Shown here: in pieces, positions 1-64,000 of the stretch | Layout: every line of letters starts with the position of its first letter | How positions within the stretch are numbered: position 1 is the stretch's first letter | DNA from: Hyunsoonleella flava | GTDB taxonomy: Bacteria > Bacteroidota > Bacteroidia > Flavobacteriales > Flavobacteriaceae | Direction of reading: 5' to 3' | Assembly (NCBI RefSeq): GCF_004310325.1 | Contig: NZ_SIRT01000004.1 | Span: 124,001-188,000 of the forward strand | Length of the DNA stretch: 64,000 nt | Position numbers and translations under genes: made by a program | Notes under the pieces: model-generated | Seen by the model: the letters and a program-made list of their open reading frames with translations, nothing else | Database searches by the model: none | Told to the model about the DNA's origin: nothing

Positions 1-426
1 AAAGACGGTGTTAAAATAGGCGTGTTTGGTTTGGGCATTGAGCTTTACGGACTGGTTGGGAAAAAGCTTTACAAAGAGACCAAATATTTAGATCCTATTG
101 AAATTACTCAGGAAATGACGCGCATTCTGAAGCTTGAAAAGCGATGCGACTTGATTATATGTTTATCTCATTTGGGATATAATTATAGAAATAATCCTGA
201 CAAAGTAAGTGACTTGAAACTTGCTGAAGCCACAAAGGATATCGATTTAATTATTGGGGGCCATACACATACATTTTTACCAAAACCTACTATTGTAAAG
301 AATCTGGATGGGAAAAATATACTGGTAAACCAAGTAGGATGCTATGGGCTTTACCTCGGTCAGATAGATTTTTATTTTGATACAGATAAAAACAAAACTG
401 CCAATGGCACTTCAATTATAGTTTAG
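1..426 (+). CDS. Metallophosphatase, 5'-nucleotidase (UshA) class, 3' part
   Basis: The reading frame enters from the left edge with no start codon, so only the last 141 residues are present. What is visible is the C-terminal half of a calcineurin-like phosphoesterase domain: a CLSHLG segment and the metal-binding GGHTH motif, both typical of bacterial 5'-nucleotidases of the UshA class. The protein stops shortly after this domain, without the C-terminal substrate-binding domain of UshA. In Bacteroidota the two domains are commonly encoded by adjacent genes, so this is probably a normal end and not a truncation. Role inferred: periplasmic hydrolysis of nucleotides or related phosphoesters. 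A signal peptide cannot be assessed. Confidence 0.85.
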   Translation, partial: KDGVKIGVFGLGIELYGLVGKKLYKETKYLDPIEITQEMTRILKLEKRCDLIICLSHLGYNYRNNPDKVSDLKLAEATKDIDLIIGGHTHTFLPKPTIVKNLDGKNILVNQVGCYGLYLGQIDFYFDTDKNKTANGTSIIV

Positions 427-493
427 TTTTTTCTTAAGGTTATGATAAGTTTTGGTAATTGTTGCGTCTAAAACTGTATCAAACCAAAACAAT

Positions 494-877
494 ATGAAAA
501 AATACGTTCCCTTAGCATTACGCATTATAGTTGCAGTAATCTTAATTCAAACACTTCGATTTAAATTTCTAGGACACGAAGACAGCATCTACATTTTTGA
601 AACTGTAGGCTTGGAGCCACACGGAAGAATAGGCATTGGTATTATGGAATTAATTGCAGGCATACTGTTGATATTCAGAAAAACAGCATGGGCGGGCGCA
701 CTTTTAACCTTAGGCATCATTGGTGGAGCCATAGTAATGCACCTTACTACATTGGGCATTGACGTAAAGGGTGATGGTGGTTTACTATTCGGGACAGCAG
801 TAATTACCTTTTTGTTGTCTGCGGTAATAGCCTTTATTTACAGAAATAAAATTCCGTTATTAAAAAAGCTTAATTAA
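494..877 (+). CDS. DoxX-like small membrane protein
   Basis: A 127-residue protein with four predicted membrane segments and the DoxX-like layout: an N-terminal helix with Arg, a GIMELIAGILL segment in helix 2, and a short polar C-terminus. The family is broad and its biochemical role is unclear. I chose the ATG at 494 because the longer frame would need a TTG start at 452 and would add a polar stretch in front of the first membrane helix. Its last 8 bases overlap the end of the convergent membrane-protein gene. Confidence 0.75.
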   Translation: MKKYVPLALRIIVAVILIQTLRFKFLGHEDSIYIFETVGLEPHGRIGIGIMELIAGILLIFRKTAWAGALLTLGIIGGAIVMHLTTLGIDVKGDGGLLFGTAVITFLLSAVIAFIYRNKIPLLKKLN

Positions 878-1574
878 GTACTTTGTCCTGTTTTCTGTAC
901 TTTAATTTTGCCTGTTCATATAAGAAATAAAAGCCTACAAGCCCCAATGATATCGTAAAGAAGTTAAGAAGGTTTTGATGTGAGACGTATAAATACGCAA
1001 TATTGATTACCTCGGCAAAAACAATACATATCGCACCTACTAATATGTAAAATGCTTTTCTGCTATCCTTGTAAAAATAATTTAAAAGTGCCAAGGAGAG
1101 TATCATTAGCATGGAAGCGTTGTATACTATTTCTAAAATATATTCCGCACCTAAATCTAAATAGGGGTTTACAATCTGTAAAAGGACATAAGCTATATAT
1201 GAATTTAAGATAAATAATACTATTATAGAAAAAAGATAGTGCTTCAAAATATAGCTAAGAGATAAATTTCTGCCTATTTCAATAGTTAAGGCTATATATG
1301 CAAGAATATACAAGCCATTTCCTATGAAATAATCAATGTGATAGGATAGTTTATCAGAAAAGATTATCATTAAATCTGATATTGAATACAGCACCAGAAA
1401 TAAGACGAAATACAGCGATCGTTTTTCAACATTACAGAAATACGCTATCGTGATAATAGGTAAAATCAACGCACTGGTAGCATCTGCGTAGAACAGCTTG
1501 CCTGAGAACAAAAAATACACGAATAGTGCATAAATTGAACCTACCATACATGCTAAAACTTTGGGGCTACACAT
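870..1574 (-). CDS. Multi-pass membrane protein, possibly YhhN-like
   Basis: About 234 residues with seven or eight hydrophobic helices and few polar loops. A segment with SISDLMI followed by a Gly-Asn-Gly-Leu helix is reminiscent of the YhhN/TMEM86 (lysoplasmalogenase) family, but the match is loose and I would not assign an activity. The ATG at 1574 gives a start close to the first helix. A TTG at 1610 in the same frame is the alternative. It lies just downstream of ligA on the same strand with an 80-base gap and could share its transcript. Confidence 0.6.
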   Translation of the reverse strand: MCSPKVLACMVGSIYALFVYFLFSGKLFYADATSALILPIITIAYFCNVEKRSLYFVLFLVLYSISDLMIIFSDKLSYHIDYFIGNGLYILAYIALTIEIGRNLSLSYILKHYLFSIIVLFILNSYIAYVLLQIVNPYLDLGAEYILEIVYNASMLMILSLALLNYFYKDSRKAFYILVGAICIVFAEVINIAYLYVSHQNLLNFFTISLGLVGFYFLYEQAKLKYRKQDKVLN

Positions 1575-1654
1575 AATATTGGTTAATAGCTTTAAAGCAA
1601 ATATAACCAAAAAATGTAATTAATCGATAAAAAAATGCTTTTTATCGTTAATAT

Positions 1655-4523
<2,869 letters not shown>

Positions 4524-4527
<4 letters not shown>

Positions 4528-5015
4528 AAATCTTTTATCATCCAAACCCCACAGGAAAAATGCCCTGTATTTCCTAGAGGCGCATCTAAATGAGTAAAAC
4601 CGTAACTCTCATAAATATGTATGGCAGCTTTTAATTGTGGTGCAGACTCTAAATAACATGTTTCATAACCCAAATCTTTTGCGGCTTTTAAACATGTTTC
4701 AAACATCAACCTACCATAACCTGCTCCACGAACCTTAGGTGAAAAGTACATTTTTTGAATTTCGCAGATATTACCTTCAAAATCCCTAAGTGGCTTAACA
4801 CCTGCCCCTCCCAAAATTTCTCCGTCCCTATCTACTACATAATACACATCATTATCATTTTGATAAGATTCAAACATGGCCTTTGTTTCAGGATCTGCAT
4901 AGGCTGTACCTTCTAGAGGAATCTTAAATTCATGAAAACAATCGCGAATCACTACTTCCAACTGCGCATTGTCATGTGGCTGAATTTCTCGAATAACTGT
5001 AGTATCTTTACGCAC
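4524..5015 (-). CDS. GNAT-family N-acetyltransferase
   Basis: About 160 residues with the GNAT fold: an Arg-Gly-Ala-Gly-Tyr-Gly acetyl-CoA loop (RGAGYGRLM), followed by the beta-strand LESAPQLKAAIHIYESYGF typical of the C-terminal half. It acts on an unknown amine or N-terminus. The start is uncertain: no ATG lies near the conserved beginning, and GTG at 5015 or TTG at 5051 are the candidates. A frame opening at 5192 would overlap most of the divergent lipoprotein gene's signal peptide, which I reject. It is first in the leftward GNAT-prmC-ligA unit. Confidence 0.8.
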
Positions 5016-5067
5016 TTTAACTGGTCTTTTCCAAAAGTGAAGATACAGCAATTCTGAAAAAAATAAT

Positions 5068-5523
5068 ATGAAACGTGCTTTATTATTATTAACAATATGG
5101 TGTACTTTTTTCAACTGTAAAGTGAATGAGAAACCTCTATTCGTAAATGTTGAAAATATAAAGGTTGAGGAATCTACATCTAAATACATCATTTTATCTG
5201 CGGATGCACTTTTTGTAAATCCAAACGATATTGGTGGTGAACTTAAAACCGACGAAATTAAGATTTATGTGAATGATAATGAGGTTGCCTATGTCTCAAC
5301 TGAAAGTTTTAAAGTACCTGCAAAAGAAGAATTTAGCATTCCGCTTAAAGCAACCGTTCCTGTTGATAGCTTGATAAGCGGTAAAAGTATCGGCGGGCTT
5401 ATCGGTAGTTTATTTAGCAAAAAAATGAAAGTACAATACAAAGGTGATATTATATACAAAACACTAGGGTTTTCATATACGTATGACGTTGATGAAACTG
5501 AAGAAGTGAAAATTAAAATTTAA
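5068..5523 (+). CDS. Lipoprotein with LEA type 2 (WHy/LEA14-like) domain
   Basis: A 151-residue secreted protein. The first 17 residues are a lipoprotein signal ending at Cys17 (FFNC). The rest is a single beta-sandwich of the LEA14/WHy type, with the ALFVNPNDIGGEL strand-turn and alternating polar and hydrophobic strands, ending in an acidic-lysine tail. Such proteins are known as desiccation- or stress-related in plants. In Flavobacteriaceae their role is unknown and they are simply envelope lipoproteins. Divergent from the GNAT-prmC-ligA unit and only two bases before ribD. Confidence 0.75.
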   Translation: MKRALLLLTIWCTFFNCKVNEKPLFVNVENIKVEESTSKYIILSADALFVNPNDIGGELKTDEIKIYVNDNEVAYVSTESFKVPAKEEFSIPLKATVPVDSLISGKSIGGLIGSLFSKKMKVQYKGDIIYKTLGFSYTYDVDETEEVKIKI

Positions 5524-5525
5524 GA

Positions 5526-6530
5526 TTGAGCATTCACGAATCTTATATAAAACGCTGTATTGCAATCGCCAAAAACGGCTTGGGCATAACGAGGCCAAAC
5601 CCAATGGTAGGATGTGTTATTGTTGCCAATAACAAAATTATAAGTGAAGGCTTCACCAGTGCTTATGGCGGTAATCATGCAGAGGTAAATGCCATTGAAG
5701 CGGTAAAAGATAAATCTGCTTTAAAACAGGCCACACTTTATGTAACCTTAGAACCTTGCTCCCATTTTGGAAAAACACCACCTTGTAGTGATTTGATAAT
5801 AAAACACCGCATTCCTAAAGTGGTAATTGGCTGTATCGATGACAACCAACAAGTAGCTGGAAAAGGTATAAAAAGATTAATTGAGGCCGGTATTGACGTT
5901 ACAGTCGGCGTTTTAGAAGATGAATGCAAGCAACACCATAAGCGCTTTTTTACGTTCCATAATAAAAAACGACCTTATATTATTTTGAAATGGGCCGAAA
6001 CCAAAGATGGTTTTATTGCACCAAAATCAAAAGCAAAACAAGAGCCCGTTTGGATTACAAACCAATATTCAAGGCAATTGGTACATAAATGGCGTGCCGA
6101 AGAACAGGCGATTTTAGTGGGCACCAATACTGCATTAGAGGATAATCCTAGTTTGACTGTCCGCAATTGGACAGGTGGAAACCCCATAAGAGTATTAATT
6201 GATAGTAGCAACAGGCTTAAAAAGCATCTAAATATTTTTACTAGCGAAGCTGAAACTATAGTAATCGATCAGAATATCATTGATTTTTCAAAACCTGTAG
6301 GAATACAAATTTGTGACATTCTATTTCAAAAGAATATAAATTCTTTGATTATTGAAGGTGGTGCAAAAACACTGCAAACCTTTATTGATGAAAATCTTTG
6401 GGATGAGGCGCGCGTTTTCGTTGGGGATTCTATTTTTAAAAATGGCATAAAAGCCCCTAAATTCTCAGCAACACTTTTGTCTCAAACCAAATTACAAAAC
6501 GATCTTTTAAATATTTATAACAATGATTGA
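5526..6530 (+). CDS. ribD: Bifunctional riboflavin deaminase/reductase RibD
   Basis: Catalyses two steps of riboflavin synthesis: deamination of the diaminopyrimidine and reduction of the ribose side chain. The N-terminal deaminase domain has the zinc motifs HAEVNAIEA and EPCSHFGKTPPC. The C-terminal reductase domain carries the NADPH-binding VGTNTALEDNPSLT segment and the IIEGGAKTLQTF motif. The start is a TTG two bases after the preceding stop. The encoded MSIHESYIKRC fits the usual N-terminus of the family, so this weak start looks real. The last 8 bases overlap the next gene. Confidence 0.95.
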   Translation: MSIHESYIKRCIAIAKNGLGITRPNPMVGCVIVANNKIISEGFTSAYGGNHAEVNAIEAVKDKSALKQATLYVTLEPCSHFGKTPPCSDLIIKHRIPKVVIGCIDDNQQVAGKGIKRLIEAGIDVTVGVLEDECKQHHKRFFTFHNKKRPYIILKWAETKDGFIAPKSKAKQEPVWITNQYSRQLVHKWRAEEQAILVGTNTALEDNPSLTVRNWTGGNPIRVLIDSSNRLKKHLNIFTSEAETIVIDQNIIDFSKPVGIQICDILFQKNINSLIIEGGAKTLQTFIDENLWDEARVFVGDSIFKNGIKAPKFSATLLSQTKLQNDLLNIYNND

Positions 6531-7134
6531 TACCATTATATTCGACTTTGGGAATGTATTTATTAATCTTGATATTGAAAATGGTTATAAAGCATCCCTT
6601 GAACAACTTGGAATAAGCGCACCGTCAAACGACATCATCAACATCAACAAACTATACGAAACAGGAGAAGTTTCAACAGAGAAATTCATTGATTTTTATG
6701 CTGAAACATTTCCACATTTGACTAAAAATCAACTAACTGATTTATGGAATATCATTTTGAAAGATTTCCCTAGACACCGTTTGGAGTTTTTAAAAAATTT
6801 AAAAGCGCAAAACCGATACAACCTCATTTTACTAAGCAATACAAATGAGCTTCATATTGATTGGATAAAAAACAATATTTCATTCTATGAAGAGTTCAAA
6901 AATTGTTTTGATACTTTTTACTTATCACACGAAATCCATTTAAGAAAACCCAATTCTGATATTTTTGAATTCGTTTTAAACGCTAATAAACTGAATCCAG
7001 AAAAATGCCTATTCATTGATGATAATGCAGATAATATTGCAACTGCAGACGCTTTGAGCATAAAAACATGGCATATTACACCTTACATAGAGGATGTAGC
7101 AGATTTGTTTTTAATTCAAAAACAACTCTTTTAG
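6523..7134 (+). CDS. HAD-superfamily phosphatase, YihX-like
   Basis: A 203-residue HAD class IA hydrolase. Motif I is DFGNVFINLD, with Gly in place of the second Asp, as in YihX-type sugar-phosphate phosphatases. Motif II is LLSNTNELH, the Lys is in LRKPNSDIF, and motif IV is the FIDDNADN acidic pair. YihX from E. coli acts on glucose-1-phosphate, but the substrate here is not known. It overlaps the end of ribD. A phosphatase is needed to dephosphorylate the RibD product in riboflavin synthesis, so a role there is possible but is only inference from position. Confidence 0.88.
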   Translation: MIDTIIFDFGNVFINLDIENGYKASLEQLGISAPSNDIININKLYETGEVSTEKFIDFYAETFPHLTKNQLTDLWNIILKDFPRHRLEFLKNLKAQNRYNLILLSNTNELHIDWIKNNISFYEEFKNCFDTFYLSHEIHLRKPNSDIFEFVLNANKLNPEKCLFIDDNADNIATADALSIKTWHITPYIEDVADLFLIQKQLF

Positions 7135-7135
7135 T

Positions 7136-7744
7136 TTGGAGCTTAATGACACATATAAGACGATTACTTCTCCAACCGAAAGTGTACTTTTTAAAGAAAA
7201 GAATAGTAAATTTTATGGTTACGCCTACCCTGTTGTAAATGAGGATGCTATAAAAAAACATTTAACAGCAGTAAAAAAACAGCATCACAGCGCTAGACAT
7301 TGGTGTTACGCTTACAAAATTGGCACTGAACAACCTGTTTTCAGAGTAAATGATGATGGTGAACCCAGCAATTCTGCGGGAATGCCCATTTATGGTCAAA
7401 TATTGTCTTTTGAGGTTACCAACGTACTCGTTATAGTTGTTCGGTATTTTGGAGGTGTTAAATTGGGCATTGGCGGTTTGATACAAGCCTACAAAACTAC
7501 TGCGCTATTATCTTTAGAATCTTCAAAAATTATTGAAAAAACCATTGATGTTCAGTTTCAAATTACTTTTGAGTACAAAGAGATGAATAAAGTGATGCGA
7601 ATCATTAAGGAAAGGCAATTACAAATTACCAATCAACAGTTGGAACTAAATTGTATTATTACCATTTCAGTTAGAAAAAGTGAATCAGAGAAAATATTCG
7701 AAGTTTTCAATTCAGTCTACGGAGTATCTATTGAAAAAATATAA
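7136..7744 (+). CDS. YigZ/IMPACT family protein
   Basis: A 202-residue member of the UPF0029/IMPACT family. The N-terminal domain contains the conserved HHSARHWCYAY region, the DDGEPSNSAGMPI motif and the YFGGVKLGIGGLIQAY motif. The C-terminal half is the small ferredoxin-like domain. Homologues bind nucleic acid or regulate translation, but the exact role in bacteria is unclear. The start is a TTG one base after the preceding stop, and the resulting MELNDTYKTI fits the family. It is the last gene of the ribD group. Confidence 0.9.
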   Translation: MELNDTYKTITSPTESVLFKEKNSKFYGYAYPVVNEDAIKKHLTAVKKQHHSARHWCYAYKIGTEQPVFRVNDDGEPSNSAGMPIYGQILSFEVTNVLVIVVRYFGGVKLGIGGLIQAYKTTALLSLESSKIIEKTIDVQFQITFEYKEMNKVMRIIKERQLQITNQQLELNCIITISVRKSESEKIFEVFNSVYGVSIEKI

Positions 7745-7749
7745 CAATC

Positions 7750-8145
7750 CTAGGTAATTGCTTCCATGATATATTTAGGCGGTCTAGTTGGTCTATTCGT
7801 TTTCATATCTATAAAAACTAAAGTTGTATTTGCTGTGGTTAAAATTTCACCAGCTTCATTCGTAATTTCATACTCAAATTCAATCTTAGCAGTAGGCTTG
7901 TTTTTAAGTTGAGTTTTTACATTAATTAGATCGTCGTAACCTGCTGATTTTTTATAATTTATATTTAAGGAAACTACTGGCAACATTATACCATCTTCTT
8001 CCATTTTTTTGTAGGAAATCCCAAGTTTACGCAGCCATTCAATCCGCCCCATTTCTAAGTATAGTGCATAATTGCCGTGATATACTACTCCCATTTGGTC
8101 AGTTTCACCATATCTCACTCTTATTTGTATTTCATCGAATTTCAT
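7750..8145 (-). CDS. YbgC/FcbC-type acyl-CoA thioesterase
   Basis: A 131-residue hotdog-fold protein. The conserved active-site segment near the N-terminus reads YGETDQMGVVYHGNYALYLE, with the Asp typical of 4-hydroxybenzoyl-CoA thioesterases, and the central helix GRIEWLRKLG follows. It should hydrolyse an acyl-CoA thioester, but the substrate is not predictable. Convergent with the YigZ gene (5 bases apart) and divergent from dnaA. Confidence 0.88.
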   Translation of the reverse strand: MKFDEIQIRVRYGETDQMGVVYHGNYALYLEMGRIEWLRKLGISYKKMEEDGIMLPVVSLNINYKKSAGYDDLINVKTQLKNKPTAKIEFEYEITNEAGEILTTANTTLVFIDMKTNRPTRPPKYIMEAIT

Positions 8146-8250
8146 GACTTTATATCAATATTTTTTTGTAGTTTCGGCTAGTGCTTAAACATGAGGAAAA
8201 ATTTCTGAAAATTCAACCCGATTTGATTTTTTTTTTTAGAATTTTGTTCA

Positions 8251-8258
8251 CATATTTG
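8251..8258 (+). promoter_or_regulatory. Possible -7 element of the dnaA promoter
   Basis: CATATTTG matches the Bacteroidota -7 consensus TAnnTTTG at seven of eight positions and lies 80 bases before the dnaA start. The nearest upstream TTG (8223-8225) is 25 bases away, longer than the usual 19 or so, so the promoter call is weak. No perfect DnaA box (TTATCCACA) was seen in this 193-base intergenic region. Confidence 0.25.
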
Positions 8259-8338
8259 CCACACAACAAATGGGGGATTTAAAGAGGTATTCTTCTCTTT
8301 AAATAATTTACTAACTAAAAACCAAATATTTTAACTAA

Positions 8339-9766
8339 ATGAGTACAACTGCGCAATCGGTTTGGAGTAACTGTCTCAATTTTATAAAGGATAACATCCA
8401 ACCGCAAGCCTATAAAACTTGGTTTGAACCCATTGTAGCAGTAAAGCTTCAGGATAACGCTTTAAGTATTCAAGTTCCTAGTAAGTTCTTTTATGAATGG
8501 CTCGAGGAACATTACGTTAAAATTTTAAAAGTTGCCCTCACGAAAGAGTTAGGAGAAACCGCCAAATTAGTTTACATCATTAAGATGGAAAACACCTACG
8601 GCAACAAACAACCTTTTACTGAAAAAATTCCAAGTTCTAATAGAACGCCAGTAAAATCACAAGAAGTTGATATTCCACTAAACAATAAAAGTCCTGAGTT
8701 AAAAAATCCATTCGTAATTCCTGGAATTAGAAATGTGAAGATTGAATCGCAGCTAAATCCTAACTATAGTTTTGAAAACTTTTTAGAAGGAGACTCAAAT
8801 AGATTAGCAAGAAGTGCTGGTTTAGCCGTTGCAGCAAAACCTGGAGGCACATCTTTTAATCCTTTGTTAATTTTTGGTGGTGTAGGTTTAGGTAAAACGC
8901 ATTTAGCACACGCCATCGGTGTTGATATAAAGGATAAATATCCCGAAAAAACAGTATTATATATTTCTGCAGAGAAATTCACGCAACAATATATTGATTC
9001 CGTTAAAAAGAACAATCGAAATGATTTTATTCACTTCTATCAAATAATTGATGTTTTAATTATTGATGATGTACAATTTCTTTCTGGAAAATCAGGCACA
9101 CAAGATGTATTCTTCCATATTTTTAACCATTTACACCAAAATGGCAAACAGGTAATTTTAACTAGTGACAAGGCACCTGTGGATATGCAAGACATTGAGC
9201 AACGTTTGTTATCCCGTTTCAAATGGGGACTTTCTGCCGAATTGCAACATCCAGATTTTGAGACTCGTGTTTCTATATTAAAGAACAAATTATATCGTGA
9301 CGGTGTTGAAATGCCTGATGAAATCGTAGATTACGTCGCCAAAAACATTAAAACCAATGTACGTGAATTAGAGGGTGCTATTATTTCATTAATTGCACAA
9401 TCCTCTTTTAATAGAAAAGAAATTACACTTGACCTTGCAAAACAGATTGTAGAGAAATTTGTTAAAAACACAAAACGTGAGGTATCCATTGACTATATAC
9501 AAAAAGTGGTTTCCGACTACTTTCAAATGGATGTCGATACCTTACAATCCAAGACACGCAAGCGCCATATCGTACAGGCAAGACAGTTAGCCATGTTCTT
9601 TGCTAAGAAAATGACTAAAGCCTCATTGGCAAGTATTGGCTCTCAAATTGGTAAACGCGATCATGCCACGGTACTTCATGCCTGTAAAACAGTGGATAAC
9701 CTTTCTTCTACAGACAAGCAGTTTAGAAAATACGTAGAAGATATTGCAAAAAAACTCTCGGTTTAA
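8339..9766 (+). CDS. dnaA: Chromosomal replication initiator DnaA
   Basis: Full-length 475-residue initiator. Domain I occupies residues 1-85, a variable linker with a PELKNPFVIPG stretch follows, then the AAA+ domain with Walker A GGVGLGKTHL and Walker B LIIDDVQFL, and the C-terminal helix-turn-helix with the DnaA signature (IGSQIGKRDHATVLHA). It binds DnaA boxes at the origin and opens DNA in the ATP form. The ATG at 8339 is the only good start. The next gene follows after 12 bases. Confidence 0.98.
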   Translation: MSTTAQSVWSNCLNFIKDNIQPQAYKTWFEPIVAVKLQDNALSIQVPSKFFYEWLEEHYVKILKVALTKELGETAKLVYIIKMENTYGNKQPFTEKIPSSNRTPVKSQEVDIPLNNKSPELKNPFVIPGIRNVKIESQLNPNYSFENFLEGDSNRLARSAGLAVAAKPGGTSFNPLLIFGGVGLGKTHLAHAIGVDIKDKYPEKTVLYISAEKFTQQYIDSVKKNNRNDFIHFYQIIDVLIIDDVQFLSGKSGTQDVFFHIFNHLHQNGKQVILTSDKAPVDMQDIEQRLLSRFKWGLSAELQHPDFETRVSILKNKLYRDGVEMPDEIVDYVAKNIKTNVRELEGAIISLIAQSSFNRKEITLDLAKQIVEKFVKNTKREVSIDYIQKVVSDYFQMDVDTLQSKTRKRHIVQARQLAMFFAKKMTKASLASIGSQIGKRDHATVLHACKTVDNLSSTDKQFRKYVEDIAKKLSV

Positions 9767-9778
9767 ACTCAATTAAAA

Positions 9779-10231
9779 ATGACTAAAATTCTAATGGTGT
9801 GTTTAGGCAATATCTGCCGATCTCCATTGGCTGAAGGTATTTTAAAGTCGAAACTACCAAAAGATAGATTTACAATTGATTCTGCGGGAACTGCAGCTTA
9901 CCATATTGGAAGCAGACCAGACCCCCGCTCTATTTCAGTAGCCAAAAAATACGGTATTGATATTACGCATCTTAGAGGCAGACAATTTGTTAAACAGGAT
10001 TTTGAAGCATTTGATTTTATTTACGCAATGGATGAATCAAATTTTAATCATATCATGGCCATGGCCGAAAATGACAATGATTCATCTAAGGTGAAACTCA
10101 TTCTCAATGAAATCACCCCAAACGAGAATTTGAGCGTTCCAGACCCTTATTACGGTGGAGATCAAGGTTTTGAAAACGTATATCAAATGCTTGACGAAGC
10201 CTGTGACCAGATTGCAAATAGATTAACCTAG
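9779..10231 (+). CDS. Low-molecular-weight protein tyrosine phosphatase
   Basis: A 150-residue phosphatase with the P-loop CLGNICRSPLAEG at the very N-terminus (nucleophile Cys8) and the general-acid Asp in VPDPYYGG near residue 121. These are all the elements needed for phosphatase activity. The physiological substrate is unknown. It sits between dnaA and an RsmI-like methylase, an order I believe is common in Flavobacteriaceae. No link to exopolysaccharide kinases is visible nearby. Confidence 0.93.
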   Translation: MTKILMVCLGNICRSPLAEGILKSKLPKDRFTIDSAGTAAYHIGSRPDPRSISVAKKYGIDITHLRGRQFVKQDFEAFDFIYAMDESNFNHIMAMAENDNDSSKVKLILNEITPNENLSVPDPYYGGDQGFENVYQMLDEACDQIANRLT

Positions 10232-10253
10232 TAAATAACCTTATATTAGCAGA

Positions 10254-10970
10254 ATGCAAACGGCTAAAGGCAAACTGTTTCTTATCCCAACAACTTTAGG
10301 AGACAATGCACCTCTTGAGGTATTACCAATTTCGGTAAAAAAAGTAATTGAAGATGTTTCGATATTTATAGTTGAAAATGAAAAATCTGCGAGACGATTT
10401 ATAAAAAAAATAAGTCCGAAGAAATCACAACCAGCCTTAGAACTGTTTTTATTGAATAAATTTACCCAATCTATTGAATTGCCAGAGTTTTTAGAACCAT
10501 GCATTAACGGTAAAAATGTAGGACTGCTCTCTGAAGCGGGTTGCCCTGGTGTTGCTGATCCTGGAGCTGATGTTGTGAAACTAGCCCATGAGAAAGATAT
10601 TCAAGTAGTGCCATTGGTTGGACCATCATCAATATTAATGGCTATTATGAGTTCTGGCTTAAACGGACAAAACTTTTCATTTAATGGTTATTTACCAATT
10701 GATAAAAGTGAAAGAAAACGAGAACTGAGACGTTTGGAACGTTTATCATTTGAACAAAATCAATCCCAAATTTTTATAGAAACACCTTATCGCAATAATA
10801 AAATGTTAGAAGATATTTGTGCCACGATTTCAGGTGATACCAATGTTTGTGTGGCATGCGATATTACGCTGCAAACTGAATTTATAAAAACACTACCAGC
10901 TAAGGTATGGGCAAAAAAAAATGTAGATCTCCATAAGAGACCTACAATTTTTATTATCCATAAAAGGTAA
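10254..10970 (+). CDS. RsmI-like SAM-dependent methyltransferase (tetrapyrrole methylase fold)
   Basis: A 238-residue protein of the tetrapyrrole methylase superfamily. It carries the LLSEAGCPGVADPGADVV loop and the VVPLVGPSSILMAIMSSGL segment that form the SAM site in RsmI, the 16S rRNA C1402 2'-O-methyltransferase. It is shorter than typical RsmI and its N-terminus differs, so it may be the second, Bacteroidota-specific paralogue. Target RNA is inferred only. Confidence 0.8.
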   Translation: MQTAKGKLFLIPTTLGDNAPLEVLPISVKKVIEDVSIFIVENEKSARRFIKKISPKKSQPALELFLLNKFTQSIELPEFLEPCINGKNVGLLSEAGCPGVADPGADVVKLAHEKDIQVVPLVGPSSILMAIMSSGLNGQNFSFNGYLPIDKSERKRELRRLERLSFEQNQSQIFIETPYRNNKMLEDICATISGDTNVCVACDITLQTEFIKTLPAKVWAKKNVDLHKRPTIFIIHKR

Positions 10971-10977
10971 CGCGCTC

Positions 10978-11643
10978 CTAAAGCGTATTCACTTTTGCTT
11001 TTTTATTCGCTATTAAAAACGATGTATCATAACCTGAAAATCGTTTCATATAATTAGATATGGTTGTGCCATATCCATCTGCAAAGTTATCCAAACCATA
11101 ACTTCTCAAATACTTTTTCACACTTCCTGGACCCGCAAGATGTGCTGCTGCCAAAATACCCGATTCGGTTACCAAAACACCGTTAATACGTTTTCCAACA
11201 AATCGGTTGATATCTCTACGTAAAATCCATTTATTACGTTGGGCATTAGCTATAAAAGCCTTTTCTTGAAGTTTTGGGTTATTTAAAAAGTTATGAAGAT
11301 TTCTAACTCCAATTAACTTTAGCGTCTCTTTTCCAAATTGATACTTCCCCAAGTATCCATAAGTGTTAATGGTCGCATAATTTCCACCAGATTCACTGAA
11401 AGCAAGTGCTTCCTTGAATCCTACGAACGATTTCCCAAGATATGGTGAAAACGCTTCGTACCCCTCATTTGATGTCTCAACATTATCAGTAATGCTTACA
11501 TCTGGCTTAACTGTGTAATTTAACACCAAGCCATCGGTTGAATACCTACTTAAATCTACCGTTTCCTCACTTGAAAACGATACTTGCAATAGTATACATA
11601 TTGTAAGTGCTAATCCTAGGTAACTTGCAATATTTTTTACCAT
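10978..11643 (-). CDS. Exported lysozyme-like (transglycosylase-fold) protein
   Basis: A 221-residue protein with an N-terminal hydrophobic segment (signal peptide or anchor), a low-complexity linker, and a C-terminal lysozyme-like domain. The region EALAFSESGGNYATINTYGYLGKYQFG resembles the start of SLT/goose-lysozyme folds, with the Glu of SESGG as the likely catalytic acid. A later AAHLAGPGSV motif also fits. The role inferred is peptidoglycan cleavage or remodelling. Convergent with the RsmI-like gene, 7 bases apart. Confidence 0.65.
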   Translation of the reverse strand: MVKNIASYLGLALTICILLQVSFSSEETVDLSRYSTDGLVLNYTVKPDVSITDNVETSNEGYEAFSPYLGKSFVGFKEALAFSESGGNYATINTYGYLGKYQFGKETLKLIGVRNLHNFLNNPKLQEKAFIANAQRNKWILRRDINRFVGKRINGVLVTESGILAAAHLAGPGSVKKYLRSYGLDNFADGYGTTISNYMKRFSGYDTSFLIANKKAKVNTL

Positions 11644-11754
11644 ATAACTTAAATTTCTTCAGCAAAATTTAATCGTAAAATTGCTTGAAAATTTGAGCCG
11701 GCAAAATTACGCTTTTTTTTGATTTTATCAAAACTAATCGTTGAAGTACAATTT

Positions 11755-12663
11755 TTAATAATGGAATAGATGAAATACAGCCCCATTTTTATTAAATTCT
11801 AAAGTTGGAAAAGGTATTTTTATCATATTAAAAATGCTAAAAATTGACTTCAATAGTGCTGAATTAGTGCTTAGGTTTGACAAATTTACGTCTAAACTCA
11901 GATATAACTGCCGATATCTTGGAATAGTTGTTAACAATTGATTGTCAGTATCATTAACAGCTGTTAGCATACCCTCTCCACCGTAGCCCAAAGCTATATT
12001 TAGCCACTTAGGAATTTTACTTTGCTTAAAAAAAGAATGCAAATTAAAACTAAGCCAATACGTTTGTCCGTTGTAATCTTTTAAAATCTGTTCAACAAAT
12101 GATTTCCCAAGTTTATCGGGGCGTTGTGCTGCATATCTCGACTGGCTAAAACTGAACTTTACGTCAATTCGCTGCTCATTCCACAATAATTCTTGCGAAA
12201 TATAGAGCCCTGTTCCTAAGGCATTTGCACCCACATCTCCCCATGAAAAACCCCATTCGCTTGAATAGCCATCCAGCACTTCAACAGCAGTTAAAAATCC
12301 AAATCCAAGCGTAGCCCCATAAATGAGTTGGTCTTTTTTACTAACGCCACTCCAATTTAAAAGATTTGCACCTTGCTTACCCATTTGGTAGGCAGTAAAC
12401 ACATGCCCCAACTTATCCATTTGTAACCATTCGGAATTATCATTGATGGTACGAAGCTTTGAACGCTCAAAATCTGCGTACCATAATTCATTTAAACCAA
12501 TAAGCGCCACAGAAGATAAAGTGGCTTCAGAAATGATTACTGCATTTCTTCGCTTTGTATGTAGTGTATCACTTGGTGTTAAAAACTGTTCTAAAGATGA
12601 TTGTGAGAAGCTATTTAAGAAGCAAAACAGAAAAACAACAATATTAAATACCCAAGATTTCAC
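11755..12663 (-). CDS. DUF2279 (YfiM-like) exported protein
   Basis: A 302-residue protein with a signal peptide ending after SFSQ. The domain that follows has the family signature MDKLGHVFTAYQMG, an acidic pair in TAVEVLDGYSSEWGFSWGD and a GANALG motif. The C-terminal part is beta-rich. The function is unknown. Homologues are outer-membrane-associated lipoproteins or barrel-like proteins. The start is GTG at 12663, directly abutting the mltG stop (no gap), which supports co-translation with mltG. Confidence 0.78.
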   Translation of the reverse strand: MKSWVFNIVVFLFCFLNSFSQSSLEQFLTPSDTLHTKRRNAVIISEATLSSVALIGLNELWYADFERSKLRTINDNSEWLQMDKLGHVFTAYQMGKQGANLLNWSGVSKKDQLIYGATLGFGFLTAVEVLDGYSSEWGFSWGDVGANALGTGLYISQELLWNEQRIDVKFSFSQSRYAAQRPDKLGKSFVEQILKDYNGQTYWLSFNLHSFFKQSKIPKWLNIALGYGGEGMLTAVNDTDNQLLTTIPRYRQLYLSLDVNLSNLSTNSALLKSIFSIFNMIKIPFPTLEFNKNGAVFHLFHY

Positions 12664-13707
12664 TTATTTATTGATGCCTTGAGACGATAAATAGCGTTGA
12701 TATGCCCTAGCATTCACATTATGTTGTGACAATGTTTTAGCAAACTTGTGGTAACCAAAGTGTTTTGGATCTGCCGCAAAGTAAAGATAATTATGCTTTT
12801 CATAATTTAATACGGCATCAATAGCAGAAATGTCGGGCATTGCAATAAGCCCAGGAGGCAACCCTCTGTTTTTATAAGTATTATATGGCGACTCAATTTC
12901 CTTGTGAATATTTAAAACACGCTTAATCACGGTGTTTTTATATTTTGGCAATTTATAAGCTGCAAACTTTAAGGTAGGATCCGCTTGTAATGGCATACCA
13001 ATTCGAAGTCTATTCATATAAACACCAGCAATTCTAGGCTGCTCAGAACGTTCTTTAGACTCTTCATAAACGATAGACGCTAAGGCGATAACTTGATCTT
13101 CCGATAAGCCGATATCATGTGCTTTTGCTATTCTCTTATCATTCCAAAAACGCTTATACTCCTTCAACATACGGTCTCTAAAGACTTCTGCTGAAGTGTC
13201 CCAATACAGCTCATAGCTGTTAGGTAAATACATGCCTAATCCTGTTTCTGGCTTAAAACCGTTTTCACTTAAAAACCTGGTATCAGTCATTACTTTTATA
13301 AGTTCCAAACTATCCGCTTCAATTTGATTTGCAATGCGTCCTGCCAATTTCTCTAAGGAACTCTGATTGTTAAAAGATACTTTAACGGGAATGTTACCGC
13401 TTCTTATGGAATTGATAATATCGTTATTACTCATTCCTTTTTTTATGACGTATTTGCCTGATTTTATATTACTAACGTACTGTTTTTGTTCTGCCAGAAC
13501 ATCAAATTTATCAATATCTTGTAGTAAGGGTTCTAATTGCGCTCTTACATCATTATAATTATCTGTTGATTTCACATAGATGTAAGCCTCATCATTATTG
13601 AATTTCGTGTTTGGTGCTAGCATTGCACTGTAAACGTAATAAGCAAAAAATCCAGCTACTACTAATCCTATGAGGGCAATAGCCCAAAGTATCTTTTTAA
13701 TGTACAT
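12664..13707 (-). CDS. mltG: Endolytic transglycosylase MltG
   Basis: A 347-residue protein with one N-terminal membrane anchor (residues 8-30) and a YceG-like domain. The catalytic Glu lies in ASIVYEESKERSEQPRIAGVYMNRL, and the downstream PLQADPTLKFA and SPYNTYKNRGLPPGLIAMP motifs are characteristic. MltG cleaves nascent peptidoglycan strands in the periplasm. It is preceded by a GNAT gene and followed without a gap by the DUF2279 gene, forming a leftward dapF-GNAT-mltG-DUF2279 unit. Confidence 0.95.
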   Translation of the reverse strand: MYIKKILWAIALIGLVVAGFFAYYVYSAMLAPNTKFNNDEAYIYVKSTDNYNDVRAQLEPLLQDIDKFDVLAEQKQYVSNIKSGKYVIKKGMSNNDIINSIRSGNIPVKVSFNNQSSLEKLAGRIANQIEADSLELIKVMTDTRFLSENGFKPETGLGMYLPNSYELYWDTSAEVFRDRMLKEYKRFWNDKRIAKAHDIGLSEDQVIALASIVYEESKERSEQPRIAGVYMNRLRIGMPLQADPTLKFAAYKLPKYKNTVIKRVLNIHKEIESPYNTYKNRGLPPGLIAMPDISAIDAVLNYEKHNYLYFAADPKHFGYHKFAKTLSQHNVNARAYQRYLSSQGINK

Positions 13708-14232
13708 TTATTGATGTATGAGTTGTAATAAATATTCGTTTTCAAATTTACCGTTATTGAAATTCCAATCTGTTTTTAATCCTATCTTTTGAAAACCTAG
13801 TTTGGTAAATAGCTTGATGCTTGCAGTGTTATTTTCAGAAATATTACAATACAATTGATGTAAACCCAAATGTGTAAAACTATATTTTAAAAGTAACTGC
13901 AATGCCTCATTGCCAAAGCCTTTTTCTCTATCTCGAGTATCCTTTATTATAATGCCTACTCCTGCCCTTTTATTCTTAAAGTCAAAATCAAATAAGTCTA
14001 TTAGCCCTAAAGATTTTTTGGTTTTATCACAAATGACCAAGCGCAATTGCTTCACTTCAAAAATATCCTTATGGGCATTTTCTAAATATTGCTTAATAAC
14101 AAATCGTGAGAATGGTGTTTGGGTATTGCTTAAATGCCAAGTGTCTTCATTATTTTCTACTTCTAAAACAAACTCTAAATCTTCAGGCTCAAGCGCTCTA
14201 AGGTCAATATGTTCTCCTTTTAATGTGTTCAT
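13708..14232 (-). CDS. RimJ/RimL-type GNAT acetyltransferase
   Basis: A 174-residue acetyltransferase with the RimJ/RimL start (LRALEPEDLEFVLEVENN), the acetyl-CoA loop REKGFGNEALQLLL and the ENNTASIKLFTKLGFQKIG signature. The acceptor is not known. Its ATG overlaps the dapF stop in an ATGA arrangement, and its stop lies directly before the mltG start, so it is embedded in the dapF-mltG transcript. Confidence 0.88.
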   Translation of the reverse strand: MNTLKGEHIDLRALEPEDLEFVLEVENNEDTWHLSNTQTPFSRFVIKQYLENAHKDIFEVKQLRLVICDKTKKSLGLIDLFDFDFKNKRAGVGIIIKDTRDREKGFGNEALQLLLKYSFTHLGLHQLYCNISENNTASIKLFTKLGFQKIGLKTDWNFNNGKFENEYLLQLIHQ

Positions 14233-15002
14233 ATTTCGCCTTCAAATACAAAATTTGCTGATCCAATCAACCATACATTCTTATAAATACCATCTTCCAC
14301 ATCAAATGACACTTTTAATTCCCCGCCTTCAACCTTTAAATCTATCTCATGGCTTTTCGTTTCATTTAAGGCATGCATTGCGATTGCCACCGCAGTAGCA
14401 CCGGTGCCACATGACAAAGTTTCATCTTCAACACCACGCTCATAAGTTCTTAATCTAAATGCGTTATTAGATATTTTCTTGACGAAATTCACATTAGACC
14501 CTTCTTCGTTATAAGGTGCGCCATATCGTATTGCGGCACCTTTAGTTTTTATATCAAAATCTGATATGGCATCTTCAAATTGCACATGATGTGGCGATCC
14601 AGTGTCTAAAAACACGTGATTTTCTTTTTTATCAATCACAGGCACATCCTGCATTTGCAATCTGACAATATCTCCATCAATTTCGGCATGATGCAAACCA
14701 TCTATAGCCTCAAAAACTGCTTTGTTTGAAATAACACCCAACTGTTTTGCAAAGGCTACCAAGCACCTTCCCCCATTACCACACATGGTACTTTCGTTTC
14801 CATCGGCGTTATAGTACACCATTTTAAAATCATATTCATTATGATTCTCAAGAAGAATTAAACCATCGCCGCCTATGCCAAAACGTCTGTCACAAAGGTC
14901 TGCCACGAGTTTGGCATTATTTTTGTCGAAATTTTGTTGACGATTATCAATCATCACAAAATCGTTTCCTGTTCCTTGATATTTGTAAAATTTCTGCTTC
15001 AT
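14229..15002 (-). CDS. dapF: Diaminopimelate epimerase DapF
   Basis: A 257-residue enzyme that interconverts LL- and meso-diaminopimelate for lysine and peptidoglycan synthesis. The two catalytic Cys residues are visible in MCGNGGRC and LSCGTGATA, and the N-terminal YQGTGNDFVMID motif is conserved. It is a little shorter than gamma-proteobacterial DapF but complete. It is the first gene of the leftward unit that includes mltG. Confidence 0.96.
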   Translation of the reverse strand: MKQKFYKYQGTGNDFVMIDNRQQNFDKNNAKLVADLCDRRFGIGGDGLILLENHNEYDFKMVYYNADGNESTMCGNGGRCLVAFAKQLGVISNKAVFEAIDGLHHAEIDGDIVRLQMQDVPVIDKKENHVFLDTGSPHHVQFEDAISDFDIKTKGAAIRYGAPYNEEGSNVNFVKKISNNAFRLRTYERGVEDETLSCGTGATAVAIAMHALNETKSHEIDLKVEGGELKVSFDVEDGIYKNVWLIGSANFVFEGEI

Positions 15003-15128
15003 TTTGAAGTAGCAAAGATATAAATATTAAACCGGTTTTTAGATTGTTAAATCGTCGTTAAAGTTGAAAACACAGTTCAATAAATATTTAATTTTAATCG
15101 TTGAAGAATATATCTTAAACTGAAAATT

Positions 15129-16532
15129 ATGAAGAAGATTTTAACATTAGTTATGGTTTCAGCTCTTGGTGGTATATTAACATTAGGAGCATACAAATTA
15201 TTTATAGAAGAAGACAAAACGTTGGTAGTTGACGCTGTTGAGGCACAACCCACTTTGATTCCTACCAGTACAACAAACGCACTTTATAAACCTTATGAAA
15301 CTCCTGATTTTACTCAGGCTGCAGAAAATACTGTAAACGCGGTAGTTCATGTAAAAAATGTTACGTTAAGTAGAGGGCGTATGACTTTTGAGGATTTATT
15401 TAGGGGCAGAAGCCCCCAACGCGCACAGTTGGGAACAGGTTCTGGAGTTATTATTACACCAGATGGCTATATCATTACCAACAATCATGTAGTAGATAAG
15501 TCTCAAGAACTTTCGGTAACGTTGAACAACAACAAAACTTACGAAGCTGAAATTGTGGGCACCGATCCCAAAACGGATATTGCACTTTTAAAAATTGAAG
15601 CAGATGAAGAACTACCTGTAGTTACTTTTGGAGACTCTGATGATGCCAAAATTGGGGAATGGGTTTTAGCAGTTGGTAATCCGTTCAATCTGACCTCAAC
15701 GGTAACTGCAGGAATAATTAGCGCTAAGGCAAGAGATTTGTCTGGTAATGCTTCTCAAGCTTTTATACAAACAGATGCTGCTGTAAATCCGGGTAATTCA
15801 GGTGGCGCACTTGTTAATACCAATGGAGAACTTATAGGCATTAATACCGCTATTACATCACAAACTGGATCTTATGTTGGTTACTCTTTTGCCGTCCCAA
15901 GTAATATTGCTAGAAAAGTTGTTAATGACATTATGGAGTATGGTAATGTTCAGAATGGCATTCTTGGGGTTATGGGTACTGCCTTAAACAGTGCGAGAGC
16001 AGAAGACATAGAGATAAACGATACACAGGGATTCTATGTTAGTAGTGTTGAAGAAGATTCTGGAGCTGAAAAAGCAGGCTTAAGAAAAGGAGATATCATT
16101 AAAAAGATTGACAACATCAAAATCTTAAAATTCTCCGATTTAAAGGGACATTTAAGTACAAAAAGTCCTGATGATGTGGTTGATGTTACTTTTTCAAGAG
16201 ACGGGCAACTAGAAACAGTGCCTGTGAGATTAATTAGAAATCAAACCTCTGTTTTACCGTACGTTGGTCAAATAAAAAATGTAAAACCTAAAGAATTAAA
16301 GAAATACAAGGCCAAAAACGGTGTGAAAATTTCTCTACTTGATGAAAATTATGCTGAATATTGGAACAAAAATGGCATCAAACAAGGTGCCATAATAACT
16401 GCTGTCAACGATATAAAAGTAAACAACGTGGATGATGTTCAGAATATAATTAGAAACATGTCTAAATATGATTCATTTAGAATTGAATTAATTAATGAAG
16501 ATGGCGAAACAGAACGTTATAACTTCAAATAA
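15129..16532 (+). CDS. Do/HtrA-family periplasmic serine protease
   Basis: A 467-residue protein with an N-terminal signal anchor. The trypsin-like domain shows the full triad: His in TNNHVVD, Asp in TDIALLK and Ser in NPGNSGGAL. Two PDZ domains follow, the first carrying GILGVMG and the EEDSGAEKAGLRKGD loop, the second near residues 385-467. This is the DegP/DegQ layout used for envelope protein quality control. A strong terminator lies 24 bases after the stop. Confidence 0.95.
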   Translation: MKKILTLVMVSALGGILTLGAYKLFIEEDKTLVVDAVEAQPTLIPTSTTNALYKPYETPDFTQAAENTVNAVVHVKNVTLSRGRMTFEDLFRGRSPQRAQLGTGSGVIITPDGYIITNNHVVDKSQELSVTLNNNKTYEAEIVGTDPKTDIALLKIEADEELPVVTFGDSDDAKIGEWVLAVGNPFNLTSTVTAGIISAKARDLSGNASQAFIQTDAAVNPGNSGGALVNTNGELIGINTAITSQTGSYVGYSFAVPSNIARKVVNDIMEYGNVQNGILGVMGTALNSARAEDIEINDTQGFYVSSVEEDSGAEKAGLRKGDIIKKIDNIKILKFSDLKGHLSTKSPDDVVDVTFSRDGQLETVPVRLIRNQTSVLPYVGQIKNVKPKELKKYKAKNGVKISLLDENYAEYWNKNGIKQGAIITAVNDIKVNNVDDVQNIIRNMSKYDSFRIELINEDGETERYNFK

Positions 16533-16555
16533 AAATAATTTTTTGTTACAAAAAG

Positions 16556-16583
16556 AAAGTCCTCAAAAATGAGGACTTTTTTT
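16556..16583 (+). terminator. Rho-independent terminator after the HtrA gene
   Basis: A 10-base perfect stem (AAAGTCCTCA paired with TGAGGACTTT) around an AAAA loop, followed by a run of T. It closes the htrA transcript. Confidence 0.9.
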
Positions 16584-16636
16584 ATGAGTTACACGCAACC
16601 TTTTTTAAATCTGGCATCTTATAATAAAACTATGAG

Positions 16637-17158
16637 ATGACCACCTTAAAACACAAACCACTACTGTATTTATTATTTACTTTATTGCTGTCCTCCTGTA
16701 TCTATTTTGGAGGTTCAGATGACGATGATCCTCTAATTGATGTTACTTCCAACAGGTATGACCCTGTAATCTTAAAACGTGAAAGTTTCAACACTTCCAT
16801 TGAACTGATGCCGCCTCAAAACCAGGGAATTATGGGGAAAATTTATATAAAAGACAACTACCTTTTTATAAATGAACCCAACAAAGGATTTCATATTTAT
16901 GACAATTCTAATCCTGAAAACCCAATTAAGCTGAAATTTCTTAAAGTTCTTGGGTCTACTGATGTATCCATTAAGCAAGATATTCTTTATGTGAATAATG
17001 CCGTAGATATCATTGCATTATCATTCAGTAATGATTTTAATGAAGTGACCGTTTCAAAACGTATAGAAAACGTATTTCCTGAAATGATTTCTCCTGATGG
17101 CTATCGTGCAAACATAGCCTCGGATGAAGTTGTTATAGATTGGACACTAAAAAACTAA
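16637..17158 (+). CDS. Lipoprotein with LVIVD-like repeats
   Basis: A 173-residue protein with a lipoprotein signal ending at Cys21 (LLLSSC), an acidic GGSDDDDP linker, and a beta-rich region with a FHIYDNSNPENPIKLKFLKV pattern. This resembles the LVIVD repeats that form short propeller blades. It is too short to make a full propeller. The next gene encodes a second, longer lipoprotein with the same repeat type, so the two probably act as a pair. Function unknown. An overlapping ATG at 16632 is out of frame. Confidence 0.65.
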   Translation: MTTLKHKPLLYLLFTLLLSSCIYFGGSDDDDPLIDVTSNRYDPVILKRESFNTSIELMPPQNQGIMGKIYIKDNYLFINEPNKGFHIYDNSNPENPIKLKFLKVLGSTDVSIKQDILYVNNAVDIIALSFSNDFNEVTVSKRIENVFPEMISPDGYRANIASDEVVIDWTLKN

Positions 17159-17165
17159 AACCACC

Positions 17166-17900
17166 ATGAAAAAATTAATATACATACTATTTGTCTTCGC
17201 TTTATTAGCTTGCGAAAATGATTCCAACAGCTCCAATGAAGCCGTTTCTGATGTAGGTCAAGGTGGTTCATTAGCAACATTCACCATACTTAACGATTAT
17301 TTATATACGGTTGACAACAGATCGTTAAACGTATTTAATATAAGTACAAAAACAAACCCTGTTTTAGTTAACCGAGTACCTATTGGCTTTAATATTGAAA
17401 CCTTGGTAAGCTATAAGGACTTTTTGTATATAGGCTCTAGAAACGGAATGTTTATTTACGAAACCTCTAACCCAGAGAGCCCAAAACAATTAAGTGCCGT
17501 ACAGCACTTTACAGCTTGCGACCCTGTAATTGCAAATGACACCCATGCTTTTGTTACTTTAGACACAAGTGCTGGCTGTGGCAATACTATTAGTGCTTTG
17601 CAGATATACGATGTGAAGGATGTGACCAAACCTGTTTTAATTTCTCAACGTAACCTTATAGCACCAAAAGGCTTGGGGCTTTATGGCAGTTATCTTTTTG
17701 TATGTGATGATGAAGTGAAGGTATTTGATATTTCCGATCCAGAAAATTCGAAACTAGCCCACAGCATTGATATTAGTGCTTTTGATGTTATTATACAAAA
17801 CAACCATCTTATTGCGGTTGGAGATAATCAACTAAATCAATATGCATTGGATACAAACGACATAAAAAACACGCCTTTGTTGAGTAATATTAGCATATAG
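17166..17900 (+). CDS. Lipoprotein with LVIVD repeats (partial propeller)
   Basis: A 244-residue lipoprotein. The signal peptide ends at Cys16 (LLAC), a Ser/Asn-rich linker follows, and then at least four repeats of the LNVFNIS-, MFIYETSNPESPK-, LQIYDVKDVTKP- and VKVFDISDPENSK-type occur, each a likely blade. Repeats of this kind form cell-surface propellers whose ligands are mostly unknown. It lies 7 bases after the related shorter lipoprotein gene and ends before a terminator. Confidence 0.75.
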   Translation: MKKLIYILFVFALLACENDSNSSNEAVSDVGQGGSLATFTILNDYLYTVDNRSLNVFNISTKTNPVLVNRVPIGFNIETLVSYKDFLYIGSRNGMFIYETSNPESPKQLSAVQHFTACDPVIANDTHAFVTLDTSAGCGNTISALQIYDVKDVTKPVLISQRNLIAPKGLGLYGSYLFVCDDEVKVFDISDPENSKLAHSIDISAFDVIIQNNHLIAVGDNQLNQYALDTNDIKNTPLLSNISI

Positions 17901-17930
17901 ACATCCATTTTAAAACATAATATAATAGAA

Positions 17931-17963
17931 AAATAACCCTGAAATCGAAAGGGTTATTTTTTT
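17931..17963 (+). terminator. Rho-independent terminator after the LVIVD lipoprotein pair
   Basis: Stem AAATAACCCT paired with AGGGTTATTT around a 9-base loop, followed by a T run. Confidence 0.88.
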
Positions 17964-17997
17964 GTTAAAATAGCTTACGAAAACGTTTGAAATATGA

Positions 17998-18005
17998 TAC
18001 TTTTG
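17998..18005 (+). promoter_or_regulatory. -7 promoter element of the GAPDH gene
   Basis: TACTTTTG is a perfect match to the Bacteroidota -7 consensus TAnnTTTG and lies 30 bases before the ATG at 18035. At the expected -33 position the sequence is TTA and not TTG. Its position excludes the earlier ATG at 17987 as the start of GAPDH, since that ATG would lie upstream of the transcription start. Confidence 0.6.
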
Positions 18006-18034
18006 CAAAATCAAAACCCACTAAACTCAAAAAA

Positions 18035-19483
18035 ATGTCTACAGATGCAACTTATGAAAAAGAGTTAGCGTTTCAAGCAGATCGACGAAGAGCGACTGTT
18101 GAATTTATCAAAGCCGTTAATGATCTTTGGTATGATAACTCCATCGAGTTAATTCTCTTTAAAAATCAATTAATTGACAAAAATGTCAGCGAGATTTTAA
18201 ACCTGCACGAATATGCTGGTAAGTTTGTTCAAAAACCAATTTCCATTTTTGATTCTGTTGAAATCGCCAAAGCCATCAAAAAGCTAAATATCCCACCTGC
18301 AAAACTAGATATCGGGAAATTGACCTACGAATTTCATTTGGAGGAAAACAAATTTGATGACGCCATTCACTTTGTGGCCAACAAAATTAAAGATGCCGGA
18401 AATGGTAATACTATAGAACCAAAAGACGTTATCCTTTATGGCTTCGGTAGAATTGGAAGATTGGTGGCGCGCGAACTTATGGCAAAAACAGGTAAAGGTA
18501 GCCAGTTACGACTAAGGGCGATTGTAACAAGAGGTTCGGTTTCCAAGGAAGTTCTCGAAAAAAGAGCATCTTTATTAAACAACGATTCCATTCATGGGGA
18601 GTTTTCAGGAACAGTATCCGTTAATGAAAAAGATAATGCCCTTATTGTTAATGGTACAACCGTTAAAATGATTTCGGCCGATGCTCCAGAAAAAATTGAT
18701 TATACAAAGTACGGTATTAACAACGCACTAGTTATTGACAATACAGGAGCGTTTAGGGACAAAGCAGCGTTGTCAAGGCATTTAAAAGCAAAAGGTGTTA
18801 AAAAAGTACTACTGACCGCACCAGGAAAGGAAGTACCAAATATAGTACATGGCGTCAATCATAAAGATTATAGCCCGGATAAGTTAAATATATTTTCAGC
18901 GGCATCGTGTACCACAAATGCCATTACACCAATTTTAAAGGCAATTGAAGATTCTTACGGTGTAAAAAGCGGACATTTAGAGACCATTCATGCCTATACG
19001 AACGACCAAAACTTGGTAGATAACTTTCACAAAAAATACCGTCGCGGTCGTGCAGCAGCATTAAATATGGTAATCACTGAAACTGGTGCTGGAAAAGCAG
19101 TAGCAAAAGCTTTACCTAGTCTAGAAGGTAAATTATCCTCAAATGCCATTCGAGTGCCTGTACCGAACGGTTCATTAGCTATTTTAAACTTAGAATTGGA
19201 TAGAAAGACATCCTTAAATGGCATAAATGCAACTATTAAAAAATATGCGCTTGAAGGCGATTTAGTAGAGCAGATAAAATACGAATTGAGCGATGAGTTA
19301 GTATCCAGCGATATCGTAGGCTGCTCCGCACCAGCAATTTATGATAGTAAAGCAACCATCGTACGTTCTGATGGAAAAAACGTTATACTTTACATTTGGT
19401 ATGATAACGAATATGGGTACAGCCATCAAGTAATTAGGTTGGCAAAATACATCTCAAAAGTAAGACGCTACACGTACTATTAA
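18035..19483 (+). CDS. gap: Glyceraldehyde-3-phosphate dehydrogenase, long N-terminal form
   Basis: A 482-residue GAPDH. Residues 1-125 are a helical N-terminal extension found in a GAPDH class common in Bacteroidota. The Rossmann domain follows with GFGRIGRL, and the catalytic Cys is in SAASCTTNAITPI. The catalytic His lies in the region after HAYTNDQN. It interconverts glyceraldehyde-3-phosphate and 1,3-bisphosphoglycerate. The start at 18035 follows from the promoter element upstream. Whether it works in glycolysis or gluconeogenesis cannot be read from the sequence. Confidence 0.95.
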   Translation: MSTDATYEKELAFQADRRRATVEFIKAVNDLWYDNSIELILFKNQLIDKNVSEILNLHEYAGKFVQKPISIFDSVEIAKAIKKLNIPPAKLDIGKLTYEFHLEENKFDDAIHFVANKIKDAGNGNTIEPKDVILYGFGRIGRLVARELMAKTGKGSQLRLRAIVTRGSVSKEVLEKRASLLNNDSIHGEFSGTVSVNEKDNALIVNGTTVKMISADAPEKIDYTKYGINNALVIDNTGAFRDKAALSRHLKAKGVKKVLLTAPGKEVPNIVHGVNHKDYSPDKLNIFSAASCTTNAITPILKAIEDSYGVKSGHLETIHAYTNDQNLVDNFHKKYRRGRAAALNMVITETGAGKAVAKALPSLEGKLSSNAIRVPVPNGSLAILNLELDRKTSLNGINATIKKYALEGDLVEQIKYELSDELVSSDIVGCSAPAIYDSKATIVRSDGKNVILYIWYDNEYGYSHQVIRLAKYISKVRRYTYY

Positions 19484-19521
19484 AAACATCTAAATTCTCT
19501 CAATAATCGTAAATGTATCAT

Positions 19522-19547
19522 AATAGCCTCAATTTTTTGGGGCTATT
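19522..19547 (+). terminator. Probable terminator hairpin after GAPDH
   Basis: AATAGCC pairs with GGCTATT across a T-rich loop, 39 bases after the GAPDH stop. The 3' T tract is short, so the call is moderate. Confidence 0.45.
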
Positions 19548-19621
19548 TGGTAATATAATTATGTTTTTAAACTTTATTTTATATTTTCGCATCAACAGTT
19601 AACCTATTTAAACACAACCAA

Positions 19622-20242
19622 ATGAATTCCTCAAAATACCTTATTACCCTCGTATTTTCATTTATTTTTAGTTTATCATTCTCTCAAACCACGCAACAAC
19701 CAGAAACACTTTCTCTTAATAGTGGCACTATCGACAGCCAATTTGAATACATTTTTAGAAAATCTGGAAATTTTAAAGGTACCAATGGCCAACCTTATGA
19801 AGCCGTAAAAACTGCATGGTTATTGAAATTAAGAAATCATGTAAGAGATTCGTTAAATGAAATTCGAAAAGACTTAAATGAAACACAAACCGTTGTAAAA
19901 ACTCAGGCCAATGAGATTACGGAATTAAAAAGTAATCTTTCTAAAACGCAAGCCGATTTAGATAAAACCAATACAGAAAAAAACAGCATGTCGCTATTTG
20001 GTATGCAAATGAGCAAAACTGGATATAATACCCTGTTATGGAGTATCATTGCAGGTTTACTCGCTTTATTGTTGTTATTTATTTACAAGTTTAAAAACAG
20101 TAATGCCATCACAAGACAAGCTAAACAAAGCCTTTCAGAAATTGAGGAAGAATTTGATGAGCACAGAAAAACCGCGCTAGAACGCGAGCAAAAAGTGAGA
20201 AGACAATTGCAAGACGAAATTAATAAGCAGAAAAAAGCATAA
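19622..20242 (+). CDS. Exported coiled-coil membrane protein of unknown function
   Basis: A 206-residue protein with a cleavable signal peptide ending at SFSQ, a conserved SGTIDSQFEYIFRKSGNFKG region, a coiled coil (about residues 75-120, rich in Lys, Glu and Thr), one membrane helix (about 134-155) and a charged cytoplasmic helical tail. I recognise the layout as common in Flavobacteriaceae. Homologues are sometimes labelled tRNA (guanine-N1)-methyltransferase, a label the sequence does not support. Function unknown. Confidence 0.7.
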   Translation: MNSSKYLITLVFSFIFSLSFSQTTQQPETLSLNSGTIDSQFEYIFRKSGNFKGTNGQPYEAVKTAWLLKLRNHVRDSLNEIRKDLNETQTVVKTQANEITELKSNLSKTQADLDKTNTEKNSMSLFGMQMSKTGYNTLLWSIIAGLLALLLLFIYKFKNSNAITRQAKQSLSEIEEEFDEHRKTALEREQKVRRQLQDEINKQKKA

Positions 20243-20258
20243 GCTTAATGTTATAAAT

Positions 20259-20297
20259 AAAAAGGCGCAATAATCAGATTGATTATTGCGCCTTTTT
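20259..20297. terminator. Bidirectional terminator between convergent genes
   Basis: A 17-base perfect stem (AAAAAGGCGCAATAATC and its complement) with a 5-base loop and A/T runs on both sides, placed between the coiled-coil gene and the aldolase gene. It should terminate from both directions. Confidence 0.92.
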
Positions 20298-20319
20298 ATT
20301 TATACTTAAAACCTATCTT

Positions 20320-20973
20320 CTAGTTTCCTTTCTTGTAATCAGCTAAAAATTTAGCTAAACCAATATCAGTCAAAGGGTGCTTTAATAAACCTTCAATAGA
20401 ACTTAGAGGTCCAGTCATCACATCCGATCCTATTTTCGCACAATCAATAACATGCATGGTATGACGCACTGAAGCTGATAAAATTTGAGTTTCAAAACCA
20501 TAATTATCATAGATATGGCGGATCTCAGAAATCAAGTTCAATCCATCCGTAGAAATATCATCCAAACGCCCTAAAAAAGGAGATACGTAAGTAGCTCCAG
20601 CTTTAGCAGCTAATAGTGCTTGTCCTGCAGAAAACACCAAAGTTACATTTGTTTTTATACCCTTACCAGAAAAATATTTACAAGCCTTTACGCCATCCTT
20701 AATCATAGGTAGCTTTACTACAATTTGTTCGTGCAGTTCAGCTAAAGCCTCCCCTTCTTTTATCATGCCATCCACGTCAGTAGAGATTACCTCTGCACTT
20801 ACATCACCATCCACAATATTACAAATATCAACATAGTGCTTCATAATATTATCATGTCCCGTAATACCTTCTTTGGCCATCAAAGATGGGTTTGTAGTCA
20901 CACCATCTAAAACCCCCATATCTTGGGCTTCTCTTATCTGGTCTAAATTTGCTGTGTCAATAAAAAATTTCAT
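20320..20973 (-). CDS. fsa: Fructose-6-phosphate aldolase / transaldolase-like (FSA family)
   Basis: A 217-residue short transaldolase-fold enzyme. [16 protein letters not shown] at the N-terminus, the [13 protein letters not shown] motif and the Schiff-base Lys in NVTLVFS-preceding KGIKTNVT are the family features. FSA-type enzymes split fructose-6-phosphate, while many close homologues are true transaldolases; the sequence alone does not decide. A structured dispersed repeat lies 46 bases upstream of its start. Confidence 0.92.
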
Positions 20974-21018
20974 TATTTCAGTTATATAGTTTTTAATTTA
21001 TCTTATTGCAATACTTTT

Positions 21019-21103
21019 TGCGTTACCCACAAGGGGTCGGGCTTTCGGCAGTCGCTCCCTCCTACGTCGGGGAGCTTCAACAAATGCCTCAATCCCTAAC
21101 GCA
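21019..21103 (+). repeat. Structured dispersed repeat, copy A
   Basis: An 85-base element bounded by the inverted ends TGCGTTA and TAACGCA. It contains GGGTCGGGCTTTC, an internal hairpin (GCTCCC paired with GGGAGC at 21054-21059 and 21070-21075) and CAATCCCT near the right end. The same order of blocks recurs at 55873-55966. It occupies most of the 234-base gap upstream of the aldolase gene. The rest of that gap shows nothing recognisable. Confidence 0.75.
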
Positions 21104-21207
21104 GCGAATTTACAACATTATGAGTTTTACTTAATTACCTTTTGGTAAAATCTATCAACAAGTTGCTAAAAGTTTTCGGAGATAAATTTTTCAGTAAAAA
21201 AATCAGT

Positions 21208-21627
21208 TTAATTCACCGTTAAAATATAAGTTCTTGCAGTACTTTCTTCGCAGAGTCCATCACAGTCATTCAAATTATTTTCACAATAGTTATCAGCTTG
21301 CTCTACATCAAGTCTTATAGTAAATCTGTACCGACCTCGTTCTAGTGGTCTACCCTCAATAATGACATCCCTGTAATCAAAATATACATCTATACCACGT
21401 GGCAAATCTCCAATCACGGAAAAAAAGTAAAAATAATCATTGTCTCTAGGTTCATTTTGAATTTCGGCAGTAATCAATTCAAAATAATCTTGATTAACAA
21501 AAGCAGTACCTAATCTGTTATCGGATAAAATAGGTTTTCTATTGATAACACATTCTAAAACATCTTGACAACCTGTTGCCAAAAAAAATAGGGCTAAAAT
21601 CGAGGGAAAAAGAATTTTTTTATTCAT
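21208..21627 (-). CDS. Small lipoprotein with Ig-like (He_PIG-type) domain
   Basis: A 139-residue protein with a lipoprotein signal ending at Cys20 (ATGC). The remainder has the pattern of a putative-Ig domain: DLPRGIDVYFDYRDVIIEGRPLERGRYRFTI, where the Gly-Leu-Pro-x-Gly-Ile and Ile-x-Gly-x-Pro blocks are the He_PIG hallmark. The C-terminal region has a Cys-rich acidic loop (NYCENNLNDCDGLCEE), perhaps disulfide-bonded. Function unknown, probably surface adhesion or structure. Confidence 0.6.
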   Translation of the reverse strand: MNKKILFPSILALFFLATGCQDVLECVINRKPILSDNRLGTAFVNQDYFELITAEIQNEPRDNDYFYFFSVIGDLPRGIDVYFDYRDVIIEGRPLERGRYRFTIRLDVEQADNYCENNLNDCDGLCEESTARTYILTVN

Positions 21628-21670
21628 CTGGCTACATTTGTGCTAACAAGACACAAATAGTGTACCAAAT

Positions 21671-22474
21671 CTATATTTTGTAGTGGTTCATCAACAATTT
21701 CTCATAAACTCTATCAGGGAGAACACGTTTTAGAACGATAGAAAATTTCTGCATAAACTCCCCTACTTTGTAATGAATCTTAGGCTTATTAGTATTAATA
21801 ATGTTGTATACTGCTTTCGCCATCATTTCTGGGTCACTCCCTGCATCAACATGTGCATTCATTAACTCCAAGGACTTTCCATAACTGGCATTGTATGGTG
21901 AATCTTCCTTTAAAGGTGCATGATAGCGTCCAGCGGCTATATTGGTAGCAAAATCTCCTGGGGCAACATTAGTCATTTCTATATCAAAAGGTTTTAACTC
22001 CATTCTAAATGCTTCCGTTAAAATTTCCAGCGCACCTTTACTGGCACTATAAATACCGCGATACGGCAAACCCATATAACCAGCAATTGAAGTAACATTT
22101 ATTATAAGTCCGCTTTTTTGCCCACGCATTTGCGGCAAAACTGCCTTTATCACATTTATAGGTCCAAAGAAATTAGTATCAAAATTTGCTTTAATCTCTT
22201 CCTCTGGTATTTCTTCAATAGGCCCCGTAATACCAGCACCTGCATTATTTATAAGAACATCTAATCTACCTTTTGAATCAATCACCGTTTGAACCGCAGC
22301 TGTAATGGTGCTTACCTGCTTAACATCTAATTCTAAAAGCGGAAAAATGCTGTTTTTGTAATTGCTTGGGTTTCTACTCGTTCCAAAGACTGTAAACCCC
22401 TTATGATGCAAAAATTCGCCAATTGATTTTCCTATACCTGAAGAACCTCCCGTGATTAAAACAACTTTAGACAT
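21671..22474 (-). CDS. Short-chain dehydrogenase/reductase
   Basis: A 267-residue classical SDR. It has the dinucleotide-binding TGGSSGIGKSIG motif at the N-terminus, the NNAGAG segment, the catalytic Ser in INVTSIAGYMG and the YSASKGALE catalytic Tyr/Lys pair. A C-terminal extension of about 60 residues may lie at the membrane. The substrate is not predictable. It ends 43 bases upstream of the Ig-like lipoprotein gene. Confidence 0.9.
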   Translation of the reverse strand: MSKVVLITGGSSGIGKSIGEFLHHKGFTVFGTSRNPSNYKNSIFPLLELDVKQVSTITAAVQTVIDSKGRLDVLINNAGAGITGPIEEIPEEEIKANFDTNFFGPINVIKAVLPQMRGQKSGLIINVTSIAGYMGLPYRGIYSASKGALEILTEAFRMELKPFDIEMTNVAPGDFATNIAAGRYHAPLKEDSPYNASYGKSLELMNAHVDAGSDPEMMAKAVYNIINTNKPKIHYKVGEFMQKFSIVLKRVLPDRVYEKLLMNHYKI

Positions 22475-22540
22475 ACCAAATAAATTAGAGTGGCAAATTA
22501 CAACAACGAAATGCGAAAATAAAATTTAAATTTAGGGCAC

Positions 22541-22645
22541 AAAAAAAAGGCAAGCTACCTACATCACACCGCTACAACCGTATACCTTTGCTGCGTTCCC
22601 GCCCTGGAGGATTCTACAGGAGCTGGTTGTGTAGGACTTGCCGGC
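22541..22645 (-). ncRNA. ffs: Signal recognition particle RNA (4.5S type)
   Basis: On the minus strand this segment folds as one long hairpin: the 5' arm GGCAAGTCCTACACAACC pairs with a 3' arm ending in GTAGGTAGCTTGCC. The apical region carries the conserved SRP loop AGGGCGGGAACGCAGCA, matching the GGAAG...AGCAGC core recognised by Ffh. An oligo-U tract follows as terminator. The RNA partners Ffh in co-translational targeting to the membrane. A full promoter precedes it. Confidence 0.9.
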
Positions 22646-22647
22646 TG

Positions 22648-22677
22648 CAAAGATACAATCTTTTAAAATTTTCACAA
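22648..22677 (-). promoter_or_regulatory. Promoter of the SRP RNA gene
   Basis: On the minus strand TTG (22675-22677), an exact 19-base spacer and TATCTTTG (22648-22655) match the Bacteroidota consensus TTG-N19-TAnnTTTG. The SRP RNA would start a few bases after the -7 element. Confidence 0.85.
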
Positions 22678-22732
22678 TGATTTTTTAAACCGATTTTTAA
22701 TAAATATATTCGACCAAAATTACATCCTACAA

Positions 22733-23776
22733 ATGAAAATCTCTAAACACCTAGCTTACATATTCTTATTATCCATGGTTTTGTCTTGTGGCTCAAATTC
22801 AGGGCAAAGGAAAAATTATTTTAGTATCAAAACTAATGCTGAAAAGGGTAATATTTCAATAGCTGAAACTCTTAATCTATCGATTGAAAACAAAAAGAAT
22901 CACACTATCGATTCAGTGGTGTACAAACTTAATGGTAAAACTATTTCTGAAAACTTCAGTTTAAAGCATCATAAACTAGGAAAACATCCAATTGATGCCA
23001 TAGTTTATTTTAATGGTGATGATACGCAAGCTATATCTTCATCAATAACTATTTTAAATGATAAATCCCCGAAGGTTTTGGGCGAAAAAAATTATAAAAT
23101 CATAAATGAGTATCCACATGATATCACGTCTTATACTCAAGGTTTGGAGTTTTATAACGGTAAACTTTATGAAAGTACTGGACAGTACAAAGAATCTAAA
23201 TTGAGACAGGTAGATTACAAAACCGGCGAAGTTTTACAAAACGTAAATTTAGCCGATGAATACTTTGGAGAAGGCTTAACAGTTATGAACGATAAAATTT
23301 ACCAATTGACTTGGAGGAAAGGGGTTGGTTTTATTTATGATATAAACACATTTGAGAAGACAGGAAGTTTTGCTTACGGAAAAAGTAAAGAAGGCTGGGG
23401 ATTGACACATAACGACACCCACATATATAAAAGTGATGGTACTGAAGCAATTTGGCTGCTAGAACCAGAGACTTTAATAGAAAAGGAGAAGATTCAAGTA
23501 TACACCAACAAAGGGAAAATAAGTCAGATTAATGAAATGGAATGGATAGACGGTAAAATTTATGCTAACCGCTACCAGAAAAATGGCGTAGCTATTATTA
23601 ATCCTAAAAATGGTGCTGTAGAAGCTGTAATCGATTTTACACCTCTAAAAAATAAAGTGACACAACATGAAAAGCTAGATGTGTTAAATGGTATTGCTTA
23701 CAACCCGGAAACCAAAACTATTTTTGTTACTGGAAAACGTTGGGATAAGTTATTTGAAATAAAAATAATAGAGTAA
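22733..23776 (+). CDS. Glutaminyl-peptide cyclotransferase-like lipoprotein
   Basis: A 347-residue lipoprotein (signal ending at Cys19 in LSCGSNSG). An N-terminal Ig-like region (residues 25-110) is followed by a five-bladed-propeller domain of the plant-type glutaminyl cyclase family. Diagnostic pieces are PHDITSYTQGLEF, ESTGQYKESKLRQVDY, FGEGLTVMNDKIYQLTW, SDGTEAIW and INEMEWIDGKIYAN. This family forms pyroglutamate at peptide N-termini. Activity of the bacterial lipoprotein form is inferred from family only. It is divergent from the SRP RNA gene. Confidence 0.88.
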   Translation: MKISKHLAYIFLLSMVLSCGSNSGQRKNYFSIKTNAEKGNISIAETLNLSIENKKNHTIDSVVYKLNGKTISENFSLKHHKLGKHPIDAIVYFNGDDTQAISSSITILNDKSPKVLGEKNYKIINEYPHDITSYTQGLEFYNGKLYESTGQYKESKLRQVDYKTGEVLQNVNLADEYFGEGLTVMNDKIYQLTWRKGVGFIYDINTFEKTGSFAYGKSKEGWGLTHNDTHIYKSDGTEAIWLLEPETLIEKEKIQVYTNKGKISQINEMEWIDGKIYANRYQKNGVAIINPKNGAVEAVIDFTPLKNKVTQHEKLDVLNGIAYNPETKTIFVTGKRWDKLFEIKIIE

Positions 23777-23811
23777 CTAAAAAAGATTAACACAGAACTT
23801 TAAATCGATTT

Positions 23812-24711
23812 TTACCGTTTTCCTTTTAATTTATTCTTAAAGTGAATGGTATAGGTAAAATTAAATCCAAAATTTAAATTAGGATTTTTAAAATTGAAAT
23901 TATTTCTGGTTTGTGTTATAAACGCATCTTCCACCATGCTTACTGCATTGGTAAGCATAAACTGTAACATTACATCACTAAGTTCCCAATTGATACCCAA
24001 TGAGAAAGGACCATACGTATCAAACGATTTTATAGGGTTGGCTACATAATAATATTCTGAAACCAACGAAACGTGCCCACCAAGTTTATATCGTCCGCCG
24101 AAGCCTATTGCAAAATGATTTTGTGGATCATTATCATTAAAAACTAAACCACGATGCACAAATGTTGGTGCTATTTGTAATGAAAAATCTGAAGTTATCT
24201 TTTTGGCAATCAAAATTTGGGATGTAAATGAAAGCCTATTTGATGACATTCTACCAGGACTAGAATATGGCAATGCATCACTAAAATAACTCGCATTTTG
24301 GAATAGTGATACCGTTACGGGCGAACCGCTACTAACCCCCTGTCGTATTAGTTTATACTTAATAAATCCGTCAAACCTTTCGTCAAAAGTACTACCACCT
24401 ACTCCAAGTAAAAGCCTGTCAGAAATGCCATATTCTAAAGCAAATCTCGTGTTTAAACGATCTACAAAAAAGCTTTGGGAACGCTCTTCGGGTGTATTCC
24501 AAAATCTAATATTAGCCGAAACATCTAAAGTTCCGCTTTTTCTTGTTTGTACGGATTGCCCGTAGGTAATTCTGGAATACTTAAATGTTGCCTCGGTAAA
24601 CCTTAAAGTGTCCTTATGCTCTTTATCTAAAATATCCAATAATTCTTGTCCGTTAACAAAACTTATCGCTAACAAAAAAGTTAAAATAGATACTATCGTT
24701 TTAGTTTTCAT
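23812..24711 (-). CDS. DUF5777 family beta-barrel protein, copy 1
   Basis: About 299 residues with a signal peptide ending at VNGQ. The body is composed of alternating strands with turn-rich loops and ends in an aromatic strand, as expected of an outer-membrane barrel. The LNTRFALEYGISDRLLLGVG and FDGFIKYKLIRQG segments are shared with the second copy at 27268-28116. I chose ATG 24711, which overlaps the stop of the YceI gene by 11 bases. A longer start at 24720 is possible. It is last in the envelope redox operon. Confidence 0.8.
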   Translation of the reverse strand: MKTKTIVSILTFLLAISFVNGQELLDILDKEHKDTLRFTEATFKYSRITYGQSVQTRKSGTLDVSANIRFWNTPEERSQSFFVDRLNTRFALEYGISDRLLLGVGGSTFDERFDGFIKYKLIRQGVSSGSPVTVSLFQNASYFSDALPYSSPGRMSSNRLSFTSQILIAKKITSDFSLQIAPTFVHRGLVFNDNDPQNHFAIGFGGRYKLGGHVSLVSEYYYVANPIKSFDTYGPFSLGINWELSDVMLQFMLTNAVSMVEDAFITQTRNNFNFKNPNLNFGFNFTYTIHFKNKLKGKR

Positions 24712-25243
24712 AAGCTTCATATTCAAACTTAAAATCAACATTAATAATTTTGGCTATGTTCCCTCTTAAAAGTGGAGGGATCTTAATATCATAATCTTCA
24801 ACCACTGCCTCAAACGATCCAGTAATTACAAAAACATCATTTTGTTTTTCAATTTTTGCTTTTATTTCCAATTCCTTATTAGACCCGTGCATTGAAAAGT
24901 CACCTTTTATCATACGGGTTTGAACACCTTTCATACTGGGATCAAAATCAATTATTTTACCTTCAAAAGTGGCTTTTGGGTAAATATCAGATTCTATGTA
25001 ACTTTCATTAAAATGCTCGCGCATCAAGGCTTTTTCAAACACAAATGCGTTCATTAAAATACTCACCGCAATTTTATTGTTCTTCAAATCTACAATACTT
25101 AGCACCTGATTATTTTCGGCTTTAATATTTTCAACAGGCGTATACGAAAAGAAAGAGACATTGCCCTGTCTCGCAATTATTTTTCCCGAGTCCTTTTGAA
25201 TACTCAGAAAAGATAACATGATAACAAGAATAAATTTATGCAT
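24701..25243 (-). CDS. YceI family protein, copy 1
   Basis: A 180-residue exported protein. The lipocalin-like YceI fold is shown by VSILMNAFVFEKALMREHFNENYIESDIYPKATFEGKI-like blocks and the DYDIKIPPLLR motif near the end. YceI proteins of known structure bind isoprenoid-type lipids such as ubiquinone precursors. Here the ligand is inferred at best. It lies between an OB-fold gene and a DUF5777 gene, mirroring the paralogue at 28516-29082 in a different order. Confidence 0.85.
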   Translation of the reverse strand: MHKFILVIMLSFLSIQKDSGKIIARQGNVSFFSYTPVENIKAENNQVLSIVDLKNNKIAVSILMNAFVFEKALMREHFNESYIESDIYPKATFEGKIIDFDPSMKGVQTRMIKGDFSMHGSNKELEIKAKIEKQNDVFVITGSFEAVVEDYDIKIPPLLRGNIAKIINVDFKFEYEAYEN

Positions 25244-25246
25244 AAA

Positions 25247-25672
25247 TTATTCAGAGATTATACAATTTAAAAAAATAGCATCTTCAAGTACCCCCTTAAA
25301 AACGCCTTTTAACGTAATCGTATCTTTAGTTGCCACATTTGCAACTTTTTCGGCTTGATTACTTTCCATATCACAAATTACAAACGCATTTTCCTTTCCA
25401 TCAGCTCCTAACAAGATCGTAATTCGGTTATTCAAATAAGTAATTTTTTTTACTACACCTTCAACTTCAATAACTTGTTCTGCTTTTAAGTTATTGCTAT
25501 CTTCATTTTGAATGAAATTAATAACTGTTTCAGCATCTAACTTATAAACCGGTGTTCTATATGAAAGGTCCGTAGTATCGGGTTTATCCCAAACTAAATG
25601 CTTTGCTATAAAAAATGCAAGTACCAGTACTGCAAGAAATAATCCTATATTTACGATTGATGTTCTACTCAA
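25247..25672 (-). CDS. Membrane-anchored OB-fold (tRNA_anti-like) protein, copy 1
   Basis: A 141-residue protein with one N-terminal membrane helix (residues 7-27) and an extracytoplasmic OB-fold domain: EQVIEVEGVVKKITYLNNRITILL and KDTITLKGVFKGVLEDAIFLNC are the typical strands. This family is related in sequence to nucleic-acid-binding OB folds but is exported, so RNA binding is unlikely. It begins the second half of the leftward operon and has a paralogue at 28127-28519. Confidence 0.7.
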   Translation of the reverse strand: MSRTSIVNIGLFLAVLVLAFFIAKHLVWDKPDTTDLSYRTPVYKLDAETVINFIQNEDSNNLKAEQVIEVEGVVKKITYLNNRITILLGADGKENAFVICDMESNQAEKVANVATKDTITLKGVFKGVLEDAIFLNCIISE

Positions 25673-25759
25673 CTTTTGCTATTACATTCTAGTTTATTTG
25701 ATTAAACCTAGGGTATTACACCCTAGGTTCAAAACTACTAAAAATTAAACTTCCCTTTT

Positions 25760-26938
25760 TCAATCAACTATATTAAAAGTGCCTTTCATGGATGCATGAA
25801 ACTCACATATGTAAAATAATGTGTTTGGCGCGTTTGTAGGTACGGTAAATGTTATAGTGCCTTGAGATGCGCCATTATTGGTTACACCCTCGTTAAATGC
25901 ATCACCCGTTCCTGTAGTCTGCGCAGATTTTATAATAAATGGATGACCTGGAGTACCAATAACAAATTCATAGGTTTCTCCCCTTTTTAGGGTTATATCA
26001 GGATTTGAAGCATTACTCAATCCTTCACCGCTAAATAAATATGCTGATGCGCCCTGGTTACTTACCGTATAAGTTGTTGCACTTGGTGTTTGAGCTTCTG
26101 GTGCCTCATCTATATTTTGGTTAACGATAGGCCATACACCAGCAGCAGGAAAACCTACACCATAGTTATCACCTCTCTGCGTATCTTGACCAAAGAAGTA
26201 CAATGGCCATCCTTTATAAGTAATTTGGCTTCTTCCAAAAACGTTTATACTTCCAAAATCTGACGCGCTTAAAACACTAGGTATATTTACTATGGTAGCT
26301 TCAAAAATTGGCCAGACGCCGTTATTAGAAAAATCGTCCTTTGTAAAATTATTTACACCTTTAGTATCGTTTACAAAACTGTAAAGCGTATTACCTTCTG
26401 CATCTACCATGTAAAATGTTTCCTCGTCGCCTTCGGTATAGTTGCTGGTAAGATTGCTTTCGTTACCATCTTTGTCTCTACCTACTAATTGGGCGCTAAC
26501 CATCATTACCGTATAATCTGGTTTTGCAACGTACCAGACGCCTCCAGCACCATCTCCATTAATGTCACCCGCTGACGCATCGTTCGCAAAAGTGTATAGC
26601 GGCCATCCTTTAAAAGTAGTTTGTTTGCTCCCATCGGCTCTTGTTATTGTTCCAAAATCAGAAGCATTCAAACCATTATCTAAAGTTAAATCTTCTGCAA
26701 AAAAAGCAGGCCAATTATTAAGACATCCTCCACTACAATTTGATGCTGCTTTACTGTCCTTTGAAAAGAAATACAATGTAAAACCTTGAGAATTTGTTAG
26801 TACACTACCAAATGTAGCGTTCGTTTTAAGTTGCACCGCATTGTTTTGTGGTGGTGGAATTGTAGTATAATCATCGTCGTCATTACTACAGCTTGATATG
26901 GTAAAAAGTGCGATTAAAATTAAAAATAGATGTTTCAT
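25760..26938 (-). CDS. Lipoprotein_15 repeats fused to a cupredoxin-like domain
   Basis: A 392-residue lipoprotein (signal ending at Cys17, SSC). Residues 35-265 hold two sets of the secreted repeat known from COG4315/Lipoprotein_15 (GFTLYFFSKDSK, FKGWPLYTFANDASAGD, ITYKGWPLYFFGQD). The C-terminal 100 residues read as a cupredoxin: a His in TPGHPFII and then FYICEFHASMKG, supplying Cys, His and Met in the spacing of a type 1 copper site. The role inferred is surface electron transfer or copper binding. It lies between the two YceI/DUF5777 sets. Confidence 0.82.
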   Translation of the reverse strand: MKHLFLILIALFTISSCSNDDDDYTTIPPPQNNAVQLKTNATFGSVLTNSQGFTLYFFSKDSKAASNCSGGCLNNWPAFFAEDLTLDNGLNASDFGTITRADGSKQTTFKGWPLYTFANDASAGDINGDGAGGVWYVAKPDYTVMMVSAQLVGRDKDGNESNLTSNYTEGDEETFYMVDAEGNTLYSFVNDTKGVNNFTKDDFSNNGVWPIFEATIVNIPSVLSASDFGSINVFGRSQITYKGWPLYFFGQDTQRGDNYGVGFPAAGVWPIVNQNIDEAPEAQTPSATTYTVSNQGASAYLFSGEGLSNASNPDITLKRGETYEFVIGTPGHPFIIKSAQTTGTGDAFNEGVTNNGASQGTITFTVPTNAPNTLFYICEFHASMKGTFNIVD

Positions 26939-26982
26939 GATTTTTAAATGTATTTAAGTGATTATTTGATTTTTAAATTGAT

Positions 26983-27255
26983 TTAATTTGAAATTTCCAA
27001 ACAGCCGCATAATGGCTTGTTCGTATAAGTTTGCGTGATACGATCACCTTCTGGGGGATATCCCAAATTCATAAGCGTATTTAAGACTTCTGAAATTTGG
27101 TTTGCGCGGTTAAAATTGAAAACGACTAAGGCGTCTTCCGGAAATAACCTAACGTTTTGTACCTGTTCTATTTCCATAATTTTTTTCTTGATTGAAACAC
27201 TACAGTTTGTGCAAAATGGATTTTGAACTACTATTCTTGCTAAGCTTGTTGTCAT
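26983..27255 (-). CDS. Heavy-metal-associated (HMA) domain protein
   Basis: A 90-residue cytoplasmic-looking protein with a ferredoxin-like HMA fold. The metal loop is NPFCTNCSVSIKKKI (CxxC), and the beta strands VQNVRLFPEDALVVFNF follow. A second Cys pair sits at the C-terminus (LCGCLE), which is not part of the standard domain. Such proteins carry copper or other soft metals to partners. It lies 12 bases after a DUF5777 gene, so metal handling is probably tied to this operon. Confidence 0.78.
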   Translation of the reverse strand: MTTSLARIVVQNPFCTNCSVSIKKKIMEIEQVQNVRLFPEDALVVFNFNRANQISEVLNTLMNLGYPPEGDRITQTYTNKPLCGCLEISN

Positions 27256-27267
27256 AGGTTTATTGGT

Positions 27268-28116
27268 TTAAAAGATTCGTGAAAGGTTAAATCCGAAGAA
27301 AATATTGCCATCTGCCCAATCGCCCGTTGCTTGTCCTAAAAATGTATTTACGTTCATAGGTTGGGCATTGGTAAAATGTAGTTGAAAAACATGTCCTCCA
27401 GTTTCTAGGTCGAACCCGATAGAAAGTGGGTTTTTAAAAGGAGAATTTGACGCTCTATTTAAGTGTAAACCATAATCGAAATTAATGGACCAACGTTTAC
27501 TTAATTTATGTCTTCCTCCAAAACCAAGTGCATATTGCGTATTAGTCTGTGGATCAAAGGCCACCAAGTTATCATGAAAAACTGAAGGAATAATTTCCAA
27601 AGAAAAGTCCTTGCTAAACTTTCTGGATATTAAAGCTTGAACAGCATAGCTTAACCTGTGTTTAAACTCAAGCCCTGGAAGCTCATCTTTATCTAAAACC
27701 GTATTGATTAAGAGGCTATTAAATAGCACTACGGTAAAGGGCATGCCATTAGATTTTTGTCGAAGCAAACGTAGCTTTAGTGAGGTTTCATAGGTCTTTT
27801 GAAAGGAACTTCTCGATATGCCAATATTTACTCCATCAGAAATTCCATAAATAAAGTTAAGTCGGGTTACAGCTTGGTCTAGTCCAAAAAAGTCGCTTAT
27901 TCCCGTCTCTATGGAACCAAATCTATGCGATACCACAAAATAAAGCTCCTTTTGGGATACCATTTTAGTAGATTCAAAATTTACAATTTTGAGGCCTTTA
28001 AATGCAGCAGATTTGTAGTTTTCTCCAGTAGTTTGGTTATCTATTTCGTCCAGTAATTCATCTTGCGCATTTCCAAAAAAGGATACTAAGCAAAAAATGT
28101 ATAATAGTTTTTTCAT
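27268..28116 (-). CDS. DUF5777 family beta-barrel protein, copy 2
   Basis: A 282-residue exported barrel-type protein, signal ending at FGNAQ. It shares with copy 1 the order of strands and the segments LNFIYGISDGVNIGIS, YETSLKLRLLRQ and YALGFGGRHKLS. The last residues end in Phe, as in many outer-membrane proteins. Copy 1 and copy 2 are clearly paralogous though diverged. It follows the OB-fold gene by 10 bases. Confidence 0.82.
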   Translation of the reverse strand: MKKLLYIFCLVSFFGNAQDELLDEIDNQTTGENYKSAAFKGLKIVNFESTKMVSQKELYFVVSHRFGSIETGISDFFGLDQAVTRLNFIYGISDGVNIGISRSSFQKTYETSLKLRLLRQKSNGMPFTVVLFNSLLINTVLDKDELPGLEFKHRLSYAVQALISRKFSKDFSLEIIPSVFHDNLVAFDPQTNTQYALGFGGRHKLSKRWSINFDYGLHLNRASNSPFKNPLSIGFDLETGGHVFQLHFTNAQPMNVNTFLGQATGDWADGNIFFGFNLSRIF

Positions 28117-28126
28117 TGTTGATAGT

Positions 28127-28519
28127 TTATGGGTTAGTTATTGTTGCTTGGTCTATTTTTACTACTTCTAGTAGGTCATCGTATCCTACGCATCTCCCTT
28201 TTATACTTAATGTTGCTTCAGGCTTTAACATACTTACATCAGTATTTATGAAGTTAACCTGTATAACATTGTTGAGTACTACGGAGTTTTGTTCAATTGA
28301 AGTAATGACACCTTCTGTTTTTATAACTTTATCTATAAATTGACCAGAAACAGAATCGGTACGCATTACATTTTTTAAATCATTGGAGCTTAGGCTGTAA
28401 TCCACCTCTTCAGTAGCAATATCCCTATGTTCTTTGTACATATAGCCGTAAACAGCACATGCTAAAACACCTAATGTAAATACGGAGAAGGCAATGATAT
28501 AAGCGGTTTTTTTCTTCAT
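28127..28519 (-). CDS. Membrane-anchored OB-fold (tRNA_anti-like) protein, copy 2
   Basis: A 130-residue protein with an N-terminal membrane helix (about residues 6-28) and an exported OB-fold: KVIKTEGVITSIEQNSVVLNN and ATLSIKGRCVGYDDLLEVVKID. It is paralogous to 25247-25672. Its ATG overlaps the stop of the preceding YceI gene in an ATGA arrangement, so the two are translationally coupled. Confidence 0.7.
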   Translation of the reverse strand: MKKKTAYIIAFSVFTLGVLACAVYGYMYKEHRDIATEEVDYSLSSNDLKNVMRTDSVSGQFIDKVIKTEGVITSIEQNSVVLNNVIQVNFINTDVSMLKPEATLSIKGRCVGYDDLLEVVKIDQATITNP

Positions 28520-29082
28520 TTTCTTATCAGTTTAAAATCCAGATTTACATGAACCATTTTGGCTATTTTATTACGTACTATTTTGGGAATTTCAATATCA
28601 AAATCTGATGGAGACACAACAAAACTTCCGGTCATGGATATTATATTATCAACCTTTTGGAGGGTTAAAACCGTTTCAATCGTCTTCTGTTTTCCATGCA
28701 ATTCCAAAACACCCTTTACATCGACTTCTACAGCAGTCTCTCCAAGGTTTTTTGTAGCATTGAAATCGACAATTTTCCCTTTAAATATGGCTTTGGGATA
28801 GGTGTCTGACTCTATGTAGTTTTCGTTAAAATGTTCCTCCATTAAGGAGTTTTTAAATCGAAACCCTTTCATTAGTGCCAAGGCTGCTATTTCATTGGTT
28901 TCAATATTATATATAGCGGTAGCATATTTATTGGTGGCTTTTACTTCTTCAAACAGTTTTTCTGATGCTTCAAACACAATAGTGCCGTTTTTATCAATGT
29001 ATTTATCTTGACCAAAACTTATTGTACAGATTAACAAGCACGTGATGATTGGTAACAGTTTGATTATTCTATATGTCTTCAT
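28516..29082 (-). CDS. YceI family protein, copy 2
   Basis: A 188-residue exported protein with a signal peptide ending at SFGQ and a YceI lipocalin-like fold. The blocks IAALALMKGFRFKNSLMEEHFNENYIESDTYPKA and DFDIEIPKIVRNKIAK parallel those of copy 1. The likely ligand class, isoprenoid lipids, comes from family knowledge. It follows the cytochrome c gene and is coupled to the OB-fold gene. Confidence 0.85.
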   Translation of the reverse strand: MKTYRIIKLLPIITCLLICTISFGQDKYIDKNGTIVFEASEKLFEEVKATNKYATAIYNIETNEIAALALMKGFRFKNSLMEEHFNENYIESDTYPKAIFKGKIVDFNATKNLGETAVEVDVKGVLELHGKQKTIETVLTLQKVDNIISMTGSFVVSPSDFDIEIPKIVRNKIAKMVHVNLDFKLIRK

Positions 29083-29099
29083 TTCAATAGTTTTAATGA

Positions 29100-29465
29100 T
29101 TAGTTTTCTTTTATACCTTGCTCAATCCACTGCTCCACTAAATCAATAGTAGCTTGTGGCAATCTACCTGACGGAGGCATTGCTCTAGGCTCTCCGGTTT
29201 GCCTACTGATAGACCTTAATAACTGTCCGTTGTTCGCACGTGTAAAAACCTCATCAAAATTTGCTAGTGGAAATGGTGCACCATTTTGAGGTGGATTAGA
29301 ATGACATCCAACACAATTATTATTGATAATGGACTGGATTGTGTTTGAATACGTAATCGAAGTACCAGGATTTTGTTCTTCAACAAGGTCGCTTTGGCTA
29401 TCGTTACTACATCCTAATAGAGTTGTTAACGATAATAGTAGAATTAGATAATAAATTGATTTCAT
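29100..29465 (-). CDS. c-type cytochrome lipoprotein
   Basis: A 121-residue lipoprotein (signal ending at Cys19, LLGC). A single heme-binding motif CVGCH lies near residue 52 and a Met that could be the sixth ligand sits in RAMPPSGRLP. The C-terminal helix LVEQWIEQGIKEN is typical of small cytochrome domains. It is the first gene of the leftward operon and points to a redox role for the operon. Confidence 0.88.
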   Translation of the reverse strand: MKSIYYLILLLSLTTLLGCSNDSQSDLVEEQNPGTSITYSNTIQSIINNNCVGCHSNPPQNGAPFPLANFDEVFTRANNGQLLRSISRQTGEPRAMPPSGRLPQATIDLVEQWIEQGIKEN

Positions 29466-29583
29466 AAGTTTGATTTTTAATATTGAAGTTGTTTATAATG
29501 CCAGTAATTAAAGGCACTACAAAGGAATTGTTAATGCACGTGTTTTACACTATAAACCTATGCGAGAGGGAAAAAACAGCCTT

Positions 29584-29673
29584 AAAAGGGAATATTTTAG
29601 GATGAATAATTAAGTGGAAACCTGAAAATGGAATATTTGAACTTGAACATAACCAATAGTAAGTTCAATATTC
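29584..29673. promoter_or_regulatory. Repeated GAATATT half-sites, candidate operator
   Basis: The divergent intergenic region contains AAAAGGGAATATTT (29584-29597) and AAAATGGAATATTT (29625-29638), 41 bases apart, plus an inverted partner: GAATATTTGAAC (29631-29642) faces GTTCAATATTC (29663-29673). Such phased and inverted repeats between a LytTR regulator and its neighbouring operon are typical of regulator sites, but binding is inferred. Confidence 0.45.
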
Positions 29674-29703
29674 TAAATTCTTATATTAGCTTGAGTTTTA
29701 TGG

Positions 29704-30810
29704 TTGCTAATGAGAAAAGACAAACTTTATTTTTTGACGTTTTTATCCATAACTATCATTTATGGTATCGTGGCTAGTTTAGCATTTCACTATCTGGTTA
29801 AGCAAAGCTCATTGAAGTTATTGGAAACCCATTTAGTATTTAGCAAGAAAGAAGCTAAATCATTCTCTACACTTTTAAGTCATCAACTTTCGCAAAATAT
29901 TGCTAAGGATACTTTGATAGATAACATTCAAAAAAGTTTGAATGGTACTGATTTTGAAATGGGGTTTTTAAGTATCTATGATTGGTCTGGAAAGGTTATA
30001 GCTCATCCTGATATTAAAAATGTAGGGTTATTGGCAAGTTCTAATAACTCTTATGTGTCTTCTGTAAATGACGATCTTACCCCAAAGGCATTTTATGATT
30101 TATTAAATGCTGAAAATGACATCTCTAATACTGAAACCATTGAAAAACAATCAAAGGTAATTGCACTAAGCTCTATTCAAAATTCTGATTGGATATTGGC
30201 TGCACATTTAAGAACGGACAATATTAAAAGTCAAGTAGGGGATTTTAAAAATCAGTTTCTAATTGTTTTTATAGTCATGGGGCTTTTTATCATAATAGCT
30301 GCCGTTGTTATTCTTAGAATTTTTGGTAGCTCCTATGAAAAAACGTTGGAGCTTAAAAATGAAAAATTGGAGGATGAAGTGATTAACCTTTCTAAACTAA
30401 ATCGAGCTATTGGGGAATATCAACAGAAAGTTAGCGAAGAAAACACAAACACAGCAGAGGAATCTAGCGCATCCAAAAAAAGGCTGTTAACCTATGTTAG
30501 AAATGAATTAGTGCCTGTTTCCACAGACGATATCGCCTATATTTACACCGAAAACACCATTACCTATGTAGTTTGTAATGATAAAAAACGCTCCGCATCG
30601 AATCAAAGCTTAGATGAATTATCTGCACAGTTGGACGAATCATTTTTCTTTAGAGCAAATAGACAATTTATCATTTCAATTGCAAGCATTGAGAAAATTG
30701 TGAAATATGGCAATAATCAACTCAAAATTTTAGTTACTCCTGATTCAGAATCTAGTATTATTATCAGTAAAAATAAAGCTGCCCAATTTAAGCAATGGCT
30801 TAATACTTAA
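29704..30810 (+). CDS. Membrane-bound LytTR transcriptional regulator with sensor domain
   Basis: About 368 residues. Two membrane helices (about residues 9-31 and 182-204) enclose an extracytoplasmic region of about 150 residues with Cache-like features (LSIYDWSGKVIAHPDIKNVG). A helical linker (210-250) and a C-terminal LytTR DNA-binding domain follow (LVPVSTDDIAYIYTENTITYVV, FFRANRQFIISIASIEKI). It would sense an external ligand and control transcription directly, without a kinase. Divergent from the YceI/DUF5777 operon, its likely target. The start may be TTG/ATG within the first few codons. Confidence 0.85.
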   Translation: MLMRKDKLYFLTFLSITIIYGIVASLAFHYLVKQSSLKLLETHLVFSKKEAKSFSTLLSHQLSQNIAKDTLIDNIQKSLNGTDFEMGFLSIYDWSGKVIAHPDIKNVGLLASSNNSYVSSVNDDLTPKAFYDLLNAENDISNTETIEKQSKVIALSSIQNSDWILAAHLRTDNIKSQVGDFKNQFLIVFIVMGLFIIIAAVVILRIFGSSYEKTLELKNEKLEDEVINLSKLNRAIGEYQQKVSEENTNTAEESSASKKRLLTYVRNELVPVSTDDIAYIYTENTITYVVCNDKKRSASNQSLDELSAQLDESFFFRANRQFIISIASIEKIVKYGNNQLKILVTPDSESSIIISKNKAAQFKQWLNT

Positions 30811-30929
30811 TAGCACAAACCAAAACTAATTCCTTTTTGGCCTGTATAAAGGCTTTATGAACAGTAAAAGTTCCTCTCTAAGTATTTAGAACGGAACTCT
30901 TATTGCTCTGATTTATCAAGATGTTATTC

Positions 30930-33167
30930 TTAAAATCTTACTGATATCTTCCCTCGTAAAAAGAATGGTACACCGGGCGTAAAGTGAATTTCCTCTACAG
31001 AACTCGCCTCGTTGAACAACCTACTTTCTGTAGCAAATTGGGTTTCATTCCAATCTACATCAAAAAGGTTCTCAACTATTAAACCAAAGGTCCAATTGTT
31101 ATGGTTATAATTTAAATTTAAATCTGTAACGAAATATCCTTCTGCAACAATAGAATTGTCCTCATTTGCAGGACGGTCTTTTATGTAACGGTAGCTAATT
31201 CCACCCGAAAAATTCCCTAAATTGTTTACTGTAAATCCTCCAGCAGAAGTTAAATCTGGAGCCAGAGGAATATAATCTTGACCTTCTGGCTCTTCGGTAC
31301 TTCTGGCGACCGTATAATTGATATCAGAATTAAAGTATAACCAATCGGCAATTTGATAACGTAATCCGAAATCGATACCGTAGCGCGAAGTCTTACCACT
31401 AGGTTCTACAATGGCAGCATCTCCAACATAAACAAATTCTTGTTCTAAAAACAAAGACCATAGTGCTGCATTTATTACTAATTTATCTGTTGGTTTTAAA
31501 ACTGTACCTAAATCTGTACTAAAGGCGGTTGGCAGTATTTGCTCACCACTATTGGCCACGACTACCCTAGTATCATTTGAATGAAATCCTAAACCTGTTT
31601 TAAGAAAAAACTGAGTATTAGGTGAAGCTGCATATATAAAATTCAGTTTCGGGCTCAATAACGTTTTATTTTCGCTTTTACTATCATAAGTTGTAGAAAG
31701 TAAATCTTCGTAATCATATGTGAAATAATCTAAACGTACCCCAGGATTAATCGTCCAATTTTTTACTTTATAAGTTAAATCTGCAAAAGAAAACGCATTT
31801 ATTTCATCAACATTTCCATAAGCTAATCTTTCCAGTAACTCTTTTCTATTTTTAGTACGCGACAACTGATTGTCGTTTACATCATCATACCTAAAACCAA
31901 CACCTACTCTGTATTTTAGTTGCTTATCGTGGTCCTCTAAATGAAGTGACTTCTCATAAATACTTTTGGCTCCAATAATGGTTCTCTCTTCATACTGGCG
32001 GATTTGGTCTGCATTAACTGGATCATCCAAAAAGAATGTAAAGTTTGAAAACAACTCAAAATCATAATTAGAAACGTAAGCAGAGGAGGTTAAGCTAGAG
32101 TGTTCATCAAAATGCTTAATATGGTTCATCCAGATATTTGTCCTACTAGTGTTTCCTCCTTCAGTATCATCGATAGCTCCAAACCTACTTATTAACCCTT
32201 GATCCACAGCACGTTGCGGTATTTGCCCCGAAGCATCCCACTTGCTTTGAAAATGGGATAAAGATAAATTGAACTCTTGGTCTTTATAATTATTATAATT
32301 GTAACGCGCCATAACATTTAAGCGATTAAAGTTTTGAGGAGACTCAAAAACACCATCGGTTAGGTTCATTTCACTAGCAACGTAGGCATTACTGTTTTTA
32401 CCGTCCCAAATTTTGAGCATACTAAGTGCCCTTACTGTGTTAAATTGGCCCGCTTCAACAGAAATCAAGTTTTTATCAATTTTAGTTTTGGTTTTGATAT
32501 CCACATAGCCTGCGGTATTAAAGTTTCCTTTATCAGCATAATAGGATCCTTTCCCAAAATCTAAATTTTCGATTGTTTCTGGAATAATAAAGTGCATGTC
32601 GGCATATCCCTGCCCATGTGCGTGAGACACCATATTTACAGGCATTCCATCTACGTCAATAGCGATATCTGTTCCATGGTCAATATCAAAACCTCTTAAA
32701 AAGATTTGTTCCGCTTTTCCCCCTCCTGCATGTTGACCAATAAACAATCCTGGGATTTTTCTTAGGATTTCCTGTGAAGATTTTACAGGACTTGTTTTTA
32801 AATCTACATTCACAATATTGCTTAGCACATTTACCTTGGAAACAATAAGCACTTGCTCTAGCGATGCAGAGGATATCTTCATAATCACCTGAACGGTGCT
32901 ATCTAAATGTGATTCATCAATGGTTAATTCATAGTTTTCATAACCTAATTGATAAAAATAAATGACATCGCCTACCGAAATATCATCAATTTCAAAATAC
33001 CCAGAAACATTGGTATAGGTGTATGATCCTGTTGTTTTGTTATAAACCCCTACTCCTTGTAAAGGTTTTTCATTGTCTTCGGAAATTACTGTTCCATTTA
33101 GCTCATGGGCGTTGATAAATCCCATACTTAGTGTAAACCCGAGTAGTATTATAATTTTTTTTAGCAT
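30930..33167 (-). CDS. TonB-dependent outer-membrane receptor of the NRPS cluster
   Basis: A 745-residue receptor. A signal peptide (1-20) is followed by a carboxypeptidase-regulatory-like domain (about 22-105), the plug (QEILRKIPGLFIGQ, IFLRGFDIDHGTDIAIDVDG) and a 22-strand-type barrel ending in Phe. The plug carries an unusually His-rich loop (NMVSHAHGQGYADMHF). TonB receptors import metal chelates, vitamins or sugars. As the last gene of the NRPS left arm, following a His-containing exported protein, this one may import the metal complex of the cluster's product. The substrate is inference. Confidence 0.88.
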   Translation of the reverse strand: MLKKIIILLGFTLSMGFINAHELNGTVISEDNEKPLQGVGVYNKTTGSYTYTNVSGYFEIDDISVGDVIYFYQLGYENYELTIDESHLDSTVQVIMKISSASLEQVLIVSKVNVLSNIVNVDLKTSPVKSSQEILRKIPGLFIGQHAGGGKAEQIFLRGFDIDHGTDIAIDVDGMPVNMVSHAHGQGYADMHFIIPETIENLDFGKGSYYADKGNFNTAGYVDIKTKTKIDKNLISVEAGQFNTVRALSMLKIWDGKNSNAYVASEMNLTDGVFESPQNFNRLNVMARYNYNNYKDQEFNLSLSHFQSKWDASGQIPQRAVDQGLISRFGAIDDTEGGNTSRTNIWMNHIKHFDEHSSLTSSAYVSNYDFELFSNFTFFLDDPVNADQIRQYEERTIIGAKSIYEKSLHLEDHDKQLKYRVGVGFRYDDVNDNQLSRTKNRKELLERLAYGNVDEINAFSFADLTYKVKNWTINPGVRLDYFTYDYEDLLSTTYDSKSENKTLLSPKLNFIYAASPNTQFFLKTGLGFHSNDTRVVVANSGEQILPTAFSTDLGTVLKPTDKLVINAALWSLFLEQEFVYVGDAAIVEPSGKTSRYGIDFGLRYQIADWLYFNSDINYTVARSTEEPEGQDYIPLAPDLTSAGGFTVNNLGNFSGGISYRYIKDRPANEDNSIVAEGYFVTDLNLNYNHNNWTFGLIVENLFDVDWNETQFATESRLFNEASSVEEIHFTPGVPFFLRGKISVRF

Positions 33168-33285
33168 AACAAATATTATTACACACGACTATAGCAGTTA
33201 ATAACTACTAAGAGCAATGCTGTTATTTTTTTAATTTTAAATAGATTAGTGTACAGTAATATCCGTACATTTTAGAATAAGAGAA

Positions 33286-33756
33286 TTATATATACTGTGG
33301 TGGTTGAATAGGGCTTTTAAGGTAGCCTAAGCGTATTTGTCCAGTTAAGAAAAATGTCATTTTGCTTTGAGTGTTCAGAACAAAAGACAATGATCTTTTA
33401 TACTTCTGTTTATAACGGGTATGTTTGTCTAATTTTATAATTAAAACGTCAGTGTTTTCAGAGTCGTTCTCAGATTCTGATGCCTTAAAAAGATTATCGA
33501 TAATATTTAAGACATAATGATTATGAATGTTCGCTGATGTTTCCAAACTATGCTCGGAATGTGCTTGAGCGTTATTCGTAAAAAAAGTGTCTGAATGCGA
33601 AATAACATGTTCAGGCATCTCCAATTGATGTGCAATTTTATGAAGAACCTCACTTATTTCACTATGAAGCGGACCGAAAACATAGCAAAAACACATTGCT
33701 ATGGTTACAGCTTTAACTATAAATGACTTGAAGCCTTTTTTAATTTCTTTACTCAT
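33286..33756 (-). CDS. Exported His-containing small protein, unknown function
   Basis: A 156-residue protein with one N-terminal hydrophobic segment (residues 12-28) and a region with many His residues (HKIAHQLEMPEHVISHSD, HSEHSLETSANIHNHYV) before a C-terminal PPQYI tail. In Bacteroidota, small exported His/Cys proteins with a PPQ end often sit beside TonB receptors for metals. That similarity is a recollection of layout and not a family assignment. It overlaps the end of the C-A-T NRPS gene by 8 bases and precedes the receptor by 118 bases. Confidence 0.6.
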   Translation of the reverse strand: MSKEIKKGFKSFIVKAVTIAMCFCYVFGPLHSEISEVLHKIAHQLEMPEHVISHSDTFFTNNAQAHSEHSLETSANIHNHYVLNIIDNLFKASESENDSENTDVLIIKLDKHTRYKQKYKRSLSFVLNTQSKMTFFLTGQIRLGYLKSPIQPPQYI

Positions 33757-36700
33757 TAAGCAAAGTGGTTATTGTTTGTTCTATATTATTAGCATAAGAT
33801 GAAATAGTAGGATAATTAAATACATCGGTTATTGACATATCCAATTCCAAAATAGACTTTAGGCGCGATGTAATAGCAATGGCACTTAAAGAATTCCCTC
33901 CTATTCTGATAAAATTTTCATTCACACCAATGACCTCTAGTTTTAAAACATCAACCCATACATCATGTACAATTTCCTCAATTTCGTTTTGCGGAGGGAT
34001 TTTGGTTTTTGGTTTCTCAATATCCTTACGTAAATTTGTTCTGGGCAGTTTTTTTCTATCTACTTTTCCGCTAGGTAAAAGTTCAAAACCATCTAAATGC
34101 ACGTAAATTTGAGGTACCATGTACTCTGGAAGCCTCTCCTCTAAACCTTTAATAATTAAGGGTTCGTCTACTTGGACACCAACATAAAACGCCACTAGAT
34201 TTGCATCATCATCAACAGCGACTATGGCCTGAGAAATACCATTTATATTCTCTAATTGCCGTTCTATCTCACCAAGCTCTATTCTAAGGCCCCTTAGTTT
34301 TATTTGATTATCTAATCTACCATGAAATTCTATAGCACCATCTTGTCTATATCTAGCCAAATCCCCAGTTTTATACATAGTAGTATTTGGGTTTTTTGAA
34401 AATATATCTTTAACGAAACGTTCCTTTGTTAGTCCTTCTCTATTTAAATAACCTTTGGCTACCTGCTTGCCTGCGATATACAATTCTCCAATAACACCAA
34501 TTGGTAATCGATTTAAAGCGGGGTCGAGAATATACAGTTTAGTATTGGCTACAGGTTTACCTATTGGGATACCATGCTGCAGTTCTTCTTTCTTACAATG
34601 CCAGCTAGTAACATCAACCGATGCCTCTGTGGGTCCGTACAAATTATGCACCTCAACATCTAACTTCTCAAAGGTTTTCTGTACAACAGCAACTGAGAGT
34701 GATTCCCCGCTACAAAATATCCTAGTTAAGCTTATGCAGTGTTCTATCCCTTCTGTTTGAACAAACACGTTCAACATGGATGGCACAAAGTGAATATTAG
34801 TAACTTTATGTTTACGGATGGTACGCACCAATTGCTCTGGGTTTTTATGCCCATTAGGTATTTCAACCACTAACCTAGCGCCTTCTTGTAAAGGCCAGAA
34901 TAGCTCCCAGACCGATACGTCAAAGGTTATTGGTGTTTTTTGGATAAAGGTATCATTGTTTGAAATGGGATAATCATCATTCATCCAATGAAGCCTGTTA
35001 CAAATGCCTTCATGATGGCATTTTACACCTTTTGGTTTCCCAGTACTGCCTGATGTATAGATAATATAGGCCAAATCATTTGTTGATAGTTCTACTGAAG
35101 GCGTTGTAATTGGAAATTGATGCAAATTAGTATTTAGCGTTTCTGTGGAAACGGTATGAAAATCATGAGTTATGCTTTCATAAATTTCATCATGATTATA
35201 AAACAGGAGTTTTACTCCGGCATCTTTTAAGATAAAAGCTAATCGTTTATGAGGTGTCTCAGTATCTATTGGCAAATAAGCGCCACCAGCCTTAATAATA
35301 CCGTAGATGTAAACCATCATGTCTAAAGACCTGTTTAAGCTCACCGCAATTACATCATTGCAATTTACACCTTTACTAATTAAAAAATGAGCTACTTGAT
35401 TCGCTTTTTCGTCTAAATCTTTATATGAAAGTTTTTCTCCTTCAAATATCAATGCAGTATTTTCAGGTGATTTTTGGACTTGTTCTTCAAACTTTGTCAA
35501 TAAGGTTTCATTTCTGGGATACTGCACCTTGGTATTGTTCCAAGATTCAATTTTAGCAATTTCACCATCAGTGGCTATAGACACGGTATCAATCGCTTGA
35601 TTGGGGTTATCAATAAAAGCATCTAAAACTTTTAAAAAATGCCGCCATGCTATATCCTGTAAATCCGTATCAAAAATTTTAGTATTAAAATCAAAGTAAA
35701 GCTTAATGCTTCCAGTGTTATCAAAATCATGCACGTGAAACCTTAAATGATGCCTCGGATCCATGTGCCCTGGATGTACCCAACTTGTGCATACAGGTTT
35801 ATTATTGAAACAAGTGCCATTGCCGGTATTGATGTAATTATAAAGCACATTGTAGGCCCTGCTCATTTCTACTGTGGAAGCTCCTGTTCGGGCATTTTTC
35901 AAAAATGCATTACTTTCCACCTGTATTTTTTTAATTAGGGAAAAGAAGGTCTCACGTGCCTCTATTTTAGCGTAAATTGGAAAACTCTCAACAAAAAAGC
36001 CTAATGTGTCTCTAAAACTTTTTTTAGTACGATTGTGCGTTGGAGAGCCAATGACAAAACTTTCTTGACCAGAAATACGGTAAACGTATGCAAAAAGTGC
36101 AGTTAAAAAGATATTATAAAGTGTTAAGTCTAAACTCCAGCCTTTTATACCCTTAGCATTGGCCAATTCATTGATCCTTTCTGAACGTTCCATGCCTAAG
36201 TTTACTAATATACGTTTGGAATTGGTGCTTAGTAGTGTATCTTTTTTATGATACAATTCTGGGGCAGTAGGAAATATTGATTGTTTTTCTTTCCAATAGG
36301 TAGCTGCTTCTAATCCTCCGTCTTGCTCATTTATAATTTCTGTATGGTCTAGAAATGCTTTATAGGAAGGAAACATTTCCACCTCGTCCATTGTATTGGA
36401 TAATGCTTTTTCATAAAGCTGGGACATTCTTGAAAATAGAATGGTAGTACTGTAGCCATCCGTTATTAAATGATGCTGGTTGATATACCACATAAAATGG
36501 TTGCTTGCAAGTTTTATCAAAGCACAATCAAAGAGGCACTGGCTTAGGTTAAAATGAAACTTGACCCTTTCCTTTTCCCAGGTTTTATAAGTTTCAAGAG
36601 GATGTTCTTCTGAAGAAAAATCTATAACATCAAGTTCATACTTAATATTCGAGAGACAAATTTGGACGGGTATGCCTTCTTTCTCCATAAAAACGGAGCG

Positions 36701-36877
36701 CAAGACATCACTTGTCTCAACTAACTTTTGAAACGCAAGCTTGAAATGGGATACTGAAATGGCATCCTTAATCTCATACACCATAATCATGTTATACATT
36801 GGAGATTCAGGGTTTAAATCCTGACCAATCCAAAGTAATTGTTGATTTTGGGTTAAAGACAAGTATGTATTATCCAT
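33749..36877 (-). CDS. Nonribosomal peptide synthetase, C-A-T, serine-type pocket
   Basis: A 1042-residue one-module synthetase. The condensation domain (1-440) has its active-site motif HHLITDG at 135-141. The adenylation domain (about 455-955) has YTSGSTGKPKG (a3), YGPTE (a5), YKTGDLARY (a7), LRGLRIELGEIE (a8) and PSGKVDRKKLP (a10). The carrier domain has IGGNSLSAI with the phosphopantetheine Ser. Reading the ten pocket positions by alignment to GrsA gives DVWHFSLVDK, the code of serine domains such as EntF. It should add Ser to the acyl group on the free carrier protein encoded just upstream. Confidence 0.93.
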   Translation of the reverse strand: MDNTYLSLTQNQQLLWIGQDLNPESPMYNMIMVYEIKDAISVSHFKLAFQKLVETSDVLRSVFMEKEGIPVQICLSNIKYELDVIDFSSEEHPLETYKTWEKERVKFHFNLSQCLFDCALIKLASNHFMWYINQHHLITDGYSTTILFSRMSQLYEKALSNTMDEVEMFPSYKAFLDHTEIINEQDGGLEAATYWKEKQSIFPTAPELYHKKDTLLSTNSKRILVNLGMERSERINELANAKGIKGWSLDLTLYNIFLTALFAYVYRISGQESFVIGSPTHNRTKKSFRDTLGFFVESFPIYAKIEARETFFSLIKKIQVESNAFLKNARTGASTVEMSRAYNVLYNYINTGNGTCFNNKPVCTSWVHPGHMDPRHHLRFHVHDFDNTGSIKLYFDFNTKIFDTDLQDIAWRHFLKVLDAFIDNPNQAIDTVSIATDGEIAKIESWNNTKVQYPRNETLLTKFEEQVQKSPENTALIFEGEKLSYKDLDEKANQVAHFLISKGVNCNDVIAVSLNRSLDMMVYIYGIIKAGGAYLPIDTETPHKRLAFILKDAGVKLLFYNHDEIYESITHDFHTVSTETLNTNLHQFPITTPSVELSTNDLAYIIYTSGSTGKPKGVKCHHEGICNRLHWMNDDYPISNNDTFIQKTPITFDVSVWELFWPLQEGARLVVEIPNGHKNPEQLVRTIRKHKVTNIHFVPSMLNVFVQTEGIEHCISLTRIFCSGESLSVAVVQKTFEKLDVEVHNLYGPTEASVDVTSWHCKKEELQHGIPIGKPVANTKLYILDPALNRLPIGVIGELYIAGKQVAKGYLNREGLTKERFVKDIFSKNPNTTMYKTGDLARYRQDGAIEFHGRLDNQIKLRGLRIELGEIERQLENINGISQAIVAVDDDANLVAFYVGVQVDEPLIIKGLEERLPEYMVPQIYVHLDGFELLPSGKVDRKKLPRTNLRKDIEKPKTKIPPQNEIEEIVHDVWVDVLKLEVIGVNENFIRIGGNSLSAIAITSRLKSILELDMSITDVFNYPTISSYANNIEQTITTLLNE

Positions 36878-36892
36878 TGCAAGAGTCCTTAA

Positions 36893-37129
36893 TTATTTAC
36901 TCAAAAGATAGGCACATACACTATCGACGTTCATAAAATTCTCAATCACCATGTCCTCTGGAGGAACTTTTACCATAAATTCTTTCTCCACAAAAGCTAT
37001 TAGCTGAACCATACCTAAAGAATCTAAAATACCGCTGCCCAACAAATCAGTATCGCTATCAAGATCCTCTTCCATTTCGTTATCAAAAAGCAATTGCTCG
37101 TTGATATATTTTAATATTACTTGTTCCAT
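36893..37129 (-). CDS. Stand-alone peptidyl carrier protein (PCP)
   Basis: A 78-residue four-helix carrier protein. The phosphopantetheine attachment Ser is in GSGILDSLGMV, and the C-terminal half (VPPEDMVIENFMNVDSV) resembles PltL/RedO-type carriers that hold a prolyl group. It lies 2 bases after the stand-alone adenylation gene and 16 bases before the C-A-T gene. It would be activated by the PPTase encoded at 52885-53598. Confidence 0.9.
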   Translation of the reverse strand: MEQVILKYINEQLLFDNEMEEDLDSDTDLLGSGILDSLGMVQLIAFVEKEFMVKVPPEDMVIENFMNVDSVCAYLLSK

Positions 37130-37130
37130 T

Positions 37131-38693
37131 TTAATTCTTCTTTATAGCAATTATTCTTTTTTTATCTATTTTTCCCGAACTTGTTCTTGGTAAATCCTTT
37201 AGTATTTCAAAGTCATCGGGAATGGCATAAATTGCCAAATGTTTTTTACAAAACAGTTTTAATTCCTTGGGCGTTATCACTCTGTCTTCAAAAAGCAATA
37301 TTGCAGCATAAATTTCTTTTTCATTACCTACATTCAAAACCATTACGGCTGCCTCATTAACATCAGGATGATTGATTAACACCGATTCAATTTCATCCAG
37401 GTCTATCCTATATCCTCTAATTTTTACCTGTCTATCATCACGACCCACAAAAAACAAAACACCATTTTCATCTTGATATACAATATCGCCGGTTCTATAA
37501 TACACATATTCAATGCTTGTATCCAAAGTTTCTCGATAAAGTGACTTCTCTGTAAGTTCTTTGTTCTTCCAGTAACCGCTCATCATTGTTCCAGACCGTA
37601 TTACCAATTCTCCTTTTTTCCCTAGCTTAGCTTCTTCATCATCAGTATTAAGAATTTTGAAATCGGTATTTCTCCAAACCTTACCAAGAGGAAGCGATTT
37701 AATATTAGGAGGTAAACTTTGAAAGTTGTAGTAGGTGCACTGGTTAACTTCAGCAGGTCCATATACATTTGAAAATTTAGCATTAGGCCATTTTTTCATT
37801 AGTTCCTTTAAATACTTTAAACCGAAGACCTCACCTCCAAAAAGCACCCATCTTAAAGATGCCATATTTAATTTATCCAGCATTCCAGAATTTAATAGCT
37901 GTATTAAAGCCAAAGGAACTGAATACCAAATGGTTATATTTTCATTTCCTATAAGTTGTGCTAAACTACTGGGAAGTTTAGTGTGCGCATCTGACACCAA
38001 AACAGTACTGGCTCCCACCAATGGTGCGCTAAAATATCCAAAAGTAGAAATATCAAAGTTAATGGGCGCATGATTGCCCACTCTGTCCTCATGGTTTAAA
38101 CCATATAAGTCTGATGATAATTTTGCATAAGACAGCCCGCTTTTATGGGTATGCATTATGCCTTTCGGCTCCCCAGTTGAACCTGAAGTAAACATAATGT
38201 AGGCCAAGTCGTTTTCTAAAATTTTTATTGGTTGGTATTCTGTCAAATCAATCTTAAATATATCTTCCCATGATATGGTTTTAACAGGAACATCATGTGT
38301 TAGCCCTATGATACATTTCAAACTCAAATTATGTCCCAACAACTTCGTAACTTTAGATTTTAGTGTTGGTGAGGAAATTAAAAATGTTATTTCACAATTT
38401 TCTAGAACTAATTTTGTCCTGGTATGCGGTGCAGTAAAATCCAATGGTACGTATACTGCTCCTGCTTTCAAAATACCATAAATTGCAATTACAGTTTCCA
38501 AGCACCTGTTAAGATAAATGCCTACTCTATCTCCTTTTTTAACCCCAGAATCAATTAAATATTTAGCCAATTGACTAGTTTTTGTATCTAATTGAAAAAA
38601 AGTAACGGTATTGGTACTGTTCTTAAAAGCTTCTCGATTTGGATAAAGCTTAGCTGAGTTTTTTACTATATCCGGAAGTGTAAATAACTGCAT
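37131..38693 (-). CDS. Stand-alone amino acid:PCP ligase (prolyl-like pocket)
   Basis: A 520-residue adenylation enzyme without condensation or carrier domains. Core motifs: FTSGSTGEPKGI (a3), YGPAEVNQCTYY (a5), YRTGDIVYQ (a7), KIRGYRIDLDEIE (a8) and SSGKIDKKRI (a10). Pocket positions read as DIFYLGVQCK, close to the DLFYLALVCK type reported for RedM/PltF prolyl-AMP ligases (six identical, the others conservative apart from Q for V). This supports L-proline or a close analogue, loaded on the adjacent carrier. One base separates it from the dehydrogenase gene, so it is tightly co-transcribed. Confidence 0.85.
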   Translation of the reverse strand: MQLFTLPDIVKNSAKLYPNREAFKNSTNTVTFFQLDTKTSQLAKYLIDSGVKKGDRVGIYLNRCLETVIAIYGILKAGAVYVPLDFTAPHTRTKLVLENCEITFLISSPTLKSKVTKLLGHNLSLKCIIGLTHDVPVKTISWEDIFKIDLTEYQPIKILENDLAYIMFTSGSTGEPKGIMHTHKSGLSYAKLSSDLYGLNHEDRVGNHAPINFDISTFGYFSAPLVGASTVLVSDAHTKLPSSLAQLIGNENITIWYSVPLALIQLLNSGMLDKLNMASLRWVLFGGEVFGLKYLKELMKKWPNAKFSNVYGPAEVNQCTYYNFQSLPPNIKSLPLGKVWRNTDFKILNTDDEEAKLGKKGELVIRSGTMMSGYWKNKELTEKSLYRETLDTSIEYVYYRTGDIVYQDENGVLFFVGRDDRQVKIRGYRIDLDEIESVLINHPDVNEAAVMVLNVGNEKEIYAAILLFEDRVITPKELKLFCKKHLAIYAIPDDFEILKDLPRTSSGKIDKKRIIAIKKN

Positions 38694-38694
38694 A

Positions 38695-39846
38695 CTACAA
38701 ACCTAAAATTTGAGAGATGATATTGCGTTGAATATCTGATGTTCCTGCATAAATTACACCACCAACAGCATCCCTTAAATTGCGCTCTACTTCAAACTCG
38801 GTTAGGTAACCAGACCCGCCGTGGCACCTTATGGCATCTAAACTTGAGCTAATAAAGCTTTCGCTTAAGTGTAATTTTAAAAGAGCCGCTTCCATCATAG
38901 CAGATTTACCTTGGCTTTTTAACCACGCCACTTTATAAAGTAGTAATCTGGAAGTTTCTAAACGCAACTTCATATCTGCAATTCTGTTTGAAATGGATTG
39001 AAATCCTCCAATGGACTGCCCAAATTGCTTTCTGCCTTTTACGAATTTAATAGTATCTTCCAGTTGATATTCCATAGCACCTAATTGGCTCGCCAGAATA
39101 TTGCACCTATCATACTCTAATGATGCAATGGTAATACTCCAACCTGCGCCCTCCTTACCTAATCTGTTTTCTTCCGGAACAAAGCAATCCTTAAATTCCA
39201 AATCACCAATGGGTACGGTTCTTAGACCCATTTTGCTTTTGTTAGCGCTTCGTTTAAATCCTTTAGAATTTGATTCGACTATAAAGCCACTTACTCCCCA
39301 CTTTCCGAGTTTAGGATTTGTTTTTGCAAAAACCAGCACCATATCGCAAATAGGTCCTAAAGTAATTAATCTCTTAGAGCCATTTAAAAGATAACCACCA
39401 TCAACTTTAGTGGCTGTGGTCTCCATATTAAAAATATCAGAACCTGCATTAGCTTCAGTCAAACCGTGGCTTCCAATCCATTCTCCTGAAGCCAAAGGTT
39501 TTAAATATTTTTCTTTTTGAAACGCATTACCAAACTGGGCAATGGGCAGCTGTACTGTCCACATTTGGGCATTAAGGCTAAATGGCAAACCATTATCCCT
39601 ACACCCATAACCCAGCCCTTCCATGGCCAAGGTTGCCGTTAAAATATCAATGTCGTCTTCATGCCCACCATACTTTTTTGGACTTGCCAAACCCTGTATG
39701 CCAAACTTTGCACATTTGTTCCAATCCTCTCGGGAAAACTCCAGGACATGATCGCGTTCACTAATGGAATTGTTGAGGTTTTGTTCAGCAAATTCAATTA
39801 CTTTTTTCTTATACTCAATTTGAGCTTTACTCCAAGATAAATCCAA
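38695..39846 (-). CDS. Acyl-CoA dehydrogenase-like flavoenzyme (PltE/RedW type)
   Basis: A 383-residue acyl-CoA dehydrogenase fold: GLTEANAGSD for FAD, GRKQFGQSIG, and a C-terminal YAGTSDIQRNII. It sits beside the prolyl-like ligase and carrier, the same trio used to turn prolyl-S-PCP into pyrrolyl-S-PCP. The residue before the conserved Arg, Glu in the isovaleryl-CoA/PltE class, is here Asp246 (LEYDRCN), with Glu244 two residues before it. The usual MCAD-type Glu is also absent (Ala in YAGTS). The start is TTG at 39846 because the frame closes upstream. Confidence 0.85.
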   Translation of the reverse strand: MDLSWSKAQIEYKKKVIEFAEQNLNNSISERDHVLEFSREDWNKCAKFGIQGLASPKKYGGHEDDIDILTATLAMEGLGYGCRDNGLPFSLNAQMWTVQLPIAQFGNAFQKEKYLKPLASGEWIGSHGLTEANAGSDIFNMETTATKVDGGYLLNGSKRLITLGPICDMVLVFAKTNPKLGKWGVSGFIVESNSKGFKRSANKSKMGLRTVPIGDLEFKDCFVPEENRLGKEGAGWSITIASLEYDRCNILASQLGAMEYQLEDTIKFVKGRKQFGQSIGGFQSISNRIADMKLRLETSRLLLYKVAWLKSQGKSAMMEAALLKLHLSESFISSSLDAIRCHGGSGYLTEFEVERNLRDAVGGVIYAGTSDIQRNIISQILGL

Positions 39847-39911
39847 AATAGTAGGTGTTCATTAATATTAAAATTCTTTTAATTGTAAGTATCAATTTAA
39901 CGAATTTGCAA

Positions 39912-39940
39912 TTACTAAAATACTTTATATTGTTTAGTAA
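39912..39940. promoter_or_regulatory. Inverted repeat upstream of the left NRPS arm
   Basis: TTACTAAA (39912-39919) and TTTAGTAA (39933-39940) are perfect inverted 8-base arms separated by 13 bases, 66 bases upstream of the dehydrogenase start. The 377-base divergent region (39847-40223) otherwise shows only a short ORF. It could be an operator, but in AT-rich DNA the chance of coincidence is not small. Confidence 0.35.
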
Positions 39941-40034
39941 ATCAAACCTTTAAACCGTAGCTTAACCATTAATTACTTAAGTTTGACGAAAATAATCGTT
40001 AATTTTTCTTCATTATGAAATCTAATGTATTTTT

Positions 40035-40184
40035 ATGAAAAGATATAGATATAACTACATTTCAAGAAACTTCAATTCTACAATTCAGGATTGGATAAGG
40101 TTGTTATTTAAAATTGGGACGGTAGTGTACATCAGTTATTTAATTTCTGTTATAATTCACTGTAGTCACGTAACTTGGCAATAA
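40035..40184 (+). CDS. Possible 49-residue membrane peptide
   Basis: A short frame starting with ATG: a basic N-terminus (MKRYRYNYISRN), then one hydrophobic segment (LLFKIGTVVYISYLISVII) and a CSHVTWQ end. It lies in the divergent region between the NRPS left arm and the membrane-protein gene. It is not an MbtH-like protein. The coding status is uncertain, since frames of this length occur by chance. Confidence 0.3.
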   Translation: MKRYRYNYISRNFNSTIQDWIRLLFKIGTVVYISYLISVIIHCSHVTWQ

Positions 40185-40223
40185 ATCAAACACAACAAGT
40201 GGAGTATAATATAGCACGATGAT

Positions 40224-41858
40224 ATGGACTCGATTTTACAAAAATTTCTCAGCAAAACAAAAGGGATTTTACCAGAGTCATTATTCAAAACACTTCCCTC
40301 TTTATTCAATATCTGTCTTCTAGCTATTGTTTTCCTTCTGTTAAATTGGTGGTATCGTGATCTTACTGAGATTTCATCCTCAGATTTCAGTAATTTTGTA
40401 ATGGTAAAAGAACCTCAACAATATTTTTCCTCTCAGTCTATTTCTCTCTATATTCTTCTATTACTTCTAGTTTTAACTGTTTTTCGCTATAAATTATTGC
40501 TTACAAAATGGAGGGATTTATTTGGTGGAAATTTTGTCCGGGCAGTCATAGGGTGTTGCGCGGTTATGCTTTGTTGGATTCATGTTTCTTACCCTCATCT
40601 ATATTTCATTGATGAATCTGTAATACTTGAAAGAATATGTATTGCAGTATTAACCGGATTAGTTCTATGGAGACCATTTTTTTTAATTCCGTTTCTACTG
40701 TATCCTATTATATTTCATTTTGGAGAACCGTTTTTGGTAAATAATTGGAGTGTTACTGAGATGCCAATGCGCTTATTGATACTCTTTGGAGCGCAATTAA
40801 TTTTATTTTTGATTGTAGGCAAGTTACGTTGGGATATTGGAGCATTTATTTTTTTATTATTTGGTGTTTTAATGGGCAACTATTTTCCGGCTGGTTTGGG
40901 TAAGTTACTTTTAGGATGGCTTTCAAGGTACCATCTTTACTTGTTCCTTCCAGGTATGTATGCAGATGGTTGGATGGGATTTCTTAGCGAAGAAACGATT
41001 TCCCAAACAACTCGATTTCTCGCAAAATTCAATATGCCATTTAAAGTAATTGCCATTCTTTTAGAATTCGGTTGTATTTTTTTCTTAATCCGAAAGGTAA
41101 AATCAATAACTTTTTTCCTAATCGGTTTCGTTTTATTTCATTTCGTAGTTTTTTTACTTACGGGGATAGGTTTTTTGCCATGGGTATTGGTTGAGTTAAT
41201 ATTGCTTTATGGGTTTTACAAAAAAAATGTTCTACATAAAGTTGTTAAAAATTACACGAAGTGGCATATAATTTTATCCATTTTTATGGTTGTAGGTTCT
41301 CCGGTTTGGCTCATGTGTTCGGTTTATGCGTGGTATGAGTCTCCCATTAATTATGTTTACGAATTTGAAGTTGAAGATGAATTTGGCGATACTTCGTATG
41401 TGCCCACCGAGCTTTTTTGGCCTAAGTATTTTGAATTTCACAGATATAATTTTCACTATCTACGCAATAAACAAACGCTTAACATCAGTTGGGTAACCGT
41501 TGGAGAAAAAGAGTTGCTCCACGATTTGATTACCTCCAAATCTGCTGAAGAAATATTTGCTGTAGAACATAAATATGGGGGAAATAAGTTTAACCAAAAT
41601 CTGTCTTCAGATTTTGATACATATTTTAGTAAATTCATCAATGATAGAGACACTTATAAATTAAGAAAAAATCCTTGGTTGACAGGCATCTCAGCACCTC
41701 CGCAACGAATATCAATGAACAACAAGGATAACCTCTACCAAGGGAATACTAAAATTGTTAAGCTAACCATACATCAAAAACTTTCGTATTTTGATGGAGA
41801 AACTTACCAAATTATAAGAGAGAGGCCCGTATATTACTTAAATATTAATTCTGAATAG
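40224..41858 (+). CDS. Polytopic membrane protein of unknown function
   Basis: A 544-residue protein with about ten hydrophobic helices in the first 375 residues and a soluble C-terminal region of about 165 residues. The helices around FHFVVFLLTGIGFLPWVLVELILL loosely resemble the HTTM/gamma-carboxylase-like membrane family, but I cannot place it firmly. It sits between the two NRPS arms. A role in export, modification or immunity of the product is possible from location alone. It is followed after a short gap by the convergent cyclodeaminase gene. Confidence 0.7.
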   Translation: MDSILQKFLSKTKGILPESLFKTLPSLFNICLLAIVFLLLNWWYRDLTEISSSDFSNFVMVKEPQQYFSSQSISLYILLLLLVLTVFRYKLLLTKWRDLFGGNFVRAVIGCCAVMLCWIHVSYPHLYFIDESVILERICIAVLTGLVLWRPFFLIPFLLYPIIFHFGEPFLVNNWSVTEMPMRLLILFGAQLILFLIVGKLRWDIGAFIFLLFGVLMGNYFPAGLGKLLLGWLSRYHLYLFLPGMYADGWMGFLSEETISQTTRFLAKFNMPFKVIAILLEFGCIFFLIRKVKSITFFLIGFVLFHFVVFLLTGIGFLPWVLVELILLYGFYKKNVLHKVVKNYTKWHIILSIFMVVGSPVWLMCSVYAWYESPINYVYEFEVEDEFGDTSYVPTELFWPKYFEFHRYNFHYLRNKQTLNISWVTVGEKELLHDLITSKSAEEIFAVEHKYGGNKFNQNLSSDFDTYFSKFINDRDTYKLRKNPWLTGISAPPQRISMNNKDNLYQGNTKIVKLTIHQKLSYFDGETYQIIRERPVYYLNINSE

Positions 41859-41925
41859 CATAGTGTTAAACAAATCTCCTAAATACGAAATCAAGACATA
41901 AGGTAACTAATTGTAGAAGACGCTA

Positions 41926-42990
41926 TTAAACATTAGCCTTATGTTTAATAAAATGATAAGGATTTTTTACATCCTTACTAATATTTTCAAGTGAAATATC
42001 AATACCTATACTAAATTCCTTTGCCAAATCCATAAATAAATCCATAACCACTTGGTCCTCTAATGCTAGACCTGTAGAATCGAAAACTGTTAGTGAATTT
42101 CTTTGCTCTTTAAAGGCATCATAATTTTGAATAATACCTACCAAATCTGAACCAATCTCATCATCACTAAGTTGCTGGCACTCTCCTTCAATTTTTGCTT
42201 GCATTGTAAAATCTGGGCATACAAAACTATTGCGTAATAATGATAAAGGCAATTCAATTTTTCCTGGAAAGTCTGATCCAATGGCATTTATGTGTAGGTG
42301 TTCTTTAACATCATATTTATCAAACAAAGGCCCCTCACCAACATCAATAGAAGTAGCAGTACAAACAATATCACTTTCTTGTAAAATACTTTGAATATTA
42401 GATGATACAACTTCAATATTCAAATCAAGAATTTCAATTCTTTTACTAAAAGAATCCATACATTCTACATCCGTATCAAAAATCAAAACTTTTTTTATTG
42501 GAAATAGTCTAGATATTGCATGCAATTGGGTAATACACTGTGCGCCACAACCAACCAGACCAAGTGTTTCACTCTTAGGGTGTGCAAGATACTTTGTGGC
42601 AACTGCAGATGCTGCACCAGTTCTAAGTGCTGTAAGCAATACACCATCGGCTAAACCTTTTAAGTGTCCTGTTTTTGTATCATAAGACGAAATAGTTGAC
42701 AGAATTGTAGGTAAATTGAAATTAGCTGGATTTTTGGGATGATACCCAACAACTTTAATAACAACTTCTTCACCTTTTTTATAAACTGGCATCCATTCTA
42801 CTAATCCGGGGTTGTCATTAGTATAATTAAAACCCGAACGTATTGGAATAGTTGTTTCTTCAGGATTAAAGTTTTTAAATTCATTTATGAGCCTAAAGAT
42901 CAAGTCGTCCATTAACCTGTTTTTCCCATAGTCATTCATTATAGAATTAACATCGGTGGCAGACAATAACAGCGTAGTAATTTTGCTCAT
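41926..42990 (-). CDS. Ornithine cyclodeaminase / mu-crystallin family protein
   Basis: About 354 residues. The NAD-binding GLVGCGAQCITQLHAI motif and the preceding LLTALRTGAASAVATKYL segment are family hallmarks. Members convert ornithine to proline, lysine to pipecolate, or act as reductive dehydrogenases in diaminopropionate synthesis. Next to a prolyl-like ligase, supply of L-Pro or a ring analogue is the simplest reading, which is inference. ATG 42990 is preferred over a TTG at 43014 that adds eight residues. Confidence 0.85.
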   Translation of the reverse strand: MSKITTLLLSATDVNSIMNDYGKNRLMDDLIFRLINEFKNFNPEETTIPIRSGFNYTNDNPGLVEWMPVYKKGEEVVIKVVGYHPKNPANFNLPTILSTISSYDTKTGHLKGLADGVLLTALRTGAASAVATKYLAHPKSETLGLVGCGAQCITQLHAISRLFPIKKVLIFDTDVECMDSFSKRIEILDLNIEVVSSNIQSILQESDIVCTATSIDVGEGPLFDKYDVKEHLHINAIGSDFPGKIELPLSLLRNSFVCPDFTMQAKIEGECQQLSDDEIGSDLVGIIQNYDAFKEQRNSLTVFDSTGLALEDQVVMDLFMDLAKEFSIGIDISLENISKDVKNPYHFIKHKANV

Positions 42991-43227
42991 AGCTTTATTA
43001 AAACGCACTTGCAAAGGGTTATCAGCAAGCGTTTTTTTTGAAATTTAAAGATTTTTATGAAATAAATTACTCAAATGCTACATGTTTCGACAAGTGGCTG
43101 TATTTTCAAGACATTGAACATTTATATTTCTAAAAAGCAGTATTTAATCGATTATTTGGGGATTTTAATATTTTGGAAAGTATTTTTCTTTACTTGTATA
43201 AAAAATTGCCAACCTTAAACCAGTAAC

Positions 43228-44454
43228 ATGATGAAATGTGATTTTAATAAGAAAACTAGTTTTTTTATTGCCCTTTTTCTTTTCTTACCACTTATAGTTC
43301 TTAGTCATATTCCCAATCAAAGTTATATTTTCCTCAGAATTTATGAGACAAATGGTATTCACGGAAGGTTTGAGATAAACACTAGGGAAATCAATAAGAT
43401 TTTTGGTAGTAGTTTTGATGATTCTGCTACTCTGGAAGATATTCAACCATACATTGAAGATATTCAAGCGTACTTATTGAGTCATAGCAATTTTTCGTCA
43501 GAAACAGGAAACCATAAAGTAATTTTTGGAGAAGTGGGTATGTTCGAATTTAATTTAGGCGATTTTGTTCAATTGCATTTTCAGTTGGAAAATACCGAAA
43601 AGGTACCTGATGAATTACAGGTGACCTATGATGCCGTTTTTGAAAAAGATAATACGCATCGCGGTTACTTGATAACGGAATATAACTGGAGGGCTGGTGT
43701 AATTAACGAAGAACGAAATATTACCCTAGACTTTGCACCCGGAAGCGCGACAGACACCATGGATTTGAACAAATACTCGGTCTGGAACGGATTTTATGCC
43801 ATGATAAAACAAGGCGTTTGGCATATTTGGATTGGTCTGGATCATATTCTATTTCTTTTGGCTCTAATTTTACCATCTGTTGTAAGAAGGAAGAGCAGCA
43901 GTATTTTTGGCTGGGAACCGGTAATGACATTTAAGTCGGCTTTTCTATACATAATTAAAGTTGTTACCTTTTTTACTATTGCCCACACTATAACACTTAC
44001 TCTTGCTTCATTAGAAATTGTAATGTTGCCATCAAGACTTGTTGAATCCATAATTGCTTTCTCCATAGGTTTAGCGGCATACCATAACATCAAACCCATT
44101 TTTAAAATGAGAGACTGGATTATTGCTTTTATTTTTGGGTTATTTCACGGGTTTGGTTTTGCCAGTGTTTTAAGTGATTTAGGTTTAACTGGTGAATTTT
44201 TAACACTTTCGCTTTTAGGCTTCAACGTAGGTGTAGAAATCGGTCAGTTAGTGATTATTGCAGCTATTTTCCCTATCCTCTATTTCATAAGAAAACGTAA
44301 TTTTTATCCCAAGCTTTTGGTATTCTTGTCTGGATTATTAATCATAATCTCCTTATATTGGTGTATTGAAAGAGTTTTTGACATCAATTTACCACTGGAC
44401 GAACAGATATTTCAGTTGCTGTATAAAGTGGCTAAAGCTACAGGATTAAAATAA
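43228..44454 (+). CDS. HupE/UreJ-family membrane protein with large exported domain
   Basis: A 408-residue protein: an N-terminal signal segment, an exported region of about 190 residues, and six or seven helices in the C-terminal half. The latter shows the HupE/UreJ signature GVWHIWIGLDHILFLLALILP and FGLFHGFGFASVL. Proteins of this family are thought to move nickel, cobalt or other transition metals. It opens the right arm of the NRPS cluster, 41 bases before the first synthetase gene. This, with the TonB receptor in the other arm, points to metal acquisition. Confidence 0.82.
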   Translation: MMKCDFNKKTSFFIALFLFLPLIVLSHIPNQSYIFLRIYETNGIHGRFEINTREINKIFGSSFDDSATLEDIQPYIEDIQAYLLSHSNFSSETGNHKVIFGEVGMFEFNLGDFVQLHFQLENTEKVPDELQVTYDAVFEKDNTHRGYLITEYNWRAGVINEERNITLDFAPGSATDTMDLNKYSVWNGFYAMIKQGVWHIWIGLDHILFLLALILPSVVRRKSSSIFGWEPVMTFKSAFLYIIKVVTFFTIAHTITLTLASLEIVMLPSRLVESIIAFSIGLAAYHNIKPIFKMRDWIIAFIFGLFHGFGFASVLSDLGLTGEFLTLSLLGFNVGVEIGQLVIIAAIFPILYFIRKRNFYPKLLVFLSGLLIIISLYWCIERVFDINLPLDEQIFQLLYKVAKATGLK

Positions 44455-44464
44455 ATTGCACTTG

Positions 44465-44492
44465 AAAATTTTCAAAATAAAATTTTCAAAAT
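44465..44492 (+). repeat. Tandem 14-base repeat before the NRPS start
   Basis: AAAATTTTCAAAAT occurs twice back to back (44465-44478 and 44479-44492), ending three bases before the ATG at 44496. Each unit includes the palindromic core of GAAAATTTTC. It could be a regulatory or slippage element. Confidence 0.6.
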
Positions 44493-44495
44493 ACT

Positions 44496-47426
44496 ATGTC
44501 TGAAAAAGAAAAAAGTAAAGCCTCTTTGCTAGAGAGGTGGAAAAACAAAAAAAAACAGGAAAAGCAGTTAACCAGCAAAATTAGCAAAGTTCCTGAAGGT
44601 ATCCACATACCTTTATCTTACGGACAAAAACGTTTGTGGTTCTTGCAGCAAATGTACCCTAATAGCCCGTTTTACAACTACTCAGAAGTTTATATACTTA
44701 GTGGCAAACTTAACGTAGAAATTTTAAAACAAGCTTTATCAAAGATTTATGAAAGACACGATGTTTTAAAAAGCACATATCATGAGGAAAATGGTAAGAT
44801 ATATCAAGTGGTAAATGAAGATATCCCTTTTGAAATAAATGAATATGATGTTTCAGCCCCAGATGGTAAAACTTCAAAAACTAAGGCACAAAATATCCTT
44901 AATAAGTATACAAAACATAGTTTTGATCTACAAAATGGCCCTTTGCTTAAAGTGTGTATTATAAAATTAGGAGCAAAGAAACATTATCTCCAATTAAGTA
45001 TGCACCATATTGTTACCGATGAGTGGAGTATGATAATTTTTAGGAAACAACTTTCTGAATACTACATAAAGCTTCTCGCTGGGAAAAGTGTGACCGGTAA
45101 AAAAAACAACATTCAGTTTACCGACTATGCTTACTGGGAATCTAAACAGAGCTTAAAATCTAAAAATAAAGAGTATTGGAAACATAAGCTTTCAGGGGAA
45201 ATTCCAGTTTTAAATCTCCCAACAGATTATACACGACCTATAAAATCAACCTTTAAGGGAAAACTATCACCAAAGGAAAGTTTTAGTAAACAGTTTTCCC
45301 AAAGAATATTTGATACGGCAAATAAACTGGACATAACACCTTTTGTGCTAATACTATCTGTGTATTATGTTATGCTTTACAGATCTAGCGGACAAAAGGA
45401 TATTTTGGTGGGTTCGCCAGTCACGGATAGAGATAATTCGTCACTCGAAAGTGTTTTTGGTTTTTTTCTTAATACACTTGTACTGAGGGTTAAAATAACT
45501 CCTAGCATAACATTTAGAGATTTTGTAGAACATGTAAAACAAACAACTCTCGAGGCTATAAGTCATAAAAACATGCCCTTTAGCGAGCTAGTTAAAGTTA
45601 TAAAAGTCGAGCGTCGTTCGTCCACCAATCCTTTTTTTAGGGTAATGTTTGTTTATAATGAACCTCTTAAAACACCGTCGTTTGGAGAAAATTTAGAAGT
45701 AGAACATAAGTTTTTGGATCCTAAAGTTTCAAAATTTGATTTAACATTGTTTGTTTCTGAAGAAGGTGGAGCGTTGAGCTATAGATTTGAATATTCAACA
45801 GAGTTATTTACCACTTCAAGCATTGATAGGTTTCAAAACTACTTCAACAACGTATTACAAGGAATAGTGTTCAACTCTGAGTTAAAAATTCAAAACATAC
45901 CTATACTTGCCCAAAACGAGAAAAATTTGCTTTTTGGGAATACAAAGATTTATGAAAATCATTTCAAAGCGTTTAATGGTATACACCAGATAATTGAGCA
46001 ATATGCCCAAAGTACTCCATACGCTAGAGCCGTTACCTACAAAAAAGAGCATTTAACCTATAAAGAGCTCAATGAAAAGGCTAATGCTATAGGCAAAGAA
46101 CTCATATCCAATAATTCAACGGAAAATCATGTTATAGGCTTATGCATTGAAAGATCTACAGACATGATTGTGGGCATACTGGCCATATTAAAATCTGGAA
46201 GCTCCTATTTACCATTGGATCCAGAATACCCAAAGGAGCGTATAGACTTTATGATAGAAGATGCTGAGGTTAAAACAATTTTAACCACACAGGCTTTTTC
46301 AGATAAGTTTGCACATAGCAAAGCCGCTAAAGTTTACATTGACACCAAAGAAAGAAGTGTTTCTATTGACAATATCAATTTTCCAAAATCCAAGGCTTCA
46401 AATTTAGCATATATTATCTACACGTCAGGAAGTACGGGAAAACCTAAAGGTGTACCAATTACGCATAAAAATATTATGAGTTCAACCGAGGGAAGACTTA
46501 GCTTTTATGATAAAAATCCATCGGCGTTTCTACTAATGTCATCTATATCTTTTGATAGTTCAAAGGCTGGTATTTTTTGGACACTATGTACAGGTGGTAA
46601 TTTAGTAATTGCTGAAAAACGTATTGAACAGGATATAGATAAATTAGGGGACATGATAGATGAAAACAACATTAGCCATACCCTGATGCTACCATCGCTC
46701 TATAAACTAATGCTTCAGTATGTTAATATTACCAAACTGAAAAGCCTTACACACGTAATGGTTGCAGGAGAAGCCTGTAGCGCTAACCTTTGTATTGAAC
46801 ATTTTGAAAAATTGCCTAGTACTAATTTATATAATGAGTACGGTCCTACAGAAGGCAGTGTTTGGTGTATTGCCCATAAAATAAAACAAGAGAATATTGA
46901 TGACGGAATAATTCCTATTGGCGAGCCTGTTGCAAATTCAAAAATATATTTGTTAGATGAACAGCTAAATCCTGTGCCATTTAGTATTGTAGGCGAAATT
47001 TATCTAGGAGGCCCCGGATTAACATCAGGTTATATTAAAAGACCTGATTTAAATCAAAAAGCATTTATTATCAACCCTTTCAATCCACCTGAAAAGCTTT
47101 ATAAAACGGGAGATCTAGCAAAATATAACAGAAATAAAAAATTAGAATTTTTAGGACGAAGCGATCAACAAATAAAAATAAGAGGCTATAGAGTTGAACT
47201 AAGTGAAATTGAAAAAGTAATTGCAGCATACAGCGATGATATAGATGATACGTTTGTTTTAATTGAAAACAATAACTCTGAGCTACCAGGTGGTATCGAC
47301 ATCATTGTCAATCTGGAAGAAAACATAAATAGGCTCATTGAACAAATAAGTATAAAGGAAATTGAAAACATGATTTCTTCGGTAAAAGCGTTAAGTAACG
47401 AACAAAAAAATACTTACTTAACATAA
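44496..47426 (+). CDS. NRPS with C domain and A domain lacking motifs a9-a10 (His-type pocket)
   Basis: A 976-residue synthetase: condensation domain (about 35-470) with HHIVTDE at 170-176 (Glu for Gly), then an adenylation domain with YTSGSTGKPKG, YGPTEGSVW, YKTGDLAKYN and IKIRGYRVELSEIE (a8). It then ends about 80 residues later without motif a9, a10 or a carrier domain. The missing tail opens the protein at 48233-50455. Pocket positions read DSALMAEVWK, close to the DSALIAEVWK-type code I associate with histidine. The 18 bases after its TAA stay in frame with the methyltransferase gene. Activity would need the tail in trans. Confidence 0.92.
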   Translation: MSEKEKSKASLLERWKNKKKQEKQLTSKISKVPEGIHIPLSYGQKRLWFLQQMYPNSPFYNYSEVYILSGKLNVEILKQALSKIYERHDVLKSTYHEENGKIYQVVNEDIPFEINEYDVSAPDGKTSKTKAQNILNKYTKHSFDLQNGPLLKVCIIKLGAKKHYLQLSMHHIVTDEWSMIIFRKQLSEYYIKLLAGKSVTGKKNNIQFTDYAYWESKQSLKSKNKEYWKHKLSGEIPVLNLPTDYTRPIKSTFKGKLSPKESFSKQFSQRIFDTANKLDITPFVLILSVYYVMLYRSSGQKDILVGSPVTDRDNSSLESVFGFFLNTLVLRVKITPSITFRDFVEHVKQTTLEAISHKNMPFSELVKVIKVERRSSTNPFFRVMFVYNEPLKTPSFGENLEVEHKFLDPKVSKFDLTLFVSEEGGALSYRFEYSTELFTTSSIDRFQNYFNNVLQGIVFNSELKIQNIPILAQNEKNLLFGNTKIYENHFKAFNGIHQIIEQYAQSTPYARAVTYKKEHLTYKELNEKANAIGKELISNNSTENHVIGLCIERSTDMIVGILAILKSGSSYLPLDPEYPKERIDFMIEDAEVKTILTTQAFSDKFAHSKAAKVYIDTKERSVSIDNINFPKSKASNLAYIIYTSGSTGKPKGVPITHKNIMSSTEGRLSFYDKNPSAFLLMSSISFDSSKAGIFWTLCTGGNLVIAEKRIEQDIDKLGDMIDENNISHTLMLPSLYKLMLQYVNITKLKSLTHVMVAGEACSANLCIEHFEKLPSTNLYNEYGPTEGSVWCIAHKIKQENIDDGIIPIGEPVANSKIYLLDEQLNPVPFSIVGEIYLGGPGLTSGYIKRPDLNQKAFIINPFNPPEKLYKTGDLAKYNRNKKLEFLGRSDQQIKIRGYRVELSEIEKVIAAYSDDIDDTFVLIENNNSELPGGIDIIVNLEENINRLIEQISIKEIENMISSVKALSNEQKNTYLT

Positions 47427-47444
47427 CCAATTAGATATACAGCT

Positions 47445-48236
47445 ATGAGAAAAATTAAACGATCTAGAGCATTTGAAATAGTACTTAATGTAACTGATGA
47501 TGATTTTATAAATCCTCCAAAAGAAGCTCAGAGAAATGCAGTGATTAATCGAGCCTTAAAAGAATTTGTAGGTAATTTGAATATTTTAAATGAGCAAACT
47601 AAGCACTTCGTGCCCGGTGAGACGGTGCATGCCACAAAGAAGGATAGGTCTCAAATAACTCTTGAGGCTCAAGAAATTATGGAAGATTGGCAAATCCCCC
47701 TTATGAAAGAAATGGCCAAAACAATTGCTGAAGATGGTGGAGATATTTTAGAAATTGGTTTTGGAAGAGGCATATCAGCGGAAATGATAATGGCATACCC
47801 CATCGCTTCTTATACCACAATTGAGTGTAATAATACCGTTGTAGATACCTATTATAAACCGTTTGAGGCTAAACATAGCAACAAAAATGTAAAACTGTAC
47901 CATGGCCTGTGGCAAGACCATATAGATTATGTTGGCAAATACGATGGCATATTATTTCATACTTATCCGTTAAACGATGATGAATATATGCAGTACGTTA
48001 ATGGCAGTATCACTTTTGCCGAACATTTTTTTGAACATGCCTCAAACCACTTAAAACCAGGTGGTGCGTTTACCTATTTCTCGAATGAAATAAATTCTTT
48101 AAGCAGAGAACACCAGCAGTTGTTGTTAAAACATTTTTCCTCATTTAGTATACAAGCACTTCCCCTATCTATTCCAGATGATGTTAAAGACACTTGGTGG
48201 GCAAACAGTATTGCAGTGATTAAAGCAGTGAAATGA
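47445..48236 (+). CDS. GAMT-like SAM-dependent methyltransferase between halves of an A domain
   Basis: A 263-residue methyltransferase. Motif I is DILEIGFGRGISAE (100-113), followed by TIECNN (125-130), GLWQDH (154-159) and DGILFHTYPL (167-176), with LKPGGAFTYF later. These match guanidinoacetate N-methyltransferase-like enzymes rather than the usual NRPS N-methyltransferase domains. In interrupted A domains a methyltransferase sits between a8 and a9. Here it is a free-standing gene at exactly that position. Its ATG is in frame with the upstream stop, and its TGA overlaps the next ATG (ATGA). It may methylate His, either the imidazole or the amine. Confidence 0.85.
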   Translation: MRKIKRSRAFEIVLNVTDDDFINPPKEAQRNAVINRALKEFVGNLNILNEQTKHFVPGETVHATKKDRSQITLEAQEIMEDWQIPLMKEMAKTIAEDGGDILEIGFGRGISAEMIMAYPIASYTTIECNNTVVDTYYKPFEAKHSNKNVKLYHGLWQDHIDYVGKYDGILFHTYPLNDDEYMQYVNGSITFAEHFFEHASNHLKPGGAFTYFSNEINSLSREHQQLLLKHFSSFSIQALPLSIPDDVKDTWWANSIAVIKAVK

Positions 48237-50455
48237 CAAAACAGGAACTAGTACAAAAAATAAATGAACTCTCATCTGACGAGAAAAAGTTACTTGCCTA
48301 CAAGTTAAATGAGGCTTTACATTCAAAACCTAAGGATAAGGGCGAAGACTCTTCAAAGAAAATAATAGCATTTCTGAAGGCTAATAATTCTTTAAACAAA
48401 GAAAATCTTAAAACTTACTTAAGGAAAGAGCTTCCAGAATATATGATACCATCTTCAATTGAAATTTTGAAAGAAATACCATTACTTCCCAATGGAAAGG
48501 TGGATAAAAATAGTTTACTCAAAATTAAAGAGAAAACTATACCAGTACAAGATACCCATGACATTTTTGCAACATCAAAAAATGAGATAGAACAAAAGTT
48601 GGTAAAAATATGGGAAGATGTTTTAGGGTTTGAGCCCATAAGTACAAACGATAACTTTTTTGAAATTGGTGGCGACTCCATATTGAGTATTCAAATTATA
48701 TCAAGAGCTCGTAATGAAGGTATTGATTTAAAAGCGAATCAGTTATTCGAAAACCAAACTATAGCAGAACTTGCGCTTATAGCAAGTCAAAGCACAGATT
48801 CTGAGGATGAAAAAGATGACACCAAAATCATTCAGGATAAGCTCGTTAACATTTGGGAAGAGGTTTTAGGATTTTCTCCAATTCATACAAACGATAACTT
48901 TTTTGAAATTGGTGGAGATTCTATTTTAAGCATTCAAATAATTGCCAAGGCACGTAAAGTAGGTATTGAACTAAAAGTTAATCATTTATTTGAAAATCAA
49001 ACTATAGAAGCACTATCGCAAGTTGCCAGTATCCCGGGCGATAAGGATTTAGTAACTAATAAAAATGTAGAACTTAAAGGAGAAGTCCCCCTAACCCCAA
49101 TTCAACATTGGTTTTTTGAAACGCATAAAAAAGCACCGCACTATTGGAATCAAATTATAGAGCTACACAATATCGATAACATAACAAGCGGAACCCTTGA
49201 AAATATATCAGAACAAATTATTGCCACTCATGAAGCACTACGGTTAGGTTTTAAAAATAACTCCGGAAAGTGGACTGCATTTATTAAGCCCGCAGCACAA
49301 ACAAAAGTGTTTTACAAAATTAATGTAACCGGGCAGTCTGCAAACGAACAAAATGATAGAATAAATACAGAATTACTAAAGCTACAGCACGAAACAGATT
49401 TAGCTAAAGACAGCCTATTTAAGGTTTTATATTTTGATTGCAATTCAATTCAAACCAATAAAATAATTATTGTTGCGCATCATTTAGTTGTGGATCATAT
49501 ATCTTGGAATATTATTTTTAATGACATTAAAAGTGCCTTAAGTGATACAACTTCAAAACAAAATCATAGAACGACAATAAAAGATTGGAGCGATTACCTT
49601 ATTCAACTATCAAAACATGTAGATTTCAAAGAGTTGAAATATTGGGAGTCACAATTAGTTGAACACCAAAAGCTCCCGACCGATTATACTTCTGGAGTTT
49701 CTGTCTTTGCCGAAGATACCACTTTTACACATTCAGTTGAGTTGTATAAAGAGCAAACCGAGAATTTAGTTAACAATGCAAATTCAGCCTACAATACTAC
49801 AATTGAAGATTTGTTAATTACGGCACTAATTGCTACCATTGGTAACTGGAGCAATTTAGAACGCATCACCTTAGGTATAGAAAAACAAGGACGTACCATA
49901 AAAGATTTGGAAATGGATTTTTCCAATACAGTCGGTTGGTTTACATCTTATTTTCCTGTTACATTAAACTCTATTAATGTTGAAGATACAACACTAATTA
50001 TAAAAACAACCAAAGAGCAACTAAGAGCTATACCAAACAATGGCATAGGCTTTGGTATTTTAAAATACCTCGCCAACAATAATGAGGTATTAGATAAAAT
50101 AAAGCCAAAAATTCTATTTAACTATCTTGGTAAATCTACCAAATCTCATAACAAAAATGCACTAGACCATTCCTTTGCAAAAGGTCTATTATCAAGATAT
50201 CCGGAGAGTGAACGCCACTATGAAATTGAAATTAATGCATATATTACAGATGGAAAATTGATTGCCAACTGGAGTTTTGCCAAAACTCTTTATAAAGAGA
50301 GTACCGCCATAATGCTAGCCAATACGTTTATAAGTTACTTAAATAGTATCATTCAACATTGTTTGAGTAAAGAAGGCGTATCTTATACGCCTTCAGATTT
50401 CTCCGAAGTAGATCTTGATCAAGATGATCTAGATAATCTTTTAAGCCAATTTTAA
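48233..50455 (+). CDS. NRPS: A-domain tail (a9-a10), two carrier domains, epimerization domain
   Basis: A 740-residue protein. Residues 60-100 hold motif a9 (LPEYMIPSS, 67-75) and a10 (NGKVDKNSL, 87-95) with its Lys, which the 976-residue synthetase lacks. Two carrier domains follow, with Ser149 and Ser230 in IGGDSILSIQII. The E domain (283-740) shows PLTPIQHWFF, HHLVVDHISW, GIEKQGRT, DFSNTVGWFT and IGFGILKYL, so it should epimerize the loaded residue. The first 35 residues may be a linker helix that meets the upstream half. Confidence 0.92.
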   Translation: MTKQELVQKINELSSDEKKLLAYKLNEALHSKPKDKGEDSSKKIIAFLKANNSLNKENLKTYLRKELPEYMIPSSIEILKEIPLLPNGKVDKNSLLKIKEKTIPVQDTHDIFATSKNEIEQKLVKIWEDVLGFEPISTNDNFFEIGGDSILSIQIISRARNEGIDLKANQLFENQTIAELALIASQSTDSEDEKDDTKIIQDKLVNIWEEVLGFSPIHTNDNFFEIGGDSILSIQIIAKARKVGIELKVNHLFENQTIEALSQVASIPGDKDLVTNKNVELKGEVPLTPIQHWFFETHKKAPHYWNQIIELHNIDNITSGTLENISEQIIATHEALRLGFKNNSGKWTAFIKPAAQTKVFYKINVTGQSANEQNDRINTELLKLQHETDLAKDSLFKVLYFDCNSIQTNKIIIVAHHLVVDHISWNIIFNDIKSALSDTTSKQNHRTTIKDWSDYLIQLSKHVDFKELKYWESQLVEHQKLPTDYTSGVSVFAEDTTFTHSVELYKEQTENLVNNANSAYNTTIEDLLITALIATIGNWSNLERITLGIEKQGRTIKDLEMDFSNTVGWFTSYFPVTLNSINVEDTTLIIKTTKEQLRAIPNNGIGFGILKYLANNNEVLDKIKPKILFNYLGKSTKSHNKNALDHSFAKGLLSRYPESERHYEIEINAYITDGKLIANWSFAKTLYKESTAIMLANTFISYLNSIIQHCLSKEGVSYTPSDFSEVDLDQDDLDNLLSQF
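48643..48915 (+). repeat. Internal duplication of the carrier domain, 30 identical bases
   Basis: 48643-48672 and 48886-48915 are identical over 30 bases, 243 bases (81 codons) apart, within the two consecutive carrier domains of the preceding gene. The similarity spans the flanking codons less perfectly. It indicates tandem duplication of the carrier domain. Confidence 0.85.
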
Positions 50456-50466
50456 CCAAAATCTTA

Positions 50467-52875
50467 ATGGGAACAAATACAACTAAATCATCAGTAGAAG
50501 CCATTTACCCTCTAAGCTACATGCAACAAGGGATGTTGATGCACCATTTATCCAATGATGTAGATCAAGGCTTTTTAAATACTGAATGCTGCTTAAAAGG
50601 TGATTTAAAGCTTGATGTTTTCAAACAGGCTTGTACCATTGTTCTTAAAAGGCACGAAGTTTTGCGCGCCACCATTCATTGGAAAAATTTAGAAAAGCCC
50701 GTTCAAGTTATCCATAAGGAGAAAGAAATTGATATTAGGTATTTAGATTGGGAAAAACTATCTGAAGAAGAGCAAAAAAGTAAATGGAAAACTTTAAAGT
50801 ACAGCTCTTCCTTAGAAAAGGCGCCACTAGAAAAAGGTGCTTTACTGAACATTAGCATTATCAAATTATCCAGTAAGCTCCACAAACTTTTGTGGCCCAT
50901 GCACCATATTCTATTGGATGGATGGTCTGCTAGTTTGCTTATTAAGGATATTTTGAATTGTTACAACACGATTCATAATGGTGAAGCTATTACGGTACAG
51001 CCGTTGCCAAATTACAAAGCATACTTAAATTACATTAAAAGCTTACCAGAAGAAAATGCAAAGACTTTTTGGGGCAACTATTTAAAAGATTTTAAAAATG
51101 CATCCCTTTTCAGCAATATAAAGATCAACAAAAAAGAAGATGTACAAGAAACATTTTCCACAAATAGTTTTTCGCTTACAGAGGAAGCCACAGCAAAACT
51201 AAAAACCTATTGCAAACAACATAAAATAACAACAAATATATTTATACAAAGTGTTTGGTCTCTTGTATTAGCGTTATATTTTAATAAAACCGACGTAACC
51301 CATGGCAATACCGTTTCTGGAAGAAGTGGAGATTTCGCAAGTCTGGATAAAATGACTGGTATGTTTATGAACGTACAGCCTGTACGTGGAAAAATTGATT
51401 CAGAGTTAGACTTTCCAAGTTGGTTTGCCTCAATACAAAAATTACATTTTGAAGCCAGAAACTACGAACATACTAGCCTCGATAAGCTTTACTCTTATTG
51501 TGATTGGCCAGAACACGCCACTATGTTTGACAGCCTTATAGTTTTTGAAAATTACCCAACTATAAATGAAAAAAAGGCTGGTCTTGAAGCCATAAATATA
51601 AAAAGTGGACTAACATCTACCTATTCCGTAACTTTAGCTATATTACCAAATAATTGCATGGAATTTGTACTTACCACTAGCACAACTTATATAAATACAG
51701 ATACAGCACAATGGATTGTAAATACTTTAGAAAAAGCTATTTCGCTAATTATTTTGGGAGAAGTTACTACTTATAAAGCTTTAAAATCCCACCTAGAGCC
51801 CTTTAAACAATTTTCATCAACTACTGAGACTGCTTCAAGTGCAACCAATCAAGGCCATAATGTACCTAAAAACAAAACCGAACTGCAACTTTTACAAATA
51901 TGGGAGCATGTTTTAGGCATTAATAACATAAGTACTACGTCCAATTTTTTTGAGTTAGGAGGCAAGTCGCTTATAGCAGTTAAACTATTTTCAATCATTA
52001 ATAAAACCTTCAAAACAAAATTATCTGCAACGGCGCTTTTGGAATATCCATCCATAGAGCTTCTCTCTAACCATATACTTTCAGGAACTAAAAGTGAATC
52101 GTTTCAATTTATAGTACCTATCCGCTCTTCAGGCGATAAGAAACCTATTTTTTGCCTACACGGTGGCGGTGGGTATGTGATTTTTTTCAACCCCCTTGTG
52201 CAAGCTTTAGAAAATGATATTCCTGTTTACGCCTTACAGCCCGCGGGCATCAATAGCAGTAATGAAATGCACAATAGCTTAGAAGAAATGGCTATAGACT
52301 ATGCTAAGGAAATAAAAGCCGTACAACCTAGTGGCCCTTACAATTTGTTAAGTTATTGTTTTAGTACTGGCCTAGGAATAGAAATAGCAAATATTTTTAA
52401 AGCTGAAGGTGAAGAAACCAACCTTGTAGTGATAGATAGCATCATAAAGCAAGAGGATTTTACAAGCCCAGATAGAATTAAAATGCGCATTAGCGGGTTT
52501 TTGGGCAGAATACGTAAAAACCCAGTAAACGCCATTAAACTTATGGTCTTAAATCAGTACTACAAATTCATACATCCGATAGTTTCAAACCTTTTTGCCT
52601 CTAAAAGCGACAAACATCTTGAGAAGTTAAAACTTAACCTAAGAAAGATTTATATAAAATATGGTTGGGATAAAAATCACCCAGACAATGTTTTGTTAAT
52701 CCTATCCGATAAAGCCGATAAAAACTTAAACCATACCTACATTAACTCTTGGAAAAGCATTACAGATGGAAAAGTTAATGTGAAGCACACCAATGGCAAA
52801 CACCATCAACTATTCACAGTTCCATATATTTACAGTATAGCAAAAACAATTGAGGCTGAAATTTACAAACACTAA
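50467..52875 (+). CDS. NRPS terminal protein: C domain, carrier domain, Cys-type thioesterase
   Basis: An 802-residue protein without an A domain. The condensation domain (about 10-450) starts with YPLSYMQQGMLMH, usual in domains that accept a D-residue, and has HHILLDG. The carrier domain has LGGKSLIAV. The thioesterase (about 550-802) has SYCFSTG where most have GxSxG, making Cys631 the nucleophile, with Asp657 and His779 or 780 as partners. Cys thioesterases can close strained rings (lactone, lactam) in some pathways. The carrier must be loaded in trans or by transfer, since no cognate A domain is visible. Confidence 0.9.
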   Translation: MGTNTTKSSVEAIYPLSYMQQGMLMHHLSNDVDQGFLNTECCLKGDLKLDVFKQACTIVLKRHEVLRATIHWKNLEKPVQVIHKEKEIDIRYLDWEKLSEEEQKSKWKTLKYSSSLEKAPLEKGALLNISIIKLSSKLHKLLWPMHHILLDGWSASLLIKDILNCYNTIHNGEAITVQPLPNYKAYLNYIKSLPEENAKTFWGNYLKDFKNASLFSNIKINKKEDVQETFSTNSFSLTEEATAKLKTYCKQHKITTNIFIQSVWSLVLALYFNKTDVTHGNTVSGRSGDFASLDKMTGMFMNVQPVRGKIDSELDFPSWFASIQKLHFEARNYEHTSLDKLYSYCDWPEHATMFDSLIVFENYPTINEKKAGLEAINIKSGLTSTYSVTLAILPNNCMEFVLTTSTTYINTDTAQWIVNTLEKAISLIILGEVTTYKALKSHLEPFKQFSSTTETASSATNQGHNVPKNKTELQLLQIWEHVLGINNISTTSNFFELGGKSLIAVKLFSIINKTFKTKLSATALLEYPSIELLSNHILSGTKSESFQFIVPIRSSGDKKPIFCLHGGGGYVIFFNPLVQALENDIPVYALQPAGINSSNEMHNSLEEMAIDYAKEIKAVQPSGPYNLLSYCFSTGLGIEIANIFKAEGEETNLVVIDSIIKQEDFTSPDRIKMRISGFLGRIRKNPVNAIKLMVLNQYYKFIHPIVSNLFASKSDKHLEKLKLNLRKIYIKYGWDKNHPDNVLLILSDKADKNLNHTYINSWKSITDGKVNVKHTNGKHHQLFTVPYIYSIAKTIEAEIYKH

Positions 52876-52884
52876 ACATATAAT

Positions 52885-53598
52885 ATGCCGAAATACGTAT
52901 TAAATAACAACGTGGATATTTGGCAACTTAATATTTCCCAAACCAAAAGTCATTACGATTACTTCTACAACTTATTATCTAAAGACGAAAAGCTAAAAGT
53001 AGAACGATTCAAGTTTAAAAAAGATAGAATTACATCAACGTTGGCTCGAGGTGTGTTAAGACTATTATTATCAAAATATTTAAACTGCCCTACTGATGCT
53101 ATTATATTCAAATATGGAAAATATGGCAAACCAGAGTTAGTAAATAATAAAACTGCAAAATTTAATGTTTCCCATGCAGGTGAATTTGTAGTTATGGCAC
53201 TTTCAGAAAATACCGAGGTAGGAGTTGATATTGAACAAATTAGATACGACTTTAATATTTTTAATATCGTTAACAATTATTTTTCTAAAACAGAAATAGA
53301 AGCTTTACACAAACTCCCTAGAGCGACACAAACCGAAGCATTTTTTAGAGGATGGACAAGAAAAGAAGCTTTTATTAAGGCCAAATCTCAAGGGTTATCT
53401 TTTCCTCTAGATTCATTTTCTGTATCAATAGATTCAGATATAAAAGCTGAATTAATAGAAACCCTTTGGGATAAAAGCGAAAAAAGCTTATGGCAAATTG
53501 TACCTTTTGAAACCGCTGCAAATTATAAAGCGGCACTTGCAGTAAAGGGACAAATAAACACTATAGAATATTTTAAATACAGCCTAGACTTTATTTGA
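52885..53598 (+). CDS. Sfp-type phosphopantetheinyl transferase
   Basis: A 237-residue enzyme that puts the phosphopantetheine arm on carrier domains. The two core motifs are GVDIEQI near residue 113 and FRGWTRKEAFIKA near 153, with the FNVSHAG segment before them. It ends the right NRPS arm, 9 bases after the C-T-TE gene, so it should activate the five carrier domains in this cluster. The next gene, mnmE, is convergent. Confidence 0.93.
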   Translation: MPKYVLNNNVDIWQLNISQTKSHYDYFYNLLSKDEKLKVERFKFKKDRITSTLARGVLRLLLSKYLNCPTDAIIFKYGKYGKPELVNNKTAKFNVSHAGEFVVMALSENTEVGVDIEQIRYDFNIFNIVNNYFSKTEIEALHKLPRATQTEAFFRGWTRKEAFIKAKSQGLSFPLDSFSVSIDSDIKAELIETLWDKSEKSLWQIVPFETAANYKAALAVKGQINTIEYFKYSLDFI

Positions 53599-53602
53599 AA
53601 AA

Positions 53603-54991
53603 CTATTTCCCGATACAAAAATTAGCAAAAATATTACCCAACAAATCATCATTTGTGATTTCTCCAGTGATTTCCCCAAAGTGGTACAATGCCTGACGGA
53701 TATCAATTGCCAACAAATCTCCAGATAAGCCTGTTTCCAACCCTTCTTTTACTTTTTGTATTTCTTCAAATGCCTTTAAAAGTGCGTCATAATGACGTGT
53801 ATTGGTAACTATGGTTTCATTGTTTCTTAACGCACCTGTATTTATTAAATTTAGAAGTGAATTCGTTAGTTGCTCCACTCCAAAACCCGTTTTAGCAGAT
53901 AGTAATAATACATCAGCTATTGATGTATTGATTTCTGCCAATTGTATATCAGTTAACGTATCTATTTTATTTGCAATAACCAACAGAGGTTTTTGAGGAT
54001 ATTTATTTCTAATCTTTTCAACCTCAATCCTCACAGATTCTATATTGTTTATATTCTTCTGGGCATCAAACAAGTAAATAGTCACTTGTGATTGTTCAAT
54101 CTTTTCAAAGGTCTTCTTAATACCGATACTTTCAACAACATCTTCAGTTTCTCTGATACCTGCCGTATCAATAAATCTGAAACCTATACCTCCAATAGAG
54201 ATTTCATCTTCAATGGTATCTCGTGTAGTTCCGGCAATTTCGGATACAATAGCTCTATCTTCGTTTAATAGTGCATTGAGCAAGGTGGATTTCCCAACAT
54301 TAGGTTCTCCAACGATAGCCACTGGTATACCATTTTTAATGACATTGCCCACAGCAAAGGAATCTATAAGACGTTTTAAGACGAATGTAATTCGCTCTAT
54401 AAGTTCCCCAAACTGGGTTCTATCTGCAAATTCTACATCTTCCTCGGCAAAATCTAGTTCCAACTCTATTAAAGATGCAAAGTTCAATAGCTCTTCTCTT
54501 AGCCTCGCAATTTCTGATGAAAAGCCTCCTCGCATTTGCTGCATCGCTATTTGGTGGGAGGCTGCATTATCACTAGCGATTAAATCTGCAACTGCTTCGG
54601 CCTGACTTAAATCTAATTTGCCGTTTAAAAAAGCACGTAGTGTAAACTCTCCTGCATTTGCCATTCTACAACCTTTCCGAAGAAATAATTGAATAATTTC
54701 TTGCTGAATATAATTGGAACCATGGCAAGATATCTCAACAACGTCTTCACCAGTATATGAATTTGGGTTTTTAAAAACAGACACCAACACCTCATCTAAA
54801 GTGATGCCATCATCAATGATATGCCCCAGGTGAATGGTATGTGTATTTTGCTTGCTTAAAACCTTACCAGAAACAGATTGAAACTGTCTTTCAGCAATAG
54901 AGATAGCATCTTTTCCTGATAACCTTATAATGGCTATTGCTCCTGCTCCAGATGGCGTAGCTAACGCAACTATAGTGTCTTTTAAAATCAT
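53603..54991 (-). CDS. mnmE: tRNA modification GTPase MnmE
   Basis: A 462-residue protein that works with MnmG on wobble uridine modification of tRNA. An N-terminal folate-binding domain (1-120), a helical domain and an inserted Ras-like G domain (GEPNVGKSTLLNALL, DTAGIRE, ANKID) are all present. The C-terminal end is FCIGK, the conserved catalytic Cys motif. It is complete and belongs to the conserved core, marking the right border of the NRPS region. Confidence 0.97.
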   Translation of the reverse strand: MILKDTIVALATPSGAGAIAIIRLSGKDAISIAERQFQSVSGKVLSKQNTHTIHLGHIIDDGITLDEVLVSVFKNPNSYTGEDVVEISCHGSNYIQQEIIQLFLRKGCRMANAGEFTLRAFLNGKLDLSQAEAVADLIASDNAASHQIAMQQMRGGFSSEIARLREELLNFASLIELELDFAEEDVEFADRTQFGELIERITFVLKRLIDSFAVGNVIKNGIPVAIVGEPNVGKSTLLNALLNEDRAIVSEIAGTTRDTIEDEISIGGIGFRFIDTAGIRETEDVVESIGIKKTFEKIEQSQVTIYLFDAQKNINNIESVRIEVEKIRNKYPQKPLLVIANKIDTLTDIQLAEINTSIADVLLLSAKTGFGVEQLTNSLLNLINTGALRNNETIVTNTRHYDALLKAFEEIQKVKEGLETGLSGDLLAIDIRQALYHFGEITGEITNDDLLGNIFANFCIGK

Positions 54992-55008
54992 GACGCAAAA
55001 TTACCAAA

Positions 55009-55842
55009 TTACCTGTTTGTTAGAAATGTACCCTCAGGTGTTATATCAATTAACCGCTGTTTGTATAGATTCCCAAGAGCTTTCTTAAAACTCTTTTTGC
55101 TCATTTCAAGCCTGCTTTTTATAGCTTCGGGGGCCGATTTATCTGTAAGCTCTAAAAACCCACTATTATCCTCAAGTTCCTTTAGTATTTTTTGAGCATT
55201 GGGTTCTATATTTCTAAATCCTATTTTTTCTAATGAAATATCAAGTTTATTACCCGGTCTTATCTTTTTAACAACACCTTTTAATGTATCGCCTACACTT
55301 ATATCCTTAAAAATGTTATCCTTGTAAATTAATCCTGAGTGTTTCTTGTTTACAATTACGTTCCACCCTATATCAGAAGGATGGGACACAATCAAATCTA
55401 CCTCATCAAACTGATCTACAGTCAATTCCTTATTATCCAAAAACCTATTGGTTTTGCTTGAAGCCACTAAACGTTCTGTCTTTTCATCCAAATAGCAATG
55501 CACCAAATACCAACCTCCGGGTTTCATTTTAAAGGCCTGCTCCTTAAACGGACAAAATAATTCCTTTACCAATCCCCAATCTAAAAACGCGCCAAAATCT
55601 GTAACTTGATTACATCTTAAAAGCGCAAACTCCCCTCTTTTAATATATGGAATATCCGTTGTAGCTACTGGACGTTCTTCATTATCCAGATACACAAAAA
55701 CGTCTATTTTATCCCAAATTTTAAACTCAGAAGGCACATATCTATTGGGTAACAATACTTCTTCATCATTTGCATCAATTAAATACACACCATGGTCGGT
55801 TTCACGAAGTATTTCTAAGGTATTTATTTGTCCTAATTCCAT
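55009..55842 (-). CDS. CvfB/YitL-like S1 RNA-binding protein
   Basis: About 277 residues. Several S1-like OB domains are visible (FALLRCNQVTDFGAFLDWG, GLIYKDNIFKDISVGDTLKGVVKKIRPGNKLDISLEKI), followed by a C-terminal winged-helix segment. This is the CvfB layout, which in Staphylococcus affects virulence gene expression. Here it is a general RNA-binding protein of unknown target. I chose ATG 55842: the longer frame to 55899 would run into the dispersed repeat B and add 19 atypical residues. Confidence 0.88.
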   Translation of the reverse strand: MELGQINTLEILRETDHGVYLIDANDEEVLLPNRYVPSEFKIWDKIDVFVYLDNEERPVATTDIPYIKRGEFALLRCNQVTDFGAFLDWGLVKELFCPFKEQAFKMKPGGWYLVHCYLDEKTERLVASSKTNRFLDNKELTVDQFDEVDLIVSHPSDIGWNVIVNKKHSGLIYKDNIFKDISVGDTLKGVVKKIRPGNKLDISLEKIGFRNIEPNAQKILKELEDNSGFLELTDKSAPEAIKSRLEMSKKSFKKALGNLYKQRLIDITPEGTFLTNR

Positions 55843-55872
55843 AGTGGGCAAAGGTAACACTTTATTATTAGG

Positions 55873-55966
55873 GCGCAACCCAAAGGGTCGGGCTTTCACT
55901 ACTCAATCCCTCTCCCGATAGCTATCGGGAGAGGGGATTTCAAACATGCCGTTCAATCCCTTGCGC
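55873..55966 (+). repeat. Structured dispersed repeat, copy B
   Basis: A 94-base element with inverted ends GCGCAA and TTGCGC. It contains GGGTCGGGCTTTC, a perfect 28-base palindrome at 55908-55935 (14 bases CCCTCTCCCGATAG and its complement), TGCC and CAATCCCT. It shares the block order and the GGGTCGGGCTTTC core with copy A at 21019-21103. It lies upstream of the S1-protein gene, inside the 236-base gap between that gene and DUF2853. Confidence 0.8.
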
Positions 55967-56025
55967 AACTGCTCGCTAATATCAGTTGTATATCATAAAT
56001 AGTAGCAAATTTGCTAATTATTAGA

Positions 56026-56056
56026 GTAAAAAAAAAGCGCTGCAAATGCAGCGCTT
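56026..56056 (-). terminator. Terminator of the DUF2853 gene
   Basis: AAGCGCTGCA pairs with TGCAGCGCTT across two bases, followed on the minus strand by a long T run, 22 bases after the DUF2853 stop. Confidence 0.9.
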
Positions 56057-56078
56057 ATGATGTATAGTGTTTTTTCTA

Positions 56079-56417
56079 CTAATAAACGGACTCTTTTCCA
56101 AAGTGCTTAGTTAATAAATAATAAACTACAGCTCTATATTTGTTACGGTTAGACTTTCCATAAGTATCCATAACCTTAGCAATAGCACCATCTAAATCAT
56201 CGCTAGCACTTAATCCTAGTTTTTTAATTAAGAAGTTGTTTTTTACAGTCTCTAATTCAGACTTATCAGAACCTGAAACTGTAGAAGCATCAGCATTGTA
56301 AATTGATGGACCACAACCAATAGTTACTTTAGTTAATAAATCCATATCGGCATTAACGCCACATTTGTCTTTTAAATCTGCTGCATATTTTGTAATAAGC
56401 TCGTCACGTTTACTCAT
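56079..56417 (-). CDS. DUF2853 family protein
   Basis: A 112-residue soluble helical protein. MSKRDELITKYAADLKDKCGV at the N-terminus, the VTIGCGPSIYNADAS motif and the KYRAVVYYLLTKHFGK end mark the DUF2853 family, which is common in Bacteroidota and other bacteria. Function unknown. It has its own terminator and is monocistronic. Confidence 0.85.
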   Translation of the reverse strand: MSKRDELITKYAADLKDKCGVNADMDLLTKVTIGCGPSIYNADASTVSGSDKSELETVKNNFLIKKLGLSASDDLDGAIAKVMDTYGKSNRNKYRAVVYYLLTKHFGKESVY

Positions 56418-56502
56418 GATAAAAAGTATTTTTAGGTTAATAATTATTCAATAAATATAATCAATTTTTTAGACACATTAACTTATGTTAAGTCACATTG
56501 TT

Positions 56503-58263
56503 CTATCTGATAAATTCAAAATAGTCTAAAAGTATTTCGTCGTTTAGCTGTTTTGGCGTAAACACCTCTAGGAGTTTAGGGGCATCTGAAGCACCAAAGA
56601 AACCAGACAGCGCATTATTCAACGTGTTTTCATCAGAAGCTGTCATGTATTCAAAATTAAACATCTTACACAAATGCTCTGCGGTTAATTGATGATGTGT
56701 TTCAAAATACGTACTAAAATTCTCGGTATTCTTATGTCCTGGCAAAATCCTAAAAATCCCACCACCTTGATTGTTCACAACAATAATTCTAAAACTATTG
56801 GGTATATAATTATTCCAAAGTGCGTTACTATCATAAAAGAAACTTAAGTCCCCTGTGATAAAGGTAGTAGGTTTATCATTTGCAACCGCACATCCAACGG
56901 CCGTTGAGGTACTTCCATCAATACCACTTGTGCCTCTATTACAATACACTTCTATGGTTTTATGCAAGGAAAAGAGCTGAGTATAACGAATAGCAGAGCT
57001 GTTTCCAACTTGTAAAATAGAGTTGTTTGGTATCTGTTTGAGAATAGTATTAAAAGCCAAAAAATCGCTAAACGGAATTTTTTTTAAATACTGTTCGTGA
57101 AGTTCTAAACGTTTTTGCTTTACTTTTTCCCATACTGGTCTATAATCAGTTTTTGTGTACTGATTTATCAATGGTAAGAACGATTCAAAAAAATCATTAG
57201 GATTAGCTTCTATATGTTTTGACAAACAAAAAAACGTGTCGTTGGCTTTTTTTTCATCAATATGCCAATGTTGTTGCGGCTTATACGTTCTAAGTAAGGC
57301 TTTTATTTTTTTAGAAACGATTAACCCTCCAAATGTTACTATAATTTCAGGCTGCAATGCCTTTTGTTCCTTGCTTGACAGGGGCGCTATAATTTGATCT
57401 ATACTTGGAAAAAAACTTTTGTTGTGCAAGTTTGACGTTGTTTCAGTAAAAACAACAACACTTTCATCCTTAGCCAACTCTTCTAATACTGATAGGTTAA
57501 CTTCATTTGGGTTGTTAACTCCAACTAAAATCATCTTTTTTGAAGCCGCTATCCAATCTTCATAACATGCCTTTAAAACTGATGGCTCAACACCTGAATT
57601 CTTCTTAAAATAAGATACTGCTTTTGCATGGACCGTTGGTTTATCAACTGTTTCATATAGCGGCTCATCAAAAGGAACATTTATATGAACTGGACCATTT
57701 TGGAACTTTGCAAAATCAATAGCATTATTTATCTCGTGCTCATTGTACTCCTGAATACCTTTTTGAAGCCCTAAGAATCGCTCCAACTTATTTTCAAGAT
57801 TTTTCATAATGGGCAACTCTTCATGACCTGGAATGTTCTTCCCATCCTTTAAATCCAACTTTAAATTGGCTGAATATAAAATGTGGTTTTTATATACATT
57901 CTTTTGGTTAATGGTTTGCCCATCTCCAATACCAATTAAATGCTTGGGTCTGTCTGCAGATAAAACCACTAACGGAATATCGCTGTAAAACGCCTCTGAA
58001 ACAGCAGGATAATAGTTTAAAAGCGCACTACCCGAAGTACATACCAAAGCTGTTGGTGCTTTAATCTGTTGTGCGATGCCCAGTGCAAAAAAAGCAGCGC
58101 AGCGTTCATCAACAATACTATAGCATTTAAAAAAGGTATCGTTCGTAAACCCAATGGTTAACGGTGCACTTCGGCTACCAGGAGAAATTATTATGTGTTT
58201 TATGTTTTTCGCTTTACACAGTTGAACCACAGTTTGTGCAAGCGGAATTTTCGGGTATATCAT
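56503..58263 (-). CDS. menD: SEPHCHC synthase MenD
   Basis: A 586-residue thiamine-diphosphate enzyme of menaquinone synthesis that joins 2-oxoglutarate to isochorismate. The N-terminus (IYPKIPLAQTVVQLC and ISPGSRSAPLTIGF) and the GTSGIDGSTSTAVG cofactor region with its TFITGDLSFFYD motif are diagnostic. ATG 58263 is used. A TTG one codon earlier is the alternative. The isochorismate synthase and a hotdog thioesterase lie upstream on the same strand. Confidence 0.96.
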   Translation of the reverse strand: MIYPKIPLAQTVVQLCKAKNIKHIIISPGSRSAPLTIGFTNDTFFKCYSIVDERCAAFFALGIAQQIKAPTALVCTSGSALLNYYPAVSEAFYSDIPLVVLSADRPKHLIGIGDGQTINQKNVYKNHILYSANLKLDLKDGKNIPGHEELPIMKNLENKLERFLGLQKGIQEYNEHEINNAIDFAKFQNGPVHINVPFDEPLYETVDKPTVHAKAVSYFKKNSGVEPSVLKACYEDWIAASKKMILVGVNNPNEVNLSVLEELAKDESVVVFTETTSNLHNKSFFPSIDQIIAPLSSKEQKALQPEIIVTFGGLIVSKKIKALLRTYKPQQHWHIDEKKANDTFFCLSKHIEANPNDFFESFLPLINQYTKTDYRPVWEKVKQKRLELHEQYLKKIPFSDFLAFNTILKQIPNNSILQVGNSSAIRYTQLFSLHKTIEVYCNRGTSGIDGSTSTAVGCAVANDKPTTFITGDLSFFYDSNALWNNYIPNSFRIIVVNNQGGGIFRILPGHKNTENFSTYFETHHQLTAEHLCKMFNFEYMTASDENTLNNALSGFFGASDAPKLLEVFTPKQLNDEILLDYFEFIR

Positions 58264-58315
58264 CAACTTCTATTTCTATTAGCAAAATTAAGAAATAGCC
58301 ATGAGACCATTTTAT

Positions 58316-59431
58316 TTATAACACCTTTTTAACGACCTTAGATTTTGCAACGGTTTCCTCCCACTCACTTTCAGGATTTGAGGTTTCCGTAATACCGCCT
58401 CCAACATAGACAAAAGCCGTATCACCTTTTATCTGCAAGCAGCGTAAGTTCACATAGAGTTGCGTGCTTTTACGCTTTAAAGTATAGGCTCTGTTTTCTA
58501 TATTGCGCTGTCCGGTTCTTGGTTTAATTTCGGTTTCAAAATTAAGTTCTCCTAAGAAACCTGTGTAAAATTCACGATTGTAATTTTCATGCTTCAAGAT
58601 AAAAGCTTTTGCCGGTGTTTTTGGCATGCCACAAACCGCAGGCGTCGGGTGCAAACTATAAAGCAATCTTTCAAAATCAATAGCGGTTTCATTTAAAACA
58701 CCTTTTATCAATGTTCGCAAATGCAACAGGTTTCCAGCTTTTACGGTTTCAACGTTAGATACTTGTATATTGTCCACAACATCCTTGATGCTTTCTAAAA
58801 TAAAATCTGTAACAAACTGTTGTTCCTGCAATTCTTTTTGCTTCCATTTTACATTTAAATCGCCTTTATAATCCTGCGTTCCTGCTAGGGACATCATCGA
58901 GAATTGCTTACCTTCAATCTTTAAAAGTGTTTCTGGAGTTGCACCTAGCCATAAGCCAATTTTTGGATGGTACCAGCAATATACAAATGCGGATTGGTAG
59001 GCGTTTAACAGTTTTTTAAAAGTGGTAAGCGGGTTGCCGTCCTTAAAATCGCAAATCTCCTTTCTTGACAATACCACTTTTTGAAATTCATCATTTTTAA
59101 TGGCTCTTATACCTTTGTCTACTAGTCTTAGATGAAACTCTTTTGCTTCGGAATTCACTTTTGAAATAACCTCGGAAGTTTGATTGCCTTTGTCATTAGT
59201 AATTTCTGAAAAAACAATGGTTTCTGACACCGAAAGCGGTATTAAAATACTATCGGCAGAATTGTCAAAAGGAGAAAACACAAAACCAGTTTTATTGAAG
59301 CCTTTTACTTTATGCAACTCATCATCTTGTTGCAGAATTGCTTTTAATGCAATGTTATTCGGTTTACGATAAACAACAAAAGGCAAGTTGTTTTTTAAGT
59401 GACGTTCTAAACGTTCAAAAAAGTGCTGCAA
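58316..59431 (-). CDS. menF: Isochorismate synthase (MenF/EntC type)
   Basis: A 371-residue chorismate-using enzyme. The active-site region contains GATPETLLKIEGKQFSMMSLAGT, VCGMPKTPAKAFI, and the C-terminal VYVGGGITETSNPESEWEET, all typical of isochorismate synthases. Location directly upstream of menD supports a menaquinone role rather than siderophore synthesis. It ends 52 bases before menD. Confidence 0.92.
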   Translation of the reverse strand: MQHFFERLERHLKNNLPFVVYRKPNNIALKAILQQDDELHKVKGFNKTGFVFSPFDNSADSILIPLSVSETIVFSEITNDKGNQTSEVISKVNSEAKEFHLRLVDKGIRAIKNDEFQKVVLSRKEICDFKDGNPLTTFKKLLNAYQSAFVYCWYHPKIGLWLGATPETLLKIEGKQFSMMSLAGTQDYKGDLNVKWKQKELQEQQFVTDFILESIKDVVDNIQVSNVETVKAGNLLHLRTLIKGVLNETAIDFERLLYSLHPTPAVCGMPKTPAKAFILKHENYNREFYTGFLGELNFETEIKPRTGQRNIENRAYTLKRKSTQLYVNLRCLQIKGDTAFVYVGGGITETSNPESEWEETVAKSKVVKKVL

Positions 59432-59435
59432 GATT

Positions 59436-59861
59436 TTATTTTTTTCTAGGTAAAGAAATTGTTGTTAGCTTACAAAGTGAAATAAGATTACCATCATCAT
59501 CAGTAACTTTTATTTCAAATAATTGCGTGGTTCTACCTTTATGAATGAATTTGGCAGTAGCATATACGTAGCCTTCTTTAATACTTTTTACATGATTTGC
59601 ACTTATCTCAATACCTCTAACAAAGGAATCTTTAAGGTCTAAAAGCATTTCTGCCGCAAAACTACCTGTAGTTTCTGCCAAAGCAACCGTTGCCCCGCCA
59701 TGTAACACACCATCTGGTTGGTATACGCGCTTATTTACCGGCATTCTTCCTACCACAAAATCCTCACCGAAATCCACCATCTCAATTTCCAATGTTTCCA
59801 TCAGCGTATTTTTGGTAATGGCATTTGCGCGTTTAAGTATCTCTTCTTTCGAAATTTGCAT
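59436..59861 (-). CDS. Hotdog-fold thioesterase (PaaI-like), possibly menaquinone thioesterase
   Basis: A 141-residue thioesterase with the PaaI/YdiI-type sequence YQPDGVLHGGATVALAETTGSFAA, where the Glu and His are catalytic. In the menaquinone pathway, the CoA ester of 1,4-dihydroxy-2-naphthoate needs a thioesterase of this type. Adjacent men genes (4 bases upstream of menF) make that the best guess, not a certainty. Confidence 0.85.
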   Translation of the reverse strand: MQISKEEILKRANAITKNTLMETLEIEMVDFGEDFVVGRMPVNKRVYQPDGVLHGGATVALAETTGSFAAEMLLDLKDSFVRGIEISANHVKSIKEGYVYATAKFIHKGRTTQLFEIKVTDDDGNLISLCKLTTISLPRKK

Positions 59862-59900
59862 GAAAATCTTTCCTATTTTTATGTTTTGTAAAAATACGAA

Positions 59901-60470
59901 ATGCCAATTACCTTAGAAAATAACAGAGTAAAATTGTCGCCACTTACGTTGGATAATTATTCCCATTTAATTACAATTGGAAGCGAGCCTAATTTGGTTC
60001 AATACTCGCCAAGCAAAGTGGATACGCCAAAAGATTTGAAAGCTTATGTTGAAACTGCCTTAGAATGGCAAGACAACAACACTGCTATTCCTTTTATTGT
60101 GTTTGACAAGGCAGTGAATGCCTATGCAGGAACGTCTCGTTACATGAATATAAGTTGGCATCATAGCGTTTTAGAAATCGGCGCAACTTGGATTGGACGA
60201 AAATTTCAAGGCACTGATTTAAATATGAACATGAAGTTTTTGATGTTACAGCATGCTTTTGAAACCTTAAATTTTGATAAAGTTGAATTTCGTGTGGATG
60301 AACGTAACATGGCATCCAGGAAAGCTGTTGAAAAAATAGGAGGAATACTGGAAGGTATTCTACGTAAAAATGTGCTATTAACCGATGGTTTTAAGCGCAA
60401 TACTTGCTGTTATGGTATTTTAAATGAAGAATGGAAGGGTCTTAAAACAACAATTTTTAAGGGTTTTTAA
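59901..60470 (+). CDS. RimJ/RimL-type GNAT acetyltransferase
   Basis: A 189-residue acetyltransferase. The ATWIGRKFQGTDLNMNMKFLMLQHAFE segment and the VDERNMASRKAVEKIGGILEG motif are the acetyl-CoA-binding core, in the style of ribosomal protein or small-molecule N-acetyltransferases. The acceptor is unknown. It is divergent from the thioesterase gene and overlaps the convergent esterase gene by 4 bases. Confidence 0.88.
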   Translation: MPITLENNRVKLSPLTLDNYSHLITIGSEPNLVQYSPSKVDTPKDLKAYVETALEWQDNNTAIPFIVFDKAVNAYAGTSRYMNISWHHSVLEIGATWIGRKFQGTDLNMNMKFLMLQHAFETLNFDKVEFRVDERNMASRKAVEKIGGILEGILRKNVLLTDGFKRNTCCYGILNEEWKGLKTTIFKGF

Positions 60471-61639
60471 TTATAGCTTTCGAGCTTTTCCTTTATCCAC
60501 TTTGAAATATTTTTATAGTAATTGTCGCTTACGTCATCCTTCTGTTCTTCCAATAATTTTTGAGTTTTAAGAATGAAGGTTTTGGCAACTTTTTTATCTC
60601 CCATTTTGTCGTACACATCGCACATGTTTACATACACCCTAACACTATTTGGCTTTTTGTTCAATGCCAAATTATAGACTTCTAAGGCAGTTTCATAATC
60701 ATTTAAATCTCTAAAATCATTGGCCACAAAATTTAGATACCCAGCACTTGCTTCATAGGAATATCCAAATATCGCTTTCCGAGTCTTGTAAAAATCCTCT
60801 ATCTTTTCTTTCAAATTGCCTTTTGAGCTTTTAGCAAAATCTTGAATCACCTTTTGGTCTGCAAAATAATTTCTGCTCATACTTAATAAGCCATCACAAA
60901 TAGAGGGTCCAACTATTTGCCAGTGCCCAACACCTTTTATTAATCTCGGTTGCCAAGACAATGTATTGTTGGGGTACTTTTTAACCAAGACATCAATATT
61001 ATTCACATTCCTTTCAAACTCAACTTCCCGTCTACCAACATCACCATGTGAGAAATACAAGTATTTCCCAAATTCTGTATTCTTTTGAAGGAGCGTGTCC
61101 GCATTTTTTACAATAATATTATCATCAGTATCTCCAAACGACGGGCTAATACCAATATAAGCATCAAACATATCCCTTTTATCACTAAACAATGTGTTAC
61201 CAACAAAAGCACCACCCCAAGAATGTCCTAAAACGGCTCTGAAACCCTCTGTTCGATAGTTCGATTCAATTAATGGAAACACCTCTTTTTTAAAATGATT
61301 GTGAAGCTCAGCGTTTTTGGGATTGAACTCTGGCCCGCGATTATCAGATACAATACCCACAAAAATCATTGGCATAACCGAATAATTATCAACCATATAA
61401 CCAGCATTTCCCGTAAGGATCCCCCAAAAAGATTCACTTTGTGCATCAAGTACATAAACTACTGGGTATTTCGAAATTGAATCTCTATGGTAGGTTTCAG
61501 GTAAGAATACTTTAACTTCTCGTTCCTTATCAAATATTTTGGAATCAATAGAATGGCTTATGTTAGATTTATCTTGAGCTGAAATAATATTTGCAACTAG
61601 AATAAAGCAAACGATAAAGAGATTTTGCAAAATTTTCAT
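60467..61639 (-). CDS. Exported alpha/beta-hydrolase esterase with C-terminal TPR
   Basis: A 390-residue protein with a signal peptide ending at ISAQ. The catalytic domain is of the esterase D/enterochelin-esterase type (KYPVVYVLDAQ, nucleophile Ser in VLGHSWGGAF, His in GVGHWQ). Residues 290-370 form two or three TPR-like helices (YETALEVYNLALNKKPNSVRVYVNM). The substrate could be a siderophore ester or another polyester, which is not decided by sequence. It is about 7 kb from the NRPS genes and separated from them by core genes. Confidence 0.85.
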   Translation of the reverse strand: MKILQNLFIVCFILVANIISAQDKSNISHSIDSKIFDKEREVKVFLPETYHRDSISKYPVVYVLDAQSESFWGILTGNAGYMVDNYSVMPMIFVGIVSDNRGPEFNPKNAELHNHFKKEVFPLIESNYRTEGFRAVLGHSWGGAFVGNTLFSDKRDMFDAYIGISPSFGDTDDNIIVKNADTLLQKNTEFGKYLYFSHGDVGRREVEFERNVNNIDVLVKKYPNNTLSWQPRLIKGVGHWQIVGPSICDGLLSMSRNYFADQKVIQDFAKSSKGNLKEKIEDFYKTRKAIFGYSYEASAGYLNFVANDFRDLNDYETALEVYNLALNKKPNSVRVYVNMCDVYDKMGDKKVAKTFILKTQKLLEEQKDDVSDNYYKNISKWIKEKLESYN

Positions 61640-61762
61640 GATGGTTAGTTTTTTATGTAAACGTTAATCTACAGTAATTAATTGTTCATTAAAAAACACC
61701 CAAAAAATCCTTAGCTATGACTTTTCAGCAAGAATGGATAAGTAATTCATTGAAAACTCCAT

Positions 61763-61770
61763 TAGATTTG
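61763..61770 (+). promoter_or_regulatory. -7 promoter element of the AraC-type gene
   Basis: TAGATTTG is a perfect TAnnTTTG match 21 bases before the GTG start at 61792. No TTG is found at the expected distance upstream, so the promoter call is partial. Confidence 0.4.
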
Positions 61771-61791
61771 TAATATCAAAGTGAGAGTAAA

Positions 61792-62646
61792 GTGAAGCAA
61801 ACTAACAAAAATTTTTATCAAGAAAAGTTAAATATTGTTACAGAGTACATTAATACTAATCTTGACAATAAAATAGACATTAAGACGCTGGCAGAACTAT
61901 CATGCTTTTCACCATTCCATTTTCATAGAATTACCAGAGCACTGTTAGGTGAACCTATTGGGAAATATATTACCAGAACCCGATTAGAAACAGCAACAAA
62001 ATTATTGCGCTATTCGTTATTAAGCATCGAAGATATTGCCTATAATGTTGGTTTTGAAACGCCTTCATCATTAACAAAAGCATTTAAATCTCATTTTAAT
62101 ATAACGCCAAATGGCTATAGAAAAGATAAATCATTCACAATCAAAAAAACTACTATTATGAAAACAATATTGAGCATTAAAAATCCTAAGATTCAAGATA
62201 TAGAAGAAAAAAAATGTCTTTATTTACGCATGCACGGGGCTTACCAAACGCTAGATTATGCTGGTGCTTGGGAAAAACTTTGGGGGCAGGTAAAAGAACA
62301 AAAACTATTTACAAAAGGTATCCAAATGTTTGGGTTACCACATGACGACCCAAAAGTTACAGACGAAACAAAGATTAGATATGACGCATGCCTCGTGATA
62401 CACAAAGTTGCAAAACCAAAGGGAGAAATAGGTGTAAAAACTTTAAAATCCGGGAAATTTGCAGTGTTTTTATACCAAGGTTCATATAGCTATTTTGCCG
62501 AAGTTTACGATTATATTTTTAATGATTGGTTGTTGAATAGCGACTATGAACTTAGGGATGAACCTGTAAGAGAACGATATATCAGCCACCCAGATCGTGT
62601 AGCTGAAGAAAAGCTAAAAACTGAATTCTATATACCGATTAAATAA
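61792..62646 (+). CDS. AraC-family regulator with GyrI-like ligand domain
   Basis: A 284-residue protein. Two helix-turn-helix motifs occupy the first 110 residues (IKTLAELSCFSPFHFHRITRALLGEPIGKYI, IEDIAYNVGFETPSSLTKAFKSHF), and a C-terminal GyrI-like/effector-binding domain (about 125-284) follows. Members bind small hydrophobic cations or drugs. The start GTG at 61792 has a very short leader after the -7 element. It is not placed beside an obvious target gene. Confidence 0.9.
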   Translation: MKQTNKNFYQEKLNIVTEYINTNLDNKIDIKTLAELSCFSPFHFHRITRALLGEPIGKYITRTRLETATKLLRYSLLSIEDIAYNVGFETPSSLTKAFKSHFNITPNGYRKDKSFTIKKTTIMKTILSIKNPKIQDIEEKKCLYLRMHGAYQTLDYAGAWEKLWGQVKEQKLFTKGIQMFGLPHDDPKVTDETKIRYDACLVIHKVAKPKGEIGVKTLKSGKFAVFLYQGSYSYFAEVYDYIFNDWLLNSDYELRDEPVRERYISHPDRVAEEKLKTEFYIPIK

Positions 62647-62657
62647 ACTCATTCCAA

Positions 62658-63557
62658 CTACTCAAACTTTACCTTGTATGCCATTACCCTATTATGAAAA
62701 AAAGTTGGCACCAACAATGTTTGAGTATCCGGTATGTAATCGATGTCTGCGGCGTTTATCTTTTTATCACGAGTATCTAAAAGCTGAGTTTTAGTCCAAT
62801 CTTTGCTATAAATATAAAATAGTTCACCTTGCCAACTAGAGACTATAAAATCTCCGTTTTCCAATCTTACAATGCCGTCGCCATGTCCTATATCAGTTGT
62901 TAGAGTTTTAAACGTATTGTCATCTTTATTATAAATCCCAAAATTATGAGATCTTGAAGCTGCATAATACATACCTTCTTTTTGAAAAGATAATCCATTT
63001 AACCTGCCCAAACTATCTTTTGCAACTTCGGTAATTTTACCTTCCGTAATCTCATAAATAGCATCAGAATTTGAGCCTGAAACAAACACCGTATTGTTTC
63101 CAACAGTAATATCATTCAAATGCGGATTATCTTCAACAGAAAATGTGTTAGTCGCTTTTTTAGAAAGTAAATCAATCTCAACAACCCTGTCAATATCATT
63201 AACATATAGTTTCCCATGGAGAATACCCATACCTTTTGGTCCGCTTAACCCTTCAGCCCATTTTAATGCTGTTATTTCTCCGTTAGTATTTATAGTAGAA
63301 ATAAAACCATTGTTATCCTTTCCCCAAGGAGAATTATTGACATTGGCCACATAAATGGTTTGCGAAGCCTTATCAAACAAAACGGCCTCACAGGTAGTTA
63401 ATAGTGAATCTGTCTCCCAAAGAAACTCTAAAGAAGGTTTTACAACGTTAGTTTCACTCTCAACCTCTACATTCTTTAACTTCTCCTTCTTTTTGTTATT
63501 ACATGAAATAGTTAGAATGGCCACCATAAAGATCAATGCAGTGTATGACGTTTTCAT
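62658..63557 (-). CDS. SMP-30-like beta-propeller lipoprotein
   Basis: A 299-residue lipoprotein (signal ending at Cys19, ISC). The body shows six beta-propeller blades of the SMP-30/gluconolactonase type, with conserved motifs VYVANVNNSPWGKDNNGFIS, LSGPKGMGILHGKLYVND and NDITVGNNTVFVSGSNSDAI. Many such proteins are lactonases, but the metal-binding and catalytic residues cannot be confirmed here. Convergent with the AraC-type gene, 11 bases apart. Confidence 0.75.
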   Translation of the reverse strand: MKTSYTALIFMVAILTISCNNKKKEKLKNVEVESETNVVKPSLEFLWETDSLLTTCEAVLFDKASQTIYVANVNNSPWGKDNNGFISTINTNGEITALKWAEGLSGPKGMGILHGKLYVNDIDRVVEIDLLSKKATNTFSVEDNPHLNDITVGNNTVFVSGSNSDAIYEITEGKITEVAKDSLGRLNGLSFQKEGMYYAASRSHNFGIYNKDDNTFKTLTTDIGHGDGIVRLENGDFIVSSWQGELFYIYSKDWTKTQLLDTRDKKINAADIDYIPDTQTLLVPTFFHNRVMAYKVKFE

Positions 63558-63590
63558 AATAAAGGTTTTTTTAGTTTGTAGACTAATGCA

Positions 63591-64000
63591 CTAAACGCGT
63601 TCTATTCTAGCACCAATGGCGCGTAAACGTTCATCGATATTTTCGTACCCACGATCAATCTGCTCAATATTCATTATGGTTGAAGTCCCTTTTGCAGATA
63701 ATGCAGCAATTAACAAGGATACTCCTGCCCTAATATCAGGAGATGTCATGGTTGTAGCTTTTAAAGTAGATTTAAAATCATGACCAATTACCGTTGCCCG
63801 ATGGGGATCACAAAGAATAATTTTTGCACCCATATCAATCAATTTATCTACAAAGAATAAGCGGCTTTCAAACATTTTTTGGTGAATTAAAACACTGCCT
63901 CTCGCTTGAGTTGCAACTACCAAAATGATACTTAACAAATCAGGAGTAAATCCTGGCCAAGGTGCATCAGAAATGGTCAAAATAGAGCCGTCAATAAAAC
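63591..64000 (-). CDS. murA: UDP-GlcNAc 1-carboxyvinyltransferase MurA, 3' part
   Basis: The frame runs in from the right edge, so about 135 C-terminal residues are present and the start is missing. [42 protein letters not shown] and [38 protein letters not shown] are the C-terminal blocks of MurA, the first committed enzyme of peptidoglycan synthesis. Nothing unusual is seen. It lies upstream of the SMP-30-like lipoprotein gene on the same strand. Confidence 0.95.

Follow-up and report, generated by a model that had tools for sequence, protein, structure and literature searches.

In the 64,000-nucleotide stretch of DNA analysed here (the window), from a marine bacterium, the second NRPS module of a gene cluster has its adenylation (A) domain divided over two proteins, the break lying between motifs a8 and a9 (motif names, here and below, are those that we take to apply), with a separate methyltransferase gene between them, and the same cut recurs in 27 distinct three-piece loci, including that of the window, in Bacteroidota, Rhodothermota, Planctomycetota and Pseudomonadota. 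Judging from these sequences, we consider it likely that one A domain is made from two polypeptides and rebuilt in trans, and that the methyltransferase acts as a separate protein, probably in a complex with both A pieces. We offer more tentatively, as a real possibility, the fuller reading that the C domain with the A-domain core, the free methyltransferase and the a9-a10-T piece constitute one noncovalent A-MT-A enzyme that is old and spread over four phyla, and that the uninterrupted forms in Rhodohalobacter and Roseobacter may have been re-joined.

The core protein (44496..47426, + strand; 976 aa) is an open reading frame with Pfam matches to Condensation and AMP-binding, and it comprises a C domain and the A-domain core with motifs a1-a8. 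Motif a8 (GRSDQQIKIRGYRVELSEIE; 47154..47213, +) is followed by 70 further residues up to the TAA stop codon. These include TFVLIEN (47250..47270, +), which by its place in the A-domain structure would be a strand of the small subdomain and which, in the intact Rhodohalobacter protein and in module-1 A domains, stands directly before a turn and the next strand, and they end with a C-terminal extension (47313..47423, +) predicted to form three helices. Junction 1 (47424..47444, +) consists of the TAA (47424-47426) and 18 in-frame bases leading to the ATG at 47445, where the methyltransferase gene (47445..48236, +; 263 aa), related to guanidinoacetate N-methyltransferase (GAMT), begins. At junction 2 (48233..48236, +), which reads ATGA, the start codon at 48233 overlaps the methyltransferase stop codon (48234-48236) in another frame. 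The tail protein that starts here (48233..50455, +; 740 aa) holds the A-domain remainder followed by T-T-E, with Pfam matches to AMP-binding_C, to two PP-binding stretches and to a Condensation-type (epimerisation/condensation) domain. It opens with a predicted helix-turn-helix (48239..48322, +), and about 40 of its residues precede the first strand leading to a9 (LPEYMIP; 48431..48451, +), which is followed by a10 (PNGKVD; 48488..48505, +) with the catalytic Lys at 48497-48499. Compared with the intact orthologue from Rhodohalobacter, both broken ends thus carry extra sequence, the extension of the core protein and the helix-turn-helix of the tail protein being absent there. The open reading frames, motifs, coordinates and both junctions of this arrangement agree with the preliminary description of the locus, as does its placing of the methyltransferase gene where interrupted A domains carry a methyltransferase. 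As gene order, a1-a8 precede the methyltransferase and a9-a10 follow it as in an interrupted A domain; in place of a single polypeptide, however, the window has three open reading frames, as do 26 other distinct loci.

The division is also visible in profile matches. The tail protein alone matches AMP-binding_C from profile position 27 or 28 to position 76 of 76 (26.3 bits), whereas no match to this profile up to an E value of 10 was obtained with the core end by itself. When the core and tail ends of the window were joined in letters, the match covered positions 1-76, which speaks for a single A domain, at 29.2 bits, a small gain that counts against the proposed assembly; the joined halves scored 65.6 bits in locus L012 and 23.9 bits, below the cut-off of 24.5, in locus L010. 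The window genome has 7 AMP-binding and 5 AMP-binding_C matches (AMP-binding_C at E<=0.01), and the tail protein is the only one of the five AMP-binding_C matches to lie in an open reading frame without an AMP-binding match. Conversely, three AMP-binding cores (the split core, the first module and a 600-aa open reading frame) have no AMP-binding_C match in their reading frame, yet a9-a10 are readable in the sequence of the first module (1047 aa).

The split module belongs to a cluster at 33749-53598. Downstream of the tail protein, with its two carrier domains, lie a C-T-TE protein without an A domain (50467..52875, +) and a 4'-phosphopantetheinyl transferase (52885..53598, +), and upstream a HupE/UreJ-type membrane protein (43228..44454, +), whose gene adjoins the core gene in many relatives. 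Encoded on the opposite strand are the first NRPS module, which has the order C-A-T and whose A domain is uninterrupted (33749..36877, -), a stand-alone carrier protein of 78 aa (36893..37129, -), a stand-alone A domain (37131..38693, -) that from its neighbours is probably for proline, a dehydrogenase nearest to PigA and L-prolyl-PCP dehydrogenase though below both family cut-offs (38695..39846, -), and an ornithine cyclodeaminase family protein (41926..43014, -). In pyrrole pathways, proline is converted to a pyrrole-2-carboxyl starter, and the cyclodeaminase, the PigA-like dehydrogenase, the stand-alone A domain and the carrier protein together suggest such a starter for this cluster. Further, a TonB-dependent receptor (30930-33167) and a small His-containing protein (33286-33756) are encoded nearby. 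Most Bacteroidota loci with a flank long enough to include it have the HupE-type gene, and a few have a TonB-dependent receptor; because the receptor and the HupE/UreJ-type protein stand near the cluster and are met again in several relatives, the product may be one that binds metal.

We scanned genome contigs with an alignment of four methyltransferases, obtained 32 loci and sorted them by BLAST with the window domains and by reading the junctions. This locus set is biased, as the scan targeted two short peptides of the methyltransferase, and duplicates (L010, equal to L016; L036, equal to L012; and L011, on the contig of L044) were removed before counting. The 32 loci comprise 26 three-piece loci, three two-piece loci of planctomycetes (L037, L038 and L039), in which the methyltransferase is fused to the core and the cut is at the second place only, one locus fused at a contig end (L045), and those of Roseobacter (L042) and Rhodohalobacter (L044). 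The hosts of the three-piece loci are Flavobacteriaceae, Cytophagales, Cyclobacteriaceae, Rhodothermota MAGs, one Planctomycetaceae MAG and Pseudomonadota. Of the 30 split loci, 18 have an overlap of 4 bases between the tail start and the methyltransferase stop and 7 an overlap of a single base, the others being L019, L034, L035, L039 and L043; the gap between core and methyltransferase genes measures -4 to 42 bases, and 11 of the 27 three-piece loci have it in frame. The a10 Lys is present in all 30, in 26 by pattern and in four (L018, L020, L040 and L043) by eye. The pocket code D-S-[AVT]-x-x-A-E-V-W, with the nine pocket positions placed by alignment to what we take to be the GrsA positions, is found in 33/33 module-2 A domains, and since it is the same in split and intact forms, the split appears to have left the substrate unchanged. 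We note that in L019 (2874-3700) and L043 (9923-10785) the methyltransferase frame is broken and the core and tail genes are open, and that an open reading frame in L018 (10783-13467) has the odd order A-domain end, T, TE and then an E-type domain. Relatives are rare in genome samples: full-length methyltransferase matches were found in 2 of 60 near relatives and 3 of 395 genomes of the phylum (the window's own counted in both), and in 1 of 294 genomes around a planctomycete and 1 of 398 around a proteobacterium, each being the centre genome. Weak methyltransferase matches comprised five in the phylum sample, plus L056 and L057; seven others (L048-L050 and L052-L055) had no A-domain match in their short flanks, and a scan of viral contigs returned no relative.

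Pfam and NCBIfam gave only weak matches to the methyltransferase. A search of sequences with solved structures returned GAMT (phmmer, 1e-18; profile E value of 2.8e-27 to human GAMT, 3orh), and by sequence it is a GAMT-family homologue. In GAMT, Glu45 binds guanidine. Rat GAMT Glu45 and Asp134 align with Q83 and H172 of the window methyltransferase, and the first site is Gln in 33/33 rows and the second His in 32/32, the sequence of L045 ending earlier; the first-acid Glu is kept in four other GAMT-like proteins inspected in the alignment and in one from Streptomyces. Asp134 is the base in the GAMT mechanism proposed in PMC12471008. Guanidine, which the kinship to GAMT had brought up as a candidate methyl acceptor, is weakened by the replacement of both acids in every readable row, and because of this replacement the methyltransferase is probably, on its sequence, a GAMT scaffold with another acceptor. 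A plasmid cluster that includes blsE and blsF encodes the Streptomyces protein, a weak tblastn match (27.9%, 53% covered). The BlsL-type guanidine N-methyltransferase (PMC5572114) is a sequence relative of the window methyltransferase. GAMT-like scaffolds do occur in NRPSs, as seen in LynB3, for which PMC10127204 gives a GAMT/arginine-methyltransferase-like domain within an NRPS with a proposed role in tyrosine O-methylation.

The preliminary description proposed a search of homologous clusters for a fused protein; this yielded the core-methyltransferase fusions of planctomycetes and a syntenic orthologue with an uninterrupted A domain in Rhodohalobacter. The Rhodohalobacter order of a HupE-type gene, C-A-T-E, C-T-TE and phosphopantetheinyl transferase is that of the window, with a contiguous A domain, and its methyltransferase gene lies on the same contig, on the opposite strand and not at a8-a9. 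Comparison with this protein places the window's break at the turn that joins the small-subdomain strands ATVIF and KLVAFVI. In Roseobacter, too, the A domain is contiguous, and there the methyltransferase follows the TE domain at the C terminus. The spacing from GRxD to a9 is 67 residues in Rhodohalobacter, 63 in the first module of the window and 107 in Roseobacter. We considered the Roseobacter a8-a9 insert as a scar of a former split; as 522 of 2000 shuffles scored as high against the core extension, the insert is no nearer to it than shuffled letters, and we do not call it a relic. The linkers of L037, L039 and L045 resemble the free core extension, with 6, 0 and 0 of 2000 shuffles, respectively, scoring as high.

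In the A-core tree, the deepest division with good support within the family has split forms on either side, from which we conclude, on the sequences compared, that the split is old; the methyltransferase tree agrees with the A-core tree in outline, and the long branches of L042 and L040 call for caution with both. The uninterrupted Roseobacter form groups with the two-piece planctomycetes in the A-core and methyltransferase trees (94/71 and 95/93). Rhodohalobacter lies within the split clade, with Winogradskyella, in the methyltransferase tree (99/98), where grouping the Bacteroidota split rows together without Rhodohalobacter is rejected (p 6.4e-05). Three AU tests on the A-core tree, with p values of 0.36, 0.40 and 0.37, did not fix its position. 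The uninterrupted Rhodohalobacter form may therefore possibly reflect a re-joining of the halves, but as the A-core tree does not place it, a separate transfer of the methyltransferase gene fits equally well.

The first-module A domain of relatives shows an interruption of its own. In five distinct loci it is interrupted at a8-a9 by a domain like the WbuX N-acetyl sugar amidotransferase (TIGR03573), at 1116-5264 (-) of L016 and 7522-11541 (-) of L011 (146 bits, below the cut-off of 203) and also in L040, L042 and L043. The first module of the window is without such an insertion. The interrupted A domains of L016, L043 and L044 have the code DLT[LA]IGEV[GA], which we take to be close to an asparagine code, and an amide-to-amidine step on asparagine is conceivable. 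Our literature search for an amidotransferase-interrupted A domain returned no paper containing both terms.

In the assembly that we propose, the core protein would supply motifs a1-a8 with the substrate pocket, and also the first half of the small C-terminal subdomain; the tail protein would add the second half with the catalytic Lys, together with the carrier domain to be loaded. As the break falls at the turn between neighbouring strands, the two would come together by completing the sheet of the small subdomain in trans, and the extra helices on both broken ends may aid docking. The methyltransferase, as a separate SAM enzyme, would modify the residue on the tail carrier domain as an embedded M domain would, and may lie inside the assembled domain. 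We infer this assembly, its ATP-PPi activity and the nature of the methyl acceptor from the sequences. Structures were predicted for each piece alone (23 sequences each), and assembly is therefore beyond the reach of the models. In the core model, the extension forms three helices at a mean pLDDT of about 55-70, there is no strand at TFVLIEN, and pLDDT is below 50 at model residues 431-449; both features speak somewhat against the assembly, although they would fit a half-domain awaiting its partner and could also reflect a poor model. The tail model has the helix-turn-helix at its N terminus (pTM 0.40).

An error of sequencing or assembly at the second break, for which the broken methyltransferase frames of L019 and L043 might speak, we regard as practically discounted, since the two breaks are present again in isolate genomes and in MAGs from four phyla; the split is natural, as the preliminary description had suggested. 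The in-frame first gap of the window would also allow the three genes to be read as one A-MT-A polypeptide through stop-codon readthrough and frameshifting. The varying length of this gap and its being in frame at about the frequency expected by chance give no support to conserved readthrough, no shared bases are apparent around the stop codon, and the start/stop overlap in another frame at the second junction, found in 25 of the 30 split loci, is typical of the coupled translation of separate proteins, which leaves a single polypeptide a very slim chance. It is likewise unlikely, though a slight chance remains, that core and tail are relics of a degenerate A domain and that another A domain loads the module. 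Such loading in trans is conceivable because the cluster includes a C-T-TE protein that lacks an A domain, and the genome encodes other AMP-binding proteins (the 7 matches given above); the pocket code and the a10 Lys are, however, conserved over four phyla, and a search of the window genome with the core (E<=1e-20) gave three matches, in which module 1 and the stand-alone A domain are the only other NRPS-type A domains.

The alternative that we take most seriously concerns the methyltransferase and not the A domain, which in this case, too, would reassemble in trans: the methyltransferase may be merely a tailoring enzyme that is transcribed along with the A pieces but works on its own and does not bind them. 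Its complete stand-alone GAMT-related fold is in keeping with this, and its location elsewhere in the Rhodohalobacter cluster and after the TE domain in Roseobacter indicates that a place between the halves is dispensable for its function. On the other hand, its position in 30 split loci is precisely a8-a9, and in the three planctomycete loci a linker joins it to the core, the linkers of L037 and L039, like that of L045, resembling the core extension. We judge an independent methyltransferase to be a strong contender, if somewhat short of probable, and retain reassembly in trans with the methyltransferase probably in the complex as the preferred reading.

A domains that an M domain interrupts at a8-a9, such as TioS, KtzH and others, are covered in a review (PMC11355689), by which the methyltransferase site is the same as in the window but the proteins are single polypeptides; in the accessible portion of PMC9259500, interrupted A domains are only cited. 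By sequence, TioS (5wmm) is matched by the window core at E 6.6e-59, and 5wmm was not among the 13 matches of the methyltransferase profile up to an E value of 10. We found no A domain split over three proteins in the literature searched, which was mostly open-access. Overall, we conclude that what is new here is a methyltransferase that is a protein of its own and related to GAMT without its two substrate-binding acids, and a split that is old and widespread. A cut in the small subdomain that is kept over four phyla marks a place where NRPS modules can open and re-join, and offers a natural split site for NRPSs built from separate proteins. Further, the three-piece, two-piece and uninterrupted forms make up a set of matched orthologues whose substrate codes are almost alike, and this natural set allows one to ask whether the methyltransferase must be tethered to the A domain.

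The closest known system is the corallorazine pair Crz1/Crz2, reported in 2024, in which a split, methyltransferase-interrupted A domain is reported to be inactive alone and active on mixing Crz1.2 and Crz2 (PMC11342130). The preliminary description, whose interpretation is otherwise largely borne out, knew of no earlier account of such a split A domain; this holds only in part, since the principle of an A domain rebuilt in trans is already published, and the arrangement here extends that case. By the published description, the two are alike in that the A domain is cut after a8, the methyltransferase is at the cut, and a9-a10, with the second half of the subdomain, and T open the next gene. 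In Crz, the methyltransferase (nMT) forms one protein with the core, giving two pieces, which is also the plan of the planctomycete loci L037-L039, and the methyltransferase is fused to the core in L045 as well; the window, in contrast, has three pieces, with the methyltransferase free of the core and of another type.
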